64,000 nt of DNA from Alicyclobacillus herbarius DSM 13609 (GTDB lineage: Bacteria > Bacillota > Bacilli > Alicyclobacillales > Alicyclobacillaceae), in NCBI RefSeq assembly GCF_000430585.1, contig NZ_AUMH01000018.1, forward strand, positions 1-64,000. Reading direction: 5' to 3'. Shown piece by piece: positions 1 to 64,000 of the stretch (position 1 is its first letter; each line of letters starts with the position of its first letter). Below the pieces are notes generated by a model, which searched no databases, had not been told where the DNA came from, and saw only the letters and a program-made list of their open reading frames with translations. The position numbers and the translations under genes were made by a program.

Positions 1-241
1 GCCCTGTTGGTTCCATACCGACCATGACATCGCCTTTGGCAAGAGAATGTTTGAGTGCCGCTAGCCACTGCTCTAGACCTTCGAATCCAGAGATGGTATT
101 CTCGAAGGCGAGGGGCTTGCCCAGTTCGATGCCTCGCCAATCCACGCAACGTGCGACGTGCGTGTGTTTGGCGATATCGATACCGACGATGAGAGTCCCC
201 TCCGTGATGCGCTGAATCTTGGCGTTCACATTCTTAGCCAT
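1..241 (-). CDS. IS110-family transposase, N-terminal part (cut by window edge)
   Basis: The minus strand reads open from an ATG at 241 to the window edge, about 80 codons. The product starts MAKNVNAKIQRIT and contains VGIDIAKHTHVA followed later by VGMEPTG. These are the first acidic segment (Asp in GIDIAK) and the second (Glu in MEPTG) of the RuvC-like DEDD domain of IS110-family transposases, which cut and rejoin DNA at IS ends. The ribosome site GGAGGG lies 10 bases upstream. The element lies in the same orientation as the sugar permease gene at 324-1127 and abuts its 3' end. The C-terminal Tnp20-like part and the other IS end are outside the window. Whether the element is intact cannot be judged. 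Confidence 0.88.
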   Translation of the reverse strand, partial: MAKNVNAKIQRITEGTLIVGIDIAKHTHVARCVDWRGIELGKPLAFENTISGFEGLEQWLAALKHSLAKGDVMVGMEPTG

Positions 242-252
242 TGTTGCTTCAC

Positions 253-299
253 CCTCCTGGTCGATGGTTGGTTTGGGCAACTACCACGATACCAGGAGG
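253..299 (-). promoter_or_regulatory. Stem-loop sequestering the transposase ribosome site
   Basis: On the minus strand CCTCCTGGT (299-291) pairs perfectly with ACCAGGAGG (261-253), with partial further pairing inside the loop. The 3' arm contains the AGGAGG ribosome site of the IS110 transposase that starts at 241. Such structures commonly block transposase translation from transcripts entering from outside. Because IS110 elements also carry structured non-coding RNA at an end, part of the bridge RNA is an alternative reading. Confidence 0.6.
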
Positions 300-323
300 T
301 TTTTTCATGCCGCAAACCTCAAA

Positions 324-1127
324 TTACTTCGTTACAGGACTGCTCATGGTGAAGAGGAAGAGAACGAGCAAGGGCAGTGAAGCGATGGTGTAGCCCGCGA
401 ACATCGGGCCGTACAAGGTCTGGGAGACGAACTGGCTCTGAAACTGAATCAGTCCCACGGTGATAGGGAACTTACTCGGGCTGCTCAACACGACGAGCGG
501 CAGCATGTAGTCGTTCCAAATGGAGAGCAGGTTCCAAATCGCCATCGTTCCTAGAATCGCCTTGGAAAGTGGCAGCGCAATCTGCCAAAACGCCCGCAGC
601 TCCGAGCAGCCATCAATGCGCGCCGCTTCGAACAACTCCTCTTCCAATGATGCGAAGGTCTGCCGGAACACGAACACGGTGAACGCCTGCGCCCCGGCTG
701 CGTAAGCCAAAATCAACCCCCAGTACGAATTGAGCAACCCGAACCGTTTGATCTCGAGAAACAATGGGATTAAGGTCAACAGTCCCGGGACCATCAGCAG
801 CGCCAGCACGGACATGTACAGAAACCCTTTGAAGCGAAAGCGCAGGCGAGCAAACGAATAGCCCGCCAGCGTGCTGGTAATGGTGATGATGACGACGCTG
901 ATCACGGAGATATACACGGAGTTCAAGATATTCTTGCTGATGGCGCCCCAGGCTGCGGCGTAATTCTCAAAGTGCAAAGGGAACGAGATCCCGAACAAGT
1001 TGCTGTAAAACTGCCCATTGGTCTTGAACGACGTGAGCACCATGTAAATAAACGGATAGAGGGACAAGAAGACCAGCACAATCAAAATCAGGTGACTGAT
1101 CCACTCCCTACGCAGCGTCCTCAGCAT
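324..1127 (-). CDS. Sugar ABC transporter permease, MalG type (C-terminus lost to IS110 insertion)
   Basis: This is an inner-membrane permease of a CUT1 sugar importer, 267 residues with about six hydrophobic segments. The cytoplasmic EAA loop that contacts the ATPase is present (EAARIDGCSELRAFWQIALPLSK region, about residues 167-190). Family members end in a segment like KYFVKGLTSGAIKG. Here the protein runs normally to LVLFLFTM and then ends SSPVTK, so about 13-15 residues are missing and the last codons probably come from the IS110 end. It follows the MalF-type permease by 18 bases, in the order SBP, MalF, MalG. No ATPase gene is nearby, as is usual for CUT1 systems sharing an MsmX-type ATPase. 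Activity after the truncation is uncertain. Confidence 0.85.
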   Translation of the reverse strand: MLRTLRREWISHLILIVLVFLSLYPFIYMVLTSFKTNGQFYSNLFGISFPLHFENYAAAWGAISKNILNSVYISVISVVIITITSTLAGYSFARLRFRFKGFLYMSVLALLMVPGLLTLIPLFLEIKRFGLLNSYWGLILAYAAGAQAFTVFVFRQTFASLEEELFEAARIDGCSELRAFWQIALPLSKAILGTMAIWNLLSIWNDYMLPLVVLSSPSKFPITVGLIQFQSQFVSQTLYGPMFAGYTIASLPLLVLFLFTMSSPVTK

Positions 1128-1145
1128 CCAGTCCGCTCTCCCTCC

Positions 1146-2087
1146 CTACGCCTCGTACTCCGTACTCGGACGAATGTACTTGATTTGGACCCACGTCAGC
1201 GCCAGCACAATCACGAAGATAATCGTGGCCACAGCCATGCCGAGACCGAACTGACCGTTCTGGAAAGCCTGGAAGTACATGTACAAACCAGGAACGTATG
1301 TGGAGTAGCCGGGGCCGCCGTTGGTCATGATGAGCGGCATCATCACATTCTGCAGAAGCTGAATGATGGTCAGAATCATCAACAGCTTCAACTGACCGAG
1401 CACGAGCGGAACTTCCAGTTGCACAAACCGCCGCAACCTGCCGACGCCGTCCAGCCTCGCCGCTTCAAACACACTCTCCGGGATGTTCTGCAGACCCGCG
1501 AAGTAAATCAGCAGATTGAACGGCACAACGAATGGAAATCCGACAAAAATCAGCGAGTACAGCGCGATGTGCGGGTTGCCCAGCCAGTTTTGGATCCAGC
1601 TCTGCAGACCGAGCGATTTCAACAGCGCGTTGATGACGCCGACCGTCGGATCGTACATGAAGCTCCACACCATCAGCCCTACAACCCCGGGAACAACCAT
1701 CGGTATCACGAACAGCACGCGATAGATGTACTGGGCCCGCTTGCTCTTCAGGTGAAAAATCAGGACCGCGACGATGAGCGGCACCAGGAGCGTGATAATG
1801 GTGGATAGCACAGTCCAGATGCCGAGGTGTTCCATCGAGATCCAGAACACCTTGTCGCCGAGCACCTGGATGTAGTTTTGCAGGCCCGTAAACTGGGGAG
1901 GGTTGAACCCGTCCCAGTTGCTGAACGAAAAGACAAGCGCCACCACGGCTGGGTAGTACATGAACAACAACAGCAGTGCAAACGATGGAATGAGCATTCC
2001 ATAGCCAGACTTCCAGTTGTAACGCAGCTTGCTGCGCTGCTTGGACGGCACCTCCACACTGGTTGGCAGGACTTCCACCTTATCCAC
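1146..2087 (-). CDS. Sugar ABC transporter permease, MalF type
   Basis: Membrane subunit of a CUT1 importer, 313 residues from the chosen start. A hydrophobic N-terminal segment (GMLIPSFALLLLFMYYPAVVA) is followed by five more membrane segments and the EAA loop FEAARLDGVGRLRRFVQLEVP near residue 205. GTG at 2087 is preferred because AAGGGGGTGA stands just before it and the cytoplasmic tail then has normal length. An open frame extends to 2162 without a ribosome site. It sits between the lipoprotein gene 2171-3688 and the MalG-type permease, so the three form one importer. The position at the end of a rhamnogalacturonan locus suggests an oligosaccharide substrate, but specificity cannot be read from sequence. 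Confidence 0.87.
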   Translation of the reverse strand: MDKVEVLPTSVEVPSKQRSKLRYNWKSGYGMLIPSFALLLLFMYYPAVVALVFSFSNWDGFNPPQFTGLQNYIQVLGDKVFWISMEHLGIWTVLSTIITLLVPLIVAVLIFHLKSKRAQYIYRVLFVIPMVVPGVVGLMVWSFMYDPTVGVINALLKSLGLQSWIQNWLGNPHIALYSLIFVGFPFVVPFNLLIYFAGLQNIPESVFEAARLDGVGRLRRFVQLEVPLVLGQLKLLMILTIIQLLQNVMMPLIMTNGGPGYSTYVPGLYMYFQAFQNGQFGLGMAVATIIFVIVLALTWVQIKYIRPSTEYEA

Positions 2088-2170
2088 GGAGTCACCCCCT
2101 TGTCTCGAGAACCACTTAGGGTACACCGGCCAGGTCTGGCAAGCCCCGAAAGGATGCATCAATGAACGGA

Positions 2171-3688
2171 CTACTTGAGGTACTTTGACAAATCCCAGTT
2201 GTTCCTGGAAATCAGGTCATTTGCGGCCTTGTCCATCTGCTGTCCAGCAACCTGGGCGAAGTCGGCGAGTGACGTCTGCCCCAGGATGTAGCTCTGGTAC
2301 GCCCGGAAGATGGCATTCTGCTCGTCCGCGGTGAGGTTGATGCCACCGAATACGCTTTCAAGCGGCTGATTCACCAAGTCGGCCAGATTTTTGAGCGAAG
2401 CGACTGGTTTGGTCCCGACGACGGTTGGTATAAACTCGCCGAGCTGGTTGACAATCGCTTGATCGTGTTGCGGCGTGGTGATGTACTCCAACCAGTCGAC
2501 ACAGGCCTTCTCCTTCGCCGGCGTCATCGTGTTGTCCGCCTTGGGTGATGCAATGCCATACTGGAATGCGGAACTAGGTCCGCCGACCGCCGGCGACGAG
2601 TTAAAGTTGGTGGCGTACGGACTCGTCGCCTTGTCCGGGTACGGATCTGGGAATGTCCCCCAGCGGAACTTCGACTTCGCGCTGTCGATCTGCCGTGCGG
2701 CCCAAGAGCCGTCGAAGTACATTCCAACCTTGCCAGTCAGAAACGCCAGCATGGGGCCGTTGCCGTTTGAGTCTCCACCCGTGAAGTCAGGTTTCCAGTA
2801 TTTTGAGAATTCCTTGATTAGTGGCCACATCGCCATCCACTTCTTGCTCTTGGGACCAATCACGCCTTTTTTAATGGCAATCACCTGGTCCTCGTCGGTG
2901 ATGGCCGCGTTGCCCGTGTAGCGCAGCTCATCCCACTGATTCGCATAAAAATTCGTGTAGAACAAACGCGAAAGCCAAGTCAGGCGGTCAATGCCAGTGG
3001 GTGTAGACGCAGAATCCCAAGCAAACGGAATGTATCCAGCCGCCTTAAGTTTCTTGCAATCCTCGATGAATTCCGACCACCGCGTTGGTAGCTTCGTGAT
3101 ACCGGCTTTCGCAAAGGCGTCTTTGTTGTAGTACACACCTTGCCCGACGTAGTCGCCGTTGATGATGTACGTCCCACCGTCCGGAGACTTTGTCTCCGAC
3201 ATGATCTGTTTGTTGAGGACGTCGCCCCAGTTCTTTCCGGTGACGTACGGATCGGGCTTGTTCAGATAGCTGCTCAAGTCCAGCAGCGTCCCTTTGGGAA
3301 GCGCGGTGTTGGCGTAGTACCACTGTTCCCAGATGATGTCCGGAAGTTGGCCACCGGCTGCTTTGGTGCGCACCCAGGTATCATAGTCCTGCCCGGCCGG
3401 CAGTGCGTGAATGAAGTTGATTTTGATGCCCGGATGGCTCTTCTCGTACTCCGCTGCGAGCTTTTTCAGCTCGGTAGCCGGAATGAGACTCACACCCTTC
3501 ACTTGGTTCTGCGTGTCTGGAGGGCCATAGGTACCTGCATACATAGTGATGGTGCCCTGGAATTTACCACCTTTCGTAGTGCTGGCTGATGTGTTGCTTG
3601 AGCCGCACCCAGCCACGGCCATGCCAGTCGCGGCAATGGTGGCGACCACCGCTAAGCCCTTCGTCCAATCCTTCTTGCAATTCTTCAT
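2171..3688 (-). CDS. Extracellular sugar-binding lipoprotein (CUT1, SBP family 1)
   Basis: Substrate-binding protein of the importer encoded just downstream, 505 residues. The N-terminus is a lipoprotein signal: positively charged MKNCKKDWTK, a hydrophobic core, then the lipobox MAVAGC with the lipidated Cys near residue 28. The rest has the family-1 pattern, with WEQWYYAN and the ring of aromatics typical of sugar sites (for example YIPFAWDSAS, MYFDGSWAARQ). ATG at 3688 is chosen for the AAGGGGG ribosome site nine bases upstream; the frame remains open to 3754. It is divergent from the broken PhyH gene at 3925, across a 236-base region with an operator-like palindrome. Confidence 0.88.
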   Translation of the reverse strand: MKNCKKDWTKGLAVVATIAATGMAVAGCGSSNTSASTTKGGKFQGTITMYAGTYGPPDTQNQVKGVSLIPATELKKLAAEYEKSHPGIKINFIHALPAGQDYDTWVRTKAAGGQLPDIIWEQWYYANTALPKGTLLDLSSYLNKPDPYVTGKNWGDVLNKQIMSETKSPDGGTYIINGDYVGQGVYYNKDAFAKAGITKLPTRWSEFIEDCKKLKAAGYIPFAWDSASTPTGIDRLTWLSRLFYTNFYANQWDELRYTGNAAITDEDQVIAIKKGVIGPKSKKWMAMWPLIKEFSKYWKPDFTGGDSNGNGPMLAFLTGKVGMYFDGSWAARQIDSAKSKFRWGTFPDPYPDKATSPYATNFNSSPAVGGPSSAFQYGIASPKADNTMTPAKEKACVDWLEYITTPQHDQAIVNQLGEFIPTVVGTKPVASLKNLADLVNQPLESVFGGINLTADEQNAIFRAYQSYILGQTSLADFAQVAGQQMDKAANDLISRNNWDLSKYLK

Positions 3689-3924
3689 CGCACGAACCCC
3701 CTTCGGCTTCCGACTCGGTACAGCCGTCCACACATGTGCATTCTCCTCTCTCACTTCCTGAACAAAGAAACAAAGACGCGAAAACCCACTTGAAAGCCAA
3801 AACCCTCTCCGTGTGACGCCCGAGGTCCTTCGTCTGTTTATTTGCCCTTATCACATTTTTTATTGTGATTGAGGACGAATGATTACTCGGTTTTTTCATA
3901 TTCTCGTTTCAGGGGGTGGGAGAG
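3689..3924. promoter_or_regulatory. Divergent intergenic region with operator-like sites
   Basis: This region separates the binding-protein gene (minus) from the PhyH remnant (plus). It holds an inverted repeat ATCACA-N8-TGTGAT at 3850-3869 and, just beside it at 3835-3845, TGTTTATTTGC (GCAAATAAACA on the minus strand). The latter 11-mer recurs exactly at 7857-7867. No convincing -35/-10 pair was found for either gene, so the promoter positions are open. Confidence 0.5.
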
Positions 3925-4243
3925 TTGGAGGAGTTGCTGACGCAGGAACACGTCGACTTCTACCAAGCCAATGGCTTTGTTCAGGTGAACGGCGTTCTAT
4001 CGTCGGATGAGTTAGAGGAATTGCGTGGATACTTGGATGAGGTCATGCAGGATGCGAGCAGCAAATCGGTCCAAACGGACGTCGCCGGCGGACTGTACTA
4101 CCGTGTCCTCAATCAAAGGGTGAACACCTGGCGCGACCATGGGGGTATGGCCAAATACTCATTCCACCCGCGCTTCGCGACGATGGCGCGTCGTTTGGCC
4201 GGTGTGGACGGCATCCGCTTTTTCCACGACCGGTACTTGAATC
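3925..4243 (+). pseudogene. Phytanoyl-CoA dioxygenase (PhyH) family remnant
   Basis: From a TTG at 3925 with AGGGGGTG upstream, the frame reads LEELLTQEHVDFYQANGFVQ and continues to RFFHDRYL. This is the N-terminal third of the PhyH-type Fe(II)/2-oxoglutarate oxygenase fold, seen in many sugar clusters of Paenibacillus-like bacteria. After about 4240 the same frame only reads the reverse of the hydrolase gene at 4244-5053 and ends at 4467. The HxD...H iron ligands are therefore absent. The gene was probably cut when the hydrolase end was joined to it. A GTG at 3916 is an alternative start without its own ribosome site. Confidence 0.65.
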
Positions 4244-5053
4244 TCACACCTGTGCAGGATCCGCAAGGAAACCCCGGTTACGGAGCCAAGCCTCACAGAG
4301 TGAACGCCAAACGCGAACCTCGGGATGATTTTCTGCCAGTCCAAGTCCATGTGCACCGTGTTCGAAGAGATGTAACTCGAACGGGATGCCGTTTCTTCGC
4401 AGAGCCATTGCCAATGCTAGACTGTTCTCCACAGGAACACCTGGGTCATCCACCGTATGCCATATAAACGCAGGTGGAGTGTCTTTGTTCACCTGTCTTT
4501 CAATGGACAGCTCCATTTGCAACTGCGAGTCATCACATCGAGTCCCGAGGAGCGCCAGGCGGCTTCCTGTGTGCGTGAAATCGCCCATCGTGATGACGGG
4601 GTAGCATAAAATCATCAGGTTCGGTCTGCACGACTCACGCTCTACGGCATCCGCCGAAGTCGAATCCCCATCATCGGCGTACGCAGCCAAGGTGGCCGCA
4701 AGATGTCCTCCCGCCGAAAAACCAAGCACTCCCACGCGATTGACGTCAACGTTCCAGTCGCGAGCGTAAGCCCTTACCATTCGCGCCGAACGCTTCGCAT
4801 CCAAGAGGGAAGTCGGGTGAGAGTATGGACTCACTCGATAATTCAACAAGAAAGCGGCAATCCCGATGCTGTTCAACCACCGACACACCGGATCCCCCTC
4901 ATGCGACGCTCGGTGCCGGTATCCCCCACCAGGCAGCACAATGATTGCCGGAAAGGGGCCTGAACGATCCGGTAAGTACGGCGCCATCGTCGGGCATCCC
5001 GAATTGTTTTCGTCCTGTGCCAAAGGTTCATTGTCCCAAAGTTTCATGAACAT
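4244..5053 (-). CDS. Alpha/beta hydrolase, acetylesterase/xylanase-esterase-like
   Basis: A cytoplasmic serine hydrolase of 269 residues in the BD-FAE/acetyl-esterase group. PAIIVLPGGGYRHRA gives the oxyanion HGG-type loop, VGVLGFSAGGHLA the nucleophile elbow (Ser near residue 120), and TVDDPGVPVENS with EHGAHGLGL the acid and the His. It probably removes acetyl groups from imported oligosaccharides. ATG at 5053 lies four bases after the rhaM stop, and ATG at 5047 is an equally possible start. It is the last gene of the unit GFO-GFO-rhaM-hydrolase. The end of the gene coincides with the break point of the PhyH remnant. Confidence 0.82.
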   Translation of the reverse strand: MFMKLWDNEPLAQDENNSGCPTMAPYLPDRSGPFPAIIVLPGGGYRHRASHEGDPVCRWLNSIGIAAFLLNYRVSPYSHPTSLLDAKRSARMVRAYARDWNVDVNRVGVLGFSAGGHLAATLAAYADDGDSTSADAVERESCRPNLMILCYPVITMGDFTHTGSRLALLGTRCDDSQLQMELSIERQVNKDTPPAFIWHTVDDPGVPVENSLALAMALRRNGIPFELHLFEHGAHGLGLAENHPEVRVWRSLCEAWLRNRGFLADPAQV

Positions 5054-5056
5054 CCT

Positions 5057-5380
5057 TTATCCTCGCTGTTCGGGAAATGGAAGGACTTCCGGCAGGAGTT
5101 CCATCGTCTTGCCATCCGCATCGGCAATCAGAATATCGGCCATATACTTTTGCCAGCGAATGTTGGCCGGGTCTTCATCAAGGGCTTTCATGACGGCATC
5201 GAAGTCCGCAACCTCCATGTACGCGTACAGCGTGTGGCCGTCCATAAAGATGCTGTACGTCTTGATTCCAAGGTCTTGAAACGTTTGCAGCAAATCTTCA
5301 TAAACGGCCTTATGACGACGAACGTATTCGTCTTGCGTTCCCTCTCGAATCCGCAGCTTAAAGGCTCTACGTTCTATCAA
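5057..5380 (-). CDS. rhaM: L-rhamnose mutarotase
   Basis: A 107-residue protein of the RhaM/YiiL family, which interconverts alpha and beta anomers of L-rhamnose (EC 5.1.3.32). The family hallmarks are seen: RRAFKLRIREG at the N-terminus with the conserved Arg and Lys, EYVRRHKAVYEDLL with the catalytic His, YSIFMDGHTLYAYMEV in the middle, and RWQKYMADIL near the C-terminus. Length matches the family (about 104). TTG at 5380 overlaps the stop of the dehydrogenase upstream and has AAGGAGGGG before it. It is the clearest pointer to L-rhamnose as a substrate of this locus. The rhaA/rhaB/rhaD genes are not in the window. Confidence 0.93.
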   Translation of the reverse strand: MIERRAFKLRIREGTQDEYVRRHKAVYEDLLQTFQDLGIKTYSIFMDGHTLYAYMEVADFDAVMKALDEDPANIRWQKYMADILIADADGKTMELLPEVLPFPEQRG

Positions 5381-6447
5381 TCTTCTCCCCTCCTTACATA
5401 TACCGGAGTCTCGGTGATGCTTTCCACGTAGACTCGCTTCCCCGTCCGCGCAGACTCGTAGATGGCCAGTATGACTTTTAAGACATGGAGAGACTCCTCG
5501 CCGTTGACGAGCGGCTCTCTGTCCTCCCGAATCGCGTTAATCATGTCGAGGAACTGGCGGCGATGGGCGTTGCCCTCGTTCTCGGTCCACTCGGGTGCCT
5601 GGTTGTCGGCTGGACTGCCGAACATGCCCTCGGCGGCTCCGGGCTCGCGGTAATAAAGGCGCGTCAGGATATGGTTTCGAATCACCGCGCTTCCTTGTTC
5701 ACCAATAACCTCGAGTCTCGTATCAAGGCCCGGATACGCGCTGGTTGTGGCACTGATGGTCCCCAGCGCCCCATTTTTGAACGTGAGGATAGCAACCGCC
5801 GTGTCTTCGACTTCAATCCCGTCGTGCGTGAAGGTTCCGGTATGGCCCATCACGCTCTCAACCGGCCCCATGATGTGCTGCATGATGTCGATGGTATGGA
5901 GTGCCTGAATCATCAGGACCCCGCCACCGTCCATGGCCCAGGTGCCTGCGCCAGGACTGCGGGTGTAGTAGGATTGTCCGCGAAACCAATGAACCGTCGC
6001 TTGCGCCAATACGGGAGCCCCCAACTTACCGGTCGCCATATCCTCCTTCACGCGCATCGTCGATTGATCGAACCGGTGCTGGGAAATGACCGCGAGTTTT
6101 ACCCCCGCGCCGCGGCAGGCAGCGATGGCACGCTCGGCGGGCGCCAAGTGCACGTCCAGCGGCTTTTCGACAATCACGTGTTTCCCATGCCGAGCTGCCA
6201 GTTCCACTAGCTCAGCGTGTGTCCCGCTTGGCGTCAGGATGTTGACCACGTCAATGTCATCGCGCGCGAGCAGGTCCCGATGATCGCTGTACCAATCCAC
6301 GTTTAGAGACTCACCCAACTGCTGCGCAGAGGCAGGGGATTTATCCGCGACCGCGACGAGCTCCGCCTCATCCAGGTTCAATAATTCACGCGAATGAATT
6401 CTACTTATCCCACCGCAACCGATTAGCCCGAAGCGCAGTTTATCCAT
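5377..6447 (-). CDS. Gfo/Idh/MocA family oxidoreductase
   Basis: An NAD(P)-dependent sugar or sugar-acid dehydrogenase, 356 residues. The N-terminal Rossmann domain begins FGLIGCGGISRIH, and VEKPLDVH (about residue 95) carries the conserved Lys of the EKP motif. A C-terminal beta-sheet domain follows, with GGGVLMIQALHTIDIM holding the usual His. ATG at 6447 is chosen because AAAAGGAAG precedes it; the frame is open to 6498. It overlaps the rhaM start by four bases, so the two are translationally coupled. Substrate unknown; a rhamnose or uronate derivative is plausible from context. Confidence 0.85.
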   Translation of the reverse strand: MDKLRFGLIGCGGISRIHSRELLNLDEAELVAVADKSPASAQQLGESLNVDWYSDHRDLLARDDIDVVNILTPSGTHAELVELAARHGKHVIVEKPLDVHLAPAERAIAACRGAGVKLAVISQHRFDQSTMRVKEDMATGKLGAPVLAQATVHWFRGQSYYTRSPGAGTWAMDGGGVLMIQALHTIDIMQHIMGPVESVMGHTGTFTHDGIEVEDTAVAILTFKNGALGTISATTSAYPGLDTRLEVIGEQGSAVIRNHILTRLYYREPGAAEGMFGSPADNQAPEWTENEGNAHRRQFLDMINAIREDREPLVNGEESLHVLKVILAIYESARTGKRVYVESITETPVYVRRGED

Positions 6448-6501
6448 GTCACTCTTCCTTTTGATAAAGTTGGATGACTCACGTACCTGTTCGGACAACC
6501 T

Positions 6502-7794
6502 CTAAAACTGAACCAAGTCCTTCACCTTGACCGGCTGCCCCGTACGCATCGAGATGTTCCCCGCGATACCCGTTAAAATGGACATAGCCCCATCGACGTG
6601 GGAAGCCGCTCGATGGTACGGATCGAACTCTTTTTCAGGGGCAAACAGGTCGGCGAGGAGTCGAGCGTCACCACCACCGTGTCCGCCCTGTCCCATTTCC
6701 ACCGGCACCTTGTACGCCGGCTGAAAGTGTGGATAGACCCAGATGTGGATGCCCTTGACCGCGCCTTCAGCCGCTTTCTCCCCACCGGAATTCACGTACG
6801 ACTGCTCCACAATCTTGGCCTCGAGACGCCCCTTGGACCCGTTGAAAGCGATGTTAAACCCTTCCCAAGGCAGGTAGGCGTTCAAGGAATACGTCAGAAT
6901 CGCCTGGTTCTCGTAGCGAACCATCACCCCCATGGTGTCCTCAATGCTGATGCCATCTCCGAATACACTTTGGTCTCTCTGGTATCCATCCTCATGTTCC
7001 GCATCCAGATACATCCGTTTCAAGTGTTCATTGTCTTCCAGGTGGAGCGCGAACGGATCGTTCTTGGCAACCTGACTTCCATACGCCCGTTGATAAAATT
7101 GAGTCACACCGCGTTCTTCTGCATTCTCCCGTCCGTAAAACATCAGGTCCCCCATCGCGAACACAGTCTTCGGCCGGGAGGCGAGCCAAAAGTTCACCAG
7201 GTCAAAGTGGTGAGTCGCCTTGTGCACGAGCAGTCCGCCGCTGTTGCGCTTATCCCTGTGCCAGCGACGGAAATAGTCTGCTCCGTGCTGCGTATTGAGC
7301 AACCACTCGAAGTGCACGGAGTACACATCCCCGATGACCCCATTCATCAGCAGCTCTTTGATCTTTGTGTTGTGCGGGGCGTACCGGTAGTTGAAAGTCA
7401 CGCGCAGGTTCTTGCCAGTTCGCTTCACGGCATCGAGAATCTGCTGACACTTGACCTCATCGACGGTCATCGGCTTTTCCGTGATGACGTCACATCCGCA
7501 TTCCATGGCCCGGATGATGTACCGGTGGTGTGTGCGGTCGATACTCGTCACGATCACGACGTCTGGGCGCTCCTGCCTCACCATCTCGTCGAATTGGTCC
7601 GGTTTGTACGTGTTCACAGGTTTATAGTTATATTTGGTTTGCAACAACTCATTGGCGTAGTCCATTCTGGTCTGATTGAGGTCACAGAACGCGACCAGTT
7701 CCGCGTAATCCGAATATGTCGTGGACAAGGCGCTGTAATACAATTCCGAGCGTCCACCTGTACCGACGATGGCGTATCGTGTTTTCTCCCGCAT
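6502..7794 (-). CDS. Gfo/Idh/MocA family oxidoreductase (long form)
   Basis: A 430-residue dehydrogenase, longer than usual because of inserts in the C-terminal half. The nucleotide-binding motif is YAIVGTGGRSELYY and the EKP motif is ITEKPMTVDE near residue 97. LLVHKATHHFDLVNFWL supplies the His-rich active-site helix. ATG at 7794 has GGGAGG seven bases before it. A promoter with a perfect TATAAT lies at 7836-7841, so this gene starts its own unit of two dehydrogenases, rhaM and the hydrolase. It is also downstream of the GH106 gene by 81 bases, so read-through is possible. Substrate not known. Confidence 0.85.
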   Translation of the reverse strand: MREKTRYAIVGTGGRSELYYSALSTTYSDYAELVAFCDLNQTRMDYANELLQTKYNYKPVNTYKPDQFDEMVRQERPDVVIVTSIDRTHHRYIIRAMECGCDVITEKPMTVDEVKCQQILDAVKRTGKNLRVTFNYRYAPHNTKIKELLMNGVIGDVYSVHFEWLLNTQHGADYFRRWHRDKRNSGGLLVHKATHHFDLVNFWLASRPKTVFAMGDLMFYGRENAEERGVTQFYQRAYGSQVAKNDPFALHLEDNEHLKRMYLDAEHEDGYQRDQSVFGDGISIEDTMGVMVRYENQAILTYSLNAYLPWEGFNIAFNGSKGRLEAKIVEQSYVNSGGEKAAEGAVKGIHIWVYPHFQPAYKVPVEMGQGGHGGGDARLLADLFAPEKEFDPYHRAASHVDGAMSILTGIAGNISMRTGQPVKVKDLVQF

Positions 7795-7835
7795 TGTACA
7801 AGCCTCCCGGTGGTCCAAAGTTTCGTTTTTGTTGT

Positions 7836-7867
7836 ATTATATCACTATTTTAGGTTTGTTTATTTGC
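7836..7867 (-). promoter_or_regulatory. Promoter with TATAAT and the GCAAATAAACA motif over the -35 position
   Basis: On the minus strand TATAAT lies at 7841-7836. The -35 position 17 bases away reads AATAAA and falls inside GCAAATAAACA (7867-7857). A good -10 with no -35 consensus and a repeated motif in its place suggests activator dependence, perhaps on an AraC-type protein. The 11-mer also occurs at 3835-3845. Confidence 0.6.
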
Positions 7868-7875
7868 TTTTCATC

Positions 7876-10800
7876 CTATTTTCCCTTTACTACTCTGCCA
7901 ATTCCATCTTTGCCCCCTACGGAGCAAATGGCATGAGTCGCAAAATCAAAGTACGATCCGTCTAAAACCCCGCTCAAGGTGTTGGAAACCCTGAGTTCAA
8001 TCTCATTCCTTTCATTCGGCCTGACCCATTCAGCGGGTACCTTCCATCGATACGGAGGCCAAGCCTTTACACCCAAGGACTTACCGTTCACCAACACCTC
8101 AAGGCAATCCGCAAATCCCGTTCCCAAATTTGACAGCTCGAGGTCAAACCACTTGCCGTTCGGGATCCTCGGTACATCCACATCACGACGAAATCTCAGC
8201 GTGCCTGCGTAGAACGGGAATCCTGACCATGGGCCCTGGGACCACGGCAGCTGACGCAGAAGTTCATCCAGGATGATGCCCTCGTTGTCCAAATAGACCC
8301 CAAAGTCCCCCACCAAATACAGTGCATCGCGCAATCCGTCTCCGTCATTGGTTAGGTCGACTTGGATACACAGTGTGTTCCGACCAACGAAGAGGTGTTC
8401 CGTGATGTCGCACCCTATGTTGGCGTGGTCATAGACAAAGTAGGGAGTAAACCCGGCGCGGTCGAGCGCTTGCCCATTGACTGTGATGACCGCGTGCCCA
8501 GAAATCGCATCCTGGTCCATAACCAACCGACACACGGCCGGAACCTTCCGCACGTCAAAATTCACGGTATATCTGCAGCTTACCGGGTAGGCGATGCCTA
8601 TTTTCGCCGGAACGCCAAACTCCCCTGTGAAGCGAATTCCTTTCTCGGAGAGGATCTCTTTCATCTGTTCGATGAACGTCTTGACGTTCACCTGCCTCGG
8701 AATCCGCGCGTTCTCGCAGTCTGAGGGAGCTAACAGCTCGAATACAAATTGATCGAATCGTGCTACATTCAGGTTCTCAGGTTGCACCGTCCAGTCTCCG
8801 CTCAAATCCACCGTAACTACGTGACCGGCTGTTTGCGTGAACTGGCCGTCAACTAAGCTGCCTGGGTCTGCCAGGGAAACCTCAATGAGCGCGGATTCAA
8901 ACGAACCGAGTGTGAGGTCAAGTCCCCATTTGCCGTTCTCGCGTCGTTGTCCATCCAAGCGCGTGGTTGTTGCGTTCTCTACATGAATACGGGTAAATCC
9001 ACATTCGCAAGCCTCACCATCGTCAAGTAGACCGCTGCTCACAAATAACGTTCCGCACACAGGGTGCTGTTCTTGATTGGTGAGAAAGACAAGGTACGAT
9101 TTCTTTGTTTCAAGGTACCGAACATTCATCAGACACGTACGCCCCGCGGAGGCAGGGACAAAATGGATGGCCGGGGGAAGCAGCGCGTTGAGCAGGTCGA
9201 CTACCGCAGTTCCGGAATCCACCTCGTTCGAATTCCCATCGCTTGCACGTTGCACCGGTACAAAGTACGCTTGTTTGTTCCCTTTAAAATACCGTTCCTG
9301 CTCGTGTCCCGGGGCCACGTCTGTACCATCGAGATACGCAGGTAGGGTAGACGCCTTTACCCCGAATGTCTCTAAAATCTCAGTCTCCGTCGGGCTGTCC
9401 TCTTCAATGGCTTCAAACGGAAGCAAGCCAACACTCAGGACGATGCCACCCTTGTCGAGGAACTGCTTTAGGACACTCCAGGCGCTGGACTCGATATTCG
9501 TCATTGGCGGCAGGATTAAGGCTCGATACATGGCAGACCCGATGCGAAGACAACCGTCTTCAACGGTGGCTGTGGTCAGGAACTCCGGATCGAGGTGATC
9601 GAACGGCCGATGGCTCAACAATAACTCCTCGCCGATGTTCAACCAATCCGATTTTAAGCGTTCCAGAAACCGTTGTTCGTCGTCGTCCTTTCCCATGTAT
9701 CGAAAGCCATGTAGCGGGTTTCCCATATGCGTCCATAAACTCGTGGTCGGGTCAAGCAACGCGATATCGGCAGTACTCTCCCCCATCGACATCAGATAGG
9801 CGAGACGACCCACATAATCCCCGAGATGACGAAAGTGCTTCCAGTAGGGGGCTTGATAAAACTGTGAAGGCGGGGCATCGTGCTTTCGTAATCCGTCCAA
9901 GGTATAAAAAAACGCGTGGAAGTTAAAGAAGTTGATACCCATTGCGACAAGTCGATCGATCATCCACTTCGCATCGAACATGGTCATCGACCAGCCAACG
10001 CTGTGAAAACACTCGACCAGTGCCCTGGGCCGGTCAAGCTGCCTCGCTAAAGAACTTGCCATCTTTGGATTCGAACGCAGATTTGCGTAGTAGTGTTTAA
10101 TAATCCAGTCCAGTGAACGTCCAACTTTCTCATGCGCGCTATCACACCCTACGATATGACTGTATCGTTGCGTCGTCATCCGCAGCGAAGGTACCTCAGC
10201 CACATATTGCAGCCCATTCCGATCACACCACTCTCTCACTTTTCGATGATATGTCTCGCGAATCACATGGTCTAAACCGGAAAAATAGCGATAACGAATC
10301 TTAGCCGCGTCTTTGTAATCCGAATGCGTGAGGGCAACTAAATGATTATGTACCGGAATATCGTCGAACCTCCACGTTGAAAGCTGACGTGACCAAGGGA
10401 AATGGCCGAGAAACCCGATTTCGTCCGTAAATACCCCCTTCACAACGTTACCAAAGTACTCTCCAATTTCCTGTCGATAACGTTCGTGGGTTAAGCGAAG
10501 AAAGGTTTCCACTGCCTCATCGTTACCGGGATCGACGAAGGTTCCGTAGTACTTAAAATCCTTAATTTCAACTTCAATAAAGGCGTTAATTTCCCACCTG
10601 CCTTCAGGTGCTGACCATTCGAGTCTCTTAATTGGGTTATACGTAAAAAAACGCTTATGATTATAGGAAGTTAAACCTGTTTCCTGGTAAATGGATTCGA
10701 TTTGGATGTTCCCGATAAAGGGATTGAGGTCTATCGACATTTCCCACAATCGCCGGCCCCCAACGATAGGCGTTGCTTGCGCAAACAAAACGCGTCCCCA

Positions 10801-11181
10801 CGGCAGATCCATCGTGACCTCTTGTGATGACTCTATCAACGCACTTTTGTGTTCCAGGTAGCAGTGTTTGGCCTCGGGGTGCTCTAAGAGCACCTCTCCG
10901 CCCGCCACGCCACTCGGGTATGGGTACTCGTCATACAACCAAACGTGCAAGTCGTACCGGGCCGCGACTTCAATCGCATGCCGAACCCTTTCAAACCAGG
11001 TGTTTGAAAGGTATGGAATCGATAAGCCCTGCCGAGGACAGATAAAAAATCCGCCAATGCCCTTGTCGTACATTTCCTGGATTTGACGCTCGATCTCGTC
11101 GGGATCCATGACCCCATTCCAAAACCAAAAGGGGTGAATTCGGTACTCCATCGGCGGGTCCTTAATTAGCTTCTCATCCAC
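7876..11181 (-). CDS. GH106-like alpha-L-rhamnosidase (large glycoside hydrolase)
   Basis: A 1101-residue protein without a signal peptide, so probably cytoplasmic. Near the N-terminus it has HPFWFWNG, EIERQIQEMYDKGIGGFF and WLYDEYPYPSG, the TIM-barrel start seen in the GH106 alpha-L-rhamnosidase group and its relatives. The C-terminal third reads like beta-sandwich domains with galactose-binding folds (for example CRLVMDQDAISGHAVITVNG and WFDLELSNLGTGFADCLEVLVNG). GTG at 11181 is preferred for AAAGGAAGTGA just before it; the frame is open to 11331 without support. It follows the LplA-type binding protein after a hairpin. It would cleave rhamnosyl residues from imported oligosaccharides. Assignment to GH106 rather than a sister family is moderate. 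Confidence 0.75.
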   Translation of the reverse strand: MDEKLIKDPPMEYRIHPFWFWNGVMDPDEIERQIQEMYDKGIGGFFICPRQGLSIPYLSNTWFERVRHAIEVAARYDLHVWLYDEYPYPSGVAGGEVLLEHPEAKHCYLEHKSALIESSQEVTMDLPWGRVLFAQATPIVGGRRLWEMSIDLNPFIGNIQIESIYQETGLTSYNHKRFFTYNPIKRLEWSAPEGRWEINAFIEVEIKDFKYYGTFVDPGNDEAVETFLRLTHERYRQEIGEYFGNVVKGVFTDEIGFLGHFPWSRQLSTWRFDDIPVHNHLVALTHSDYKDAAKIRYRYFSGLDHVIRETYHRKVREWCDRNGLQYVAEVPSLRMTTQRYSHIVGCDSAHEKVGRSLDWIIKHYYANLRSNPKMASSLARQLDRPRALVECFHSVGWSMTMFDAKWMIDRLVAMGINFFNFHAFFYTLDGLRKHDAPPSQFYQAPYWKHFRHLGDYVGRLAYLMSMGESTADIALLDPTTSLWTHMGNPLHGFRYMGKDDDEQRFLERLKSDWLNIGEELLLSHRPFDHLDPEFLTTATVEDGCLRIGSAMYRALILPPMTNIESSAWSVLKQFLDKGGIVLSVGLLPFEAIEEDSPTETEILETFGVKASTLPAYLDGTDVAPGHEQERYFKGNKQAYFVPVQRASDGNSNEVDSGTAVVDLLNALLPPAIHFVPASAGRTCLMNVRYLETKKSYLVFLTNQEQHPVCGTLFVSSGLLDDGEACECGFTRIHVENATTTRLDGQRRENGKWGLDLTLGSFESALIEVSLADPGSLVDGQFTQTAGHVVTVDLSGDWTVQPENLNVARFDQFVFELLAPSDCENARIPRQVNVKTFIEQMKEILSEKGIRFTGEFGVPAKIGIAYPVSCRYTVNFDVRKVPAVCRLVMDQDAISGHAVITVNGQALDRAGFTPYFVYDHANIGCDITEHLFVGRNTLCIQVDLTNDGDGLRDALYLVGDFGVYLDNEGIILDELLRQLPWSQGPWSGFPFYAGTLRFRRDVDVPRIPNGKWFDLELSNLGTGFADCLEVLVNGKSLGVKAWPPYRWKVPAEWVRPNERNEIELRVSNTLSGVLDGSYFDFATHAICSVGGKDGIGRVVKGK

Positions 11182-11303
11182 ACCAGTCACTTCCTTTGCG
11201 AACGCACCCAAATGGTACCTCTGCTTCCATGCCGAGCGGCGGTCTTGGCAGCCGGGATCCCAAACCCCATGACGATGACCAGGCGTAATGTGCCAGTTCG
11301 TAA

Positions 11304-11328
11304 GGGTGCCCGTGGTTCGCGAGCACCC
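11304..11328 (-). terminator. Intercistronic hairpin between binding-protein and GH106 genes
   Basis: On the minus strand GGGTGCTCG and CGGGCACCC form a nine-pair stem (one G-T) with a seven-base loop. It is followed by TTACG rather than a T-run, so it is more likely an mRNA-stabilising or attenuating hairpin than a full terminator. It stands 24 bases after the binding-protein stop, a usual place for raising SBP levels over downstream genes. Confidence 0.6.
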
Positions 11329-11351
11329 CATCTCATAACTCCGTTAATCAC

Positions 11352-12893
11352 TTATTGTGGGCCTTTATTGTGGTCTTTCGCGTACGCTGCATTGATCTCT
11401 TTGACAACTTGGTCTCCTCCACTCTTTTTCCAGAGGGCCAATGCAGCCTTGAGCCCTGCCTCATTCGTTTGCCCGACGATGTACTTCGTCATGGCGTCAC
11501 TCAAGATGTTGTCCAACTGGGTTCCTTGCTGCGCGTATGTCGGAGAAAAGTACCCAGCCGCCGGATTCGCTACGAGATATTTCAAATTCGATTTCTCGGT
11601 TGCAAGCACCATCTTCTTCGTATCATCGATAGGCGGAGTGAGCGCATCATCCTCTGGGATATACACACCGAGTTGATTGAGGTCATTGAGCATCGCAGCA
11701 TACTTCGGATCGTTCGGGTGCAGAGGCACGGCGTAGCCGTTGACGACTTTGTAATTCACGCCTTCCACGCCATCATCGAGAAGGGTTTGTCCCTCTTTCG
11801 AATCGAGTTTATCCAGGAAGGAGAGAACCTTTTTCAGCTCCGCGACCGTCTTGACACTGGTCTTCGGGATGACATACATACCCGCAAACCCAGATGTCGA
11901 TAGCGTCTTCGGTTTCCCGTCCGGCCCCTCGATGGCACCTATCTCGCCGATCTTTCCTTTTAAACTGGGGTCTTCTTTCACGATCTGATCTGCGCGATCC
12001 GCCACGTCCACGATCACGCCCGCCTTACCCTGCTCAAAGGGTTTATTCCAGTCGTCCGGCGGCATCACGGCGAAATCGGAATTCACCAATTTTTCTTTAT
12101 ATATCTTGCGGAAAAAGTTTAACGCGTTCAGATACTCCGGGGTCTCTGCAGCTGGAATCAGTTTTCCGTTTTTCAATCCCCACTGATTCGGCACTCCGAA
12201 CCACGGCTCCATAGCCTGCCATGGCCCCGGGTATTGCGTCACAACCATACCGTAGGTGTCGTTTTTCCCATCTTTATCAGGGTCTTTATATGTGAACGCA
12301 TACAGCATATTGTAGAAATCTTGCACCGTTTTCGGTGTCGGAAGGCCAACATTCTTGAGCCAGTCCTTACGGTAAATGATAGCCATTCTTCCTAATGGTC
12401 GGGACCGATAGATGCCATAGGTCTTTCCGTTAATCGAGCTGCTTTGGAGTGCAATCGGATTCGCCTTGCTCAGGTTTGGATAATCCTTGAGGTAGGGTCC
12501 GAGATCCCAGAATTCGCCCGCATTCGCGGCCTTGACAATGCTCGATGTTATCGAGTCCACCAAGACTAGATCGGGTAGATTCCCAGACGCTAAGGCAATG
12601 TTCAGTTTATCATCGTAGTTGGTATTTGGAACCCAATTAATCGTCATTTTTGTGTTGGTGAGTTTCTCGATAGCTTTCCACACCGGGCTACTCGGTGTCG
12701 GCTCTGTGGTCTGGAATCCATCCGTCATGATGGTGATGTGAAAGGGACCTTTGCTGGATGTGTCTGTCGAACTCGTAGATGAGGCATTATTATTACCCGT
12801 GTTACTCGCGCCCCCACACCCTGCAAGCACCCACAGTGGAGCCGAACACGCCGCCAGTAACGAAACCTTTGTTACCCACGACTTTCTTTTCAC
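11352..12893 (-). CDS. Sugar-binding lipoprotein, LplA/YtcQ type
   Basis: Substrate-binding protein of the LplB-LplC importer, 513 residues. The signal peptide reads KRKSWVTKVSLLAACSAPLW and ends in the lipobox VLAGC. Around residue 200 is DPDKDGKNDTYG, the Ca-binding loop typical of LplA/YtcQ-type proteins that bind oligosaccharides. GTG at 12893 with GGGGGG six bases before it is the best start; the frame stays open to 12932. It is the third gene after two permeases and is followed by the hairpin at 11304-11328. In B. subtilis the related YtcQ/YtcP/YteP system imports rhamnogalacturonan fragments, which fits this locus. Confidence 0.88.
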   Translation of the reverse strand: MKRKSWVTKVSLLAACSAPLWVLAGCGGASNTGNNNASSTSSTDTSSKGPFHITIMTDGFQTTEPTPSSPVWKAIEKLTNTKMTINWVPNTNYDDKLNIALASGNLPDLVLVDSITSSIVKAANAGEFWDLGPYLKDYPNLSKANPIALQSSSINGKTYGIYRSRPLGRMAIIYRKDWLKNVGLPTPKTVQDFYNMLYAFTYKDPDKDGKNDTYGMVVTQYPGPWQAMEPWFGVPNQWGLKNGKLIPAAETPEYLNALNFFRKIYKEKLVNSDFAVMPPDDWNKPFEQGKAGVIVDVADRADQIVKEDPSLKGKIGEIGAIEGPDGKPKTLSTSGFAGMYVIPKTSVKTVAELKKVLSFLDKLDSKEGQTLLDDGVEGVNYKVVNGYAVPLHPNDPKYAAMLNDLNQLGVYIPEDDALTPPIDDTKKMVLATEKSNLKYLVANPAAGYFSPTYAQQGTQLDNILSDAMTKYIVGQTNEAGLKAALALWKKSGGDQVVKEINAAYAKDHNKGPQ

Positions 12894-12982
12894 GTTATTC
12901 CCCCCTGGATTCATAGACATAACCAATTGCATCTATCGCGACGAAACCCACAGAGTGCTTTCGCCTCTAGGTTTCGCAGCAA

Positions 12983-13867
12983 TCATTCCTTAATGGCGCC
13001 AATCAAAACCCCTTTGACAAAATACTTTTGCAACCACGGATACACCAAGACGACAGGCAGCATGCTGATAACAATGACGGCCATCTTGATAGTTTGACTC
13101 GGTGGCTGAACGAATGTCGTACCCACCAAATTCGGGTTGGCCAAACTCTGTTCTTGGGACTGCATGACAATTTGCTGAAGCAATAACTGCAACGGCCATT
13201 TGGTGGAATCATTCAGATAGAGCAAGGCATTCATGAAATCATCCCAGTGGCCGACCGCATAGAACAACGCAAACGTAGCCAACATGGGCTTCGATAACGG
13301 GAGCGCAATCCGCCAGAAAACACCAATATCTGAACACCCGTCGATACTGGCCGCCTCTACCAGACCCGGAGGCAACTCCTCAAAGAACTTTTTTACAATA
13401 ATCAAGTTGAAGGCCGAAATCGCGACCGGAAGGATCATGGACCATAACGAATTGAGCAAGCCGAGGTTCTTGACGACGAGGTACGTCGGAATCATGCCTC
13501 CACTAAACACCATTGAAAAGATCACCAAATTCAAGATGATGTTTCGCCCTGCTAACTGCCTTCGTGATAACGCGTACGCCATTGTGGTGGTGCAAAAGAG
13601 GTTAACGAGTGTACCCACCACTGTGATGTAGACCGAGATCCAGATGGAATGGAGTAATGTGGGCGTCGAAAAGATAAATTGATATGCAGAAAAAGTAATG
13701 TGTTTCGGTATGAAGACCAGGTATTGCTGACTCAGTTCTTCGTTACTTGCAAAGGAACCAGCCAAGACATAAATGAAGGGAATGAGTGTGATGGCTGATA
13801 CGAACCCTAGAAACACATAGTTGAACACATCAAAGATCCGACCGGCGGTCGAGTTGTATAACTTCAT
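12983..13867 (-). CDS. Sugar ABC permease, LplC/YtcP type
   Basis: A 294-residue CUT1 permease with six membrane segments. The EAA loop VEAASIDGCSDIGVFWRIALPLSK lies near residue 190, and the C-terminus KYFVKGVLIGAIKE is intact, unlike the MalG paralogue at 324-1127. ATG at 13867 is favoured by AGGTG eight bases upstream; a GTG at 13876 is possible. It pairs with the LplB-type permease 23 bases upstream and the lipoprotein downstream. No ATPase gene is present, so a general MsmX-like ATPase elsewhere is expected. Confidence 0.9.
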   Translation of the reverse strand: MKLYNSTAGRIFDVFNYVFLGFVSAITLIPFIYVLAGSFASNEELSQQYLVFIPKHITFSAYQFIFSTPTLLHSIWISVYITVVGTLVNLFCTTTMAYALSRRQLAGRNIILNLVIFSMVFSGGMIPTYLVVKNLGLLNSLWSMILPVAISAFNLIIVKKFFEELPPGLVEAASIDGCSDIGVFWRIALPLSKPMLATFALFYAVGHWDDFMNALLYLNDSTKWPLQLLLQQIVMQSQEQSLANPNLVGTTFVQPPSQTIKMAVIVISMLPVVLVYPWLQKYFVKGVLIGAIKE

Positions 13868-13890
13868 CTGTCGCACCTCAGTCCTTTCCC

Positions 13891-14850
13891 CTAGAATATC
13901 CCGCCTTGTCCAGATTTCTTGGCGATCCAGTTGCTGGCGAATATTAACACAGCGCCCACGACCGACTTAAAGAGACCGACAGCCGTGCTGTAGCTGAAGG
14001 AGCCTTGCGTGATTCCGACAAAGTAGACATAGGTGTCATAGACATCGGCGACACTTCGGTTCAAGGAATTCGTCATCAGATAAATCTGCTCAAACCCATT
14101 ATCCAGGACTGAGCCCATCCGCAAGATCAGTAAGACGATGATCACCGGTCGGATGGCCGGCAGAGTTACGTGCCACATTTGCCTCCACCTGCCCGCACCG
14201 TCAATGACAGCGGCTTCATAGAGCTGAGTATCGACCCCAGCTAAGGCCGCAAGGAACAAGATTGTGCCCCATCCGGTTTCCTTCCAAATGGTCTGGAGCG
14301 TAATCATCGGACGAAACCAAGCTTCACTCGTCAGAAAGGGGATTTGATGCCCGGTTGTTTGCTGTAACAACTGGTTTACGAGTCCACCATCTGTAGTCAG
14401 AAAGACATAGGTAATACTCGCGATGATCACCATAGACATAAAATGGGGTAAGTAGACAATCGTCTGTATGGTCCTTTTGTAAAAGGACTTTCTGATTTCG
14501 TTTAACATGAGCGCAAGAACAATCGGGGCCGGAAAGAAAAACACGATATTGAGCAACGAGAGTATGAGCGTATTTCGCATCAATCGTAAGAAGTCTGGGT
14601 TTTCGAAGAATACCTGGAAGTTTTGCAATCCTACCCACGGGCTGCGGAAAAACCCGAGAAACGGTTGATAATCCTTAAACGCCAGGAGCACGCCCCACAT
14701 AGGTACATATTTAAACACAAGAAAATAGACCAAACCCGGCAACAATAAAACATACAAATACCTATCTCGCCACAGTTTCGATAAAATGGACTTTCTTTTT
14801 GGGATTACAATGTCCGAAGACAGTGTACCCCTTTGTACTTCCGTGGACAT
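13891..14850 (-). CDS. Sugar ABC permease, LplB/YteP type
   Basis: A 319-residue CUT1 permease. The cytoplasmic N-terminus leads into YLYVLLLPGLVYFLVFKYVPMWG and then KDYQPFLGFFRSPWVGLQNF, which is diagnostic for the LplB/YteP group. The EAA loop YEAAVIDGAGRWRQMWHVTLPAI lies near residue 215. It is the first gene of the importer unit and has a promoter with a cre-like site 165-195 bases upstream. Together with LplC and LplA it would bring in oligosaccharides released by the secreted lyase. Confidence 0.9.
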   Translation of the reverse strand: MSTEVQRGTLSSDIVIPKRKSILSKLWRDRYLYVLLLPGLVYFLVFKYVPMWGVLLAFKDYQPFLGFFRSPWVGLQNFQVFFENPDFLRLMRNTLILSLLNIVFFFPAPIVLALMLNEIRKSFYKRTIQTIVYLPHFMSMVIIASITYVFLTTDGGLVNQLLQQTTGHQIPFLTSEAWFRPMITLQTIWKETGWGTILFLAALAGVDTQLYEAAVIDGAGRWRQMWHVTLPAIRPVIIVLLILRMGSVLDNGFEQIYLMTNSLNRSVADVYDTYVYFVGITQGSFSYSTAVGLFKSVVGAVLIFASNWIAKKSGQGGIF

Positions 14851-15014
14851 TTTTGAACCACCCGCCTTACGTCCTATCCACCCAGAACAAGACCATTTTT
14901 ACCGCACTGGCTTGGATAAATTCGTACTAAACGAAGGGAACCGCGTGGATAACGAATTGGTCGAACACCTAATTCGATAAGGAGTAAATATTTTATCACT
15001 TCGAAGTTGACTCT

Positions 15015-15044
15015 ATTATAGTCGAACTAGGGATGCGTTTTCAA
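15015..15044 (-). promoter_or_regulatory. Promoter of the LplB-LplC-LplA-GH106 unit with cre-like site
   Basis: On the minus strand TTGAAA (15044-15039) and TATAAT (15020-15015) are 18 bases apart. TTGAAAACGCATCCC (15044-15030) matches most of the CcpA cre consensus and overlaps the -35, a position that would repress. An A/T-rich stretch AAATAAACAAACAAAAAC lies about 12 to 30 bases further upstream and shares the AAATAAACA core seen at 3835 and 7857. Confidence 0.65.
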
Positions 15045-15105
15045 TCCCGTTTACGTGTTTTTGTTTGTTTATTTTTTTGTTCTTGTACGTCTTAGGCACA
15101 CGGTT

Positions 15106-16401
15106 TTATTCGTTACGGTCTTTGGTAATCTGTTCTAGGGAGCCGCCATACTCTCCGCCCGGATAGAGAGTCGAACTATACAACCTCTTACTTTGTGGAA
15201 TACTCGCTCTATGATCCGGTTTGGTTAGATCGATCGGCCTGCTGGCAAAGATATAAGCTTCGCTATCGGTATAGATAATCACGCTTTCTCTGCCAGTGTT
15301 CATGAGGTCCGCGTGTACAACGTATCCATCCACAGGAAATGTCACGACGGGCCGAAGGTACCCATCATATATGGTGGGCATAATTCCTCCACCACGACGA
15401 TAGGCCAGAATGTAATCGCATTCACTATCATCCCATCCTTGTATGGTTTCGATGATCGTAAGCCACCCGTTTGTCGTCCGTTGTTCTTTCCACACTTCCT
15501 GACCCTTCGCGTCGAGTAAGAATATCGCGTCAAGTCCGTCGACCGGATGCCGTCGAATTCGGTCGACACCCGCAATTTGTAACCCGGGGATATCGGTTCG
15601 GAACTTTCCGATGGCTACGTGCTGCGATTCGATGGACCCCTCATATCGCCACAGCTCCTCGCCGTTCTGGTTGTACATGACGGTAACACTTCCGCCGATG
15701 ACTATCTCCATATCATCGTTCCCATCAACGTCACCCACCCAGATACAATCGGCATGTTCGCGTAGATTTTTACTCGACCACAAGGTCTTGCCGTCTGCGT
15801 TGAGGAAATCATATCCAGCTATAATCTCGTCTCGCCCATCGCCATCGAAGTCGTAGACCCAAGGAAAGTGGCCGACGTTCCCCTCATGCTTCCATAAGAC
15901 ACGAAACTCGTTGTCCAAGGCCCACATGGTGGTATAACGATTCTTCACAAGAATTTCTTTGGCGGCATCATTGCCCGTCAGATTGGCGATGATGATACAG
16001 TCATGAGCCTCCGGTTCTGGAAGAGGATAAGTTGCTTTGATCGCCCCATTCGGCCCATCGATAATATGGAACTGGTCGTTCATCACACAAATTACTTCGT
16101 TGAATCCATCGCCGTCGATATCATAAATCTGTGCCGGGTAGTCGGAGCCGGGTCCGCCACAATGTTCATCCGGTTCGCCGACCTGCCACAGCATCTGGCC
16201 ATCTAAATCAAACGCCGTGAGACATTGCACTTGATGCGGTACAAACCGATCATCAATCCCTCCATTCGGTTGAACCATCAATAACTCCATACGTCCGTCC
16301 GCGTCTAAATCGCCGACAAGCATCTTGTTTCGAAGCCCAGCTCGACTGATGTCGATGACTTTGAGCAGCCGAGCAGTCTGGACATCCTTTTCCTGTGACA
16401 T
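15106..16401 (-). CDS. PL11-like FG-GAP beta-propeller protein, cytoplasmic
   Basis: A 431-residue protein built from beta-propeller blades with Ca-binding loops: GDLDADGRMELL, YDIDGDGFNEVI, YDFDGDGRDEIIAG and GDVDGNDDMEIVIGG. The order of these blades, with GHFPWVYDFDGDG and DGKTLWSS between, resembles the propeller of PL11 rhamnogalacturonan lyases (YesW/YesX). The protein is about 200 residues shorter, lacks the N-terminal beta-domain and has no signal peptide. ATG at 16401 follows AGGAGG. It stands 32 bases after the CE12 esterase gene. It could be an intracellular lyase on imported oligomers or a binding protein; activity cannot be decided from sequence. Confidence 0.6.
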   Translation of the reverse strand: MSQEKDVQTARLLKVIDISRAGLRNKMLVGDLDADGRMELLMVQPNGGIDDRFVPHQVQCLTAFDLDGQMLWQVGEPDEHCGGPGSDYPAQIYDIDGDGFNEVICVMNDQFHIIDGPNGAIKATYPLPEPEAHDCIIIANLTGNDAAKEILVKNRYTTMWALDNEFRVLWKHEGNVGHFPWVYDFDGDGRDEIIAGYDFLNADGKTLWSSKNLREHADCIWVGDVDGNDDMEIVIGGSVTVMYNQNGEELWRYEGSIESQHVAIGKFRTDIPGLQIAGVDRIRRHPVDGLDAIFLLDAKGQEVWKEQRTTNGWLTIIETIQGWDDSECDYILAYRRGGGIMPTIYDGYLRPVVTFPVDGYVVHADLMNTGRESVIIYTDSEAYIFASRPIDLTKPDHRASIPQSKRLYSSTLYPGGEYGGSLEQITKDRNE

Positions 16402-16433
16402 TCTCCGATTCCTCCTCAAGTTGAGGTTTTGTC

Positions 16434-17117
16434 CTATTCCGTCCCAACTAGGGTGACGACGTGTGACGAAAGGTCAATATTCAGGTCCTGGACTCCCTGC
16501 GCAACTAACCTCGCAACCTGATACGCGCCTTTTTCCGTGAAGTGGGTAAAGTCCGAACCCGTTATAGAGGCCATGAACCATGTGTGAGCCTCGTCGTAAC
16601 CGAGTTCCGCAAAGCACACGAGACTTTTCGTCATTAAATCAATGAGGGGCACATTTTCGTCCCTTGCGAGTTGTTTCATCGCCTCGCAATAATCCGGAAA
16701 ATCGTTGATATAGCAACCGGAATCGTAGTGCAGTCGCCCGACGGGGGTAATCAGTATCGGATAGGCATGTTTCCGTCGAGCCCCATCGACATACATCTTC
16801 AGGTACCGTTTATAGGTTGTGAACGGTTCGGTATAGCGTTCTGGTTTACTAACGGTCGAATCGTTGTGGCCCATCTGGATAAAGAGATAATCTCCGGCAG
16901 CCAATTGACGCAGAATATCGTCCAGCCGACCCTCCTCGACAAAGGTTTTCGAGCTCCTCCCACCAATGGCATGATTGAAAAACACAACCTTTTCATCGAA
17001 GTACCTGTCGATAAATTGTCCCCAGCCGGCCTGTGGGGCGAAATCTTTCTCGTAGGTCTGAACCGTAGAATCGCCCGCCAAAAATACCCGAATTCTGTCC
17101 GTGCTCGTTTTCGACAT
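16434..17117 (-). CDS. Rhamnogalacturonan acetylesterase, CE12-type SGNH hydrolase
   Basis: A 227-residue SGNH hydrolase without signal peptide. Block I is VFLAGDSTVQTY with the nucleophile Ser near residue 17, block II Gly lies in IGGRSSKTF, block III Asn in QMGHNDST, and the Asp/His pair in GSDFTHFTEKGA. GDSTVQTY plus GGRSSKTF identifies the rhamnogalacturonan acetylesterase family (RhgT/YesT-like), which removes acetyl groups from galacturonate. ATG at 17117 has GAGGATG upstream. It sits between the PL4 lyase and the propeller protein and probably acts on imported fragments. Confidence 0.87.
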   Translation of the reverse strand: MSKTSTDRIRVFLAGDSTVQTYEKDFAPQAGWGQFIDRYFDEKVVFFNHAIGGRSSKTFVEEGRLDDILRQLAAGDYLFIQMGHNDSTVSKPERYTEPFTTYKRYLKMYVDGARRKHAYPILITPVGRLHYDSGCYINDFPDYCEAMKQLARDENVPLIDLMTKSLVCFAELGYDEAHTWFMASITGSDFTHFTEKGAYQVARLVAQGVQDLNIDLSSHVVTLVGTE

Positions 17118-17154
17118 AGGAACACATCCTCAGATAGAGTCTGCATGACAAAAT

Positions 17155-17177
17155 GGTGCCACCCCTGGGGTGACACC
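17155..17177 (-). terminator. Hairpin after the PL4 lyase gene
   Basis: On the minus strand GGTGTCACCC pairs with GGGTGGCACC around a CAG loop (one G-T pair), and ATTTTGTC follows. It lies 31 bases after the lyase stop and before the esterase gene. It can serve as a weak terminator or attenuator. Confidence 0.5.
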
Positions 17178-17207
17178 CAGTTTGTCGTCAGCGAAATGAA
17201 TAGAGAG

Positions 17208-20103
17208 TCATTTCCTCGCGTCCGGGACCAATTCCATTTTCAAGGCGTCGTACATGATCGACGAATAGTAGTCGGTGATTCTCTGCCCTTGTTGATTCAA
17301 CAACGACTGGGCCGGAACAAGCGACAACACATTGTCTGAGTCACTCTTCAGGAGCGACGTATCAAACGGAATTTGCAAGACCGTGTAGTTATTTCCGGAA
17401 ATACCCAGGCGCGGCATCGCCGAGTCGGAAGCGCTGGTCTTGTACTCATAGAGCTTCGTTCCATTTAGGACAATGTCAACATCCGGCGCCCGTTCCGCCG
17501 CGATGGCAATCGTCAACGAGCCGTGCGTATCCTTGGGGATACGAGGTGTATTGAAATGAATCGTCCACACAGCCGGATCGTTGCTGAAGGGAGCCAATAG
17601 ATTGAAGGGTGCTCCCGGAGTCTTGTTCAGCGGCTGAACATAATTCCAATCAGTAGCTGGATTGCTCTTTCCTACATAATAATTCACGCCATTTGGAAAC
17701 TCGAACGGGTAGCGCAGCCACAAACCCCATTTGCGATACTCATTACCATGCAAGAACTCGTCCGCGGAGCGGTCCGGGGTGCCAATCTGCCATAATAGTT
17801 TCCCTTCCGATTTTTGCTTCCAGACAATGTTTCCTACGTCCGTAGCCTTATTCGAACTTACCTGGATGCCATCCTGCTGGTACTCTTGATAGATTCCTTT
17901 TTGATAGGCATACAGCGTATACATGCCTGGGCGTACGTGTGGGATAGAGAAATTCCCCGACGCGTCCGTCTTGGCGTAGTAGACGTACCCTAAACTTTGA
18001 TGCTGCCAATCTCCACCTGGTGCGGCCAAGATAACTGTCGCTCCGCCTTGCGGAACCTTTCCGGTGATGGTCAGCTTTCCGGATACAGTGCCCCTGCTGT
18101 TGGCCTCGTAAATCGGATCGGCCAACCATTTATAAGGCCATGCTTGTTCATCTAAATGGGCTCGCTGAAGCGCATCCTGGTAGATGTCACTCATGTTATC
18201 CCCATGGTTCAGATACACGAAGATAGGTCCCCAAATGTGCGACCAGCCTGGGGAAGGTTGTGCTGTGTCTCGTCCGTAGTGCGCAGCTTCCGGCGCCCAG
18301 TTGACAATGGGGGTCGTGTCGGTTTGGTGGGCCCCGATTTCCCTTGCGGTAGGAAGTCCGTTCGTATAATCGTTCCCACCCTTGATAAACCAGAGCCCGT
18401 ATTCCGAACCAACCAACCCGAACACGTGCGTATTCGCTTCACTAATCGCATCTTGGTATTTCGTATACGCACTTCCGTCCGGCTGTCGATACGTAGCATC
18501 CATCACTTGATAGCGTGCGGTGACCTGATCCGGACGTGGCAGTTTGTCCGGCGCTTCCCCTTCGTTTTGAACATATGTGAACAATGAGGGATCGCTACGA
18601 ATTGACCACCGAACCTGCCCGACACTCCAGTCGGTTTGACCAGGGGTCAATTCATTGGCGTTTTGCGGCATTCGCGCGATAATGTACGGATAGAATCCGG
18701 CTTCTCCCTTTCGAAAAACAAAGTGAAGCTCATATTCGAACGGCCCCCATCTTTGAAGGTTGGTCATTCGCGCTTCCCGTATCAAACGTGAAGTAAATGT
18801 CCGTCATGTCAGCGCTTTGTTTTGCGATATGGAAGTTTGCATCACCCCGCCCGGGGCTCCAACTGAGCGTGTGAGACTTACCTTGGTCATCTACATAAGA
18901 GGGATTTAAGAAAAAGTATCCATATCCTGAACCAAGTACGTCGCGTTGCCCGGGAATATGCAGCTCTGTCAAGACGGAAGAAGTCTTATCAAAGGTCGCA
19001 CTGATTTTCCCATTTCGAATGGTCACCGTGTTCTCGTTATCAATCAGATGGACATTCCCATCCCCAGGATCACGATAGACAAGCACGCTGTAATCGGTCT
19101 TCCCGTTCACGTTGACATGAAACGTGTTCATGCCGGGTTTGAGAGATAAGGGTTGCGAGGCTTGGCCACTTGCAATCAGCTGTCCATCGACGGTAATCGA
19201 TGCCTCATTCGGTGTAAATGCGGTCGGTGTGAGTTGAATCTGTGTGGTGTCTTTGGACACGTCGACCTCGTAGGTGGACTCCATTGGTGAAAAGGGGCGA
19301 ACGGGTACCCCACTATTCGTGGTTAAATTTTGTAATTGATCATGGGTAGCACGATAAACGGATAGCTGATAAGTCGTACTGTCCTGCCCCGGGCCACCCG
19401 AAGACACTTTGATGGGAATTGTATTCTGGCCTTCCTGTAACGGAACCTTGACCATACCACTGCCGTCGACTTGCTGACCGTTGATGGTGACCACGTCGGA
19501 AGCTGACACAGGGCTGGCTGTCAGCTGAATGCTGGTCTGGTTGTAATCGACACTGGTTGAATAAGACAGTGTTCTCGGTGAAAAATCAGTGCCCAGGGTT
19601 GCTCCTTGGATACTCAGGCTGTGTAACAGGTGATCCGTTGACTTCTCACGATACACGGTGAAAACATAGGAATGACTGGCAAACGGCTTTTTCGAAACGA
19701 CGGAAATCCCGAACGTGTTGGTCCCCCCTGAGGCCACTGAGACGGGAGCCGACGGCTGACCATTTGCCACGGTGGCGCCGTTAACCACAATCGACACTTG
19801 GTTGGGATCCGAAACGGTTGGCTTTGCGACAACCGACTGGACATCACTCGGAACGGTCACGGTATACCCTACATCATCGGAACGAAAGGGTTGATCCGTC
19901 AACACCTTGACCCCTCCAGAAGACGTGATGCCTTCCAGCGTCAGTCCAGATAAGTGGGTATCCGGAGCTTGCGCGTTGGCCTTCGCAAGCGCAAGCCCGT
20001 TCGTTCCAGGAATCAGGGCCAGCGCCGTGGTCAAACACACCGCCCCAGACAGTCCCGCCGCCCTTAGGCGTCCATTCCCCTTTTTCATCGAACGATCATC
20101 CAT
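17208..20103 (-). pseudogene. Secreted PL4-type rhamnogalacturonan lyase, frameshifted
   Basis: Two overlapping frames, 18730-20103 and 17208-18785, together encode one protein of about 965 residues. The first has a signal peptide (MKKGNGRLRAAGLSG, then a hydrophobic core to about residue 40), three tandem cadherin-like beta-sandwich domains (about residues 48-330, each ending in a VYR/VYRE strand) and the start of a PL4 catalytic beta-sandwich (VTIRNGKISATFDKTSSVLTEL). The second continues with YELHFVFRKGEAGFYPYI, the FnIII-like middle domain (GTVSGKLTITG) and the C-terminal jelly-roll. The break is at a run of five C on the plus strand (18744-18748): removing one base joins KMG to PFEYELHF perfectly. 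It may be a true inactivation, a slippage site or a sequencing error. ATG 20103 follows GGAGGTG. Confidence 0.8.
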
Positions 20104-20158
20104 CCTATTAACAGCACCTCCACGCGCATGGTGAGTTTCACCTTTCCCCTAGGAGGTA

Positions 20159-22774
20159 TTACCCTATGTCTGGAATGTGTTCTCCGATAAGCTCGAGGCA
20201 TTCGATGACGCTCAGCGACCACTGGGAGATGGAATTCGTAGACAGCCAGGAGATTTCTTCTATTGGACGGATCCAGTCCCGCTCAGGAATCGGCGCGGCT
20301 GAAAGCGGCAACCGAACACCGCGTCCCCGTTGTTGCAGAATAAGCTCCCATGCTTTCTTGGCCAGGGCCTCACCTCCTTTTCGCGACGCAGCCAATGCCA
20401 CCAAGCGCGCATAGAACATGGGGAGATTCCACCGATGGTTCGTGATTTTCCCATGACTGCGTTCCCGCTTCCCTGCCTCATCCAAGATCGAAAACTCGGC
20501 AAACTCAACTAACATGTCGACCCAATCCGGGTCATCGATTAGATCCATCAGTTCCATCCATGTTTCGGTAGCCCCAAAGGCGACCACCATGTGGTAGTCA
20601 TAGTTGTCGTCTCCCAGGTGGTATAAGTCTCCGGTCTCAGGATTATAGCCAAACGTCGGCCCGGAACAGAGACGAAACGGCATCTGCTTGAGACACTGTA
20701 TTCCACGCAGGATTTTGTCTCGGTACGTGGTGTCCTGGTAACGTTCCCAGCGGGTCAACCAATTCGAGCAAAACGCGGCCCAGTCGGGCCCACTCCGTGT
20801 ATGGGTCGGGAACTCGGGTGCGGGTGGAAAGTATTCTCGCATCGGATCAAGACGTGCCGTAGCGTAGTCCGCGTCTTTCACTTCATCCAAAATGTCGCCG
20901 ATCCGCTCGTCCGAAGTGAGATAATAGTAAAATCGATGTAGGCCAGCCATACTGATGCGAGCCTCTTTACAGCCACATCCCCAGTGGACAACGTTGTGCC
21001 GAGAACCCAGGCCCGCGTAGGGACCGATATGGTATACGTCGACTTCACTGGTATGGCGAGTCATCGCCTCCGCGAAACGAAACACATCTGCCCGACCGGA
21101 TCGCAAAAACATGTACCAAAGCCACAGATTCGGGACCAACTCTGTGTTTTGCCAGGCAAACCCGCCCATATCGTACCGCCACGTGTGGCGAACAGGGTCG
21201 TACGTGTGCATCACGTCCCCGTAGTCCCAAAAGCCATACCACCGACGCTGTTCGACCTCGTGGTGATAAAACGCAAAGGCCTTGTCGAGTTGAGCTTCGA
21301 GCCAGGCGCGTGCCTTGGTGGTTTCGTCGCGCAAGCTCCATACACCAAATACCTTGGTGGCATGGTAGTAATCTGGGCTACACACCAGCAGGGACGGCGT
21401 TTCCGTTTCTCGAGCTACCGTGAGCAATGTATCCTTGGGAGGAGTCGACTCGAACAACCACAGATTGATCTCGCCCGTATTCGCAATCCCAAAAGGAGTT
21501 GACCGTAACTCGTTGAAGCCTTCGTAAGCAGAGACCATGTGCGTGGTTGTGTCGTAATGCCGGAGATCCATGGCGGGCGCATCGGGAGCCCACAGCCACG
21601 CGGTCATCCGCACCGAATCGGTCGATAGTCCGTGCACCTCGATGGATTTTGGATACTTTCGCCAGAAGTGGCGTATCCCGAGCGCAAGTCCCCCTGTTTC
21701 CCCTCCCGCATAAACCACCCCCTGAGAGCGCCCCCCGTGTGCGGCATGAATCCAAGCACATGCGTCCGAGGTTCTTTTTTGAATGAGGTAATGGTCTGGC
21801 GAGTCCTGAAACATTTTAAAGTCGTTCCAGATAGCCGCATCGTCGACAGCCCGCAGAAAATCCGCGTCGGCTATGCCATCCTTCCCGTCGAGCACGAGTG
21901 GAACCCCTTGAATTTGCTTCTCGTAAAGGCCGTCATAGTTCGCAAACTGCCTTGTCGTCAAAAGGCGTGACGCCTCCGAAAAGACTCCATCGTCGCCGAC
22001 AAACCGAATGTGACGGTTGTACGGTTTTCCTTTCAGGGACAAAGAAAGGACCATACCGATTCCCTTGATAAAGTCGCGATCCGCCTCACCGTCATATAGG
22101 AAGGTATGAATCACCCGTACACTCGGGATGTCCTGGTAAACGTAAAATCGCACACAAAACGGCAACCACTCCTGACCCGTTGCTCTCGATGTGTGCACCC
22201 CATCGACCCGGACGACGGCACGAATCGGTCCAGCTTGTTCGACCGTGACCTGCTTAATCGTGCCGATGTACGGCTCTTCCCGGCGAACCTGTAGAACCGA
22301 ATCACACTCGCGTGTTTCACGGATACAGACGAGTTGTCCTCCCGTACAGACGAGTTCGCCGCTCCGTTCAATGCTGCGTACGACCTCGGTTCCGCGCCGG
22401 TTGAGGTACAGGCGTGTTCGACCTGCGTCCACCAGAACATATTCGTCGGTTTGCGTCACGCGCAGGCGCGACTCCCCCTGTTCGATCCGGTCCACAGACT
22501 CCATCCGGTCCGCAGGCAACGCAGCCGCCGATAATCGATATGTAACCGATGCATCCGGTTGAATAACCGCCGCGTGCCCCGTCCACTTGATACTCCCATC
22601 CGGCCAAAACGCGGTTGGCCAACTCTGGACCATCAGGTGTTGGCCGGATTCGGTCCGCAATGCGACCCGGTCGACACTTTGCAATGAACCCCGTGGCCAG
22701 GGCACCCCCCAAGTCACGCCTACAGGAATGTCTGGTTTATGTTCCAACCAACGCAGCGAAACCACTTGACTCAC
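20159..22774 (-). CDS. Exo-rhamnogalacturonan lyase, PL26/YetA type
   Basis: An 871-residue protein of the PcRGLX/YetA family. It begins VSLRWLEHKPDIPVGVTWGVPWPRG, the N-terminal RIFT-barrel signature in which a tract like GVPWPRG is conserved. A central beta-domain (HTFLYDGEADRDFIKGIGM) and a C-terminal alpha/alpha-toroid (WHYMFLRSGR-like, GLGSRHNVVHWGCGCKEARIS) follow. Family members release unsaturated disaccharides from rhamnogalacturonan I ends. There is no signal peptide, so it should act in the cytoplasm. GTG at 22774 is chosen for GGGGGTGA before it; TTG at 22777 is possible, and the frame is open to 22957 through the palindromic element without support. It precedes the PL4 lyase by 55 bases. 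Confidence 0.83.
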   Translation of the reverse strand: MSQVVSLRWLEHKPDIPVGVTWGVPWPRGSLQSVDRVALRTESGQHLMVQSWPTAFWPDGSIKWTGHAAVIQPDASVTYRLSAAALPADRMESVDRIEQGESRLRVTQTDEYVLVDAGRTRLYLNRRGTEVVRSIERSGELVCTGGQLVCIRETRECDSVLQVRREEPYIGTIKQVTVEQAGPIRAVVRVDGVHTSRATGQEWLPFCVRFYVYQDIPSVRVIHTFLYDGEADRDFIKGIGMVLSLSLKGKPYNRHIRFVGDDGVFSEASRLLTTRQFANYDGLYEKQIQGVPLVLDGKDGIADADFLRAVDDAAIWNDFKMFQDSPDHYLIQKRTSDACAWIHAAHGGRSQGVVYAGGETGGLALGIRHFWRKYPKSIEVHGLSTDSVRMTAWLWAPDAPAMDLRHYDTTTHMVSAYEGFNELRSTPFGIANTGEINLWLFESTPPKDTLLTVARETETPSLLVCSPDYYHATKVFGVWSLRDETTKARAWLEAQLDKAFAFYHHEVEQRRWYGFWDYGDVMHTYDPVRHTWRYDMGGFAWQNTELVPNLWLWYMFLRSGRADVFRFAEAMTRHTSEVDVYHIGPYAGLGSRHNVVHWGCGCKEARISMAGLHRFYYYLTSDERIGDILDEVKDADYATARLDPMREYFPPAPEFPTHTRSGPDWAAFCSNWLTRWERYQDTTYRDKILRGIQCLKQMPFRLCSGPTFGYNPETGDLYHLGDDNYDYHMVVAFGATETWMELMDLIDDPDWVDMLVEFAEFSILDEAGKRERSHGKITNHRWNLPMFYARLVALAASRKGGEALAKKAWELILQQRGRGVRLPLSAAPIPERDWIRPIEEISWLSTNSISQWSLSVIECLELIGEHIPDIG

Positions 22775-22804
22775 CAATTCGTCACCCCCAGTCTTTAAAT
22801 GCGT

Positions 22805-22933
22805 GTCCGGAAAGGGGTCAGGTAAGACCCGAGCAGTGCAAGGAAGCCAGCCCAAAATGCGCACTGGGCCTGGTCGCCGGTGGCGACCGTTTAGGCCGGG
22901 CGATAGCCCAGGGATTCTGACCCCTTTCCGGAC
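22805..22933. repeat. 129-bp palindromic element with 17-bp perfect terminal inverted repeats
   Basis: GTCCGGAAAGGGGTCAG (22805-22821) and its exact complement (22917-22933) bound the element. Inside, GGTCGCC and GGCGACC form a hairpin, and CTGGGC and GCCCAG an outer stem. It carries no gene. It sits between the stop at 22941 and the PL26 start at 22774. A related but longer element lies at about 60070-60266. Confidence 0.8.
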
Positions 22934-22940
22934 AACCTCT

Positions 22941-23750
22941 TTAAACCAAGGTCGCAAAGCGTTGTTTCATGACCTCCAACACCTCGTCTCCCGGCGTGTC
23001 CCAGATGACTTGGTTGAAGATTTCGACCTCCACCGGCCCCTGATATTCCGCGGCCTCCACGGCTTGTCGTATTCGAGAAATCTCAATACACCCGTCGCCC
23101 ATCATCCCGCGGGACATGAGCGCGTCCTTCACCGGTGCGAGCCAGTCGTTGACGTGAAAGCCGACGATGTGGCCCGCGGCCCGGCGAATTTCTTCATATA
23201 AGCGGGGGTCCCACCAGACGTGGTAGACGTCGATGACCACGCCGACTTGGTCGGATTGCAGCCTGTCGACGATGTCATTCGCCTGCCCCAGCGTGGAAAT
23301 CACGGACCTGTCGGCAGCAAACATCGGGTGCAGGGGTTCAATCCCGAGTTTGACACTGTGATCGCGGGCGTACGGAATCAATTCGGCGATGCCCTCTTCG
23401 ACCATTTTCCGGGCGTCATCTAAGGTACAGTCCTCCGGCGGGCCACAGACCAAAACCAAGACATCCGTTCCCAGTTCTGCGGCGTCCGCAATCGCGCGGC
23501 GGTTGTCCTCGATGCGCCGGGCCCGTTCGGACGGACTACCGGCAGGCAACATCCCGCCGCGGCAGAGCCCGGACACACAGAGCCCAGCGTCCCTGACCAC
23601 CTTCGCGGCGGCCGACACGCCCATGTCCTCGACTTTGTGCCGCCACAGACCAATCCAGCCGATGCCCGCTCGCGCACAACCATCGACCGCTTCGCGGACG
23701 GTCCACCGTTCCGTCGTCATCTGATTCAGGCTCAAATACTTACAGTCCAC
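22941..23750 (-). CDS. Sugar phosphate isomerase/epimerase (AP-endonuclease-2-like TIM barrel)
   Basis: A 269-residue TIM barrel of the xylose-isomerase-like family. Metal ligands appear as GIEPLHPMFAADRS (Glu near 135), VVIDVYHVWWDP (Asp and His near 170), GFHVNDWL (His near 197) and VEVEIFNQ (Glu near 240). It overlaps the end of the DUF993 gene by 19 bases; GTG at 23750 follows GGGGTGG. With the DUF993 protein and the dehydrogenase upstream it forms a three-gene cassette with an oxidation, isomerisation and aldol-cleavage flavour. The actual substrate is unknown. Confidence 0.85.
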   Translation of the reverse strand: MDCKYLSLNQMTTERWTVREAVDGCARAGIGWIGLWRHKVEDMGVSAAAKVVRDAGLCVSGLCRGGMLPAGSPSERARRIEDNRRAIADAAELGTDVLVLVCGPPEDCTLDDARKMVEEGIAELIPYARDHSVKLGIEPLHPMFAADRSVISTLGQANDIVDRLQSDQVGVVIDVYHVWWDPRLYEEIRRAAGHIVGFHVNDWLAPVKDALMSRGMMGDGCIEISRIRQAVEAAEYQGPVEVEIFNQVIWDTPGDEVLEVMKQRFATLV

Positions 23751-24910
23751 GATTCCACCCCTGCCACGGCGAGAACCTGCTGCATCCGATGGACAGCCAG
23801 TTCCGGATCGCGAAGTAGCCCGGCGACATCAGCAAGCCGGAACAGTTCTGCCAGGTGAGGGACGGATCGCATACTCTCCATGCCCCCAACCATCCGAAAG
23901 TGCGACTGATATCCGTTCAGGTAGGAGAGAAAGACCACGCCCGTCTTGTAAAAGCGAGTTGGCGCCCGGAAGATGTGACGGCTCAAAGGGACGGTCGGGG
24001 CCAGGATTCGTTGGTAACCCTCGACGTCTCCCGCATCAAGCGCATATAAAGCGGCCGACGCCGCCGGCGCGATGGCGTCGAAGATGCCGAGCAGGGCATG
24101 GCTGTAACTCCCTCCCTGGCCCAAAATCAGCTCGGGGTAATGAAAGTCGTCTCCGGTGTACATGCGGACATTTTCCGGAAGCTGGCGACGCATCTGGATT
24201 TCCAGATTGGCATTCAAGAGCGAGATTTTGATCCCGTCGATTTTGTCGGCGTGGCGGTGGATGACGTCTAAACAGACATCCATGGCACGCAACGGGTCCT
24301 TATGGCCCCAGTAATTCTCCAGCGCCGGGTCAAACATATCCCCGAGCCAGTGGACAATGACCGGTTGCGACACCTCGTCCAAAACCCGTCCGTACACCCG
24401 GACGTAATCTTCAGGCCCCTGGGCGACCTTCGCCAAAGCGCGACTGGCCATGAGGATGACGCGTCCCCCCAAACCTTCGATAAACCCGCACTGCTCCAGG
24501 TACGCTCGCTCGATGTCGGCCAGAGTCACACCCGGGCCCGCAGAGATGTGGTCGGTTCCCGCGCCACACGCGACTTGACCGCCGCATGCCTTGGCCTCTG
24601 CGATGGATAGGCGGATTAGTTCCTGGCAAGCCTCCCAATTGAGCCCCATCCCGCGTTGCGCGGTATCCATCGCCTCCGCTACGGCGAGCCCCAGCGACCA
24701 CAGGTGGCGCCGGTAGGCGATGGTCGCCTCCCAATCCACCGCGCAGGCTGAGGACGGATCGACATCTTGCCAGGGATCCGCCACCACGTGGGCGGCGGCG
24801 TACGCCACGCGAGACCGCGCGGGGGGTCTCTTCTCGATGTGCAAAGGCTGTCCTTGCAACCGGTAGGTTTCCAAGCCGCCATCCCTTGTAGGCAAGCGCA
24901 GCTCCAACAT
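23732..24910 (-). CDS. DUF993 protein, dihydrodipicolinate-synthase/aldolase-like
   Basis: A 392-residue protein of the DUF993 family, related to class I aldolases of the DapA superfamily. Recognisable parts are VACGAGTDH (about residue 108), VIVHWLGDMFDPALENYWGHKD, a likely Schiff-base Lys in DGIKISLLNANLE (near residue 225) and VRMYTGDDFHYPELI. ATG at 24910 has AAAGGAGGGG upstream; the frame is open to 24943. The gene lies between a dehydrogenase and an isomerase in one unit. The family has no firm biochemical function that I can state, so the reaction is left open. Confidence 0.8.
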   Translation of the reverse strand: MLELRLPTRDGGLETYRLQGQPLHIEKRPPARSRVAYAAAHVVADPWQDVDPSSACAVDWEATIAYRRHLWSLGLAVAEAMDTAQRGMGLNWEACQELIRLSIAEAKACGGQVACGAGTDHISAGPGVTLADIERAYLEQCGFIEGLGGRVILMASRALAKVAQGPEDYVRVYGRVLDEVSQPVIVHWLGDMFDPALENYWGHKDPLRAMDVCLDVIHRHADKIDGIKISLLNANLEIQMRRQLPENVRMYTGDDFHYPELILGQGGSYSHALLGIFDAIAPAASAALYALDAGDVEGYQRILAPTVPLSRHIFRAPTRFYKTGVVFLSYLNGYQSHFRMVGGMESMRSVPHLAELFRLADVAGLLRDPELAVHRMQQVLAVAGVESWTVSI

Positions 24911-24947
24911 AGACTCCCCTCCTTTATTGTGCGTGCCGGACAACCTC

Positions 24948-26117
24948 TTACCGTTCCGCGATCAGGGCACGGACTTCCGCTAGTGCCGGCACGTCCACCC
25001 AACGCCGTTCCTGCCAGGACTGCAGAGCCAACTCCGCAAGTTGGACACCCTTGGCACCCTCGAACAGATTGAACCGGAAGGGCGTGCCAATGGCCACGTG
25101 CTTGAGGAACATGTCCCACTGCACCTTGAAGGCGTTGTCCGGTTCCTCACGCTGGGGAACCGGCACCCACTGCGCTTGGTAATCGTTCTTATCTGGCAAA
25201 TCCGGGTTCCAAATCGCCTTGGGAGTGAATGACCGATGCTGCACCTTACACTCGCGTAGCCCAGCCACCGCGCTGCCCTCAGTCCCGTCCACCTGCAGTT
25301 CGAACAGTTCCTTGCGATTGACACGGACGCACCAAGACGAGTTGATGTGTACGATAATCCCGTTCTTGAGCTCGAAGGTCGTGTAGGCAGCATCGTCCGC
25401 GGTCACATCGTACGGCTCTCCCTGTTCATCCCAGCGCTTCGGGATGTGGGTAGCACCGAGGCAGGACACCGCTTTCACGTCACCAAACAGGTTGTCCAGC
25501 ACATACCGCCAGTGGCAGAGCATGTCGACGATAATGCCGCCTCCATCCTCTTTGCGGTAGTTCCAAGACGGGCGTTGCCCTTCCTGCCAGTCCCCTTCAA
25601 AGACCCAGTACCCAAACTCGCCGCGCACGGACAGGATGCGGCCAAAGAAACCGGTGTCGATCAACGCCTTGAGCTTTAATAGCCCAGGGAGGAACAGCTT
25701 ATCCTGGACCACCCCGTGTTTCACCCCGGCCCTCTCGGCAAGCTCCGCGAGTTCCAAAGCCTCCCGCAGGTTCACCCCGGTCGGCTTCTCGCAGTAAATG
25801 TGTTTCCCCGCCGCTATCGCGGCACGCACTCCCTGGGCGCGCAACTGCGTGGTCTGGGCGTCAAAGTAAATCTCGTTATACGGGTCTCGCAAACAACTCT
25901 CCAGGTCCGTAGTCCACCGCTCGATCCCGTACCGTTCTGCGAGCGCGCGGAGCTTGTGCTCGTTTCTTCCAACCAAAATCGGGTCTGGCATCAAGGTCTC
26001 TCCGCCAGGAAGGGGGATTCCCCCCTGGGCTCGAATCGCCACGATGGACCTCTCCAAGTGCTGACGGGTTCCCATACGTCCCGTGACCCCGTTCATCACA
26101 ATGCCGATCTTTTTCAT
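24948..26117 (-). CDS. Gfo/Idh/MocA family oxidoreductase (variant N-terminus)
   Basis: A 389-residue dehydrogenase whose nucleotide-binding start is unusual: KKIGIVMNGVTGRMGTRQHL, followed by an extra stretch with GGIPLPGGETLMPDPILVGR before the second strand. The EKP motif is YCEKPTGVN near residue 127, and GGGIIVDMLCHWRYVLDNLFG holds the active-site Asp/His pair. ATG at 26117 follows GATAGGAGG. It heads the cassette with DUF993 and the isomerase; its stop is separated from the DUF993 start by 37 bases containing the GGACAACCTCT stop-adjacent motif. Substrate unknown. Confidence 0.85.
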   Translation of the reverse strand: MKKIGIVMNGVTGRMGTRQHLERSIVAIRAQGGIPLPGGETLMPDPILVGRNEHKLRALAERYGIERWTTDLESCLRDPYNEIYFDAQTTQLRAQGVRAAIAAGKHIYCEKPTGVNLREALELAELAERAGVKHGVVQDKLFLPGLLKLKALIDTGFFGRILSVRGEFGYWVFEGDWQEGQRPSWNYRKEDGGGIIVDMLCHWRYVLDNLFGDVKAVSCLGATHIPKRWDEQGEPYDVTADDAAYTTFELKNGIIVHINSSWCVRVNRKELFELQVDGTEGSAVAGLRECKVQHRSFTPKAIWNPDLPDKNDYQAQWVPVPQREEPDNAFKVQWDMFLKHVAIGTPFRFNLFEGAKGVQLAELALQSWQERRWVDVPALAEVRALIAER

Positions 26118-26275
26118 GAAGCTCGCCTCCTATCCGGACCATCCTTGCACGTGTACGCATTCACCGTACCACGGTTGACCCAGTCCGTCTTATGAATGAA
26201 AGAACGATTTTGCAAAAACGGAAGCAAAACAAAGAGAAACACGAGGAATCAAACAGAGGTCCCAATGAACGAATG
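26118..26275. promoter_or_regulatory. Upstream region of the dehydrogenase-DUF993 unit
   Basis: 158 bases between the AraC gene and the dehydrogenase. An inverted repeat TTTTGC-N10-GCAAAA (26210-26231) is present. No clear -10/-35 pair or terminator was seen, so co-transcription from the AraC gene remains possible. Confidence 0.3.
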
Positions 26276-27091
26276 TCATACCTTGCCGTGCATCTTCCGG
26301 AACTGTTGCGGCGACATGCCCACCTTAGACTTAAAGGCACGGTAGAACGTGGATAAGGTTTCGAACCCCACCTCAAAACAGATGGAGACGACCTCTTTTT
26401 CTGTCTCCATGAGCAGCTCCTTCGCTCGACGTATCCGGACTTCGGTCAGGTATTGCATCGGGGTACAGTGAAACTTTTGCTTGAAGACCTCATTCATGTG
26501 GCGCGGGGTCAGCTTGAGTATCCCTGCCAAGTCTGCGGGGGAGATCCCCTCAAAATAGTGAGATTCCATATAGTCGCGCAAGACATGGGCGCGGTGCGTG
26601 TTGAGGTCGGGCGGACCCTCCATCGTCCGACCGCGCGCCACCGTGACCAACACATTCAACAGGTACCCGCATACCGCCAGGTCGGAGTAAGGCCCTGGGT
26701 TCGTCTGCTCGTAGAGGATTTTCCGGAACAGGTCGCGCACTTCGCTGACCGCCAGCGGATCGACAATTTGGTAGGTGGGGCGCGTCAATGTGTGGGCCAT
26801 CAACTCCCGACCGGCTGGCCAGGTTTCCAACACATCTCCAAACGCGAGTACGAGTACTGTCATGCGGGAGTAGGCGTGCACGGAGTGTTCCGCGTTCGGA
26901 CAAATGTAGACCATCTGATCCCGCGATACCTCATACGTCCGACCCTGCAAAGAGATCGCGCCGTGCCCGCCCAAGACGTATAAGATTTGCGGTATCTCGT
27001 GATAGTGGCTAGGCACACGGTCTCCCGGATGGTGTGTACTTTCATAGATCAAAACGCGGTTCGGCGGTAACTCAATCTCCTGGAATGACAA
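26276..27091 (-). CDS. AraC-family transcriptional regulator with cupin sensor
   Basis: A 271-residue regulator. The N-terminal cupin (HHPGDRVPSHYHEIPQILYV, with the His pair and later GRTYEVSRDQMVYI) would bind a sugar or sugar acid. The C-terminal AraC domain has two helix-turn-helix units: ISPADLAGILKLTPRHMNEVFKQ (about 180-205) and VSICFEVGFETLSTFYRAFKSK (about 236-258). The start is TTG at 27091 with GAGGGAT before it, since a stop codon precedes. It sits between the MFS genes and the dehydrogenase. It is the only regulator in the rhamnogalacturonan region and the natural candidate for control of the AAATAAACA sites, which is inference. Confidence 0.9.
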   Translation of the reverse strand: MSFQEIELPPNRVLIYESTHHPGDRVPSHYHEIPQILYVLGGHGAISLQGRTYEVSRDQMVYICPNAEHSVHAYSRMTVLVLAFGDVLETWPAGRELMAHTLTRPTYQIVDPLAVSEVRDLFRKILYEQTNPGPYSDLAVCGYLLNVLVTVARGRTMEGPPDLNTHRAHVLRDYMESHYFEGISPADLAGILKLTPRHMNEVFKQKFHCTPMQYLTEVRIRRAKELLMETEKEVVSICFEVGFETLSTFYRAFKSKVGMSPQQFRKMHGKV

Positions 27092-27148
27092 CCTCTATCC
27101 CTCGCGCACCAGATTTCCGAGCGTGTCCTAGACAAAGGAAACACCCTC

Positions 27149-28375
27149 TTAGGACAAGCTGGTGCTAACCGATTCTCCACGTTGTTTGAGTACACCTGCT
27201 GCCTGCAGGCGACCGGTGAACAACAGGGCGATACAGCTGACCAGCTGCACCAATGCGGCCAACATCCAGACGTGGGTCATCGCCATGTGCTCTTGAAGGA
27301 AGCCCGCCAAGGCCGGCGTGATTGCGCCCGCCAACATTCCGACATTCATGACCAGGCCTATCGCGGAGCCAGCCACCCGATTCGGAACAACCTGCGACGT
27401 CAGCGTGAGAATCACCGGGGTGATAGGGTAGCCGAAAAAACCAAGCAGCAAGACCACGATAACCAGCAGCCAAACCGGCAACGCCGCTACCATGAGGGCC
27501 ATCAGAACACCGGTGGCGAGTGTGATGAAGACCAGTACCTGTTTCCGGCGAACAATCGTGCCGCGGTCGCAGAAACGGCCAATCAAGACGCCCCCGAGTG
27601 CCCCGGAGAGGCCCATCAGACTGGCGATGACGCCGCCCTCGGAGAGGGACATATGCTTGACCGTCATCAAGAACGTGGGGGCCCACAACAGCACAATCCA
27701 CCAACCGGACATCAGTAACAGATAAAAGATTCCGAACACGACCACGGCCGGTCGACGAAACATCGCACGGAGCGGGACTTGCTCCGTCAGATTCAACTTG
27801 GCACGGTCCCCACGCGGATACCGGACAAGCACAGCATAGAGCAACGACACCACAAGCCCGAGCAGCATCGCCACAAGAAAGACCGGGCGCCAACCGTACC
27901 GGGACCCTACGACGGCCCCCAGCCATGTTCCAAAGAAGCCGCCAATCGGGTAGCCAGCCCAATAGATGGACATGACGGTTGTGCGCTCTTGCGGGGTCGT
28001 GACCAGCGCGATTTCCTGGGACGCGGCAGGCCAGAACAGCCCTTCGCCAAGGCCGGTCACGATACGGTAGATCAGCATGGTGGTCAAACCTGTGGCCAGT
28101 CCGGTAGCCCCGGTCGCCAACGAGAACAGCGTCAAGCCGCAGACAAGGACGAGCTTACCGGTGAATTTATCGGACAGGACTCCACCAACAAACAGCAGGA
28201 CCACGAAACCATAAAAGAAGGAACTTAACAAAAGCCCAGATGTACCTTTGGAGAGGTCAAACTGTTTCGCGATGAGCCCGACGGAAGAAGACATGACCAT
28301 CCGGTCAACCGAATACATCATGTACCCTAGACCACAGAGCAGAGTGATTAACACCAGTCCCCCACGGCTTCTCAT
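27149..28375 (-). CDS. MFS transporter (ACS/hexuronate-like)
   Basis: A 408-residue major facilitator with 12 predicted segments. YMMYSVDRMVMSSSVGLIAKQF and GGVLSDKFTGKLVLVCG (loop 2-3 motif A, D-K-F-T-G-K) place it near the anion:cation symporter group used for sugar acids. GEGLFWPAASQEIA resembles motif D2. ATG at 28375 has GGGGAGGAG before it; an open frame to 28393 begins at TTG without need. It is next to a sugar-porter-type MFS gene and the GH78 rhamnosidase, so monosaccharide or uronate uptake is likely. Confidence 0.83.
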   Translation of the reverse strand: MRSRGGLVLITLLCGLGYMMYSVDRMVMSSSVGLIAKQFDLSKGTSGLLLSSFFYGFVVLLFVGGVLSDKFTGKLVLVCGLTLFSLATGATGLATGLTTMLIYRIVTGLGEGLFWPAASQEIALVTTPQERTTVMSIYWAGYPIGGFFGTWLGAVVGSRYGWRPVFLVAMLLGLVVSLLYAVLVRYPRGDRAKLNLTEQVPLRAMFRRPAVVVFGIFYLLLMSGWWIVLLWAPTFLMTVKHMSLSEGGVIASLMGLSGALGGVLIGRFCDRGTIVRRKQVLVFITLATGVLMALMVAALPVWLLVIVVLLLGFFGYPITPVILTLTSQVVPNRVAGSAIGLVMNVGMLAGAITPALAGFLQEHMAMTHVWMLAALVQLVSCIALLFTGRLQAAGVLKQRGESVSTSLS

Positions 28376-28432
28376 GAACGCTCCTCCCCGCAAACAGGTT
28401 TTACCGGCCGTCTCTTCTTCATATCTATGGCG

Positions 28433-29785
28433 TTACTCACTGTGGAAGGACACCCCTCCGGCGTCCGCCGCAACCAATCCACCGGAACGCTCCCGTTCAA
28501 TCTCCTCCAGCGTCTTCCCGCGCGTCTGCGGAGTCCAGATGATGCCAATCAGCGCGCTGGCGGCGAGGAAGGACGTGAGAATCCAAGCCAGTGACCGAAA
28601 TCCGGTAGCCGTCAGAATCGGGACGAAGAAACTCCAGAAACCTAAACCAATGCGAATGACGGCGAATGCGACACCCTGAGCCGTGCTCCGAATCATCGTG
28701 GGGAAAAGTTCCGAGGACCATAGTTGAAAGAACGCCTGCTGACCAAACCCACCCGCCAGGCTGCCGAGGACCACATTGCACAAGACCACGAAGATCGTCA
28801 GGGGAAACATTCCGAACAATGCCATGCCACACACCTGAAGGAGGGCACTGACGCCGAAGAACACCCTGTGGTTAACGCGGTCGATGAACGGCATGAAGAT
28901 GAACAGGTTGCCCAAGACGCCTAGGGCAAAACCGAGACACCCCATGATCAGGCTCATCGCATGGCTCTCGCCCCCTACCGTCTGCAAGATGTAGGGAGAG
29001 AAGAAACCTTGCGTTCCTGCGTTAAGATTCCACAACCCATACATGCTGATCAAAAAGACCAGGGCTCCGATGTGCCGTTCCGTAAATAGAGCCCTGTAAC
29101 CATCCCTGCTCAGACCCCCGTAGTCAGACGTCTTTCTCTCGGCTGCAGACCGCGTCCCACTGGCTTGCTGCCAACGAATGGATTCGGCCATGCCGCGCCG
29201 CATCATCCAAGTGACAAGCGCGATGATGAACAGGTGGACAAACACGAGCCGAGTGCCCAACACCCCGAGCGGGGACAAGGCAGCGGCTAACAGCAGACAC
29301 ACCATCGGCCCGGTATTCCACAACGCCTGCGCCAGCCCACTCAGCTTGCCCCTGGACTTGGTCGGCGCCAGCTCCGCGATCACCGTCCAGGAGGCGGGCA
29401 CGTCGGCGCCGACCGCCAAGCCGACAATGATGTACCCGACCACAATCATCCATGCCTTGATGGCGAAAATAATCCACAACAAGCCAAACGCGTACACTAA
29501 GAGGTCCCATGAATAGATCTTCTTGCGCCCAAACTTGTCGCATATGCGGCCGCCGATAAGCGCCCCAACACCGGCCGAGATGGCGTTGGAACTGATTGCG
29601 CCCAATAGGCCAACCAGGGAGTTCGACATGTGAAAATACGTCTGCCACAGGCCCAAACCGGATGCACCGGCGACGATTGACCCGGCGTCAATATAGTTGG
29701 CCATCGCGGCCAGAGCCGTCCACTTCCACTGCCGCCGGGTCGGTTTATCCCCTTCCAACGCCGCTACACTCGTGGCTTTTCCCAT
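28433..29785 (-). CDS. MFS transporter, sugar-porter type
   Basis: A 450-residue, 12-segment transporter. GGRICDKFGRKKIY is the loop 2-3 motif D-R/K-x-G-R-[KR], TKSRGKLSGLAQ corresponds to the sugar-porter motif after segment 4-5, and the C-terminal WTPQTRGKTLEEIE matches the PETKG motif of the sugar porter family. It should carry a monosaccharide with protons; L-rhamnose released by GH78 is a reasonable guess. ATG at 29785 follows GGGAGGG. It starts 38 bases after the GH78 stop and belongs to the same unit. Confidence 0.85.
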   Translation of the reverse strand: MGKATSVAALEGDKPTRRQWKWTALAAMANYIDAGSIVAGASGLGLWQTYFHMSNSLVGLLGAISSNAISAGVGALIGGRICDKFGRKKIYSWDLLVYAFGLLWIIFAIKAWMIVVGYIIVGLAVGADVPASWTVIAELAPTKSRGKLSGLAQALWNTGPMVCLLLAAALSPLGVLGTRLVFVHLFIIALVTWMMRRGMAESIRWQQASGTRSAAERKTSDYGGLSRDGYRALFTERHIGALVFLISMYGLWNLNAGTQGFFSPYILQTVGGESHAMSLIMGCLGFALGVLGNLFIFMPFIDRVNHRVFFGVSALLQVCGMALFGMFPLTIFVVLCNVVLGSLAGGFGQQAFFQLWSSELFPTMIRSTAQGVAFAVIRIGLGFWSFFVPILTATGFRSLAWILTSFLAASALIGIIWTPQTRGKTLEEIERERSGGLVAADAGGVSFHSE

Positions 29786-29823
29786 CCATGAACCCTCCCT
29801 TGGTGGTTTGTTGCTGTGGATGT

Positions 29824-32484
29824 TCAGCACGGATAGGTAAACACATAGCTGCCGGAACCCACTTCAACCTGAACCCCATTCGGGGTCTGTACCGTACGCA
29901 AGATTCCGTCTTGATCGGCGAGCGGGTGCTCACCTTCCAATACCGCTTCTGCCTTGGCGAAAGGTAGGACCACAGTCGCCGTGGTGTTGGCCGGTATCGA
30001 CACGTTGACTTCCAAGCCCTCAGTCGTCCGTCGCCACGCCGACACGACCTCGCCGTACATGGTCTCGAGTGAGCCCTTGGCATACTCGAGATACCTTTCC
30101 GGCCGCGGACGAATGTGGATGTGTTTGTACCCTGGCGCGTCGATGTCCGTGTTAATCCCCGCGATGACCCGATACATCCAGTCTCCAATCGCCCCGTACG
30201 CGTAGTGATTGAAGGAATTCATGTCGTCACTCCAGAACGATCCATCCGGTTTGATGCTGTCCCAGTGCTCCCAGATGGTAGTCGCCCCGTGTTCCACCTC
30301 GTACAACCATGACGGAAAATCGGTCTGTAATAGCAGGCGGTACGCCAAATCGTTGTATCCGCTTTCGGTTAGGGCGTGACACAGATACGGAGTGCCGACG
30401 AACCCGGTGGTTAAGTGGTTGTTGTTTTCCTGAATCAGAGCGGCCAGGGTCTCGGCACAGCGCTGGCGCTGTCCAGGTTCTAGAAGTCCAAACCAGAGCG
30501 CCAACACGTGCGCCGTTTGCGTGGGGACCGCCAGCCTGCCACTTGGTGTGACGTACTCGCGACGGAAAGCTTCCGCGATGTTCTGAAACAACTTCTCGTA
30601 CCGCTTCGCCTCATGCTCCTTGCCAAGGACGCGCGCGGTCTTCGCCAAGATGCTTGTCGAGTACGCGTAGAAGCAAGTCGCAACATAGTCGTCTGGGGTG
30701 GCTCCCTTGTAACTCCCCTCCTTGGCGTCCAACCCGAGCCAGTCGCCAAAATGAAATCCGGTGTTGAACAGGTATTCGTTCTCCCCCTGGCGGCGCATGT
30801 ATTCGACCAACGCTTTCATACTCTCGTATTGCTCTTCCAGAACCTTTTTGTCCCCGTAGCATTCATACAGAACCCATGGACAAATCACAGCAGCGTCCGC
30901 CCATGCGGCCGAGGAACGAGCCCCTTCATCTTCTAACACGTTCGGAATCACGGGCGGCACGCCGCCGTTTCGGTATTGGTCGGTCTTCAAATCGCGCAGC
31001 CATTTTGTGAAAAAGGGTGCCACGTTCATGTTGAACGCGGCCGTCCGGATGAATACCTGCGCATCTCCGGTCCAACCCAGACGTTCGTCGCGCTGGGGAC
31101 AGTCCGTCGGAACGTCGACAAAATTGCCCTTTTGGCCCCAGAGAATGTTGTGTTGCAGCTGATTCACGAGGGGATTTGAGCACTCGAACGTCCCGGTCCG
31201 CTCGAGATCCGTATGAATCACGCACCCGACAAAGTCTTTCGGGTCGACTTCTCCCGGCCAACCGGAGATGCGAACATAGCGAAAACCCTGGAAGGTAAAG
31301 TGGGGTTCAAACGATTCCGCTGCACCTCCACGGCAAATGTAGCGAATCGTCTGCTTGGCAGTTCTGAGGTTTCCCGTGTAGAAGTTGCCTTCCTTGTCGA
31401 GGACCTCCGCATGTTCCAGGACGATCTCCGTTCCGCGCGGCGCGGTAACGGTAAAGCGCACCCACCCGACCATGTTTTGCCCCATGTCCAGCACCGTCTC
31501 CCCGCGCGGGGTCTTTAGGACACGAGAGGGTTGAATGGTTTCCACGATGCGTGTCGGGAGGTTCTCCTGGGCAATCAACATCGATTTATCAAGGGGCAAG
31601 CAGCGAACGGACGACCAAGCTGTGTCATCGTATTCGGGATGGGCCCAACTCGTGTCGTCTAAACGCGCATCAAACACTTCTCCGTCATAAATCTCCGAGA
31701 TGAGAATCGGGCTTTGCCGGGCTTTCCAGGTCTCGTCCGAGCATACCCACTCGACTCGACCGTCCGCATAACAAACCCGCAACTGCACTAGGAGGGCTCG
31801 CTGTTCGCCGTAGATATTTCGTTTCCCCTTCCACCCCAATCGGCCCCTGTACCAACCATTCCCAAGGTACGCCCCCAACACATTCGTTCCACCCGCCAGA
31901 AGATGAGTCACGTCATAGGTCTGATACTGAATCCGCTTGTGATAACTGGTCCATCCCGGCGTGAAGCGAAGGTCCCCTACCCGCTGCCCATTTACGTAGA
32001 GTTCATATAGACCCAAGCTCGTTGCATAAATGGTTGCCTTAACGACCTCTCCGTGAACGGCGAACGCTTTCCGCAACAACGGACAAACGTCCACGTCAGC
32101 CGTCTCAAATTCGGGGGTAATCCAATCAGCTCTCCACTCATCGCTGTTGAGCAGACCCGTTTCAAAAAAGGCGGTGTCACTCCAGTTCGACCGATTACCT
32201 TCGTTGTCCCATACCCGGACGCGTACAAAGTATCTGGTTGAAGATGCGAGAGGCTCCCCCGCATACGGAACGTGAAGCGACTGGTCCGAAACCACCCGTC
32301 CCGAGTCCCAGACTAAATGTTCGAACAATGGATCGTTTAAAGAAACCTGAATCTGATAGGCGTCCTGTAGCGTATGACGTCGCTCAGACCGCGATTTCCA
32401 ACTAAACCTGGGACAATGGGAGTCGATGCCAATGGGACTTGTTTTGTAGTCCGTACGAATCGCGTAGACTTCCAACCCTGACAA
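29824..32484 (-). CDS. Alpha-L-rhamnosidase, GH78
   Basis: An 886-residue GH78 enzyme that releases L-rhamnose from rhamnosides. The order is N-terminal FnIII-like domain (RFSWKSRSE), beta-sandwich domains with SLGLYELYVNGQRVGDLRFTPG (about 155-175), the (alpha/alpha)6 barrel and a C-terminal beta-domain. DVPTDCPQRDERLGWTGDAQ near residue 465 holds the conserved acids including the general-acid Glu, and TTIWEHWDS near residue 730 the general-base Glu. No signal peptide is present, so it acts inside the cell. TTG at 32484 with GGGGAGGG seven bases before it is the best start. A promoter and a cre site lie upstream. Confidence 0.94.
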   Translation of the reverse strand: MSGLEVYAIRTDYKTSPIGIDSHCPRFSWKSRSERRHTLQDAYQIQVSLNDPLFEHLVWDSGRVVSDQSLHVPYAGEPLASSTRYFVRVRVWDNEGNRSNWSDTAFFETGLLNSDEWRADWITPEFETADVDVCPLLRKAFAVHGEVVKATIYATSLGLYELYVNGQRVGDLRFTPGWTSYHKRIQYQTYDVTHLLAGGTNVLGAYLGNGWYRGRLGWKGKRNIYGEQRALLVQLRVCYADGRVEWVCSDETWKARQSPILISEIYDGEVFDARLDDTSWAHPEYDDTAWSSVRCLPLDKSMLIAQENLPTRIVETIQPSRVLKTPRGETVLDMGQNMVGWVRFTVTAPRGTEIVLEHAEVLDKEGNFYTGNLRTAKQTIRYICRGGAAESFEPHFTFQGFRYVRISGWPGEVDPKDFVGCVIHTDLERTGTFECSNPLVNQLQHNILWGQKGNFVDVPTDCPQRDERLGWTGDAQVFIRTAAFNMNVAPFFTKWLRDLKTDQYRNGGVPPVIPNVLEDEGARSSAAWADAAVICPWVLYECYGDKKVLEEQYESMKALVEYMRRQGENEYLFNTGFHFGDWLGLDAKEGSYKGATPDDYVATCFYAYSTSILAKTARVLGKEHEAKRYEKLFQNIAEAFRREYVTPSGRLAVPTQTAHVLALWFGLLEPGQRQRCAETLAALIQENNNHLTTGFVGTPYLCHALTESGYNDLAYRLLLQTDFPSWLYEVEHGATTIWEHWDSIKPDGSFWSDDMNSFNHYAYGAIGDWMYRVIAGINTDIDAPGYKHIHIRPRPERYLEYAKGSLETMYGEVVSAWRRTTEGLEVNVSIPANTTATVVLPFAKAEAVLEGEHPLADQDGILRTVQTPNGVQVEVGSGSYVFTYPC

Positions 32485-32558
32485 TATAAATCCCTCCCCA
32501 AAAGATACACGCACAAAATACAACAAAATCAAAACTTATTCAAACCAAACACATCGAT

Positions 32559-32573
32559 AGATACCGCTTACAT
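32559..32573 (-). promoter_or_regulatory. cre site (CcpA operator) of the GH78 gene
   Basis: The minus strand reads ATGTAAGCGGTATCT, which fits WTGNAANCGNWNNCW at every position. It starts at the predicted transcription start of the GH78 promoter, a position where CcpA represses. It predicts glucose repression of the rhamnosidase unit. Confidence 0.65.
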
Positions 32574-32579
32574 GGTATG

Positions 32580-32608
32580 ATTATAAATGCTTTATTGATT
32601 TTAGTCTA
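32580..32608 (-). promoter_or_regulatory. Promoter of the GH78-MFS unit
   Basis: On the minus strand TAGACT (32608-32603) and TATAAT (32585-32580) are 17 bases apart. The -35 is partly degenerate and preceded by AACAAATAACAAGG, compatible with an activator site. Confidence 0.6.
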
Positions 32609-32844
32609 CCTTGTTATTTGTTTTGTTCGTTTTTAATGTTTGTTTGTGTGTCTGAGACTCTTATGCCTTGTGCCGTCAGACAACATGCACGAGAAGATTT
32701 GATCCCCTCCCCGACTTACCATAAGATAGTGTGTGTTGACAGATAGCGTCTGCGCCGTGTGCAAGAGCTTGAATGACGACCGGGCTGAATGGGAACGTTG
32801 TTTAAGTCTAGGTATGGCCGTACGGCGCTGAGGGAGGAATCCAT

Positions 32845-33867
32845 ATGGCACAGCTGTTTACTCCGTTTTCCTATAAGGGTCTTGAACTCAAAAACCGCAT
32901 CGTCATGGCGCCGATGTGTCAATACTCGGTCACGGCGAAGGATGGAAAGCCCAACGACTGGCACTTTGTCCACTACACCAGCCGTGCGGTGGGTGGTGCA
33001 GCGCTCATCATTATCGAGATGACCGATGTTGAACCGGATGGGCGGATCACCGATTACGATTTGGGTCTCTGGTCGGATGACCATATCCCTGCGTTCAAGC
33101 GCATCATTGATGCCTGCCATGCTCACGGGGCGAAGGTAGGAATTCAGATTGCGCACGCTGGGCGCAAGGCGGAAGATGCAGCGGTTCCGGTGGCACCATC
33201 GCCCATCCGGTTTGAGGGGACGCGCTATAAGACCCCGCGTGAGTTGACGACAGATGAAGTGAAACAGATGGTGGAAAAGTTCCGCCAAGCGGCACGACGG
33301 GCGGTAGCGGCCGGCGTGGACACGATTGAACTGCACGGAGCGCACGGCTACCTGATTCACCAGTTCCACTCTCCGTACACGAATCACCGCAAGGATGAGT
33401 ACGGTCAAGACCTCGCCCGCTTTGGCGTGGAAGTGATTCAGGCGGTCAAAAGCGAAATGCCCTCCTCGATGCCGCTGCTGATGCGCGTGTCTGCGGTGGA
33501 GTATGTGGATGGCGGATACGATATTGACCATATCATTGAAATTGGGAAACACTACAAAGAAGCGGGCGTCGACATCTTCCACATCAGCTCCGGCGGGGAA
33601 GGACCGGCCGGTCAGCGCAAGCCGGGCAACTACCCAGGCTATCAGGTTCCGTTTGCCCGCGCGGTGAAAGCCGCGCTAGAGACGCCCGTCATCGCGGTCG
33701 GAATCCTCGAAGACCCGTCTTTGGCTGAATCGGTGGTGGCCAACGGGGATGCCGATTTGGTCGCCATTGCCCGCGGTTTCCTGCGCGATCCGTACTGGCC
33801 CATACACGCGGCGCTCGCCCTGAAACAGGAACCGCAGGTGCCGAAGCAGTACGCACGCGCCTTCTAA
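32845..33867 (+). CDS. namA: NADPH dehydrogenase / ene-reductase, YqjM type
   Basis: A 340-residue FMN enzyme of the old yellow family that reduces activated C=C bonds with NADPH. YqjM-subclass marks are present: IVMAPMCQYS with the redox Cys and Tyr near residues 25-27, GIQIAHAGRK, ELHGAHGYLIHQFHSPYTN with the His-x-x-His pair and Tyr, and ISSGGEGP plus AIARGFLRDP for phosphate binding. Length equals B. subtilis YqjM (338). ATG at 32845 follows GAGGGAGGAA. It is monocistronic, divergent from GH78 and convergent with the acyl-CoA synthetase, with a terminator between. It has no evident role in sugar use. Confidence 0.93.
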   Translation: MAQLFTPFSYKGLELKNRIVMAPMCQYSVTAKDGKPNDWHFVHYTSRAVGGAALIIIEMTDVEPDGRITDYDLGLWSDDHIPAFKRIIDACHAHGAKVGIQIAHAGRKAEDAAVPVAPSPIRFEGTRYKTPRELTTDEVKQMVEKFRQAARRAVAAGVDTIELHGAHGYLIHQFHSPYTNHRKDEYGQDLARFGVEVIQAVKSEMPSSMPLLMRVSAVEYVDGGYDIDHIIEIGKHYKEAGVDIFHISSGGEGPAGQRKPGNYPGYQVPFARAVKAALETPVIAVGILEDPSLAESVVANGDADLVAIARGFLRDPYWPIHAALALKQEPQVPKQYARAF

Positions 33868-33890
33868 TCCGGGAATTCGTATACGAGCAA

Positions 33891-33922
33891 CCCGCGGCCT
33901 AGGCAACAGGTTATGCCGCGGG
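33891..33922. repeat. GC-rich inverted repeat after namA
   Basis: CCCGCGGC (33891-33898) and GCCGCGGG (33915-33922) form a perfect eight-pair stem with a 16-base loop. No T-run follows. It may aid termination together with the next hairpin. Confidence 0.5.
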
Positions 33923-33988
33923 CCTGACGATTGCGTTGCGCTAGGATTGCGAGGCGTGAGTGCGCGTCCGCATTGACCACGTCAAAAA

Positions 33989-34036
33989 GGCTGTCCCGTT
34001 TGCAACAGCATTCACTTGGGACAGCCCGTCTTTTAT
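33989..34036. terminator. Bidirectional terminator between namA and acyl-CoA synthetase
   Basis: GGCTGTCCC (33989-33997) and GGGACAGCC (34018-34026) form a perfect stem. AAAAA precedes it on the plus strand and CGTCTTTTAT follows, so it can end transcripts in both directions between the convergent genes. Confidence 0.8.
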
Positions 34037-34087
34037 CCGGGACGCGTCGTATCGACTTGGCGGCGATCCGACACCCTGTCCTATGAT

Positions 34088-35743
34088 TTACGCGCCCGTT
34101 TCCTGAGCTTGGGACGATCCGGAGCCCCCTAACCGCCCTTCCTGATACCACTGGCGAAGGGTCTTTTTCGAAAACTTGCCCACGCTTGTCTTGGGAATCT
34201 CGTCGACAAACACTACTTCGTCAGGCAGCCACCACTTAGCGACTTTCCCCTGCAAGAACGCAAGAATGTCGTGTTTGCTGAGCTTGCCCTCGGCACCTTT
34301 GTGCACCACGACACAAGCCAAGGGGCGTTCTTGCCACTTCTCGTCGGGGATGCCAATAACCGCCGCCTCGTCGACCTGCGGATGAGCCATGATAGCGTTT
34401 TCTAAATCTACCGAGGAAATCCATTCGCCCCCGCTCTTGATGAGGTCTTTCGTGCGGTCGACCACCTGCAGATAACCATGTTCATCGAGGGTGGCAATGT
34501 CTCCGGTCCGAAACCACCCGTCCACGAACGCGTTTCGTGTCTGCTCGGGGTCTTTGTAATACTCGGCCAACACCCACGGACCACGCAGCCACAATTCACC
34601 CATCTGTTTTCCGTCATGGGCGACTTCGCGTCCATCCTCGCCGACGATGCGCATCTCCAGTCCCGGTACAATCAGTCCAGTCTTCGTCCGCAGCTTCAGC
34701 TTTTCCTCTTCAGAAAGATGGGAAAGCGAGGTTTTCGGTTCGTTGACGAACGTCACCGGCGTGGTCTCCGTCTGTCCGTAGCCCTGCCAGAGACGCACAC
34801 CGAGTTCCTTTTCGAACGCTTGCGTGAGCGAAGCCGGCAAGGCGGCCCCGCCGGACATGAGGAAACGAATGCTGCTGAAGTCGTACTTGCCGGGATTCGC
34901 ACGGATTTGCTGCAGCACGCCCATCCAGATGGTCGGAACCCCCACCGCAAAGGTGACGCGCTCGCGATGAATCAGTTCGCACAGATCGGCGGCGGTGGGC
35001 CGACTGCCCGGATACACCTGCTTAGCGCCAATCCACGTATCCGTATAGGGTCGTCCCCACGCGTTGACATGGAACATCGGGACGATGGGCATCGTGACGT
35101 CGTATTCCCGCGTCCCTAGTTCGCCTACCAAGTTGGTCAAGCAGTGTAGATAGAGTCCGCGGTGACTGTAGACGACTCCTTTCGGGTTCCCCGTGGTGGC
35201 CGAGGTATAGCCCAGGATGGCCGGGGTCCATTCATCGAACTCCGGGAATTCATAGCTGTCCGGCTGACCCGCGATGAGGTCTTCGTAAAAGACGGCACCA
35301 GGAAGCTGGGTCTTTGGGGTGCCGCGTTTATCGCTCATCACGACGTAGTGTTGAACAGTGTTCAGCTGTGGGGCGATGGATTCAATGAGAGGAACAAGGT
35401 CTTCGTCGACAAACAGCACTTTGTCTTCCGCGTGGTTGATGGTATACAAAATCTGATCCCGAAACAGCCGGATGTTGACGGTGTGCAATACGCGTTTCGA
35501 ACACGGAACGGCAAAGTAGAGTTCGAGATGGCGGTGGTGGTTCCAGGCAAACGACGCCACATGTTCTCCAGGTTGCACGCCCAAATCTTCCAGAGCGTGT
35601 GCCAGCTGGCACACCCGCCGGTGCATGTCCGCGTAGGTGTAGCGCATCACCTGCGAGTAATCCCGGGAGACAACCTCCTTCTCTGGAAAGACAGTGACCG
35701 CACGGTACAACACAGAGCGGAGTAGGAGCGGATAGTTCATCAT
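34088..35743 (-). CDS. Long-chain fatty-acid/acyl-CoA synthetase (AMP-binding)
   Basis: A 551-residue adenylate-forming enzyme that activates a carboxylic acid with ATP and CoA. The P-loop is YTSATTGNPKGVVYSHRG (Ala in place of the usual Gly of TSGTTG), followed by GYGQTETTP, GWFRTGDIATLDEHGYL, RTKDLIKSGGEWIS and the catalytic Lys in SVGKFSKKTLRQ near the C-terminus. The group is the medium/long-chain FadD-like one; the chain length is not evident. The start ATG at 35743 is followed at once by another ATG. It stands alone, with an 11-bp inverted repeat 27 bases upstream of the start. Confidence 0.88.
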   Translation of the reverse strand: MMNYPLLLRSVLYRAVTVFPEKEVVSRDYSQVMRYTYADMHRRVCQLAHALEDLGVQPGEHVASFAWNHHRHLELYFAVPCSKRVLHTVNIRLFRDQILYTINHAEDKVLFVDEDLVPLIESIAPQLNTVQHYVVMSDKRGTPKTQLPGAVFYEDLIAGQPDSYEFPEFDEWTPAILGYTSATTGNPKGVVYSHRGLYLHCLTNLVGELGTREYDVTMPIVPMFHVNAWGRPYTDTWIGAKQVYPGSRPTAADLCELIHRERVTFAVGVPTIWMGVLQQIRANPGKYDFSSIRFLMSGGAALPASLTQAFEKELGVRLWQGYGQTETTPVTFVNEPKTSLSHLSEEEKLKLRTKTGLIVPGLEMRIVGEDGREVAHDGKQMGELWLRGPWVLAEYYKDPEQTRNAFVDGWFRTGDIATLDEHGYLQVVDRTKDLIKSGGEWISSVDLENAIMAHPQVDEAAVIGIPDEKWQERPLACVVVHKGAEGKLSKHDILAFLQGKVAKWWLPDEVVFVDEIPKTSVGKFSKKTLRQWYQEGRLGGSGSSQAQETGA

Positions 35744-35769
35744 CGCGAACTGGCTTCCCCCTTTAACTG

Positions 35770-35828
35770 AACCACGTTCATCCCGACTCAGTGCTCACTG
35801 GCAACAACGTGCCACGGTGAACGTGGTT
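35770..35828. repeat. 11-bp inverted repeat upstream of the acyl-CoA synthetase
   Basis: AACCACGTTCA (35770-35780) and TGAACGTGGTT (35818-35828) are perfect complements, with CAGTG-CT-CACTG and TGGCA...TGCCA inside. It could be a 5' leader hairpin or a pair of operator halves. Confidence 0.55.
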
Positions 35829-36037
35829 GAATTCCCGTACGCCAAAACCTATCCAACTGAATGGGCGAAAAGACCCAAAACCCGGCCCTTTCGGAGCTGC
35901 GCGGTACGCAGGCAGGATTCTCGGATCGCCTACGGCTGTCCTTCTACCAAACGGTCGGTTCGGACAGGGTAGTCCTTCACCTTGCGATCCGCTCGTCCCT
36001 CACCGGCCTGTCTCCAGGGGCACAACGCACCTCAAAG

Positions 36038-36052
36038 CGATAACGCTTTCAT
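36038..36052. promoter_or_regulatory. cre-like site upstream of lutR-lutABC
   Basis: The minus strand reads ATGAAAGCGTTATCG, which departs from WTGNAANCGNWNNCW only at the last base. It lies about 185 bases before lutR. Glucose control of lactate use would be expected. Confidence 0.5.
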
Positions 36053-36235
36053 CCGTTGTTCAAATACTCAACACCTACCGATGTTCCTATCATACACCTT
36101 GCTCCGCAGCAATGAAAGCACTTCCAATCGGTTTGCGGAGAACATCTACTTTTCAATCGATTTATTTACATGGTAAGATATAGACGTACGGTGATCGAAT
36201 GACTTGGTGATTTTATGAGCAGAGGAGGTAAGCGC

Positions 36236-36967
36236 TTGCCATCCCTGGAGCCGATTCGTACGACTACAACCACGGAAGCGGTGACGCAGCGACTAAAAGA
36301 GGCCATCCTGCAAGGCGTCTTTCCCCCTGGCAGCCGACTCCCCTCGGTGCGCGACCTGAGCCAGCAGTTTTCGGTGGGCCAGGCGGCAATCCGGGAGGCC
36401 CTCGCCGCCCTGAGAGCCATGCACCTGGTCAGTATCCGTCAGGGCGAAGGAACCTTTGTAACCCGCTTTGACGCCGACGCCCTGGCCCGACAAGCGACGG
36501 CGATTGGGGTGCTGACGGGACAGGAAATGCAGCACCTGTTAGAACTGCGGCGAGTGATCGAAGGGGGAGCTGCCCACTTGGCGGCCCTGCGACGGCGTGA
36601 AACCGATCTGGAGGCTTTGCGCTCCGCGCTGACTCAAATGGAAGCAGACATCGCCAACGAATCGCTAGGGGAGACGGCGGATTGGGCGTTCCATCGGGCT
36701 GTTGCGGCCGCATCAGGAAACCCTCTGTTTCCCGCACTGCTTGACACCATCGCCGAAAAGGTACAGGCGCAGCTGTATCAGAGCCGAAAGCGCTTGTTCG
36801 AACGCGCAGGAGAGGCGCAGACCCTGCTCCAGCAACACCGGTCCATCGCGGCCGCCATCGCAAGCGCCGACGGGGAGCGGGCCGAGCGCGCGATGCAGGA
36901 ACACCTGTTGTATGTGGAGCACCAACTGCGTCTGGACCGTCTCGAATCGAAGGAGGGATCGCCATGA
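36236..36967 (+). CDS. lutR: GntR/FadR-family regulator of lactate utilisation
   Basis: A 243-residue regulator. The N-terminal winged helix (AVTQRLKEAILQGVFPPGSRLPSVRDL, then VGQAAIREALAALRAMHLV, about 15-75) is GntR type and the C-terminal helical bundle is of the FCD type with the metal-binding His pattern (WAFHRAVAAASGN, QHRSIAAAI). It is followed directly by lutA with an ATGA overlap, as in LutR-controlled operons, so it probably represses the operon until L-lactate appears. TTG at 36236 is chosen because AGGAGG lies six bases before it; ATG at 36215 lacks a ribosome site. Confidence 0.85.
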   Translation: MPSLEPIRTTTTTEAVTQRLKEAILQGVFPPGSRLPSVRDLSQQFSVGQAAIREALAALRAMHLVSIRQGEGTFVTRFDADALARQATAIGVLTGQEMQHLLELRRVIEGGAAHLAALRRRETDLEALRSALTQMEADIANESLGETADWAFHRAVAAASGNPLFPALLDTIAEKVQAQLYQSRKRLFERAGEAQTLLQQHRSIAAAIASADGERAERAMQEHLLYVEHQLRLDRLESKEGSP

Positions 36968-37713
36968 AGGTCGCCTTGTTTGTCACGTGTTTGGCCGATA
37001 GCCTGTACCCGCAGGTCGCCGAAGCCATGGTCCGAGTTCTGCACCACTTGGGCGTCCAGGTGGAGTTCCCAGAAGCGCAGACCTGCTGCGGTCAGCCCGC
37101 GTTCAACAGCGGCTACGCGGAGGAAGCCCGCGTCGTCGCCCGGACCCTGCTCGACGCGTTTCGCTCTTACGAGTATGTCGTGTCGCCGTCCGGATCGTGC
37201 TGTGGAATGATTCACCACTACTATCCCGATTTGTTTGCGGACGATGCGGGGCGCCGTGCGGAGGCCGAGGCCCTGGCCGAAAAAACGTATGAATTCTCGC
37301 AGTTTGTCGTTCGCGTCCTGGGTGTCACAGACCTCGGCGCCAAGTTTTCAGCCCGAGCGACCTACCACCCGTCTTGCCACGCCTCGCGCCTACTCGGAGT
37401 GCGCGAGGAGCCGCTTCAACTGCTCGCACACGTGCACGGTCTGGAACTGGTCCCCCTTCCCTACGCGTCCGACTGCTGTGGATTCGGCGGTACCTTTGCC
37501 GTCAAGATGGGGGCATTGTCGGCAGCTATGGTGCGCGACAAAGTGAAGAACATAACGGCGACGGAGGCCGAGGTGCTGGTGGGGACGGACATGGGCTGCC
37601 TGATGAACATCGGCGGTCGGCTGGCTCGCGAGGGTCAGCGTGTGCGCGTGATGCACCTCGCGGAAGTGTTGTATGAAGGGCTACGAAACGCAAGGAGGGA
37701 AAGCGTCGGATGA
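36964..37713 (+). CDS. lutA: L-lactate utilisation iron-sulfur protein LutA
   Basis: A 249-residue subunit of the LutABC complex that oxidises L-lactate to pyruvate. Two CCG domains typical of the heterodisulfide-reductase-like family are seen: TCCGQPAFNSGY with SGSCCGMIHHYY, and THPSCHASR-like YHPSCHASR with SDCCGFGGTFA. These bind Fe-S clusters. It overlaps lutR and lutB by four bases each, so the four genes are coupled. AAGGAGG precedes the ATG. Confidence 0.93.
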   Translation: MKVALFVTCLADSLYPQVAEAMVRVLHHLGVQVEFPEAQTCCGQPAFNSGYAEEARVVARTLLDAFRSYEYVVSPSGSCCGMIHHYYPDLFADDAGRRAEAEALAEKTYEFSQFVVRVLGVTDLGAKFSARATYHPSCHASRLLGVREEPLQLLAHVHGLELVPLPYASDCCGFGGTFAVKMGALSAAMVRDKVKNITATEAEVLVGTDMGCLMNIGGRLAREGQRVRVMHLAEVLYEGLRNARRESVG

Positions 37714-39197
37714 GCCAAACCGGGATTCAAGCACGGGCCAACACCGCCCTGCACAATCCGTTGCTGCAAAAGGCGGTGCAGTTTACGACGGATAGGCTGC
37801 GCACCCGCAAAGCGAATGTGACAGAGGCGTTCGGCCACTGGCAGGAATGGCGGGACAGGGGCCGCGACATCCGCGCCCACACCATCGCCCATCTGGACTA
37901 TTATCTGAAACAGTTTGCCGACAATGTCCGCAAAGCCGGGGGCCACGTTCACTTCGCGGCCGACGCCACGGAGGCAGCCCAGGCCATCGTGAGCATCGCC
38001 GAGGCGAAACAGGCCAAGCTGGTTGTTAAGTCGAAATCGATGGTGTCGGAAGAAATCCACCTCAACCGGCACCTGGAGGAAGCCGGGGTGCGCGTGGTGG
38101 AAACGGACCTGGGTGAGTACATCATCCAGCTATCTGGAGAGACCCCGTCGCACATCATCATTCCCTCGATTCACAAGACGCGGGAACAAATCCGCGACCT
38201 GTTTACCGAAGCCGGCGGAAAAAACCTGACCACCGACACGAAAGCGCTGACCGGATTTGCCCGTCAGACCTTACGGAAAATGTTTCAAACGGCCGACATC
38301 GGCATCACTGGCTGCAACTTCGGGATTGCCGAATCGGGCACCGTGGTGCTGTTTACCAACGAGGGCAACGCGGACATGGTGGCCAATCTGCCGCGCACGC
38401 ACGTGGTCATCATGGGCATGGAACGGATTCTCCCGACCTTTGCCGATCTGGAAGTTTTCTCCCATTTGCTGCCAAAGAGCGCGACCGGCCAAAACGTGAT
38501 TACCTACATGTCCTGTTTTACCGGTCCCGCACGCGCCGATGAGCAGGACGGAGCCCGCGATCTGCACGTGGTCATTCTCGACAACGGGCGATCCCGCCAA
38601 TTGGGCGATCCCGATTTCCAACCGATTCTTCACTGCATCCGCTGCGGCGCCTGCTTAAACGTGTGCCCCGTCTACCGGCAAATCGGTGGCCATGCGTACG
38701 GATCGGTCTATCCAGGCCCGGTCGGGGCGGTGCTCACCCCCCTGCTCAATCCCGGCCCGGAATACGCCGACCTTCCGTACGCGTCAAGTCTCTGCGGCGC
38801 CTGCTATGAGGCCTGTCCGGTGCAAATTCCGCTGCACGACATGCTGGTCAAACTGCGACAGCGAAACGTGCGTGAGGGGTACAACAAGGCCGGCGAACGC
38901 GGGGCGTTTCGCGCGTTCCGTTTTGTGTTCGCCAACTCGCGTCGTTACCGCGCGGTGATTCGTGGCGGCCGCTTGGGACAGGTGCTGCTGGCGCGTGGCG
39001 GCGGCATCGACGCCCGCATTGGACCGCTGCGCGGCTGGACAGAGGCACGCCGCGCCCCCGCATTGGCCAAACGGTCGTTTCGTGAACACTGGCCAAAACT
39101 ACAACAAGAACTGGCTCAGGGCCGACTCGCAGACACACCGACTACGGGGACCCCAGACGCTCGCGAGACGGCCGCCAGTAAGGAGGGCCAACCCTAA
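37710..39197 (+). CDS. lutB: L-lactate utilisation iron-sulfur protein LutB
   Basis: A 495-residue protein with an N-terminal LUD domain (about 60-300, including VVKSKSMVSEEIHLNRHLEEAG and ITGCNFGIAESGTVVLFTNEGN) and two [4Fe-4S] motifs, CIRCGACLNVCPVYRQIGGHAYG and CGACYEACPVQIP (about 309-390). It transfers electrons from lactate in the LutABC complex. Length and layout are as in B. subtilis LutB. GGAGGGAAAG precedes the ATG, and the lutC start follows one base after the stop. Confidence 0.94.
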   Translation: MSQTGIQARANTALHNPLLQKAVQFTTDRLRTRKANVTEAFGHWQEWRDRGRDIRAHTIAHLDYYLKQFADNVRKAGGHVHFAADATEAAQAIVSIAEAKQAKLVVKSKSMVSEEIHLNRHLEEAGVRVVETDLGEYIIQLSGETPSHIIIPSIHKTREQIRDLFTEAGGKNLTTDTKALTGFARQTLRKMFQTADIGITGCNFGIAESGTVVLFTNEGNADMVANLPRTHVVIMGMERILPTFADLEVFSHLLPKSATGQNVITYMSCFTGPARADEQDGARDLHVVILDNGRSRQLGDPDFQPILHCIRCGACLNVCPVYRQIGGHAYGSVYPGPVGAVLTPLLNPGPEYADLPYASSLCGACYEACPVQIPLHDMLVKLRQRNVREGYNKAGERGAFRAFRFVFANSRRYRAVIRGGRLGQVLLARGGGIDARIGPLRGWTEARRAPALAKRSFREHWPKLQQELAQGRLADTPTTGTPDARETAASKEGQP

Positions 39198-39198
39198 G

Positions 39199-39885
39199 AT
39201 GGAAGAGCAAGCGTTTCTGAACCGCATCCGAGAGCGACTGGGCCGCGCGCACGATGCACCGGTAGCGCCGTATACTCCCGGGTCGCCCGACTTTTGGCAA
39301 GCGCAGGAGCTGCCGTTGGACCAACGGGTTGCCCGCTTTGTCGAGCAATTCGCCCAGCAAGCCGGGCAGGCGATGGTCTGTGAGACTTTGGCGGACCTGC
39401 ACGAGACGTTGGCCGGGTTGCTGGCCGAATTGGCGCCCCGGCAAATCGGCGCCTGGGGCGGGGACACGTTGCAGCAGTTTCAGCTGGAGGAGGTCCTGTC
39501 CTCCTACCCGGTCGTTCGCTGGGGAGAGGCGCCGGCTGAGGCATTCGCCGACACAGAGGTGGGCATCACCGGCTGTGCAGCGGCCATCGCCGATACCGGT
39601 ACCCTGGTAATGGCGGCCGACCCATGGCGCGGTCGATCCGTCCACCTCATGCCCACGGTGCACATTGCGTTGGTTCACGCGAACCAGGTAGTCACTCGGC
39701 TCGGCGAGGCCTTGCCGAAGTCTGGAGACAGGGTACCTTCGGCGCTGCACTTTGTCAGTGGACCGAGCCGCTCTTCGGACATCGAAAACGACCTGAGCAT
39801 CGGGGTGCACGGTCCGGCGGCCGTCTACGCCCTGATTCTTAAAGCACCTCAATCTCCGCGTAGCGGACATCCGGCAGCGAGATGA
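39199..39885 (+). CDS. lutC: L-lactate utilisation protein LutC
   Basis: A 228-residue LUD-domain protein. DTEVGITGCAAAIADTGTLVM and LMPTVHIALVHANQVV match LutC, and SDIENDLSIGVHGPAAVYALIL is the family C-terminus. Thirteen further residues (APQSPRSGHPAAR) run into the 3' end of the convergent MgtC-like gene, a 47-base overlap. ATG at 39199 follows AAGGAGGG of the lutB end; a longer open frame from 38962 is only the shadow of lutB. Confidence 0.9.
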   Translation: MEEQAFLNRIRERLGRAHDAPVAPYTPGSPDFWQAQELPLDQRVARFVEQFAQQAGQAMVCETLADLHETLAGLLAELAPRQIGAWGGDTLQQFQLEEVLSSYPVVRWGEAPAEAFADTEVGITGCAAAIADTGTLVMAADPWRGRSVHLMPTVHIALVHANQVVTRLGEALPKSGDRVPSALHFVSGPSRSSDIENDLSIGVHGPAAVYALILKAPQSPRSGHPAAR

Positions 39886-40516
39886 CTTTTCGGTAGGCCG
39901 CGGGGATCTCGTCGTAACCGAGAGCGGCCGCGCAGGTGAGAAACACCTCGTGGCCGTTCTCTAGTCCCCGGACACGCAGGTTTTCGACGTGCATGCCTAA
40001 ATCCTCAATCGCCCGCACCACCGGCTCAATCTCTGCTTCCTGCCCGACCACCACCGTGACGTGCACCTCGTCCTCACGCAGGGCTCGCGGCCCCACCCGC
40101 TTCACGATGATCGGAATCACCTCGACGCTGATGATGATGAGCGCGAGGCCAATCAGCGACTCTGTGTAGTAACCGGCTCCGATGGCGATGCCGAGCCCTG
40201 AGGCGGCCCAGACGATGGCGGCGGTGGTCAACCCGGAGATGACTTCATTGCTGCGGCGGAGGATGACCCCAGCGCCGAGGAAACCGATGCCACTGACAAT
40301 CTGTGCCGCCAGGCGCATCGGATCCGCACGAACCAATTGAGAGCCTCCCCAGTCATTCAGGGCCGACTCGATGGAGACGATGGTCAGAAGACAACTGGCG
40401 ACGGAAATGACGAGGCAAGTTTTCAGGCCCAATGGCTTGTGCTTGATTTCCCGCTCCAGCCCAAGGACGATGCCGCACAGGGCGGATAAGCCTAGCTTGA
40501 TGAGGATGACGCCCAC
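39839..40516 (-). CDS. MgtC/SapB family membrane protein
   Basis: A 225-residue protein with five membrane segments and a C-terminal ACT-like domain. LCGIVLGLEREIKHKPLGLKT, IVSGIGFLGAGVILRRSNEVISGLTTAAIVWAASGLGIAIG are the family core, with the conserved Arg-Glu and the GFLGAG motif. MgtC-like proteins affect Mg2+ homeostasis and ATP synthase; the exact role here is unknown. GTG at 40516 follows GGGGGG and overlaps the glycerophosphodiesterase end by 25 bases, so the two are coupled. It converges on lutC with overlap. Confidence 0.87.
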   Translation of the reverse strand: MGVILIKLGLSALCGIVLGLEREIKHKPLGLKTCLVISVASCLLTIVSIESALNDWGGSQLVRADPMRLAAQIVSGIGFLGAGVILRRSNEVISGLTTAAIVWAASGLGIAIGAGYYTESLIGLALIIISVEVIPIIVKRVGPRALREDEVHVTVVVGQEAEIEPVVRAIEDLGMHVENLRVRGLENGHEVFLTCAAALGYDEIPAAYRKVISLPDVRYAEIEVL

Positions 40517-41346
40517 GGGTCGCCCCCCTTTTGCCACTGTCTGCGCACCCGTTCGGCCACATCCGGGTGGTTGGAAATCAGTACGTCGACGCCGGCGCGA
40601 AACAGTTCCGCGATGCGGGCGGGATCGTCCACCGTCCAGGCCGCCACCTGGACACCCTCCGCATGGCAAGCCTGAATCAAATCCGCCGTAATCCAGCGGT
40701 GGCGCAGATTGATCGACTCAGCCGCAAGTTCCAGGGCCTCGCGCCAGGGCTCGGTCACCCGTCGGTCGTACAGAAGCCCGATGCGCGCATCGGGAAACAC
40801 GCGTTTGAGATGGGCCAAGCAGCCGTGGCGGAACGAGGAAAAATGGACCTGTCTGCGCGACACGCCGCATTGGTCCACCAGCGCCCAGACCTGGGGCACG
40901 ACGGTCCCCACGAGGTGGTGGCCATCTCCGGTGTAGACCTTCAATTCGATGTTGACCACAGCATCTGGACGCGCCGTCCAGATGGTTTGCAAAGCCTGTT
41001 CCAGAGTAGGTATGGGCTGAAACGCCAGGCCGTACTCCTCGGCCTGGCGGGTATCGTCCGATTCGATTTCTCGTGCGGATGGACGAGCGGATGAAAACCG
41101 AATCGCTGCGTTGCAGCGCGCCAACGCTTCAGCGGTCAGTTGAGACACGCGGCCGCGGGCATCCGTGGTGCGATCGACTGTGGCATCGTGAATCACCACC
41201 GGCACCCCATCTGCCGACAACTGGACGTCTAACTCGATGCCCTCGATGGGCAGATCCAGTGCCCGCTGGTACGCTAGGCACGTGTTCTCTGGGTAGCGCC
41301 CGCTCCATCCGCGGTGCGCCTGGATCTGCGGCTGTGTCATGAACAA
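40492..41346 (-). CDS. Glycerophosphodiester phosphodiesterase (GDPD family)
   Basis: A 284-residue TIM-barrel enzyme hydrolysing glycerophosphodiesters to glycerol-3-phosphate and an alcohol. QAHRGWSGRYPENT gives the first catalytic His and the R-G, IEGIELDVQLSADGVPVVIHD the metal ligands Glu/Asp and second His, and NIELKVYTGD a further Glu. No signal peptide, so cytoplasmic. TTG at 41346 has GGGAG seven bases before it; ATG at 41340 is the alternative. It is the first gene of a pair with the MgtC-like protein. Confidence 0.9.
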   Translation of the reverse strand: MFMTQPQIQAHRGWSGRYPENTCLAYQRALDLPIEGIELDVQLSADGVPVVIHDATVDRTTDARGRVSQLTAEALARCNAAIRFSSARPSAREIESDDTRQAEEYGLAFQPIPTLEQALQTIWTARPDAVVNIELKVYTGDGHHLVGTVVPQVWALVDQCGVSRRQVHFSSFRHGCLAHLKRVFPDARIGLLYDRRVTEPWREALELAAESINLRHRWITADLIQACHAEGVQVAAWTVDDPARIAELFRAGVDVLISNHPDVAERVRRQWQKGGDPWASSSSS

Positions 41347-41371
41347 GTTGTCACTCCCGTTACAGTTTGCT

Positions 41372-41434
41372 GGCGGGTCCCGGTCACTTCGCGACAGCGG
41401 AAGATACGCCGCGAAGCTGACCGCAGATCCCGCC
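41372..41434. repeat. Long imperfect hairpin between isomerase and glycerophosphodiesterase
   Basis: GGCGGGTC...GGTCA.TTCGCG and CGCGAA..TGACC...GATCCCGCC pair with small bulges across about 63 bases. No T-run follows on either strand. It may separate the two units or protect the mRNA 3' end of the isomerase unit. Confidence 0.5.
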
Positions 41435-41466
41435 TCTTCATGGTTGTCTGGAATTCTCGTGGTGTT

Positions 41467-42435
41467 CTAAGCCCACCAAACCTTGTCTAGGCGCTCCCGA
41501 ATGAGCTGCTGCTGCAGGAATGAGACGGCCTTCTGAAAACCTTCTTCAATCGACATCAGGCTGTCCTCGTGCTCAATGCTCACCGCGCCGTCGTAGCCGA
41601 CCAACTGCAAGGCACTGAGGATGCGCCGCCAGGTTTCCTCCCCATGGCCATAGCCGACCGTGCGGAAAATCCAGGAGCGGTGCAGCTCGTCTGTGTACGG
41701 TTTCGTGTCAAGCACTCCGTTGGTCGCCGTGTTTTCCCGGTCAAACGCCGTGTCTTTCGCATGCACGTGGAAAAGTGCCCCCGCGGCACCCAATTCCTTG
41801 ATGCACAGAACCGGATCCATCCCTTGCCAGAACAAGTGGCTGGGGTCGAAGTTGACGCCAATGGATTCCCCGCACGCCTCGCGCAGCCGTAACAAGGTTT
41901 CCGAATTGTAGACAACAAAGCTGGGGTGGGGCTCAATGGCCACCCGTACACCGTGCTCCGTGACAAACTTGGCCTGCTCACGCCAGTACGGAATCACCTT
42001 CTCCTGCCACTGCCAGTTAAGGACGGTGAGGTTATCGGTCGGCCACGGGCAGGTCACCCAGACCGGATACTTGGAGTTCTCCGATTCACCGGGGCAGCCG
42101 GAGAACGTAACGACGTTTTTCACCCCAAGCCGCTCGGCCAACAAGACCGTGTTGACAAAATCCTCGTGCGCCTGGCGGGCGACCTCAGCCGTCGGGTGAA
42201 GTGGGTTCCCGTGGCAGCTGAGGGCACTGATCTCGAGGCCGCGCCGCTCAATCGCCTCCTGAAACGCCCGCAGCTTCATTTCGTCGGCAAGAAGTTCGGC
42301 CGGATTGCAATGGGCGTTGCCCGGAAACCCGCCGGTGCCGATTTCCACGGTCTGCAAACCGGCGTCCGCGATGATGTCAAGCGCTTCCTCAAGCGGTTTC
42401 TGGCCAAATAGAACTGCAAATACTCCGAGTTTCAT
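41467..42435 (-). CDS. Sugar phosphate isomerase/epimerase (TIM barrel)
   Basis: A 322-residue xylose-isomerase-like protein. Metal-site segments are VAIEPHPSFVVY (Glu near 158), VNFDPSHLFWQGMDP (Asp and His near 190), FHVHAKDTAFD (His near 216) and AVSIEHEDSLM (Glu near 280). An insertion with VWVTCPWPTDNL and TKPYTDELHRSWIFRTVGYGHG is typical of the YcjR/IolE-like branch that handles 3-keto or epimerised sugars. ATG at 42435 follows GAGGAGAGG. It lies downstream of two dehydrogenases, and probably works with them. Confidence 0.86.
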   Translation of the reverse strand: MKLGVFAVLFGQKPLEEALDIIADAGLQTVEIGTGGFPGNAHCNPAELLADEMKLRAFQEAIERRGLEISALSCHGNPLHPTAEVARQAHEDFVNTVLLAERLGVKNVVTFSGCPGESENSKYPVWVTCPWPTDNLTVLNWQWQEKVIPYWREQAKFVTEHGVRVAIEPHPSFVVYNSETLLRLREACGESIGVNFDPSHLFWQGMDPVLCIKELGAAGALFHVHAKDTAFDRENTATNGVLDTKPYTDELHRSWIFRTVGYGHGEETWRRILSALQLVGYDGAVSIEHEDSLMSIEEGFQKAVSFLQQQLIRERLDKVWWA

Positions 42436-42587
42436 CGCAACCTCTCCTCAGAATCCAAGATGGCGTGAGCAAATACGTACTTCTCCGTTCAATTTTAAAA
42501 GAATCCGGCGTGTCGGGACAAGGGAAACGATAGAAATGACTCCAGGTGAACCCCGGCCCCCCGTTCTAGACACCCGGTAACCGTGCG

Positions 42588-43586
42588 TCATTCGCGCAGG
42601 CGCACCGGGCGGCCTGTTTGCGCCGACTCATACGCGGCCAGGGCCACCTCGAGCGCTCGCAGACCGTCCTCGCCGGAAATCGAGGGCGCACATCCATTGG
42701 CGACGCAGTCCACGAAGTCGGCGATAAGCGCCGCGTCCATGGAGTCCCCGAAGAAGGCGTGCTGGTAGCCTCCGTGTCCATTGCGATAGACTTGCAGGTG
42801 CTGCGCAAACGCGTCGACCGTGGTGACGCCCCGCGTCCCGATGACCTCAAGCGTCACGTCGCCCCAGGTCGGGTACGTTTTCGGGCGTGACCAACTGGGA
42901 TCGTGCGAGGCGATGACCCCATTGTCAAACTCCAAGAGCAGGATGCCACAGTCGTCGGTGGCCAAATCGGAAAAACGAGTGCCGACCTCGGCGTATACTT
43001 CACGCACTTCACTCTGCAGCAGCCATCGCATGATGTCGATGACGTGCACGGTGTGGTCCATCACCGCGCCACCCCCGGACAGCTCCGGATTGACAAACCA
43101 GCCACCCGGATTCTGCCCGTGGTTCGTACCGCGGATGGCCACAATGCGACCCAGACGACCGGCATCGACCGTATCCTTGAGTTGACGTATGGGCGTATTG
43201 AAACGAACGGGGAACGCGATTTGCAGCGTGACCTCATGCCGCCGGCAGGCGTCAATCATTCGATGGGCGTCTTCCAGCGTGATGGCAATCGGCTTCTCGC
43301 AGAGCACATGCTTCCCGGCCTCAGCTGCCGCCACGACCATCTCAGCGTGCAAGGCGTTTTCCGAACAGACGACGACCGCATCGATGTCTTCCCGCTGCAA
43401 CAGTTTCTGATAGTCGGTGTAGAGTTCCCCGCCGTACCGGGCCTGCGCCTCACGGCCCCGCTCGTGATTCGCATCCGCCAAAGCCTGGATGGAAACGTTC
43501 GGCATGCGCTTGAGGACATCGGCATAGGTGTAGGCATGCATATGGGCAAAACTGAGCATCCCGATGCGAATCGGACGTTGAGTCAT
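42588..43586 (-). CDS. Gfo/Idh/MocA family oxidoreductase
   Basis: A 332-residue NAD(P)-dependent sugar dehydrogenase. The nucleotide fold starts IRIGMLSFAHMHAYTYADVL, where the Gly-rich loop is altered (SFAHMHA rather than GxGxxG), a pattern seen in a subset of the family. CEKPIAITLEDA is the EKP motif near residue 95, and GGAVMDHTVHVIDIMRWLL holds the active-site Asp/His. ATG at 43586 follows AAGGAGGGG, 12 bases after the stop of the next dehydrogenase upstream, so both are in one unit. Substrate unknown. Confidence 0.85.
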   Translation of the reverse strand: MTQRPIRIGMLSFAHMHAYTYADVLKRMPNVSIQALADANHERGREAQARYGGELYTDYQKLLQREDIDAVVVCSENALHAEMVVAAAEAGKHVLCEKPIAITLEDAHRMIDACRRHEVTLQIAFPVRFNTPIRQLKDTVDAGRLGRIVAIRGTNHGQNPGGWFVNPELSGGGAVMDHTVHVIDIMRWLLQSEVREVYAEVGTRFSDLATDDCGILLLEFDNGVIASHDPSWSRPKTYPTWGDVTLEVIGTRGVTTVDAFAQHLQVYRNGHGGYQHAFFGDSMDAALIADFVDCVANGCAPSISGEDGLRALEVALAAYESAQTGRPVRLRE

Positions 43587-43598
43587 GACAGCCCCTCC

Positions 43599-44624
43599 TT
43601 ATAATTGATCCGTTCCGAAAGCGTCGGCAGGGTGCAACACCACCGGTTCTCCGGTCTCCACACTGGTCAACGCGGCAAGACTGATTTCCAGCGCCTTCAA
43701 TCCGTCCTCGGCGGTCACCAGCGGCTGCTCTCCATCGCGAATGCAAGCGAGAAAGTGCTCCAGTTCCAACTGATACGGATTTTTCACCAGCGGGCTTGCT
43801 GGCACTTCGACACCCGCGCGTACAAAGTCAGATTCCTGGAACTGGCTGTGCAGGGCGGCCGCCTGGTCACTACGAAAATCAATCATGCCTTCCGAACCGG
43901 CAATCTCTAACTCGGTCCGAAACCCGTTTGGGTACGCCCAGGTTCCCTCTACGTGCGCAATCACCCCGTTTTGAAAGCGCAGGCTGACAAACGCATGATC
44001 CAACTGCAGCAAATCCCGGCCCAGCAGACTCTTGGCATACACACGCTCGACTTCACCAAAACACCAGCGAAGAAAATCAAAATCGTGAATCATAGAATCT
44101 ACGATGACCGTCCCACAGCGAGCCACATTCGCGTACCAGTCCTGCCAAGCCTTGGGGAAGGCGCCGCCGCGCATCGCCCGGACAGTGCCGACGCGACCGA
44201 TGGCACCGCTCTGAAGCAGTTCATAAGCCCGCCGATACTCGGGAAAAAACCGCACCACATGCGCAATATACAACTGCACGCCAGCCGCCCGACAGGTCTC
44301 AATCATCGCCCTCGCATCGGCCAGGGTGCGGGCAATCGGCTTTTCGCAGATGACGTGACACCCCGCCCGCGCCGCAGTCTCCACCACCTGCCGGTGCAGG
44401 TACGTCGGTACACAGACGTCCACCACGTCGGGCCGTTTCTCCCGTATCAACGCGTCGAGGCTCGTGTAATGGACCGTACGTTTCCTGAACGCCAAAGACT
44501 GTGCCGCATCCTGATGGATGTCGACAATCCCCACCAGCTGGACATCCGGCATGTTCTTGTACACTTCGGCGTGCACCGAACCCATGGTACCGGCGCCAAC
44601 CACTGCGACTTTGATTGGGTTCAT
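43599..44624 (-). CDS. Gfo/Idh/MocA family oxidoreductase
   Basis: A 341-residue dehydrogenase of the inositol-2-dehydrogenase-like branch. IKVAVVGAGTMGSVHAEVYKN is a standard nucleotide loop, CEKPIARTLADARAMIE the EKP motif near residue 93, and GTVIVDSMIHDFDFLRWCFG the catalytic Asp and His. ATG at 44624 follows AAGGAGG; the frame stays open to 44714. It lies 13 bases after the ABC ATPase gene. With the next gene (42588-43586) and the isomerase it could form an oxidation-isomerisation-reduction set. Confidence 0.86.
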   Translation of the reverse strand: MNPIKVAVVGAGTMGSVHAEVYKNMPDVQLVGIVDIHQDAAQSLAFRKRTVHYTSLDALIREKRPDVVDVCVPTYLHRQVVETAARAGCHVICEKPIARTLADARAMIETCRAAGVQLYIAHVVRFFPEYRRAYELLQSGAIGRVGTVRAMRGGAFPKAWQDWYANVARCGTVIVDSMIHDFDFLRWCFGEVERVYAKSLLGRDLLQLDHAFVSLRFQNGVIAHVEGTWAYPNGFRTELEIAGSEGMIDFRSDQAAALHSQFQESDFVRAGVEVPASPLVKNPYQLELEHFLACIRDGEQPLVTAEDGLKALEISLAALTSVETGEPVVLHPADAFGTDQL

Positions 44625-44637
44625 CGTGTAATCCTCC

Positions 44638-45636
44638 TTATCCATGCTCCCCAGCGGCAAGGCGTAAATCGTGCACCCGCTCGGCATGATGACACGCCAC
44701 TTGCCGGTCCCCAATTAGACGGAGGGACGGCCGCTCTTGTCGACACAGTTCCGATGCGAACGGACAGCGCGGATGATAAAGACACCCGCTCACGGTCAAA
44801 CGGCCACTTTCCACGCCTCGTTTCCCACCGACGCGCAGTGGTGTCACCCCCTCTTTCGTAAAGGCCGGGATGGCATCCAGCAACGCCTGCGTATACGGGT
44901 GCAACGGTCGGGCGAAGAGCGCCTCCGATTCGCCGTATTCAATGATTTTGCCTTTGTACATGACGGCCGTCCGCTCACACATCAAACGAATCACCGCTAA
45001 GTTGTGCGAAATGAACACGTAGGTGAGCTGCATGCTCTCCTTCAAGGCCTGTAACAAGTTCAGGATTTGTGCCTGAATGGAGACATCGAGGCTCGAGACC
45101 GCCTCGTCAAGAACAATCAGCTCCGGCATCAACGCCAATGCCCTGGCGATGGCCACACGCTGCTGCTGGCCCCCGCTCAGTTCACTTGGCAACGAGTTAC
45201 ATAGCGCGTGCGGCAAACCCACTTTTTCCATCAACGCAAGGGTCGTCTCTCGGCGTGACACCTTGTCTCCGACGCCATGAATCGCCAAGGGCTCGGCAAT
45301 GTTCTCGGCCACCGTGAGGTTGGGCATCAACGCAGCCAACGGGTCCTGGGCGACAAATTGGACGTGCCGTCGATACGGCTTCAATCGACGCTCCGATAGG
45401 TTCGTCACGTCCACCCCGTTCAGCCACACCCTCCCCGAGGTCGGTGGGAGCAGCATCAGCAGAATGCGGACCAAGGTCGACTTTCCACTTCCACTCTCGC
45501 CCACAACCCCTAGACTTCGTCCTTTGTCCACCGTGAGCGAAACATCGTCACACGCTGTCACAGTGCCACGGTGCGTAGCAAACGTCTTACTCACGTGTTC
45601 CAAGCGCACCAACGGATGGGGTGCCGTACTGGCCAT
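44638..45636 (-). CDS. ABC transporter ATPase, OppF/DppF type
   Basis: A 332-residue ATPase of a peptide/opine/oligosaccharide importer. Walker A is GVVGESGSGKSTLVRIL, the Q-loop VAQDPLAAL, the signature LSGGQQQRVAIARAL, Walker B LIVLDEAVSSLD and the switch His in VFISHNLAV. The C-terminal oligopeptide-transporter extension has SGCLYHPRCPFASELCRQERPSL, with four Cys that can bind an Fe-S cluster. ATG at 45636 has GGGAGGTG seven bases before; it overlaps the OppD-type gene by 50 bases. Confidence 0.88.
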   Translation of the reverse strand: MASTAPHPLVRLEHVSKTFATHRGTVTACDDVSLTVDKGRSLGVVGESGSGKSTLVRILLMLLPPTSGRVWLNGVDVTNLSERRLKPYRRHVQFVAQDPLAALMPNLTVAENIAEPLAIHGVGDKVSRRETTLALMEKVGLPHALCNSLPSELSGGQQQRVAIARALALMPELIVLDEAVSSLDVSIQAQILNLLQALKESMQLTYVFISHNLAVIRLMCERTAVMYKGKIIEYGESEALFARPLHPYTQALLDAIPAFTKEGVTPLRVGGKRGVESGRLTVSGCLYHPRCPFASELCRQERPSLRLIGDRQVACHHAERVHDLRLAAGEHG

Positions 45637-46630
45637 CCGCATCACCTCCCATCCCTGTCTGGGGGAACCAACACAACACCTCGTGCCTGTCGGCCAGTTT
45701 GACCAGCGGCGGACGATCCGCACACTTCGGGCGGCACTGGGAACAGCGGCTGGCAAACAGACACCCGACCGGCAAGGCCCCCACGGTATTCACCGGATTC
45801 CCTGCAATATACGGCAGACGTTCTCGCGGCCCGTCGATGCGCGGAATCGACCGCAAGAGACCGTGCAAATACGGATGAGCGCAGGCAGAAATCAACTGCC
45901 AAGACGGCAGGTGTTCAACCATCATCCCCCCGTACATCACGTACACTTCATCCGCCATTTGCGCTGCTACCGCAAGGTCGTGCGTGACAAGAATCAGCGC
46001 CATGCCCTGCTCCGCCTGCAGTTCCTTCAACAACATCAAGATCTCTGCCTGCACGGTCACATCAAGGGCTGTGGTCGGCTCATCCGCAATCAGTAATTTC
46101 GGACCGGCAATCAGTGCCATGGCAATCATCACCCGCTGTAGCATGCCGCCGCTAAACTCAAACGGGTAGCTTGTGAAGCGCGCTTGTGCATCCGCGATAC
46201 CCACTCGCTCCAGGAGTTCCAGAGCCCGCTGCCTGGCTTGTCTCGGGGTTGCCAAGTGATGGTAGAGAAGCGGTTCCATAACTTGCTGGCCAATGGTTTT
46301 CGTTGGGTTCAGGTAGGACATCGGGTTCTGAAACACCATCGACACCTGATGCCCACGCAGACGCCGAACCTGCCGCGGCGGCAAGGAGAGCAGGTCCGCA
46401 CCGTCAAACCAAATCCGGCCGGATACGTGGGCAGTGCGTGGCAAAAGCCGCATTAGGGCCGTCATGGCCGTGCTCTTTCCGCTTCCACTCTCCCCTACAA
46501 TCGCGATAGCCTTGCCGGGGGACACCTCTAGGTTGAGGCCGTTGACCGCATGCACTACCCCTTGGTCGGAGCCAAACCGCACATGCAAGTCCTGTATCTG
46601 AAGTAATGGAGACACACCGAATGTGGACAC
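45587..46630 (-). CDS. ABC transporter ATPase, OppD/DppD type
   Basis: A 347-residue partner ATPase. Walker A is AIVGESGSGKSTAMTAL, Q-loop VFQNPMSYLNP, signature FSGGMLQRVMIAMAL, Walker B LLIADEPTTALD and the H-loop LVTHDLAV. The C-terminal extension includes CLFASRCSQCRPKC with the Cys cluster. GTG at 46630 follows AAAGGAGAGG; an open frame runs to 46675. It follows the DppC-type permease, so the order is SBP, DppB, DppC, DppD, DppF. Confidence 0.88.
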   Translation of the reverse strand: MSTFGVSPLLQIQDLHVRFGSDQGVVHAVNGLNLEVSPGKAIAIVGESGSGKSTAMTALMRLLPRTAHVSGRIWFDGADLLSLPPRQVRRLRGHQVSMVFQNPMSYLNPTKTIGQQVMEPLLYHHLATPRQARQRALELLERVGIADAQARFTSYPFEFSGGMLQRVMIAMALIAGPKLLIADEPTTALDVTVQAEILMLLKELQAEQGMALILVTHDLAVAAQMADEVYVMYGGMMVEHLPSWQLISACAHPYLHGLLRSIPRIDGPRERLPYIAGNPVNTVGALPVGCLFASRCSQCRPKCADRPPLVKLADRHEVLCWFPQTGMGGDADGQYGTPSVGALGTRE

Positions 46631-46695
46631 ACCCGCCTCTCCTTTCGATACCGTTGCTGCTCGCCTTTCGACCACCGCCGTTCCTCTGTTTCCAA

Positions 46696-47586
46696 CTACC
46701 GCCGCTGCTTGGTGTCAAACGCATCACGCAGTCCATCCCCGACAAACGTAAACGCAAGCAAAGCCACCGCAAACACCAAGGCCGGCGCCAACAGTAAATA
46801 CGGGTACGAGAACAGTGACGACTGCCCCTCAATGATCATTTGGCCCAGGTCTGGCGTGGGTGGCTCGATGCCGAGTCCGACCACAGACAGTCCGGCCTCG
46901 GTCATCATGTTGGCCGGAATTCCAAACGTGACAGCCACTAGAATGGGGCCAAGCGCGTTTGGAATGACATAGCGGCGGATTGCCCTCCACCAACCCGCGC
47001 CAAGACTGCGCGCACTCTCGATGTATCCGGACTGTCGAATGGCCAATACCTGACTTCGCACCACACGTGCCATGCCAACCCAACTGGTGGCCGATACTGC
47101 AATCAGCACAGCCCAGATGTTGTGCCCGAGCAAGACGACGAGAATGATACTGAACAAGAAACTTGGAAACGCGTAAACGATGTCAACCACGCGCATGAGC
47201 ACGTTGTCCACTGTGCCACCAAGGTATCCGGCCGCTGCCCCCAATAACAGCCCCAGCGTCAACTCGACAACCTCCGCGCCAAAGCCAACAATACAGGCGC
47301 TGCGCAGCCCCCACAGCACGCGGCTTAAAACATCCCTGCCCAACGAGTCGGTGCCCAGCCAATGTCGGACACTAGGCGATTGATACGTAGCCGCAAAATC
47401 CGATTTGAAATACGTGTACGGAGAAATGAAAGGCGCCAGAACCGCCAGCAGCACCAGCAGCACGACCACCACCAAGCCGACCAACGCCAATTTGTTGCGA
47501 CAAAAACGGTGCCAGCGCATGTGCAGGACGGATCTCCGGCGGATGGCGTACGGCCAGCCGTCCGACCGTTCCATCTCTAAGGCCAT
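46696..47586 (-). CDS. ABC transporter permease, DppC/OppC type
   Basis: A 296-residue membrane subunit. It has the OppC N-terminal domain (RFCRNKLALVGLVVVVLLVLL, PFISPYTYFKSDF), HWLGTDSLGRDVLSRVLWG that marks the family, and the EAA loop ESARSLGAGWWRAIRRYVIPNALGP near residue 200. ATG at 47586 follows CAGGAGGTGAG. It lies 54 bases after the DppB-type gene. Confidence 0.9.
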   Translation of the reverse strand: MALEMERSDGWPYAIRRRSVLHMRWHRFCRNKLALVGLVVVVLLVLLAVLAPFISPYTYFKSDFAATYQSPSVRHWLGTDSLGRDVLSRVLWGLRSACIVGFGAEVVELTLGLLLGAAAGYLGGTVDNVLMRVVDIVYAFPSFLFSIILVVLLGHNIWAVLIAVSATSWVGMARVVRSQVLAIRQSGYIESARSLGAGWWRAIRRYVIPNALGPILVAVTFGIPANMMTEAGLSVVGLGIEPPTPDLGQMIIEGQSSLFSYPYLLLAPALVFAVALLAFTFVGDGLRDAFDTKQRR

Positions 47587-47640
47587 ACGGTCCTCACCTC
47601 CTGAGAAACGCATTCACGAAGAAGGTTGGAACCCGCTCCG

Positions 47641-48606
47641 TCATTGGGCATAGCCCGAGCGACGTATACGTGGGTCCAGAACCCCATAGACCAAATCCAC
47701 AATTAGGTTCATGACCATAATGACCAGCGAGTACAACAAAGTGGAATCCATAATGAGCGGATAGTCTCGTGTCGAAGCCGCATCCGTAAAGATATGAGCG
47801 AGCCCTGGCAAACCGAACAGCTGCTCGATGAAGACGGTGCCCATCATCAACGCGGCCAGGTGCGGTCCGACCACGGTGACAAACGGCAGCAACGAATTTC
47901 GCATGGCATGTCCGAAGGCGGCTTGCCAGAGGCCGCCCCCTTTGGCAAACACAGTGACGATGTATTCGGAATGAAGGCTCTCAATCAGGCTGTTGCGCAT
48001 GTAGCGGGACATCGATCCCATCATCGGTATCGCCAACGAGAGCACGGGGAGGACAAAGTACTGCGGGCCTTGGTAGCCAAGGACGGGCAGGAGATGAAAC
48101 CACACCCCAAAGACTAACATTAAAAACACTGCAACCACGTAGGACGGCACCGCCGTGCCAATTATGGCCACAAACATCGTCGTGCTGTCGGCCCAAGAAT
48201 TCTCGCGAATGGCCGCCATTGTCCCAAAAGTAATGGAGAAAACCACCGCCACCGCAATCGATACCACCGCCAGCCCAAGAGACAGGGGGAAGGTTTGGCG
48301 AATCAGCGTGACCGTATCCGTGTTCGGAAATTCGAACGAATACCCCATGTGAAACGTGATGAAATGCCAGACGTAAAACCAATACTGCACATACCACGGG
48401 TCGTTGAGGTGGTACTCTTTCGCTAATTCCTGGGCAACTACGTTGTCCAGACCCATACTCGTGGCGGCCGCCGCGATGTTGCCCACGTACTGATTCAGCT
48501 GAAGGAAACTCCCAGGCGCCGCTTTCATCAAAAAGAACGTGACCAGACTGACCACCACAAAGGCAATCACAATGTATAAAACCCGCCGTGCCAAGAACTT
48601 CAACAC
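47641..48606 (-). CDS. ABC transporter permease, DppB/OppB type
   Basis: A 321-residue membrane subunit. LKFLARRVLYIVIAFVVVSLVTFFLMKAAPGSF is the typical first segment, HLNDPWYVQYWFYVWHF the external loop, and YIVTVFAKGGGLWQAAFGHAMRNSLLP the EAA loop. GTG at 48606 follows GAGGTGGAT. A perfect 12-pair hairpin (48626-48654) separates it from the binding-protein gene. Confidence 0.9.
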   Translation of the reverse strand: MLKFLARRVLYIVIAFVVVSLVTFFLMKAAPGSFLQLNQYVGNIAAAATSMGLDNVVAQELAKEYHLNDPWYVQYWFYVWHFITFHMGYSFEFPNTDTVTLIRQTFPLSLGLAVVSIAVAVVFSITFGTMAAIRENSWADSTTMFVAIIGTAVPSYVVAVFLMLVFGVWFHLLPVLGYQGPQYFVLPVLSLAIPMMGSMSRYMRNSLIESLHSEYIVTVFAKGGGLWQAAFGHAMRNSLLPFVTVVGPHLAALMMGTVFIEQLFGLPGLAHIFTDAASTRDYPLIMDSTLLYSLVIMVMNLIVDLVYGVLDPRIRRSGYAQ

Positions 48607-48625
48607 ACGTTATCCACCTCGCATC

Positions 48626-48654
48626 GTCCAGAGAGGGTCGTCCCCTCTCTGGAC
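48626..48654 (-). terminator. Intercistronic hairpin after the binding-protein gene
   Basis: GTCCAGAGAGGG and CCCTCTCTGGAC form a perfect 12-pair stem around a five-base loop. No T-run follows. It is the type of stem that stabilises SBP mRNA relative to permease genes. Confidence 0.65.
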
Positions 48655-48667
48655 CGCAAACTGAACC

Positions 48668-50452
48668 TTACTTGGCTCCGCCTACCGCATGGATGTCGTT
48701 AAACCAATAGGGTGGATTGGTCAGAATAAAGTTGTTGGGCGTGTAACCGGTGAAGCTAGACCGTAGAAGCACCGGATTTTTCGGCGTGTACACCGGAATG
48801 TCATAGGCCCTCTGTTCCCGGGTGATATAAAACTTTTTCAATAGATTCTCGTCCTGGGTCTGATACGCCTTGACGCCCGTTTTCACGTAGTCGATATAGT
48901 CCTTCGGCAGATACTTTTCGTATAGGGCGACCTCTTCAGACTCTTTCTTGGTCGGATCGAGACTCGTGTTACTGTCAATCTGGTACCACTGTTGATAGAT
49001 GTTCGGGGGCAGGAATTGGCTGTGCAGTCCGTTGTTGCTGAATAACCAGTCCCCCAAATCCTGCGGCAGCTTGAGCTCTGGATAGGAACCTTGCTGCGAG
49101 TTATTGACCCAGCCCACCTCATTGGCGGGAAGCTGTTTTTTCATGTCGGTCAAGTATTGGCCCCACTCCTCGCCCTTGAAGACCACCTTGACACCGAGCG
49201 TTTGCTGCCACATCTGTTGAATCGCTTCCGCCACATGATCCGTGGTCGATCCGACCAACAGGACGACGGTCGGGAAGCCTTTGCCACCTGGGTATCCCGC
49301 CTTGGCCAGCAGCTGTTTGGCCTTTTCCGGGTTGTACGAAATGCCCGTGTCCTTCACCCACGGCTCTTGCCACTGCATGAGGAACGGATCGTACGCGGGA
49401 ATGGCGGTTCCGTTGAGCACACTTTTACAAATCGCCTCTTTGTCAATCGCCATTTCAAACGCCTTACGCACGTCCTCGTTCTGCAGGGCCTTGTTCTTGG
49501 AAGGCATCACTTCCAATGTGTATTGCGCCTGAGTGTTCCAGTAGTGCAGTTGGTTCTTCAACGTTGGGTCAGCGTTGACAGCCGCCACGTCTTGGGGACT
49601 TAACAATGCACAGTCCAAAGTCCCGTTTTTAAACGCCAACAACTGATTGATGTTGGGCGAAAACTGCACGGTGATCTTTTTCAGACTCACCTTGCCCCAA
49701 TAATACGGGTTGGGGACAAGGGTGGCCGAGGTCTTGTTTTTAAACGAGGCGAGCTTGTACGGGCCGTTGCCCACCACCTTGCTGGGATCCGACCAATCGT
49801 CGGGCTTCATGTTCTCGACAACCCTTTTGTCTACAGGAACTATCCAGGCGGACGTATTCAGCGTCATGTCCCGAAGGAGGTGTTCATCCGTATGACTTAA
49901 TGTCATCTGCAGGGTGTGTGCGTCCAGTGCCTTGACACCCAATGCGCTCATCGGCTTCTGTCCCGTACGGCACTGGACGATGTTGGCAATCGGGACGTCG
50001 GTTATTGGCACCGGACCATGTTTCGTCTCCTGCGACGTCTTGAGACTGACGGCGCGCCGAATCGAATAGACAAAGTCGTCCGCAGTCACGGGATCGCCAT
50101 TAGAAAATTTCGCATCTTTCCGGAGATGAAAGGTCCAAACCGTGTAATCGCTGTTGTGGTCAATCTTGTCTGCCACACCCAATTCGTAGCCTCCGTTGGG
50201 TCCGCCATGCACGAGGCCCTCAAAGATGCCGGCTGAGTCCAGGAACATTTGAAATGTCCAGAGTCCCGGATCAAAGCCGCTGCTGCCATCATTCCAGTAC
50301 AAGGAGAACGTGTCCAACACCGGCTTTTGTGATGACTGCGTCGGTGTGTGAGTCTGGTTCTGTACCGTACCACTCCCGCCGCACCCGACGACCAATCCGG
50401 CCGCCGTGAGAACAGCAAGTGCTTGAACGCTCAGCCGACAACCTTTCTTCAT
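48668..50452 (-). CDS. ABC transporter substrate-binding lipoprotein (SBP family 5)
   Basis: A 594-residue binding protein. The signal is MKKGCRLSVQALAVLTAAG with lipobox LVVGC (Cys near 24). The body has the family-5 pattern: WTFHLRKDAKFSNGDPVTADDFVYSIRRAV (about 105-135), and EDVRKAFEMAIDKEAICKSVLNG (about 325-348). Family-5 proteins bind peptides, but several bind oligosaccharides. The neighbouring sugar dehydrogenases, isomerases, NanE and ROK kinase make a sugar more likely here. ATG at 50452 follows GGGGGTC and touches the stop of the isomerase upstream, so all are in one unit. Confidence 0.88.
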   Translation of the reverse strand: MKKGCRLSVQALAVLTAAGLVVGCGGSGTVQNQTHTPTQSSQKPVLDTFSLYWNDGSSGFDPGLWTFQMFLDSAGIFEGLVHGGPNGGYELGVADKIDHNSDYTVWTFHLRKDAKFSNGDPVTADDFVYSIRRAVSLKTSQETKHGPVPITDVPIANIVQCRTGQKPMSALGVKALDAHTLQMTLSHTDEHLLRDMTLNTSAWIVPVDKRVVENMKPDDWSDPSKVVGNGPYKLASFKNKTSATLVPNPYYWGKVSLKKITVQFSPNINQLLAFKNGTLDCALLSPQDVAAVNADPTLKNQLHYWNTQAQYTLEVMPSKNKALQNEDVRKAFEMAIDKEAICKSVLNGTAIPAYDPFLMQWQEPWVKDTGISYNPEKAKQLLAKAGYPGGKGFPTVVLLVGSTTDHVAEAIQQMWQQTLGVKVVFKGEEWGQYLTDMKKQLPANEVGWVNNSQQGSYPELKLPQDLGDWLFSNNGLHSQFLPPNIYQQWYQIDSNTSLDPTKKESEEVALYEKYLPKDYIDYVKTGVKAYQTQDENLLKKFYITREQRAYDIPVYTPKNPVLLRSSFTGYTPNNFILTNPPYWFNDIHAVGGAK

Positions 50453-50453
50453 G

Positions 50454-51308
50454 TTAGACCCCCCTTGATTCTTGCACGCTGCTGGTCTGTATCCAGCGCC
50501 GCAGTGCGTTTAAACTGGCGATGACCCCCGCTTCTTCATCTCTGCCTCCCTCATACTCGATCGACACAGAACCCGCATATCCGGACTGCTGAAGCCGGCT
50601 GACGATATCGGACAAAGGGATCAACCCCTCTCCGCAAACCACCGACTGGTAACGGGTGCCATCGATGGCCGGATATCCTTCATCCCCGACCACAGGGCGA
50701 AAGTCTTTGGCGTGCACATGGACCACCCGTGGCAACAAGGTGTCTAACGCGGCCAGGGAGGACTGACCCACGAGGATAAAGTTCCCGGTGTCAAACGCGG
50801 CTCCCAACGACCGACTGCCGACCGCGTCGAGAATCTGCTCGACCTGTTCTCCGCGCCCAACCAACCGGCCGTGGTTTTCGAGCGCCAGTGTCAGTCCGCG
50901 CTCCTTTGCCGCTTCCGCAGCCGCCCGCAGGCCGTCTACGATGTACTGAAAGCCTGCAGTAAAGTCGATGTCGGGTTTTGCATCCCCAGCGAACACGCGG
51001 ATGACCCGCGTGTCCAATTCCTGTGCCACCGGCAAACCAGCGAGCACCGCCCCCAGCGCCTGCTCACGGTGTTTCGCGTCTTCATGCACAAAATCGTTAG
51101 TCACCGCATACGCCCCAACCTGGATGGAGTGCTCCGCCAGGAACTGTTTCACAGCCGGCAATTCCTGCTTAATGTCCCGCCAGAATACGTCCAAGAGCTC
51201 GACACAATCGATGCCGTGATTCGCACAAAAACGCAGGAAATCCAGGACGCTCCAACCGTGGTCATAAAACTTGCGATGCATACTCCACATGCTCACACAC
51301 AGTTTCAC
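50454..51308 (-). CDS. Sugar phosphate isomerase/epimerase (TIM barrel)
   Basis: A 284-residue xylose-isomerase-like protein. LALENHGRLVGRGEQVE (Glu near 145), LGAAFDTGNFILVG (Asp near 178), VVHVHAKDFRP (His near 203) and GSVSIEYEGGRDEEAGV (Glu near 252) form the metal site. GTG at 51308 follows GGGGGCGG. It lies between a dehydrogenase and the ABC importer genes and probably isomerises the product of that dehydrogenase. Confidence 0.86.
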   Translation of the reverse strand: MKLCVSMWSMHRKFYDHGWSVLDFLRFCANHGIDCVELLDVFWRDIKQELPAVKQFLAEHSIQVGAYAVTNDFVHEDAKHREQALGAVLAGLPVAQELDTRVIRVFAGDAKPDIDFTAGFQYIVDGLRAAAEAAKERGLTLALENHGRLVGRGEQVEQILDAVGSRSLGAAFDTGNFILVGQSSLAALDTLLPRVVHVHAKDFRPVVGDEGYPAIDGTRYQSVVCGEGLIPLSDIVSRLQQSGYAGSVSIEYEGGRDEEAGVIASLNALRRWIQTSSVQESRGV

Positions 51309-51365
51309 ATTGCCGCCCCCGTTTCACTTCGCGTATTTTAAATGTGTCTTTCCAAACAACCTCTT

Positions 51366-52427
51366 TTACTCAGACACGCGAACTTCTCGCCCAGCACGGC
51401 TCGACTCGGCAATGGCCAACAGCATGCCGACCACCTTTTGCCCCTGGTCCGCCGTACACAATGGCTGCCTGCGGTGTTGCACGCAATCGATAAAGTGATA
51501 GAGTTCGTCTCGATAGAAATCGTTCGCTTCCACAGACAACATGGACGATGTCAAGACCTGATTCTGCTCCGCGTAAAACACGGGCGGATCGAGCGAAATA
51601 CCGCCCTTATCCCCAAACACGTCTACCTTCAAGGCATCGTCCTGTGGACCATTGACCGCCCAGCTGACCTCCAATTGCAGCACCAATCCTCCGGAAAAGC
51701 GCAGGTAAGCTGTAGCAAAATCCTCGACGTCAAACACTTCATTATCCCGATTGGCCGTGTCCGCAGACTGCCAACATGAGGCCATCAGCGTCTGGTAGCG
51801 TCCGATTCCCTGCACCAACTGGCCGGACGCGCTGACCAGCTCGGGCATTCCGACTAGCCACCAGGCTAAATCCAGGGCATGTACGCCGATGTCCATCAGA
51901 CACCCACCGCCAGATTTCGACTGGTCAGTGAACCACCCGGCCGGTGTACCGCGCTGGCGGAGGATATGCGCCCGGACGTAGTACAACCGCCCCAAGTCGC
52001 CCGCGTCGATAAACCGCTTGATGGCCTGCACGTCGCTGCGAAACCGGTGTGTCATCCCGACCATGCAGATGCGATTCCCGGTACGCGCTGCCTCCACCAC
52101 TCGCTTGGCCTCGTTCACATCTGTGCAAAGCGGCTTTTCCACCAAGACGTCGACTCCGTGCGTAAGCGCGGTTTGTGCCAGATTGGCGTGAGTTCGATTG
52201 GGTGTACAAATACTGACAGCGTCCAGCCGTTCCTTGGCAAACATCGCCTTGACGTCCGTATAGACCGCCTTGGCACCAAATTCCTCGGCCAACGCTTGTG
52301 CCCGCGCGCCGTCCACATCGGCCACCGCAGCCAGCTCCACATCCGGATGGCTTTTGTAGTGCGGCAGGTGCGCCACCTTGGCAATCGTGCCTGCCCCAAT
52401 CACGCCCACTCGCAGCTTACTCACCAC
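51366..52427 (-). CDS. Gfo/Idh/MocA family oxidoreductase
   Basis: A 353-residue dehydrogenase with LRVGVIGAGTIAKVAHLPHYK as nucleotide loop, VEKPLCTDVNEAKRVVE near residue 95 and GGGCLMDIGVHALDLAWWLVG for the active-site Asp/His. Two GTG codons in a row (52427 and 52424) can start it, with GGGGAGG just upstream; the second has better spacing. The start overlaps the ROK kinase stop by four to seven bases. The stop carries the ACAACCTCT motif seen at other gene ends. Confidence 0.86.
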   Translation of the reverse strand: MVSKLRVGVIGAGTIAKVAHLPHYKSHPDVELAAVADVDGARAQALAEEFGAKAVYTDVKAMFAKERLDAVSICTPNRTHANLAQTALTHGVDVLVEKPLCTDVNEAKRVVEAARTGNRICMVGMTHRFRSDVQAIKRFIDAGDLGRLYYVRAHILRQRGTPAGWFTDQSKSGGGCLMDIGVHALDLAWWLVGMPELVSASGQLVQGIGRYQTLMASCWQSADTANRDNEVFDVEDFATAYLRFSGGLVLQLEVSWAVNGPQDDALKVDVFGDKGGISLDPPVFYAEQNQVLTSSMLSVEANDFYRDELYHFIDCVQHRRQPLCTADQGQKVVGMLLAIAESSRAGREVRVSE

Positions 52428-53434
52428 AACCTCCCCTTTCCGTGTTGCTCGGAGAAACCTGTTTCGGGTTGCAAAATTAGGGCCGCAGCCCCAATGACCC
52501 CCGACAAAGCCCCGAATCGGGCCGCTTCAATGCGCACCGACTCGACCAAGGACGCCATGCCCAAGCGCGATACCCGTTCTGCCAGCTGGGAAACGAGGTA
52601 CGGGTTGGCCGCCGCAACCCCACCGCCGACCACCACGACGGTCGGATTAAACACATGAATCAGGTTGATAACGCCGAGCGCCAGTGCCGTCAGCGCCTCC
52701 TCCCAGGTCTCGCGGGCTAACGGATCGCCCGCTTGAGCCCACTCCAAGATCAAAGCCGTCGTTATCCCTTCTGGACCATGGTGGCGGACGTACGCTTGCA
52801 CCACTGCGGATGCATCCATGGGCCGGGTGGTGAGTCGCTCCCGCAGACGATCCACCAGACCACGTCCGGAGGCGTAGACCTCCATACATCCGGTCGATCC
52901 GCACGTACATCGCGGGCCATGGAAATTAACGCAAACGTGCCCCAGCTCCCCGGCGCCTCCCCAGGTACCGTGCAGAAGGTGGCCATGCGTGAGCACCCCA
53001 CCGCCAATCCCGGTGCCAAGCGTCAGTCCCACGGCGTTCATGTGGCCCTTGGCAGCACCGGCCCAGACTTCGGCGAGCAGTGCCACGTTTCCGTCATTGT
53101 CAATCCGCACCGGCATCGCCAGCTCTGCGCGTAGCCGCTGTGCCAACGGGACTCCGCCCCATCCGCGCAGATTTGGAGTTGCGGAACGGACAGCCCCCGT
53201 GTGGACATCTACCTGGCCAGCCGTCCCCACGCCTAGGCCACGGATGCGCACGTCGGGTGATGAGACGGATTCGCTCAGTTGCCGAATCAGTTCGACGACG
53301 GACCGAAATACCGCTTCCGGGTCTCCTGCGGGCGTCGATGTCGTGTGGTGTGCCAGCACCTGTCCCGTGGCATCGACCAGTCCGGCTGCAATTTTCGTGG
53401 CGCCAATATCTACCCCCAGTGCACACTCACGCAC
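52421..53434 (-). CDS. ROK-family sugar kinase (probable ManNAc/glucose-type kinase)
   Basis: A 337-residue ROK protein. ALGVDIGATKIAAGLVD is the phosphate loop, RIDNDGNVALLAEVWAG holds the catalytic Asp, GELGHVCVNFHGPRCTCGSTGCMEVYAS the zinc site (His and three Cys), and VVVVGGGVAAANP the second phosphate part. No DNA-binding domain is present, so it is a kinase. Its start lies in the end of nanE (GTG at 53434, AGAGGGTGA before it), so N-acetylmannosamine is the most likely substrate; glucokinase activity cannot be excluded. Confidence 0.85.
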   Translation of the reverse strand: MRECALGVDIGATKIAAGLVDATGQVLAHHTTSTPAGDPEAVFRSVVELIRQLSESVSSPDVRIRGLGVGTAGQVDVHTGAVRSATPNLRGWGGVPLAQRLRAELAMPVRIDNDGNVALLAEVWAGAAKGHMNAVGLTLGTGIGGGVLTHGHLLHGTWGGAGELGHVCVNFHGPRCTCGSTGCMEVYASGRGLVDRLRERLTTRPMDASAVVQAYVRHHGPEGITTALILEWAQAGDPLARETWEEALTALALGVINLIHVFNPTVVVVGGGVAAANPYLVSQLAERVSRLGMASLVESVRIEAARFGALSGVIGAAALILQPETGFSEQHGKGRLW

Positions 53435-54155
53435 GTTGCTCACCCTCTGCCGCTTGGGCTTGCAGGTACTGGCGCAGGGAAGTGACGAACGACTGGGTAA
53501 TCTCCTGGGGCCGCGTGATGGCAGAGCCCACCACCACCGCCCAAGCCCCCAGACGCAGGCATTCGGCCGCTTGCCGGGGGGTACGGATATGCCCCTCCGC
53601 AATAACCGGCACGGGCAAGGACTGGCTCAAGGAAGCAACCAACGAAAAGTCCGGCCCATCCTGCCAGGCGGAATCCGAGGTGTACCCAGACAGCGTGGTC
53701 GCGACGATATCGGCACCGGCCTCTGCGGCCAGCACCCCCTCTTGGTAAGTGGCCACATCCGCCACAACCAAAGCCCTCGGAAACCTCTGCTTGACTGTCG
53801 CGACAAAGTCGGTACCCAATCCGCCTCCGGGCCGCACCCGCTGGGTGGCATCGACCGCAACCATGTCGGCGCCGGCCTGCAACACCTCCTCGACATCCTC
53901 CAGCGTGGGTGTGATGTAAACCTCACTGCCTGGAATCCAGCGTTTGCATAGGCCAATCACGGGCAGGTGCGTGGTACGCTTGATCTCACGGATGTCCGAT
54001 CCGCCATTAGCGCGTATCCCCACGGCCCCGCCACGTTCGGCCGCCACAGCCATGCGCGCCATGATATCCGCCCCATACAGGGGTTCATTCTCCAGCGCCT
54101 GACACGAAACAATCAGTCCTCCGCGGATTTTTTGCAGTATCGATTCTTCTGTCAT
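53427..54155 (-). CDS. nanE: N-acetylmannosamine-6-phosphate 2-epimerase
   Basis: A 242-residue TIM barrel that converts ManNAc-6-P to GlcNAc-6-P. Family marks: RGGLIVSCQALENEPLY, GAVGIRANGGSDI, VIGLCKRWIPGSEVYITPT with the catalytic Lys, MVAVDATQRVRP, VVADVATYQEGVLAAEAGAD with the acid Glu, TTLSGYT and VIAEGHIRTPRQA. ATG at 54155 gives the normal family N-terminus. An upstream ATG at 54200 is in frame but has no ribosome site next to it. It overlaps the ROK gene by eight bases. No NanA or NanT is in the window, so ManNAc may come from an imported glycan instead of sialic acid. Confidence 0.88.
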   Translation of the reverse strand: MTEESILQKIRGGLIVSCQALENEPLYGADIMARMAVAAERGGAVGIRANGGSDIREIKRTTHLPVIGLCKRWIPGSEVYITPTLEDVEEVLQAGADMVAVDATQRVRPGGGLGTDFVATVKQRFPRALVVADVATYQEGVLAAEAGADIVATTLSGYTSDSAWQDGPDFSLVASLSQSLPVPVIAEGHIRTPRQAAECLRLGAWAVVVGSAITRPQEITQSFVTSLRQYLQAQAAEGEQRA

Positions 54156-54209
54156 CTCTTCCCACCCAGTCGCGGTTTCCCTCATCTCGACTGACTTCAT
54201 ACTTAGCTA

Positions 54210-54226
54210 TTCTCTTTCAAAGAGAA
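54210..54226. promoter_or_regulatory. 17-bp perfect palindrome upstream of nanE
   Basis: TTCTCTTT-C-AAAGAGAA is symmetric about 54218. It lies between an unused AGGAGG (minus strand, 54230-54235) and the nanE start region, in the divergent interval with the phosphoesterase gene. Its place and symmetry suggest an operator. Confidence 0.55.
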
Positions 54227-54308
54227 ATTTCCTCCTAAAAATCTTTATTTGACGGATTGATTTTTCATTACAAATAGAGATACCATCGTGCCAAGTGAGG
54301 TGATGTGT

Positions 54309-55169
54309 ATGGATGGCCCTGAAGTCTCGTTCGCCGTCTTTTCGGACCTGCACTTCATGGCATGGAAAGAGACGTTGTCTCCCGTAGAATGGGTGCCTCA
54401 GGTTAACGGCTGTCTGGAAGACGCGCACCAGCAACAGCCCGATTTTGTCGTGCTCAACGGAGATTTAACTAATGGCAAACAGAGAGACTATGACTTGGCG
54501 TTTGCTGCCATCCGTAACACGTTCTCCTGTCCCGTCTACTGTACGATGGGAAACCACGAATACTACGGCTACTATGAACCGGAGGATTATGCCCCCCAGT
54601 CGTACAGTCTGAAGGCCGCGCAGCAGCGATTCTTGCGCTACTCGGGAATGCCCAACATCTATTACAGTGTGGAGCAAAGCGGCTGCGTCTTCCTGTTTCT
54701 GTCCTGTGAAGCTTATACCCCCGACCTCAAAGACGCCGGATGGCTGTCGGAAGCGCAATTGGCCTGGCTGCAAGAGCGCCTGGCTGACCCACCGAGTGGA
54801 CCGGTTTTCATCTTTTTGCATCAACCACTGAATCAGACGGTTGCAGAGTCGCACGATACCCTCATTCAATCGGACGCGCTGCAGGCCATCCTCCGTACCC
54901 ATCCGCAAACCCTGGTGTTTACCGGCCACACCCACTGCCGAATGGACCGCGCGGACCAGTTCGTGCAGCAAGACGGTGTCTGGTATGTCGGTGGCGGTTG
55001 CCCACACGGTGAACACCCACAGTATCGCTTTGTCGAAGTCTACCGCGACCGTGTGGTCTTGCGTCTGCGCGACTGCACCCGAAAAGCGTGGATCCGTACG
55101 TATGAGTACACCCTCTCCTTACCCAATCTCACCTGCCAATCCGCACACGTCGGAGGTGAACGGACATGA
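54309..55169 (+). CDS. Calcineurin-like metallophosphoesterase
   Basis: A 286-residue cytoplasmic phosphoesterase. All metal motifs are present: FAVFSDLHFM (Asp-x-His), LNGDLTNGK (Gly-Asp), MGNHEYYG (Gly-Asn-His-Glu), FIFLHQPL and FTGHTHCRMDRAD. The acceptor could be a sugar phosphate or cyclic nucleotide; sequence alone does not tell. ATG at 54309 has AGTGAGGTG six bases before it; the frame is open from 54288. It overlaps the DUF4855 gene by four bases, so both are co-translated. Confidence 0.86.
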   Translation: MDGPEVSFAVFSDLHFMAWKETLSPVEWVPQVNGCLEDAHQQQPDFVVLNGDLTNGKQRDYDLAFAAIRNTFSCPVYCTMGNHEYYGYYEPEDYAPQSYSLKAAQQRFLRYSGMPNIYYSVEQSGCVFLFLSCEAYTPDLKDAGWLSEAQLAWLQERLADPPSGPVFIFLHQPLNQTVAESHDTLIQSDALQAILRTHPQTLVFTGHTHCRMDRADQFVQQDGVWYVGGGCPHGEHPQYRFVEVYRDRVVLRLRDCTRKAWIRTYEYTLSLPNLTCQSAHVGGERT

Positions 55170-56866
55170 ATCGAAACCGCTGGTCCAAACTAGGCGGCTG
55201 CGTTGCAGCCGTCGGCACGCTCGCCCTGCTCGGAGCTCCCGCCACCGTCCATGCAGACACCCAGCAGGACGTCGACTTGGCGTTGCATCGCCCGTATCAG
55301 GTGTCCACCTCAGTCGTCGACGACGTCTACCACGCCTCGGAGACCGCCAACTTTCCCGATGACGGATCGAAATTAACCGACGGAATCATTGGGCCGAACG
55401 CTTGGAGTGCACATGGTCCATGGGTCGGTTACCTGCGTCAGGACCGGCACAACGTCACTATCGACCTGGGTCAAACCCAGACCCTTCACTCTTTGGACGC
55501 ATGGTTTTTGCAAGACATGGCGTCAGGCATCTACTTTCCCCGCCAGGTGGAGTTTTCCGTCTCCCTGGACGGAAAGCACTGGGCTCGCGTAGGCACTGCT
55601 ACGCCATCGATTCCCATCAGCCAAAAAGGCATCTATACCGCCCCATTTACGGTTGCTCACCTGAACGTCCTGGCCCGTTACGTGCGCTACACATTCTATG
55701 ACGATGTATTCGTCTTTTTAAGTGAAGTGGAAGCGTTTGGCCTACCGGGGATTCAACCCGGGGCCAAGCGACCGCACCCTACTCCGTCCAGACCAACGCA
55801 CGACCTTGGCTATCCAAAAGCGGGGTCCAAACAGGTTTTCGGACGGCGGGCCGAGGTGCTCATCCCCAGTGGGTACTATCCGAGTGACCCTGAACTGGGG
55901 GTCTGGCATGCCGATGAAATGCTGCCCTATGTTGCCTACCTGGACAAACAACAGCGCATTCAAGGCCGTATGTTCGACAGTTTCCTGTTTACCCCCTTCG
56001 ACAAGGGGCCGAGTGGAGGAAGTTATGGGACCGGCACCGCGACCCAGGCGGATTGGAAGTTCTTTGCGGACCAACTCTTTCAGTCCAACTTGCAACTGGG
56101 CGGACTGGACGCGGCTGTCGCAAAAACCAATGCCGCCCTGCATCAGAAAAACTGGAAGGCGAAAGTGGTTATCGGCATCCCCTTCCCGGGACTTATCAGC
56201 AACTGGGGAAGCGGCTTGGATTTCAACCCGAATGATGTCGGCCAAGCCCAGTCGCTGGTCAACCGCGAGGCGGCTGTGCGTTGGTACATCTCCTATGTCA
56301 AGCAGAAGTTCTCTACAGCCGGATACAAACACTTACAGCTAGCCGGATTTTATTGGCAAAATGAGAGCGTATATCTGCAATTGACCCCGAATGACGAACA
56401 ACTCATCCACGACACTGGACGCTATGTCCATGCACTAGGTCCTTATACGTTTGACTGGATTCCGTACAACGAAGCCACCGGGTTTCGAGACTGGCGCTGG
56501 ATGCAGTTTAACACCGCGTTGATGCAGCCCAACTACGCCTTCACCACGGGTGCGACCGTGCAACGCCTGCAGTCCACTGCCCAGCTGGCAAAACACTACG
56601 GGCTCGGGATTGAGATGGAGATGCACTGGTACATCACGCGCACTGATAACCTCGGCGACTGGGCTCGGCAAAACTACCAAGACTACTTGAGCGCCGCGTA
56701 CCAATACCATTACCAAAACAGTTTCTTAGCCTGGTACCAAAACACAACCACAATCCTGGACTGCGAAACCAGTTCAGTCCCGGCCATCCGCCAGGTCTAT
56801 GACGAGACGCATGCGTTCATTGCGGGTACTTACCGACCTCAGACTAGCGCAGAAAACCACGGTTAA
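55166..56866 (+). CDS. Secreted discoidin-DUF4855 protein, putative glycan-active
   Basis: A 566-residue secreted protein. The signal peptide is about residues 1-31 (hydrophobic core VGTLALLGA, cleavage after VHA). Residues about 38-195 form an F5/8 type C (discoidin) carbohydrate-binding domain (LALHRPYQVSTSV, NVTIDLGQTQTLHSLDAWF, ARYVRYTFY). Residues about 220-560 match DUF4855, with VWHADEMLPYVAYLD, FDSFLFTPFD, LQLAGFYWQNESVY and FDWIPYNEA, acid-rich strands like those of TIM-barrel glycosidases (Glu in GFYWQNES is a candidate). No anchor is seen. It is the only secreted enzyme-like protein of region 3, so it may release the glycan taken up by the importer. Confidence 0.75.
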   Translation: MNRNRWSKLGGCVAAVGTLALLGAPATVHADTQQDVDLALHRPYQVSTSVVDDVYHASETANFPDDGSKLTDGIIGPNAWSAHGPWVGYLRQDRHNVTIDLGQTQTLHSLDAWFLQDMASGIYFPRQVEFSVSLDGKHWARVGTATPSIPISQKGIYTAPFTVAHLNVLARYVRYTFYDDVFVFLSEVEAFGLPGIQPGAKRPHPTPSRPTHDLGYPKAGSKQVFGRRAEVLIPSGYYPSDPELGVWHADEMLPYVAYLDKQQRIQGRMFDSFLFTPFDKGPSGGSYGTGTATQADWKFFADQLFQSNLQLGGLDAAVAKTNAALHQKNWKAKVVIGIPFPGLISNWGSGLDFNPNDVGQAQSLVNREAAVRWYISYVKQKFSTAGYKHLQLAGFYWQNESVYLQLTPNDEQLIHDTGRYVHALGPYTFDWIPYNEATGFRDWRWMQFNTALMQPNYAFTTGATVQRLQSTAQLAKHYGLGIEMEMHWYITRTDNLGDWARQNYQDYLSAAYQYHYQNSFLAWYQNTTTILDCETSSVPAIRQVYDETHAFIAGTYRPQTSAENHG

Positions 56867-56880
56867 ACCAAGCCTTGACA

Positions 56881-56915
56881 GCCCGCCCTTGGTTCATGTC
56901 GACCACGAGGCGGGC
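56881..56915. terminator. Hairpin between convergent DUF4855 and RpiR genes
   Basis: GCCCGCC (56881-56887) and GGCGGGC (56909-56915) pair, with weaker pairs inside. It lies 15 bases after the DUF4855 stop and 47 before the RpiR stop. A T-run is lacking. Confidence 0.5.
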
Positions 56916-56961
56916 GGAACTGTGACGAGCACATCTGAGATGTGAGACGGGCAACTTGTGA

Positions 56962-57819
56962 TTAGTAGAGCTTGTCCAAAACGGCCTTTGCGGTGGTATT
57001 CAAAGCGCGAAAGGCAAGCTCGCGGTTGCGCATCGCCACCACCGTCGACAGGATGTCGAGCACGTGAATCTGCGCCAGCTTCGATGAAAACGCACCGCCT
57101 TGGAGCGGAGTCTCTTTGGCGGCCCCGAGTAGAATCGCATCCGCGTACTGAGTGACCGGTGATCGGGCGTGATGGGTAATGCAGATGACATAAGCCCCGT
57201 TCTGTTTGGCGATTTTTACCGCATCCACCAGGTCTTTCGTGCTGCCCGATGTGGTAATGCCCACCACAACGTCGTCTGGGGTGGTTAATGACGCATTCAT
57301 GGCGATGACGTGCGCGTCCGACGCGCAATCTGCGTGAAACCCCAAGCGCATAAAACGGTATTTGGCATCGGCGGCGGTTATCCCGGACGATCCGACCCCA
57401 AAAAACGTCACGCGGCGGCAGCGAATCAAGGCGTCCGTTGCTTTTTCTAATTCCACTTCCTGCAGCAGACTGTGCGTATCCTGAAGGGTCTGTGTATTGT
57501 GTGCCGTAATCTTCTCCGCCATCGTTCGCACGTCGTCCGTGTCCTCAATGCGCCCATGCACGTGCTGGGTGGGAGAGACCAGGTCCTGGGCGACCGCCAG
57601 TTTAAACTCCTGAAATCCTCGAAAGCCGAGTTTGCGGCAAAAACGGATGATTGTTGTCTCACCCACCCCGGCCTTTTCCGCCAAATCTGTAATTGAGGAA
57701 TAGACGGTGGTCTCCGCGTCCTCCATCACAGCATCGGCCACTTTTTGCTCCGCCTTGGAAAGGGATGGATAAACACTGGCAATCATCGTTAAGGAACGAC
57801 CTGAACCCGTTTTACTCAT
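56962..57819 (-). CDS. MurR/RpiR-family transcriptional regulator
   Basis: A 285-residue regulator. The N-terminal HTH (SLSKAEQKVADAVMEDAETTVYSSI, AEKAGVGETTIIRFCRKLGFRGFQEFK, about 18-75) binds DNA, and the C-terminal SIS domain (FFGVGSSGITAADAKYRFMRLG and VVGITTSGSTKDLVDAVKIA, about 130-230) binds a phosphosugar. Family members often control amino-sugar genes through sugar-6-phosphates, which agrees with the nearby nanE. ATG at 57819 follows GGAGATGG. It probably acts on the palindromes near nanE or the isomerase gene; this is inference. Confidence 0.88.
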   Translation of the reverse strand: MSKTGSGRSLTMIASVYPSLSKAEQKVADAVMEDAETTVYSSITDLAEKAGVGETTIIRFCRKLGFRGFQEFKLAVAQDLVSPTQHVHGRIEDTDDVRTMAEKITAHNTQTLQDTHSLLQEVELEKATDALIRCRRVTFFGVGSSGITAADAKYRFMRLGFHADCASDAHVIAMNASLTTPDDVVVGITTSGSTKDLVDAVKIAKQNGAYVICITHHARSPVTQYADAILLGAAKETPLQGGAFSSKLAQIHVLDILSTVVAMRNRELAFRALNTTAKAVLDKLY

Positions 57820-57891
57820 AGATCCATCTCCAACGTGAATTTTATCTCCATCATTCTATCACACGCAGGAGATTTCCGCCGGAATCAGTTC

Positions 57892-58713
57892 TTATAGCCG
57901 CGAAATGGACCGCAGTTGCCCGGCGATGTCACTCGCAATTTGAACCGGGGCGTACCGGTACGGTAGACACTCTGCCGTCAGATAGTCGTCATAGCCGATC
58001 TCGCGCAGCGCCTGCATGACCTGGGGCCAATCGACATCTCCGGCCAAGAGCGGCACAAATCCGTGGATGTTGCCAATCGACCGGCTATAGTCCTTGACAT
58101 GCACCTTTACAATTCGCTGACCCAGAATGCGGATCCACTGCTCGGGAAAACCAAACGCTAATACGTTGCCGACGTCAAAGTAGACGCCAACCCAAGGAGA
58201 TCCAATCGTATCGACGTACGTCTTCAATTCCAACGGGGAGAGTAAAAATCGATTCCAAACGTTTTCCACGCCGATCCGAATTCCCATGCGCCCTGCCACT
58301 TCCGCCAATTCGACCAACTCATGCAAGCTTCGTTCATAACACGCTTCATAGGAGACTTCGGGGGTGACCAGACCCGGAACGACCAAAATAGCATCCATTT
58401 CCAGCCACGAGGCGATTTCGAGCTGCTTTTGCACGATGCTTCGAGCTTGCCTACGTACGTCGGGTTTTGGAGCGGACAGCGGAAACTCCCACAGTAGACT
58501 GGTTGCCAGACTCTTCATCTCCAGACCTGCGGCGCGTGCCTGCTTGGCGATTGCCCGTACGTCGTCCGGAGTGCTGTCGAGGGTGAGACCGATTCCGCCC
58601 GGACCCTGCAGATTCAACTCCACTCCGTCGACTCCAGCCCGCTGACAGGCCGTAAAGATGGACTTCAGCTCCACGTCATTCCCAAAACACCACTGGTTCA
58701 ACGCAAGCTTCAT
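57892..58713 (-). CDS. Sugar phosphate isomerase/epimerase (TIM barrel)
   Basis: A 273-residue xylose-isomerase-like protein. IRIGVENVWNRFLLSP (Glu near 145), VGVYFDVGNVLAFG (Asp near 175), IVKVHVKDYSRS (His near 205) and YLTAECLPY (Glu near 245) form the metal site. ATG at 58713 follows GGAGGGG. It lies upstream of the RpiR gene and downstream of an MFS gene, with a 24-bp inverted repeat in its leader region. Substrate unknown. Confidence 0.84.
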   Translation of the reverse strand: MKLALNQWCFGNDVELKSIFTACQRAGVDGVELNLQGPGGIGLTLDSTPDDVRAIAKQARAAGLEMKSLATSLLWEFPLSAPKPDVRRQARSIVQKQLEIASWLEMDAILVVPGLVTPEVSYEACYERSLHELVELAEVAGRMGIRIGVENVWNRFLLSPLELKTYVDTIGSPWVGVYFDVGNVLAFGFPEQWIRILGQRIVKVHVKDYSRSIGNIHGFVPLLAGDVDWPQVMQALREIGYDDYLTAECLPYRYAPVQIASDIAGQLRSISRL

Positions 58714-58798
58714 GCGGCACCCCTCCACTGCTTGGTACGATGCATTTTCATGTTTTCGCGTCGACCGGCCCTAGCCCTGCACAGCGATTACAACCTGG

Positions 58799-58822
58799 TA
58801 TGTCACAACCTGACGTGACATA
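58799..58822. promoter_or_regulatory. 24-bp inverted repeat upstream of isomerase gene
   Basis: TATGTCAC-N8-GTGACATA is perfect in both arms. It lies 86 bases before the isomerase start and 26 after the MFS stop. It looks like a dimeric regulator site. Confidence 0.6.
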
Positions 58823-58847
58823 AACCAGCCTATTCCAACCGGCCAAT

Positions 58848-60032
58848 TCATCCATTAAACCCAGCGTGAGCGCTGTCTTGCAGACGATACCGCGTGATGC
58901 GCAGGCGAAACAGAATGACCATCCCTATCATCCCGAGAAGACTCACGACAAACGCAAACCGATACACAGACGCATCGCCAAACGCCTGCAGCACCCAGCC
59001 GCCGATGAGGCTTCCGAAAATCGCGGCTAACCCCGTGTTGACGGCACTGTACAGTGTCTGGGCGGTGACCCCGTTGGACTGACCGCCGCTCTGTGCAGCG
59101 AGGGCTACGCCGGCGGCAAACGTCAGGCCAAAGGACAGTCCGTGAAACAGCTGCGCGCAAACGATGACCCAGGTCGGCGGAGCGAACGCTAGCACCAGCC
59201 AGCGCAGGGTGAACACGCCGCTACCGAAGAAAAACACAGCTTTCGCGCCAAATCGTTGAATGAGCCGTCCGCTGAGGAAGAAACAGGGGAGTTCAGTGAG
59301 CGCACCGCAGCCTAGAATGACGCCCAGCCAGCCCATGGGGCGGTGGAGATCGTGATAATACAGCGAGAAGAAGTTGTTATTGACCACCTGCCCAACCGAT
59401 ACGAGAAACGCCGCGACCAACAGGGCGACAAAAGACCGGTTTCGCAGCAACCCCCGAATGCCCCCCAAGAGGGTCCCCTTCGAGCGGGTGACCAGGCGGG
59501 GGTGAGGATAGGCGGAGAGGGCAGAGATGGCGAGTATGGCGGTGATTGTTGCCGCGAGCGGCAGCCAGGCCACCGTATGGGTCCGGTAGACCTGGCCGGC
59601 ACCGGCGACGATCAACGCGTACCCGAGCGATCCGAACAGCCTGACCTTCCCGTAATCCTTCATTCCGCCCCGGACCAAGGTCATGCTGTCGAGTACGGGT
59701 GTGCCCGCAGTCTGAAACGCCGCGAGCACAGCCGTCCCAAGTAAGAACCAAGCGTAAGTATGCAGGTAAGGAAACGTCCACAGTACCAGCGGCGGAACCA
59801 CCAGTGCGACGAAGACAGTCCGTTTTTCAATGTGAAAGAGGTCGTTCCACATCCCCCACACGGGCTGCATCAACAGGCCCATAAGCGGAATAACGGCCAA
59901 CACGCTTCCCACCTGCTGGGCGCTGAGCCCATGCATACCCAAGTATAAATTGAAGTACGGTCCAAACACCGCGACCGTACCATAGAAGAAAAAATAGCAG
60001 CATGACATGCGTGCGTATTCGCTGCGTTTCAT
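58848..60032 (-). CDS. MFS transporter (MFS_1-like / PPP-type)
   Basis: A 394-residue transporter with 12 predicted segments. The N-terminus KRSEYARMSCCYFFFYGTVAVFGPYFNLYL with a Tyr/Phe-rich first segment, and PVWGMWNDLFHIEKRT in loop 2-3, place it near LacY/phenylpropionate-type and sugar efflux/uptake MFS. YGKVRLFGSLGYA matches the R-x-x-G-S-x-G motif of this branch. ATG at 60032 follows GGAGGT. It probably moves the substrate of the isomerase downstream; direction is unknown. Confidence 0.82.
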   Translation of the reverse strand: MKRSEYARMSCCYFFFYGTVAVFGPYFNLYLGMHGLSAQQVGSVLAVIPLMGLLMQPVWGMWNDLFHIEKRTVFVALVVPPLVLWTFPYLHTYAWFLLGTAVLAAFQTAGTPVLDSMTLVRGGMKDYGKVRLFGSLGYALIVAGAGQVYRTHTVAWLPLAATITAILAISALSAYPHPRLVTRSKGTLLGGIRGLLRNRSFVALLVAAFLVSVGQVVNNNFFSLYYHDLHRPMGWLGVILGCGALTELPCFFLSGRLIQRFGAKAVFFFGSGVFTLRWLVLAFAPPTWVIVCAQLFHGLSFGLTFAAGVALAAQSGGQSNGVTAQTLYSAVNTGLAAIFGSLIGGWVLQAFGDASVYRFAFVVSLLGMIGMVILFRLRITRYRLQDSAHAGFNG

Positions 60033-60069
60033 GATTACCTCCACCACCGCAACGCCCACGTTTTCAGAC

Positions 60070-60266
60070 GTTGCCCGAAAAGGGGCCTGGTCTTCAGTGA
60101 GGCCTGGTCTTCAGTGGGGCCTGGTCCCCCGTCGGGCCTGGTCGCCAGGACAACAGTCCAGTGTACTGTTGTCCCGTATGGGCCCGCGATAACCCGGAGA
60201 CCGTTTTGACCAGGCAATGGCCCCGGGGGGCTCCGGGAGTTCTAGCCCCATTTCTGGACTACCTCT
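60070..60266. repeat. Palindromic element with 17-bp tandem repeats
   Basis: Ends related to the 22.8-kb element are seen: GCCCGAAAAGGGGCCTGG at the left and CCCCATTTCTGGACTACCTCT at the right. Three 17-bp units begin GGCCTGGTC (60084, 60101, 60118), the first two differing in one base, and a partial fourth starts at 60135. GGACAACAGT (60148-60157) and ACTGTTGTCC (60165-60174) form a perfect hairpin. GGCCTGGTCGCC is shared with the 22.8-kb copy. It carries no gene. Confidence 0.7.
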
Positions 60267-62070
60267 AGGCTAAAAACCGGTACTGGGCCTCGACCAGATG
60301 ATAGTAATGGCCGCGCCGGGCCATCAACTCGGTATGCGTGCCGTGCTCGACAATCTGACCGTGATCAAACACCAGGATCTGATCCGCCTCGCGGATGGTG
60401 GACAGGCGGTGCGCGACCACAAACGCGGTCCGGCCGGCCAAAAGTACCTCCAGTGCCTTCTGAATGAGGTGCTCCGTATAGGTGTCGATGCTCGCCGTCG
60501 CCTCATCCAGAATGAGGATTTTCGGGTCGGCCAGGATGGCCCGGGCGAACGAGATCAACTGCCGCTGCCCCATCGACAGGCGGCTCCCCCGCTCTCGCAC
60601 CTCGGTGTTATACCCGTTTTCCATCTGACGGATGAATTCATCCGCGTATACGGCACAGGCCGCGGCAATGACGTCTTCGTCGCTGGCAGCCGGGTTGCCG
60701 TAGCGGATGTTATCCATGATGGTCCCGGAAAAAATGAACGTATCCTGCAGGACAATGCCAATCTGTTGGCGCAGACTGTCGGTCTGGACCGTGCGAATGT
60801 CGCGGCCGTCGATGCGGATTGCGCCACCGGTCGGATCGTAAAACCGAGACAACAGGTTGATGACCGTGCTCTTCCCGGCCCCGGTGTGTCCGACCAAGGC
60901 CACCGTCTGGCCCGGCTCCACATGGAAGCTGACGCCGTCCAGCGCCTTGCGGCCAGGCTCGTACTCGAACTCCACATCGACGAATTCCACCCGCCCTTCA
61001 ATCGCCGGCAGCTTTGGCGCGTTCAGTGCGTCTTGAACCACCGGCTTCGTGTCAAGATACTGGAAGATCCGTTCGGAGGACGCAGACGCGACCAACAGTT
61101 GATTGTAGACCTGGCCGAGTTGCGCAATCGGCGTCCAGAAATTTCCTAGGTAATTCGCAAACGCCACCAGGAGACCGACAGTGACCTCTCCGGCCGTCAA
61201 CAGGTGGACGCCATACCCGAACAAGAGCGCGCTGCCCACCGCCCCCGTCAGGTCGACGAGCGGACCAAACACGATGCTCCGCCGCTGCGCGCGCAGGAAC
61301 ATGCGCATGTAGTCCTGGTTCATGTCCTCGAAAAACGCCTGGTTCTCCGCCTGCCGGGCGTATGCCTCGGTCACCCGCATGCCCTGGATGCTTTCGGCCA
61401 AGTGCGCGTTCATCTTTGACGTGCGCAGCCGCACCTGCTGCCAGGCGCGCCGGATCTTTACCGTCAGTCGCATCGAGAGCAGGAACATAAACGGGACCAC
61501 CACCATCGTCACCAAGGCCAGGCGGGCGTTGAGACTGACCATGATGACGATGATCCCGATGAGCGTAAACATGTTCGTGATGGAGTTGATGACCCCGTTC
61601 GTGAACAGGTCCTGAAGCGAGTTGACGTCGTTCATGATGCGGACCAGGACGGACCCGGCCGGGCGGTTGTCAAAAAACGTCAGGGACAGCTTCTGCACGT
61701 GGCTGAACAGCTGTCGGCGCAGGTCACGAATGACGTTTTGGCCGAGCAGGTTGGTATAGTAAATACGTTTGTGGCTGGCATAGAAATTGAGCGCGTACAG
61801 GGCCACAAGCACGGCGCAATACGCTATCAGACGCCCGGTGCTGCCGGTGGCGATAGCCGCATCAATCACGCGGCCGACCACATACGGCGCCGCCAAGGTT
61901 ACAACCGCCGTGGCGCAGGTGGCGGTAAAGGCCAGCGTAATCACCTTCGGATACGCCGACATGTACCCGAGCAGGCGGCGAATCTGCCCCCAATCAAATC
62001 TCTCAATTCGTTCGTCCTCGCGATAGACGAACGGCGCACGTAAATCTGCCTGCAGGTCTGGTTTAGGCAT
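60265..62070 (-). CDS. ABC exporter, fused permease-ATPase (canonical-site subunit)
   Basis: A 601-residue half transporter: six membrane helices (about 40-330) and an ATPase. Walker A is LVGHTGAGKSTVINLL, Q-loop VLQDTFIFSGTIMDNIRYGN, Walker B ILILDEATASIDTYTE with the catalytic Glu, and the H-loop VVAHRLST. Its signature is LSMGQRQ instead of LSGGQ. Together with the partner gene (eight-base overlap) this is a heterodimeric multidrug or lipid-type exporter like BmrCD or TM287/288. ATG at 62070 follows AAGGAGGGG. Confidence 0.88.
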   Translation of the reverse strand: MPKPDLQADLRAPFVYREDERIERFDWGQIRRLLGYMSAYPKVITLAFTATCATAVVTLAAPYVVGRVIDAAIATGSTGRLIAYCAVLVALYALNFYASHKRIYYTNLLGQNVIRDLRRQLFSHVQKLSLTFFDNRPAGSVLVRIMNDVNSLQDLFTNGVINSITNMFTLIGIIVIMVSLNARLALVTMVVVPFMFLLSMRLTVKIRRAWQQVRLRTSKMNAHLAESIQGMRVTEAYARQAENQAFFEDMNQDYMRMFLRAQRRSIVFGPLVDLTGAVGSALLFGYGVHLLTAGEVTVGLLVAFANYLGNFWTPIAQLGQVYNQLLVASASSERIFQYLDTKPVVQDALNAPKLPAIEGRVEFVDVEFEYEPGRKALDGVSFHVEPGQTVALVGHTGAGKSTVINLLSRFYDPTGGAIRIDGRDIRTVQTDSLRQQIGIVLQDTFIFSGTIMDNIRYGNPAASDEDVIAAACAVYADEFIRQMENGYNTEVRERGSRLSMGQRQLISFARAILADPKILILDEATASIDTYTEHLIQKALEVLLAGRTAFVVAHRLSTIREADQILVFDHGQIVEHGTHTELMARRGHYYHLVEAQYRFLA

Positions 62071-63844
62071 GATGCCCCTCCTTCCGCAGCGGGAATCCGC
62101 CGGCCACCGCGGCCAGATTGCTGTCGGAATCACGGAACTGCATGTCAAAGATGCGCCGGTACAGTCCCTTCCCCGCCAACAGTTGATCGTGCGTGCCGCG
62201 CTCGACAATCCGACCGTGATCGATGACCAAAATCAGGTCCGCCCGTTTCAACGTCGAGATCCGGTGAGCGATGATGAACGTAGTCCGACCGCGCATGACC
62301 TCCTGCAGGGCCTGCTGAATCTGGTATTCCGTTTCCATGTCCACGGCACTGGTCGCGTCATCCAGAATCAATATGGATGGGTCTTGAAGGATGGCCCTGG
62401 CCAGAGCAATACGCTGCTTCTGGCCCCCGGAAAGCCCCATCCCACGCTCGCCGACAATCGTCGCGTAGCCGTCCGGGAGCTGCTCGATAAACTCGGCCGC
62501 ATCCGCCAGCCGTGCGGCCCGTCGGACCTCCTCCAGGCTCGCGTCCGGGCGTCCGTAGGCGATGTTGGAGAAAATCGTGGTTGAAAACAGAAACGGTTCT
62601 TGGAAGACCACGGCTACGTTTTTCCGCAGCGAATGCAGATCCCACTCGCGAACATCCTTGCCGTCAATCAGCACCCGCCCGGAACTGACATCGTAAAACC
62701 GAGGCAGCAGGCTGACCAAGGTCGACTTGCCCGCTCCGGTCAACCCGAGCAAGGCTACTGTCTGTCCAGGGGCCACCTCAAGGTCAATGTCCTCTAGGAC
62801 CCGGTTCTCTCCGTAATGGACCTCCACGTGCTCGAATCGAACGTGTCCGCAAAGTGGCTGCGGCCGTGCTCCGGCGGGTGTGGTGATGGTGACCTGTGCC
62901 TCGAGAATCTCGAGTAGGCGTCCGCCGGCAGCCCGGGCCTGCGTCCAGTTGTTGAGATAAAACCCGAGGTCGGCCAAGGGCCATAAAATGTACCAAAGGA
63001 CGCTGAGGAAGGCCACCAAGTCACCCAGTTCCATTTGTTTGTGCATGACCAGCCAGCCGCCTACAAGCAAGATCAACACCATACCCAGGTTCCCCGTGCT
63101 GCTGATGACGGGGAAAAACCATTTCCAGATGTTACTGGCCCCCATGTTGGAGTTGAAGTACTCGTCGTTGCGCTCCGTAAACTTATCAATTTCGAAGTCT
63201 TCTTTAGCAAACGACTTCACCGTACGAATGCCCATGATGGTCTCCTGGACACCGGAGTTCAGGGTACCCAGGCTCTGCCGAATGCGACGAAACGCCTTAT
63301 GCAGACGGCGGTCAAAAAACACCCCGGCACAAGCCAAAATCGGCATCAAACAGAGCATGACCAGGGCCAGCCAACCGTTCATCCACCACATCATGACCAG
63401 GCCGAAACCAACGATGAGACCGAGATTGACCAAGTTGTTGATGCCAAAAGCGAGAAACATCCGAAACGCGTCCAAATCGGCCGTCAATCGGGACATCAGG
63501 TCCCCGGTGTGAATCTCGTCGTACCAGCCAAACGGCTGCCGATTCAGTTTGTGATAGAGCGCGTTGCGCAGATCGTAGGCGGTACGGCTGCCGAAAACCT
63601 GTCCGGTATACTGTTGCCCAAAGTTGAACACGCCTTTGACCAGCGCGGCCACAAGGATTGCGGCGATGAGCCAAGGCAGCTGTCCGTACGCGTGGCCGAT
63701 GATGACCCGGTTGACAATTAGCTTTAATAAGTAGGGATAGACGAGTCCCAGGACAGTGGTCACCACCAGCAGCACCATGCTCAGGTACAGCCAACGCAGA
63801 TAGGGACGGTAGAAGCCGGATAACCGTCGAAACTCTCCCGCCAA
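62063..63844 (-). CDS. ABC exporter, fused permease-ATPase (degenerate-site subunit)
   Basis: A 593-residue half transporter. Walker A is LLGLTGAGKSTLVSLL, Q-loop VFQEPFLFSTTIFSNIAYGR, signature LSGGQKQRIALARAIL. Walker B ends LILDDATSAVD, so Asp replaces the catalytic Glu, which makes this the degenerate half of the dimer. TTG at 63844 has GGGGAGGG six bases before it and is preferred over an upstream frame to 63895 that lacks a ribosome site. It is the first gene of the exporter pair. Confidence 0.88.
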   Translation of the reverse strand: MAGEFRRLSGFYRPYLRWLYLSMVLLVVTTVLGLVYPYLLKLIVNRVIIGHAYGQLPWLIAAILVAALVKGVFNFGQQYTGQVFGSRTAYDLRNALYHKLNRQPFGWYDEIHTGDLMSRLTADLDAFRMFLAFGINNLVNLGLIVGFGLVMMWWMNGWLALVMLCLMPILACAGVFFDRRLHKAFRRIRQSLGTLNSGVQETIMGIRTVKSFAKEDFEIDKFTERNDEYFNSNMGASNIWKWFFPVISSTGNLGMVLILLVGGWLVMHKQMELGDLVAFLSVLWYILWPLADLGFYLNNWTQARAAGGRLLEILEAQVTITTPAGARPQPLCGHVRFEHVEVHYGENRVLEDIDLEVAPGQTVALLGLTGAGKSTLVSLLPRFYDVSSGRVLIDGKDVREWDLHSLRKNVAVVFQEPFLFSTTIFSNIAYGRPDASLEEVRRAARLADAAEFIEQLPDGYATIVGERGMGLSGGQKQRIALARAILQDPSILILDDATSAVDMETEYQIQQALQEVMRGRTTFIIAHRISTLKRADLILVIDHGRIVERGTHDQLLAGKGLYRRIFDMQFRDSDSNLAAVAGGFPLRKEGHHA

Positions 63845-63913
63845 GCAAAACCCTCCCCGTGTGTCGTGAAGTGACAACGTAGTTGAGTTAATCACAAACA
63901 GGGAGGGTTGAGA

Positions 63914-64000
63914 ATGACGTATCTGGTTATGAAGTTTTCAGATCTGGCTGTCTTATCGAGAAAGGGAGGATACCGGGTTGCCTCGTCGGCTATTGCATCT
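63914..64000 (+). CDS. Start of an unknown divergent gene (cut by window edge)
   Basis: From ATG 63914, with GGGAGGG upstream, the frame is open to the edge: MTYLVMKFSDLAVLSRKGGY and nine more residues. An alternative internal ATG (MKFSDLAV) exists. The product is not recognisable from 29 residues. Its position, divergent from the exporter pair, would suit a regulator or an unrelated gene. Confidence 0.4.
   Translation, partial: MTYLVMKFSDLAVLSRKGGYRVASSAIAS

Follow-up and report, generated by a model that had tools for sequence, protein, structure and literature searches.

A conserved, uncharacterised Gfo/Idh/MocA–DUF993–PF01261 operon as the possible core of a non-phosphorylative route for an acidic sugar

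In the non-phosphorylative Entner–Doudoroff and Weimberg/Dahms-type routes, an unphosphorylated sugar is oxidised, an aldolase of the DHDPS fold acts on the product, and glycerate kinase provides the exit. The three genes described here, which encode a Gfo/Idh/MocA-family dehydrogenase, a DUF993 protein and a PF01261 enzyme, resemble these routes in combining oxidation, a DHDPS-fold aldolase-like protein and a link to glycerate kinase, but they include a PF01261 enzyme as well, rarely have an enolase-type gene nearby (8 of 57 loci) and have an aldolase-like protein from another family. The Thermotoga inositol route comprises IolG, IolN, IolO and IolM and has no known counterpart of DUF993. It shares with the trio a Gfo-family dehydrogenase and a PF01261 epimerase, but the trio proteins score far below the NCBIfam cut-offs for iolG (68.6 bits against 355) and IolO (47 bits against 300). 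At the level of single proteins, DUF993 appears to share with DHDPS/N-acetylneuraminate lyase (DHDPS/NAL; PF00701) a TIM-barrel fold, the position of a Schiff-base lysine and an (S/T)GDD motif. By contrast, sequence identity is 13–16%, DUF993 is ~100 residues longer, and it carries His198 and DTAQR instead of the residues expected there.

Sinorhizobium meliloti offers close relatives: SMc04130 (3ju2) is related to the isomerase, SMc04132 (4dnh) is related to DUF993 with 60–63% identity, and SMc04133 is a ‘putative oxidoreductase’. We take SMc04130–SMc04133 as neighbours from their locus numbers, and our information on them comes from structural entries and a single table in a study of PhaR (PMC12542648). 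A search of the open-access literature, with subscription papers and preprints outside its scope, found no function for SMc04130–SMc04133 and no study of DUF993. To our knowledge, no activity has been reported for any trio member, and we know of no tested function for the solved relatives 4dnh, 3oqb and 7vpf (one per trio protein). Likewise, none of the three proteins matches an NCBIfam named-enzyme model above its curated cut-off.

The window, that is, the whole 64,000-nucleotide stretch of DNA that was analysed, contains the trio as three ORFs running head to tail on the minus strand, exactly where a sequence-only reading had placed them (Table 1), with GH78/MFS genes on one side and PL26 on the other. 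The longest DUF993 ORF (23732–24943, minus strand) opens with TTG at 24943; the true start is likely the ATG at 24910, with AAAGGAGGGG just before it. AGGAGG also precedes the ATG of the Gfo gene. Taking ATG 24910 as the start, the 37-base gap reported between the Gfo and DUF993 genes corresponds to 24911–24947, and the 19-base overlap of the DUF993 and isomerase ORFs to 23732–23750.

Table 1 Features of the trio and its neighbours in the window
Feature	Coordinates	Strand	Remarks
Gfo/Idh/MocA-family NAD(P)-dependent dehydrogenase	24948..26117	-	389 aa; first gene of trio
DUF993 protein, predicted DHDPS fold, putative Schiff-base K239	23732..24910	-	PF06187; relative 4dnh; AF2 model
PF01261 TIM-barrel sugar isomerase, epimerase or dehydratase	22941..23750	-	269 aa; AP_endonuc_2 137.7 bits, over Pfam cut-off
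AraC-family regulator	26276..27091	-	HTH_18, AraC_binding and cupin domains (Pfam)
MFS carrier, likely importer	27149..28393	-	MFS_1 205 bits; best NCBIfam model D-galactonate transporter family TIGR00893, below cut-off (132 bits, 395 needed)

Across a non-random sample of 57 DUF993 loci, the order Gfo–DUF993–isomerase is kept within 300 bases in 42, spanning four phyla. It occurs in all nine loci of Alicyclobacillaceae, 20 of 21 in a Bacillota family (f2) that we take to be Paenibacillaceae, 4 of 5 in Actinomycetota, the single locus of Gemmatimonadota (1/1), 8 of 17 in Pseudomonadota and none of four others. The trio order is conserved far beyond chance; the trio is no chance cluster but a conserved, uncharacterised operon. 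The tight cassette of the sequence-only reading holds as a unit, and the neighbours of DUF993 are not haphazard, a Gfo gene being present in 48 of the 57 loci and a PF01261 gene in 51. An SDR dehydrogenase lies beside or near DUF993 in four of the five Pseudomonadota loci that have no Gfo gene, so the oxidation step seems general. Distances of the three proteins are also correlated (r 0.74–0.91 over 25 loci; 0/2000 permutations as high), a pattern that common ancestry would produce equally and that we therefore do not use to prove co-function.

Several features of the sample bear on these counts. Seventeen plasmid regions were taken from 147 plasmid records with DUF993 and chosen for variety and annotation; some of their labels already showed a Gfo gene before the choice. 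Loci L048–L051 were drawn from Gfo or isomerase matches, which builds in part of the linkage seen there, and L008–L010 are near copies of one another. Less biased sets are the Alicyclobacillaceae (9/9 genomes with DUF993), f2 (20/21, with 21 of 33 listed places taken with wide flanks) and a scan of genome contigs (5/9). Neighbour counts come from tblastn; crude gene calls merged some frames, and the DUF993 frame is split in L006, L050 and L051.

PF06187 is the sole Pfam family reported for the DUF993 protein (623.6 bits against a cut-off of 24, covering model positions 1–382 of 382), with no match to PF00701 at E ≤ 0.001, and 4dnh is a solved relative. The AF2 model aligns with DHDPS-superfamily chains at Z 28.5–29.2 (284–289 residues, rmsd 2.4–2.5), and the best 50 VIA-align entries are 4dnh plus DHDPS-superfamily chains. 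DUF993 is modelled as a DHDPS/NAL-superfamily TIM barrel on the matches listed. A profile alignment (E 5e-8; ten rows on the DapA side, the seven-residue L107 row being uninformative) sets K239, numbered from the TTG start, on the DapA Schiff-base lysine, which lies in strand 6 of the superfamily fold, and TGDD on SGDD. The DapA-like character and the ‘possible Schiff-base Lys’ noted earlier both gain from this comparison: K239, a putative catalytic residue, is invariant in 34/34 DUF993 sequences, none of which lacks the lysine on which the sequence-only reading had staked its case. The surrounding site, however, is altered. DHDPS/NAL-superfamily enzymes have a catalytic tyrosine in strand 5 (Tyr133 in E. 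coli DHDPS) and a carboxylate-binding GxxGE motif. Both are absent from DUF993, where in all 34 sequences His198 occupies the tyrosine position and D93-T-A-Q-R97 replaces GTTGE, so its chemistry may differ from that of pyruvate aldolases.

Catalytic residues are also kept in the partner proteins. The dehydrogenase carries PF22725/PF02894/PF01408, its Gfo/Idh/MocA domain scores (89.6/64.1/41.7 bits) all exceed the cut-offs, and its closest solved relative is 3oqb (556 bits). The EKP lysine and D...H pair are the catalytic residues of Gfo/Idh/MocA oxidoreductases, and K111, D198 and H202 are invariant in 30/30 sequences. The label ‘atypical’ is apt for its N-terminal glycine motif, G-x-x-G-R-M-G, in which G10, G13, R14, M15 and G16 are also invariant (30/30). 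For the isomerase, whose solved relatives are 7vpf, 3qc0 and 3ju2, the candidate metal ligands E138, D174 and E241/E243 are kept in 31/31 relatives, and position 199 holds H in 27 of them and Q in the remaining 4. This agrees with the E, D, H/Q, E ligand pattern of PF01261 and, together with the family score, speaks for the predicted metal-dependent TIM-barrel isomerase.

Relatives of glycerate kinase are found no more than 4.5 kb from DUF993 in 10 of the 57 loci; in the other 47, the window included, none was seen nearby, which counts against the main reading proposed below, although some of these loci are short. Two unrelated families are involved, PF02595-like in six loci and DUF4147-MOFRL-like in four, with Pfam runs for L036, L049, L024 and L029. 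In nine of the ten loci, a single open stretch accounts for most of the kinase sequence; at L054, two frames share the match. In five of 40 Bacillota genomes (G009, G010, G468, G498 and G500), a kinase gene sits on the same strand no more than 6 kb downstream, against a chance expectation of ~0.10 for 6 kb on either side. On a DUF993 tree built without L078 and L083, kinase linkage needs at least nine changes, with three rows that were too short left out of the count and the short loci L075–L085 scored only for the PF02595 kinase. In G468 and in Arthrobacter (L048), the kinase directly follows DUF993, in the usual place of the isomerase; genes for related aldehyde dehydrogenases, 43% identical, are present in both L048 and L024. 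The source genome has a glycerate kinase gene that is unlinked, its sole PF02595 gene, amid housekeeping genes, a further point against that reading. Three kinase-linked loci (L029, L048 and L077) have no adjoining isomerase, which counts against our main reading; this arrangement and an NCBIfam score of 24.5 bits against 353 also weaken plain hydroxypyruvate isomerase as the role of the PF01261 enzyme.

Of nine Alicyclobacillaceae loci, the window included, eight have the AraC gene or a relative close to the trio, and relatives of the MFS carrier (54–83% identity) are near the trio in eight other loci, two of them gammaproteobacterial. In Alicyclobacillaceae, these two genes are steadier partners of the trio than rhamnogalacturonan genes are; elsewhere, glycerate kinase is the recurrent partner. 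Galactonate-type MFS carriers occur in 9/57 loci and tripartite tricarboxylate transporters at L022, L033, L034 and L035, and both types usually carry acids. ABC carriers at L023, L029 and L030, and regulators that vary among AraC, TetR and LacI types, speak against the main reading.

We tentatively favour a model, held at somewhat less than even confidence, in which the three enzymes would make up the central part of a non-phosphorylative pathway, widespread among bacteria, that degrades an acidic sugar by class-I aldol cleavage and ends in glycerate. The reactions, their direction and order, and the class of substrate are as we infer them. The MFS carrier would import a sugar acid, with other carriers serving in other bacteria. 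Next, the Gfo/Idh/MocA dehydrogenase would oxidise a secondary hydroxyl to a ketone, and the PF01261 enzyme could shift this ketone or invert the neighbouring carbon. DUF993 could then form a Schiff base via Lys239 and cleave the keto-sugar acid by a retro-aldol reaction into C3 units, most plausibly hydroxypyruvate or pyruvate plus glyceraldehyde. These units would be converted to glycerate and, by a glycerate kinase whose gene adjoins the trio in some genomes and lies apart from it in the source genome, to 2-phosphoglycerate for glycolysis. The oxidation, isomerisation and aldol-cleavage scheme of the sequence-only reading is strengthened by the conserved unit, the catalytic residues kept in all three proteins and the invariant lysine; its proposed substrate is not.

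More broadly, the operon, the kinase link and the altered Schiff-base site define one testable pathway for three enzymes whose solved relatives have no function that we could find, a pathway that would span soil bacteria, rhizobia and Alicyclobacillaceae. A bolder version, which we regard as a rather unlikely prospect, is that DUF993 represents a new class-I aldolase family for non-deoxy keto-sugar acids, forming hydroxypyruvate, with His for Tyr and an Arg-containing carboxylate site, and that, with its dedicated Gfo and PF01261 partners, it constitutes a so far undescribed, phosphorylation-free central route by which members of at least four phyla use a sugar acid abundant in the environment. 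Such a new aldolase specificity, if true, would be useful for sugar-acid synthesis.

Alternatively, DUF993 could be a Schiff-base dehydratase or hydratase rather than an aldolase, modelled on L-2-keto-3-deoxyarabonate dehydratase and 5-keto-4-deoxyglucarate dehydratase, and the trio would then act on a sugar acid by oxidation, isomerisation and dehydration. The dehydratases 7c0c/7c0d are among the Foldseek matches, so the DHDPS fold also houses such enzymes. The active site is unlike that of the aldolases at both altered positions, and the enolase-superfamily proteins near 8/57 loci belong to a group that often acts as dehydratases. In L008–L010, these proteins occur without a Gfo gene, a poor fit to the main reading. 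Glycerate kinase linkage, however, asks for C–C cleavage yielding C3 units, and the kinases directly after DUF993 in G468 and L048 argue against dehydration, which we judge unlikely. The pairing of Gfo and PF01261 proteins is also that of IolG and IolE, and the PF01261 enzyme might be an IolE-like dehydratase, with the Gfo enzyme making a ketone, water lost by beta-elimination and DUF993 cleaving a deoxy-diketone derived from a cyclitol or deoxy-cyclitol. The weak iolG and IolO scores point this way, as does an acyl-CoA dehydrogenase beside DUF993 in L030 that scores, below cut-off, for cyclohexane-1-carbonyl-CoA dehydrogenase; acyl-CoA dehydrogenase, CoA-transferase or enoyl-CoA hydratase genes at L027 and L030–L032 fit the main reading poorly. 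Yet those scores lie far under their cut-offs, and no iolB, iolC or iolD name appears in the annotated plasmid regions examined, making this scheme quite improbable.

A third chemistry would treat 3-keto-glycosides: Gfo would oxidise C3, the PF01261 enzyme would beta-eliminate in the manner of DgpA/DgpB, C-glycoside enzymes that cleave by this reaction, and DUF993 would handle the 3-keto sugar. DgpA chains are among the solved Gfo relatives (E 2e-10 and 6e-9), and extra Gfo genes occur near the trio, a second such gene in L002, L004 and L028 and, in eight f2 loci, a member of another subfamily. The DgpA likeness is nonetheless weak, far below that of 3oqb, and acid-type carriers and glycerate kinase are left unexplained; we find this explanation very doubtful. 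We give similarly little credence to the proposal that the trio handles a product that derives from rhamnose or a uronate when rhamnogalacturonan is degraded, which drew on its setting among rhamnogalacturonan enzymes, here GH78/MFS and PL26, and on a window lacking rhaABD and kdg genes. At most, this lack is confined to the window. On contig 23 are rhaI, a rhamnulokinase-like gene and rhaD-ADH; the trio's own contig has, at 10.7–15.7 kb from the end of the window, a tagaturonate reductase (uxaB-like), uxuA, a KDG-kinase-like gene, KDPG aldolase and a KduI/IolB-family isomerase. Rhamnose and uronate genes other than the trio are present in this genome, although UxaC was not found there and relatives of PL26, GH106 and PL4-like genes also lie near the trio in L003, two points in favour of the proposal. 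These genome searches and the locus comparison rule against a rhamnogalacturonan-derived substrate as the main reading: among the 56 other loci, L003 is the only one with such rhamnogalacturonan gene relatives near the trio.

The three genes of the trio lie on the minus strand where the sequence-only reading had placed their open reading frames, and almost certainly constitute a real module. Among the 57 compared loci with DUF993, relatives of the Gfo/Idh/MocA dehydrogenase (Gfo) and of the isomerase occur within 9 kb of DUF993 in 48 and 51, respectively. The exact order Gfo–DUF993–isomerase, with both neighbours less than 300 bases from DUF993 and on the same strand, is found in 42: 9/9 loci of Alicyclobacillaceae, 20/21 of a second Bacillota family (f2), 4/5 of Actinomycetota, 1/1 of Gemmatimonadota, 8/17 of Pseudomonadota and 0/4 of others. 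The most probable start codon of DUF993 is the ATG at 24910, preceded by AAAGGAGGGG, which leaves a 37-base gap to Gfo; together with the 19-base overlap of the DUF993 stop and the isomerase start, this reproduces the spacing reported earlier. DUF993 is present in 9 of 41 Alicyclobacillaceae genomes, 32 of 394 f2 genomes (31 above cut-off), 147 of 72,556 plasmid records and four of 398 genomes sampled from the phylum, counting the window's own and two weak partial matches.

Features of the window and of its genome (uronate genes: G000:C18:74717-79730, that is, L044 10717-15730)
Feature	Location	Strand	Evidence
Gfo/Idh/MocA dehydrogenase	window 24948-26117	-	Pfam over cut-off; own AGGAGG
DUF993 (PF06187)	window 23732-24943 (ORF)	-	Pfam over cut-off
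PF01261 isomerase	window 22941-23750	-	Pfam over cut-off
Rhamnogalacturonan set: GH106-like, PL11-like fragment, PL4-like domains, cadherin-like, PL26-like	window 7876-22957	-	
Second Gfo/Idh/MocA protein, 438 aa	window 6502-7818	-	relatives adjoin or near trio in 3 loci
Mannonate dehydratase (uxuA)	C18, in 74717-79730		475 bits, cut-off 191
KDPG aldolase	C18, in 74717-79730		198 bits, cut-off 156
KDG-kinase-like protein	C18, in 74717-79730		131 bits, below cut-off 440
Tagaturonate reductase	C18, in 74717-79730		584 bits, cut-off 359
KduI/IolB-family isomerase	C18, in 74717-79730		scores as IolB
L-rhamnose isomerase	contig 23		634 bits, cut-off 531
Rhamnulokinase-like protein	contig 23		458 bits, below cut-off 528
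RhaD aldolase-dehydrogenase	contig 23		990 bits, cut-off 568

None of the three proteins reaches the cut-off of a named NCBIfam model, and their close solved relatives, 4dnh (SMc04132; E 2e-153) for DUF993, 3oqb (E 3e-166) for Gfo and 7vpf (E 2e-115), then 3qc0 and 3ju2 (SMc04130), for the isomerase, are named merely ‘uncharacterized’, ‘oxidoreductase’, ‘xylose isomerase’ or ‘sugar isomerase’. The catalytic residues are kept in 30/30 Gfo and 31/31 isomerase sequences, with His or Gln at isomerase position 199. In the open-access literature searched, neither DUF993 nor its accession is mentioned in any study that we found; SMc04132 and SMc04133 appear in a table of PhaR work (PMC12542648), and SMc04134 is named a transcription factor (PMC11387232).

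By its modelled structure, DUF993 is a member of the DHDPS superfamily. The model, built from nine sequences (mean pLDDT 85.4, pTM 0.86), matches 4dnh best (Z 55) and then, among the 50 structure matches listed, DHDPS-superfamily chains (Z 28.5–29.2, rmsd 2.4–2.5 Å over 284–289 residues). When its profile is aligned with that of the relatives' DapA-family proteins (probability 95, E 5e-8), K239 (numbered from the TTG at 24943) matches the Schiff-base lysine, T94 matches the first Thr of GTTGE, and TGDD pairs with SGDD. All three, as well as two departures from the DapA pattern, His198 at the position of the catalytic Tyr and D-T-A-Q-R in place of G-T-T-G-E, are invariant in 34/34 sequences, which include Planctomycetota-like relatives at 37–38% identity. 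Because of the fold match, the aligned lysine and this invariance, we place DUF993 structurally in the superfamily and consider Schiff-base chemistry very probable; given the active-site changes, it would not be an ordinary pyruvate aldolase.

What substrate would such a module act on? The sequence-only reading proposed a rhamnose- or uronate-derived product of rhamnogalacturonan. The trio does stand amid GH78, carrier and PL26 genes, and locus L003 of Alicyclobacillus cellulosilyticus, with which the window's rhamnogalacturonan set is largely common, repeats the PL26 part beside the trio. Against this proposal, a search for rhamnose and uronate genes elsewhere in the genome, as that reading had advised, recovered both sets, the latter on the window's own contig 10.7–15.7 kb beyond the window's end; UxaC was not found in the genome, and the KduI/IolB-family isomerase may replace it. 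Moreover, the rhamnogalacturonan genes are shared with just one of the 56 other loci: relatives (E ≤ 1e-15, at least 30% of the query) of the PL26, GH106, PL4-like and cadherin-like genes occur near the trio in L003 alone, GH78 has one weak match (L091) and the PL11-like gene has none, with the 10-kb contig of L002 judged in part.

The neighbourhood instead suggests a sugar acid, which we slightly favour as substrate. In Alicyclobacillaceae, a carrier of the D-galactonate-transporter MFS type is near the trio in 7/9 loci and an AraC regulator in 8/9; an MFS carrier 54–55% identical adjoins DUF993 in two gammaproteobacteria (L026, L050), TTT carriers occur at L022, L033, L034 and L035, and ABC carriers at other loci. 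In 10/57 loci, a relative of glycerate kinase is encoded no more than 4.5 kb from DUF993, and belongs to either of two unrelated types: PF02595-like (L036, L037, L048, L049, L054, L103; the L054 match is split across two frames) or DUF4147-MOFRL-like (L024, L025, L026, L029), with family assigned by Pfam for L036, L049, L024 and L029 and by similarity for the other six. This linkage needs at least nine changes on the DUF993 tree. All 40 searched Bacillota genomes with DUF993 carry a PF02595 gene, mostly one apiece. Five of them (G009, G010, G468, G498, G500) have it downstream of DUF993, on the same strand and no more than 6 kb away, against a chance expectation of ~0.10 genomes when 6 kb on either side is counted; as some of these genomes are closely related, the independent cases number fewer than five. 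The kinase is directly 3′ of DUF993 in G468 (L077) and L048.

The most economical reading is that acid-type carriers would import the substrate, which would undergo oxidation, then the PF01261 step and Schiff-base C–C cleavage, with glycerate kinase as the exit. The predicted DUF993 reaction is probably aldol cleavage, and glycerate is a likely end product; the route as a whole is tentative. It leaves two arrangements unexplained. In a Pseudomonadota branch (L027, L030–L032), DUF993 occurs without Gfo near CoA-transferase, acyl-CoA dehydrogenase or enoyl-CoA hydratase genes. In Planctomycetota-like L008–L010, an enolase-superfamily relative is nearby and both Gfo and isomerase are missing; in L008, an FMN oxidoreductase separates this relative from DUF993. 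An SDR dehydrogenase adjoins or is near DUF993 in four of five Pseudomonadota loci without Gfo, the exception being L031.

Other neighbours recur. Relatives of the window's second Gfo protein are near the trio in L002 (78%), L004 (44%) and L028 (43%), and this protein is a possible fourth component, at times detached; another, dissimilar Gfo subfamily is near the trio in eight f2 loci. Enolase-superfamily proteins are nearby in 8/57 loci; long (471–477 aa), divergent ones are linked to the trio in L022 (6429-7859) and L028 (10178-11590), with MR_MLE_C scores of merely 30–45 bits. In three haloarchaeal plasmids picked via a Gfo gene 59–62% identical to the window's (L045, L046, L047), DUF993 was absent from all three fetched stretches; genes annotated ‘dihydrodipicolinate synthase family’ are close by in L045 and L047, and a DUF4147-MOFRL glycerate kinase adjoins Gfo in L046. 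On plasmids of Chimaeribacter arupi (L050 12089-13481) and Pseudomonas silvicola (L051 8355-12286), DUF993 frames are in pieces; Gfo, too, is just partly present in one frame in L051, and the isomerase frames of both seem whole.
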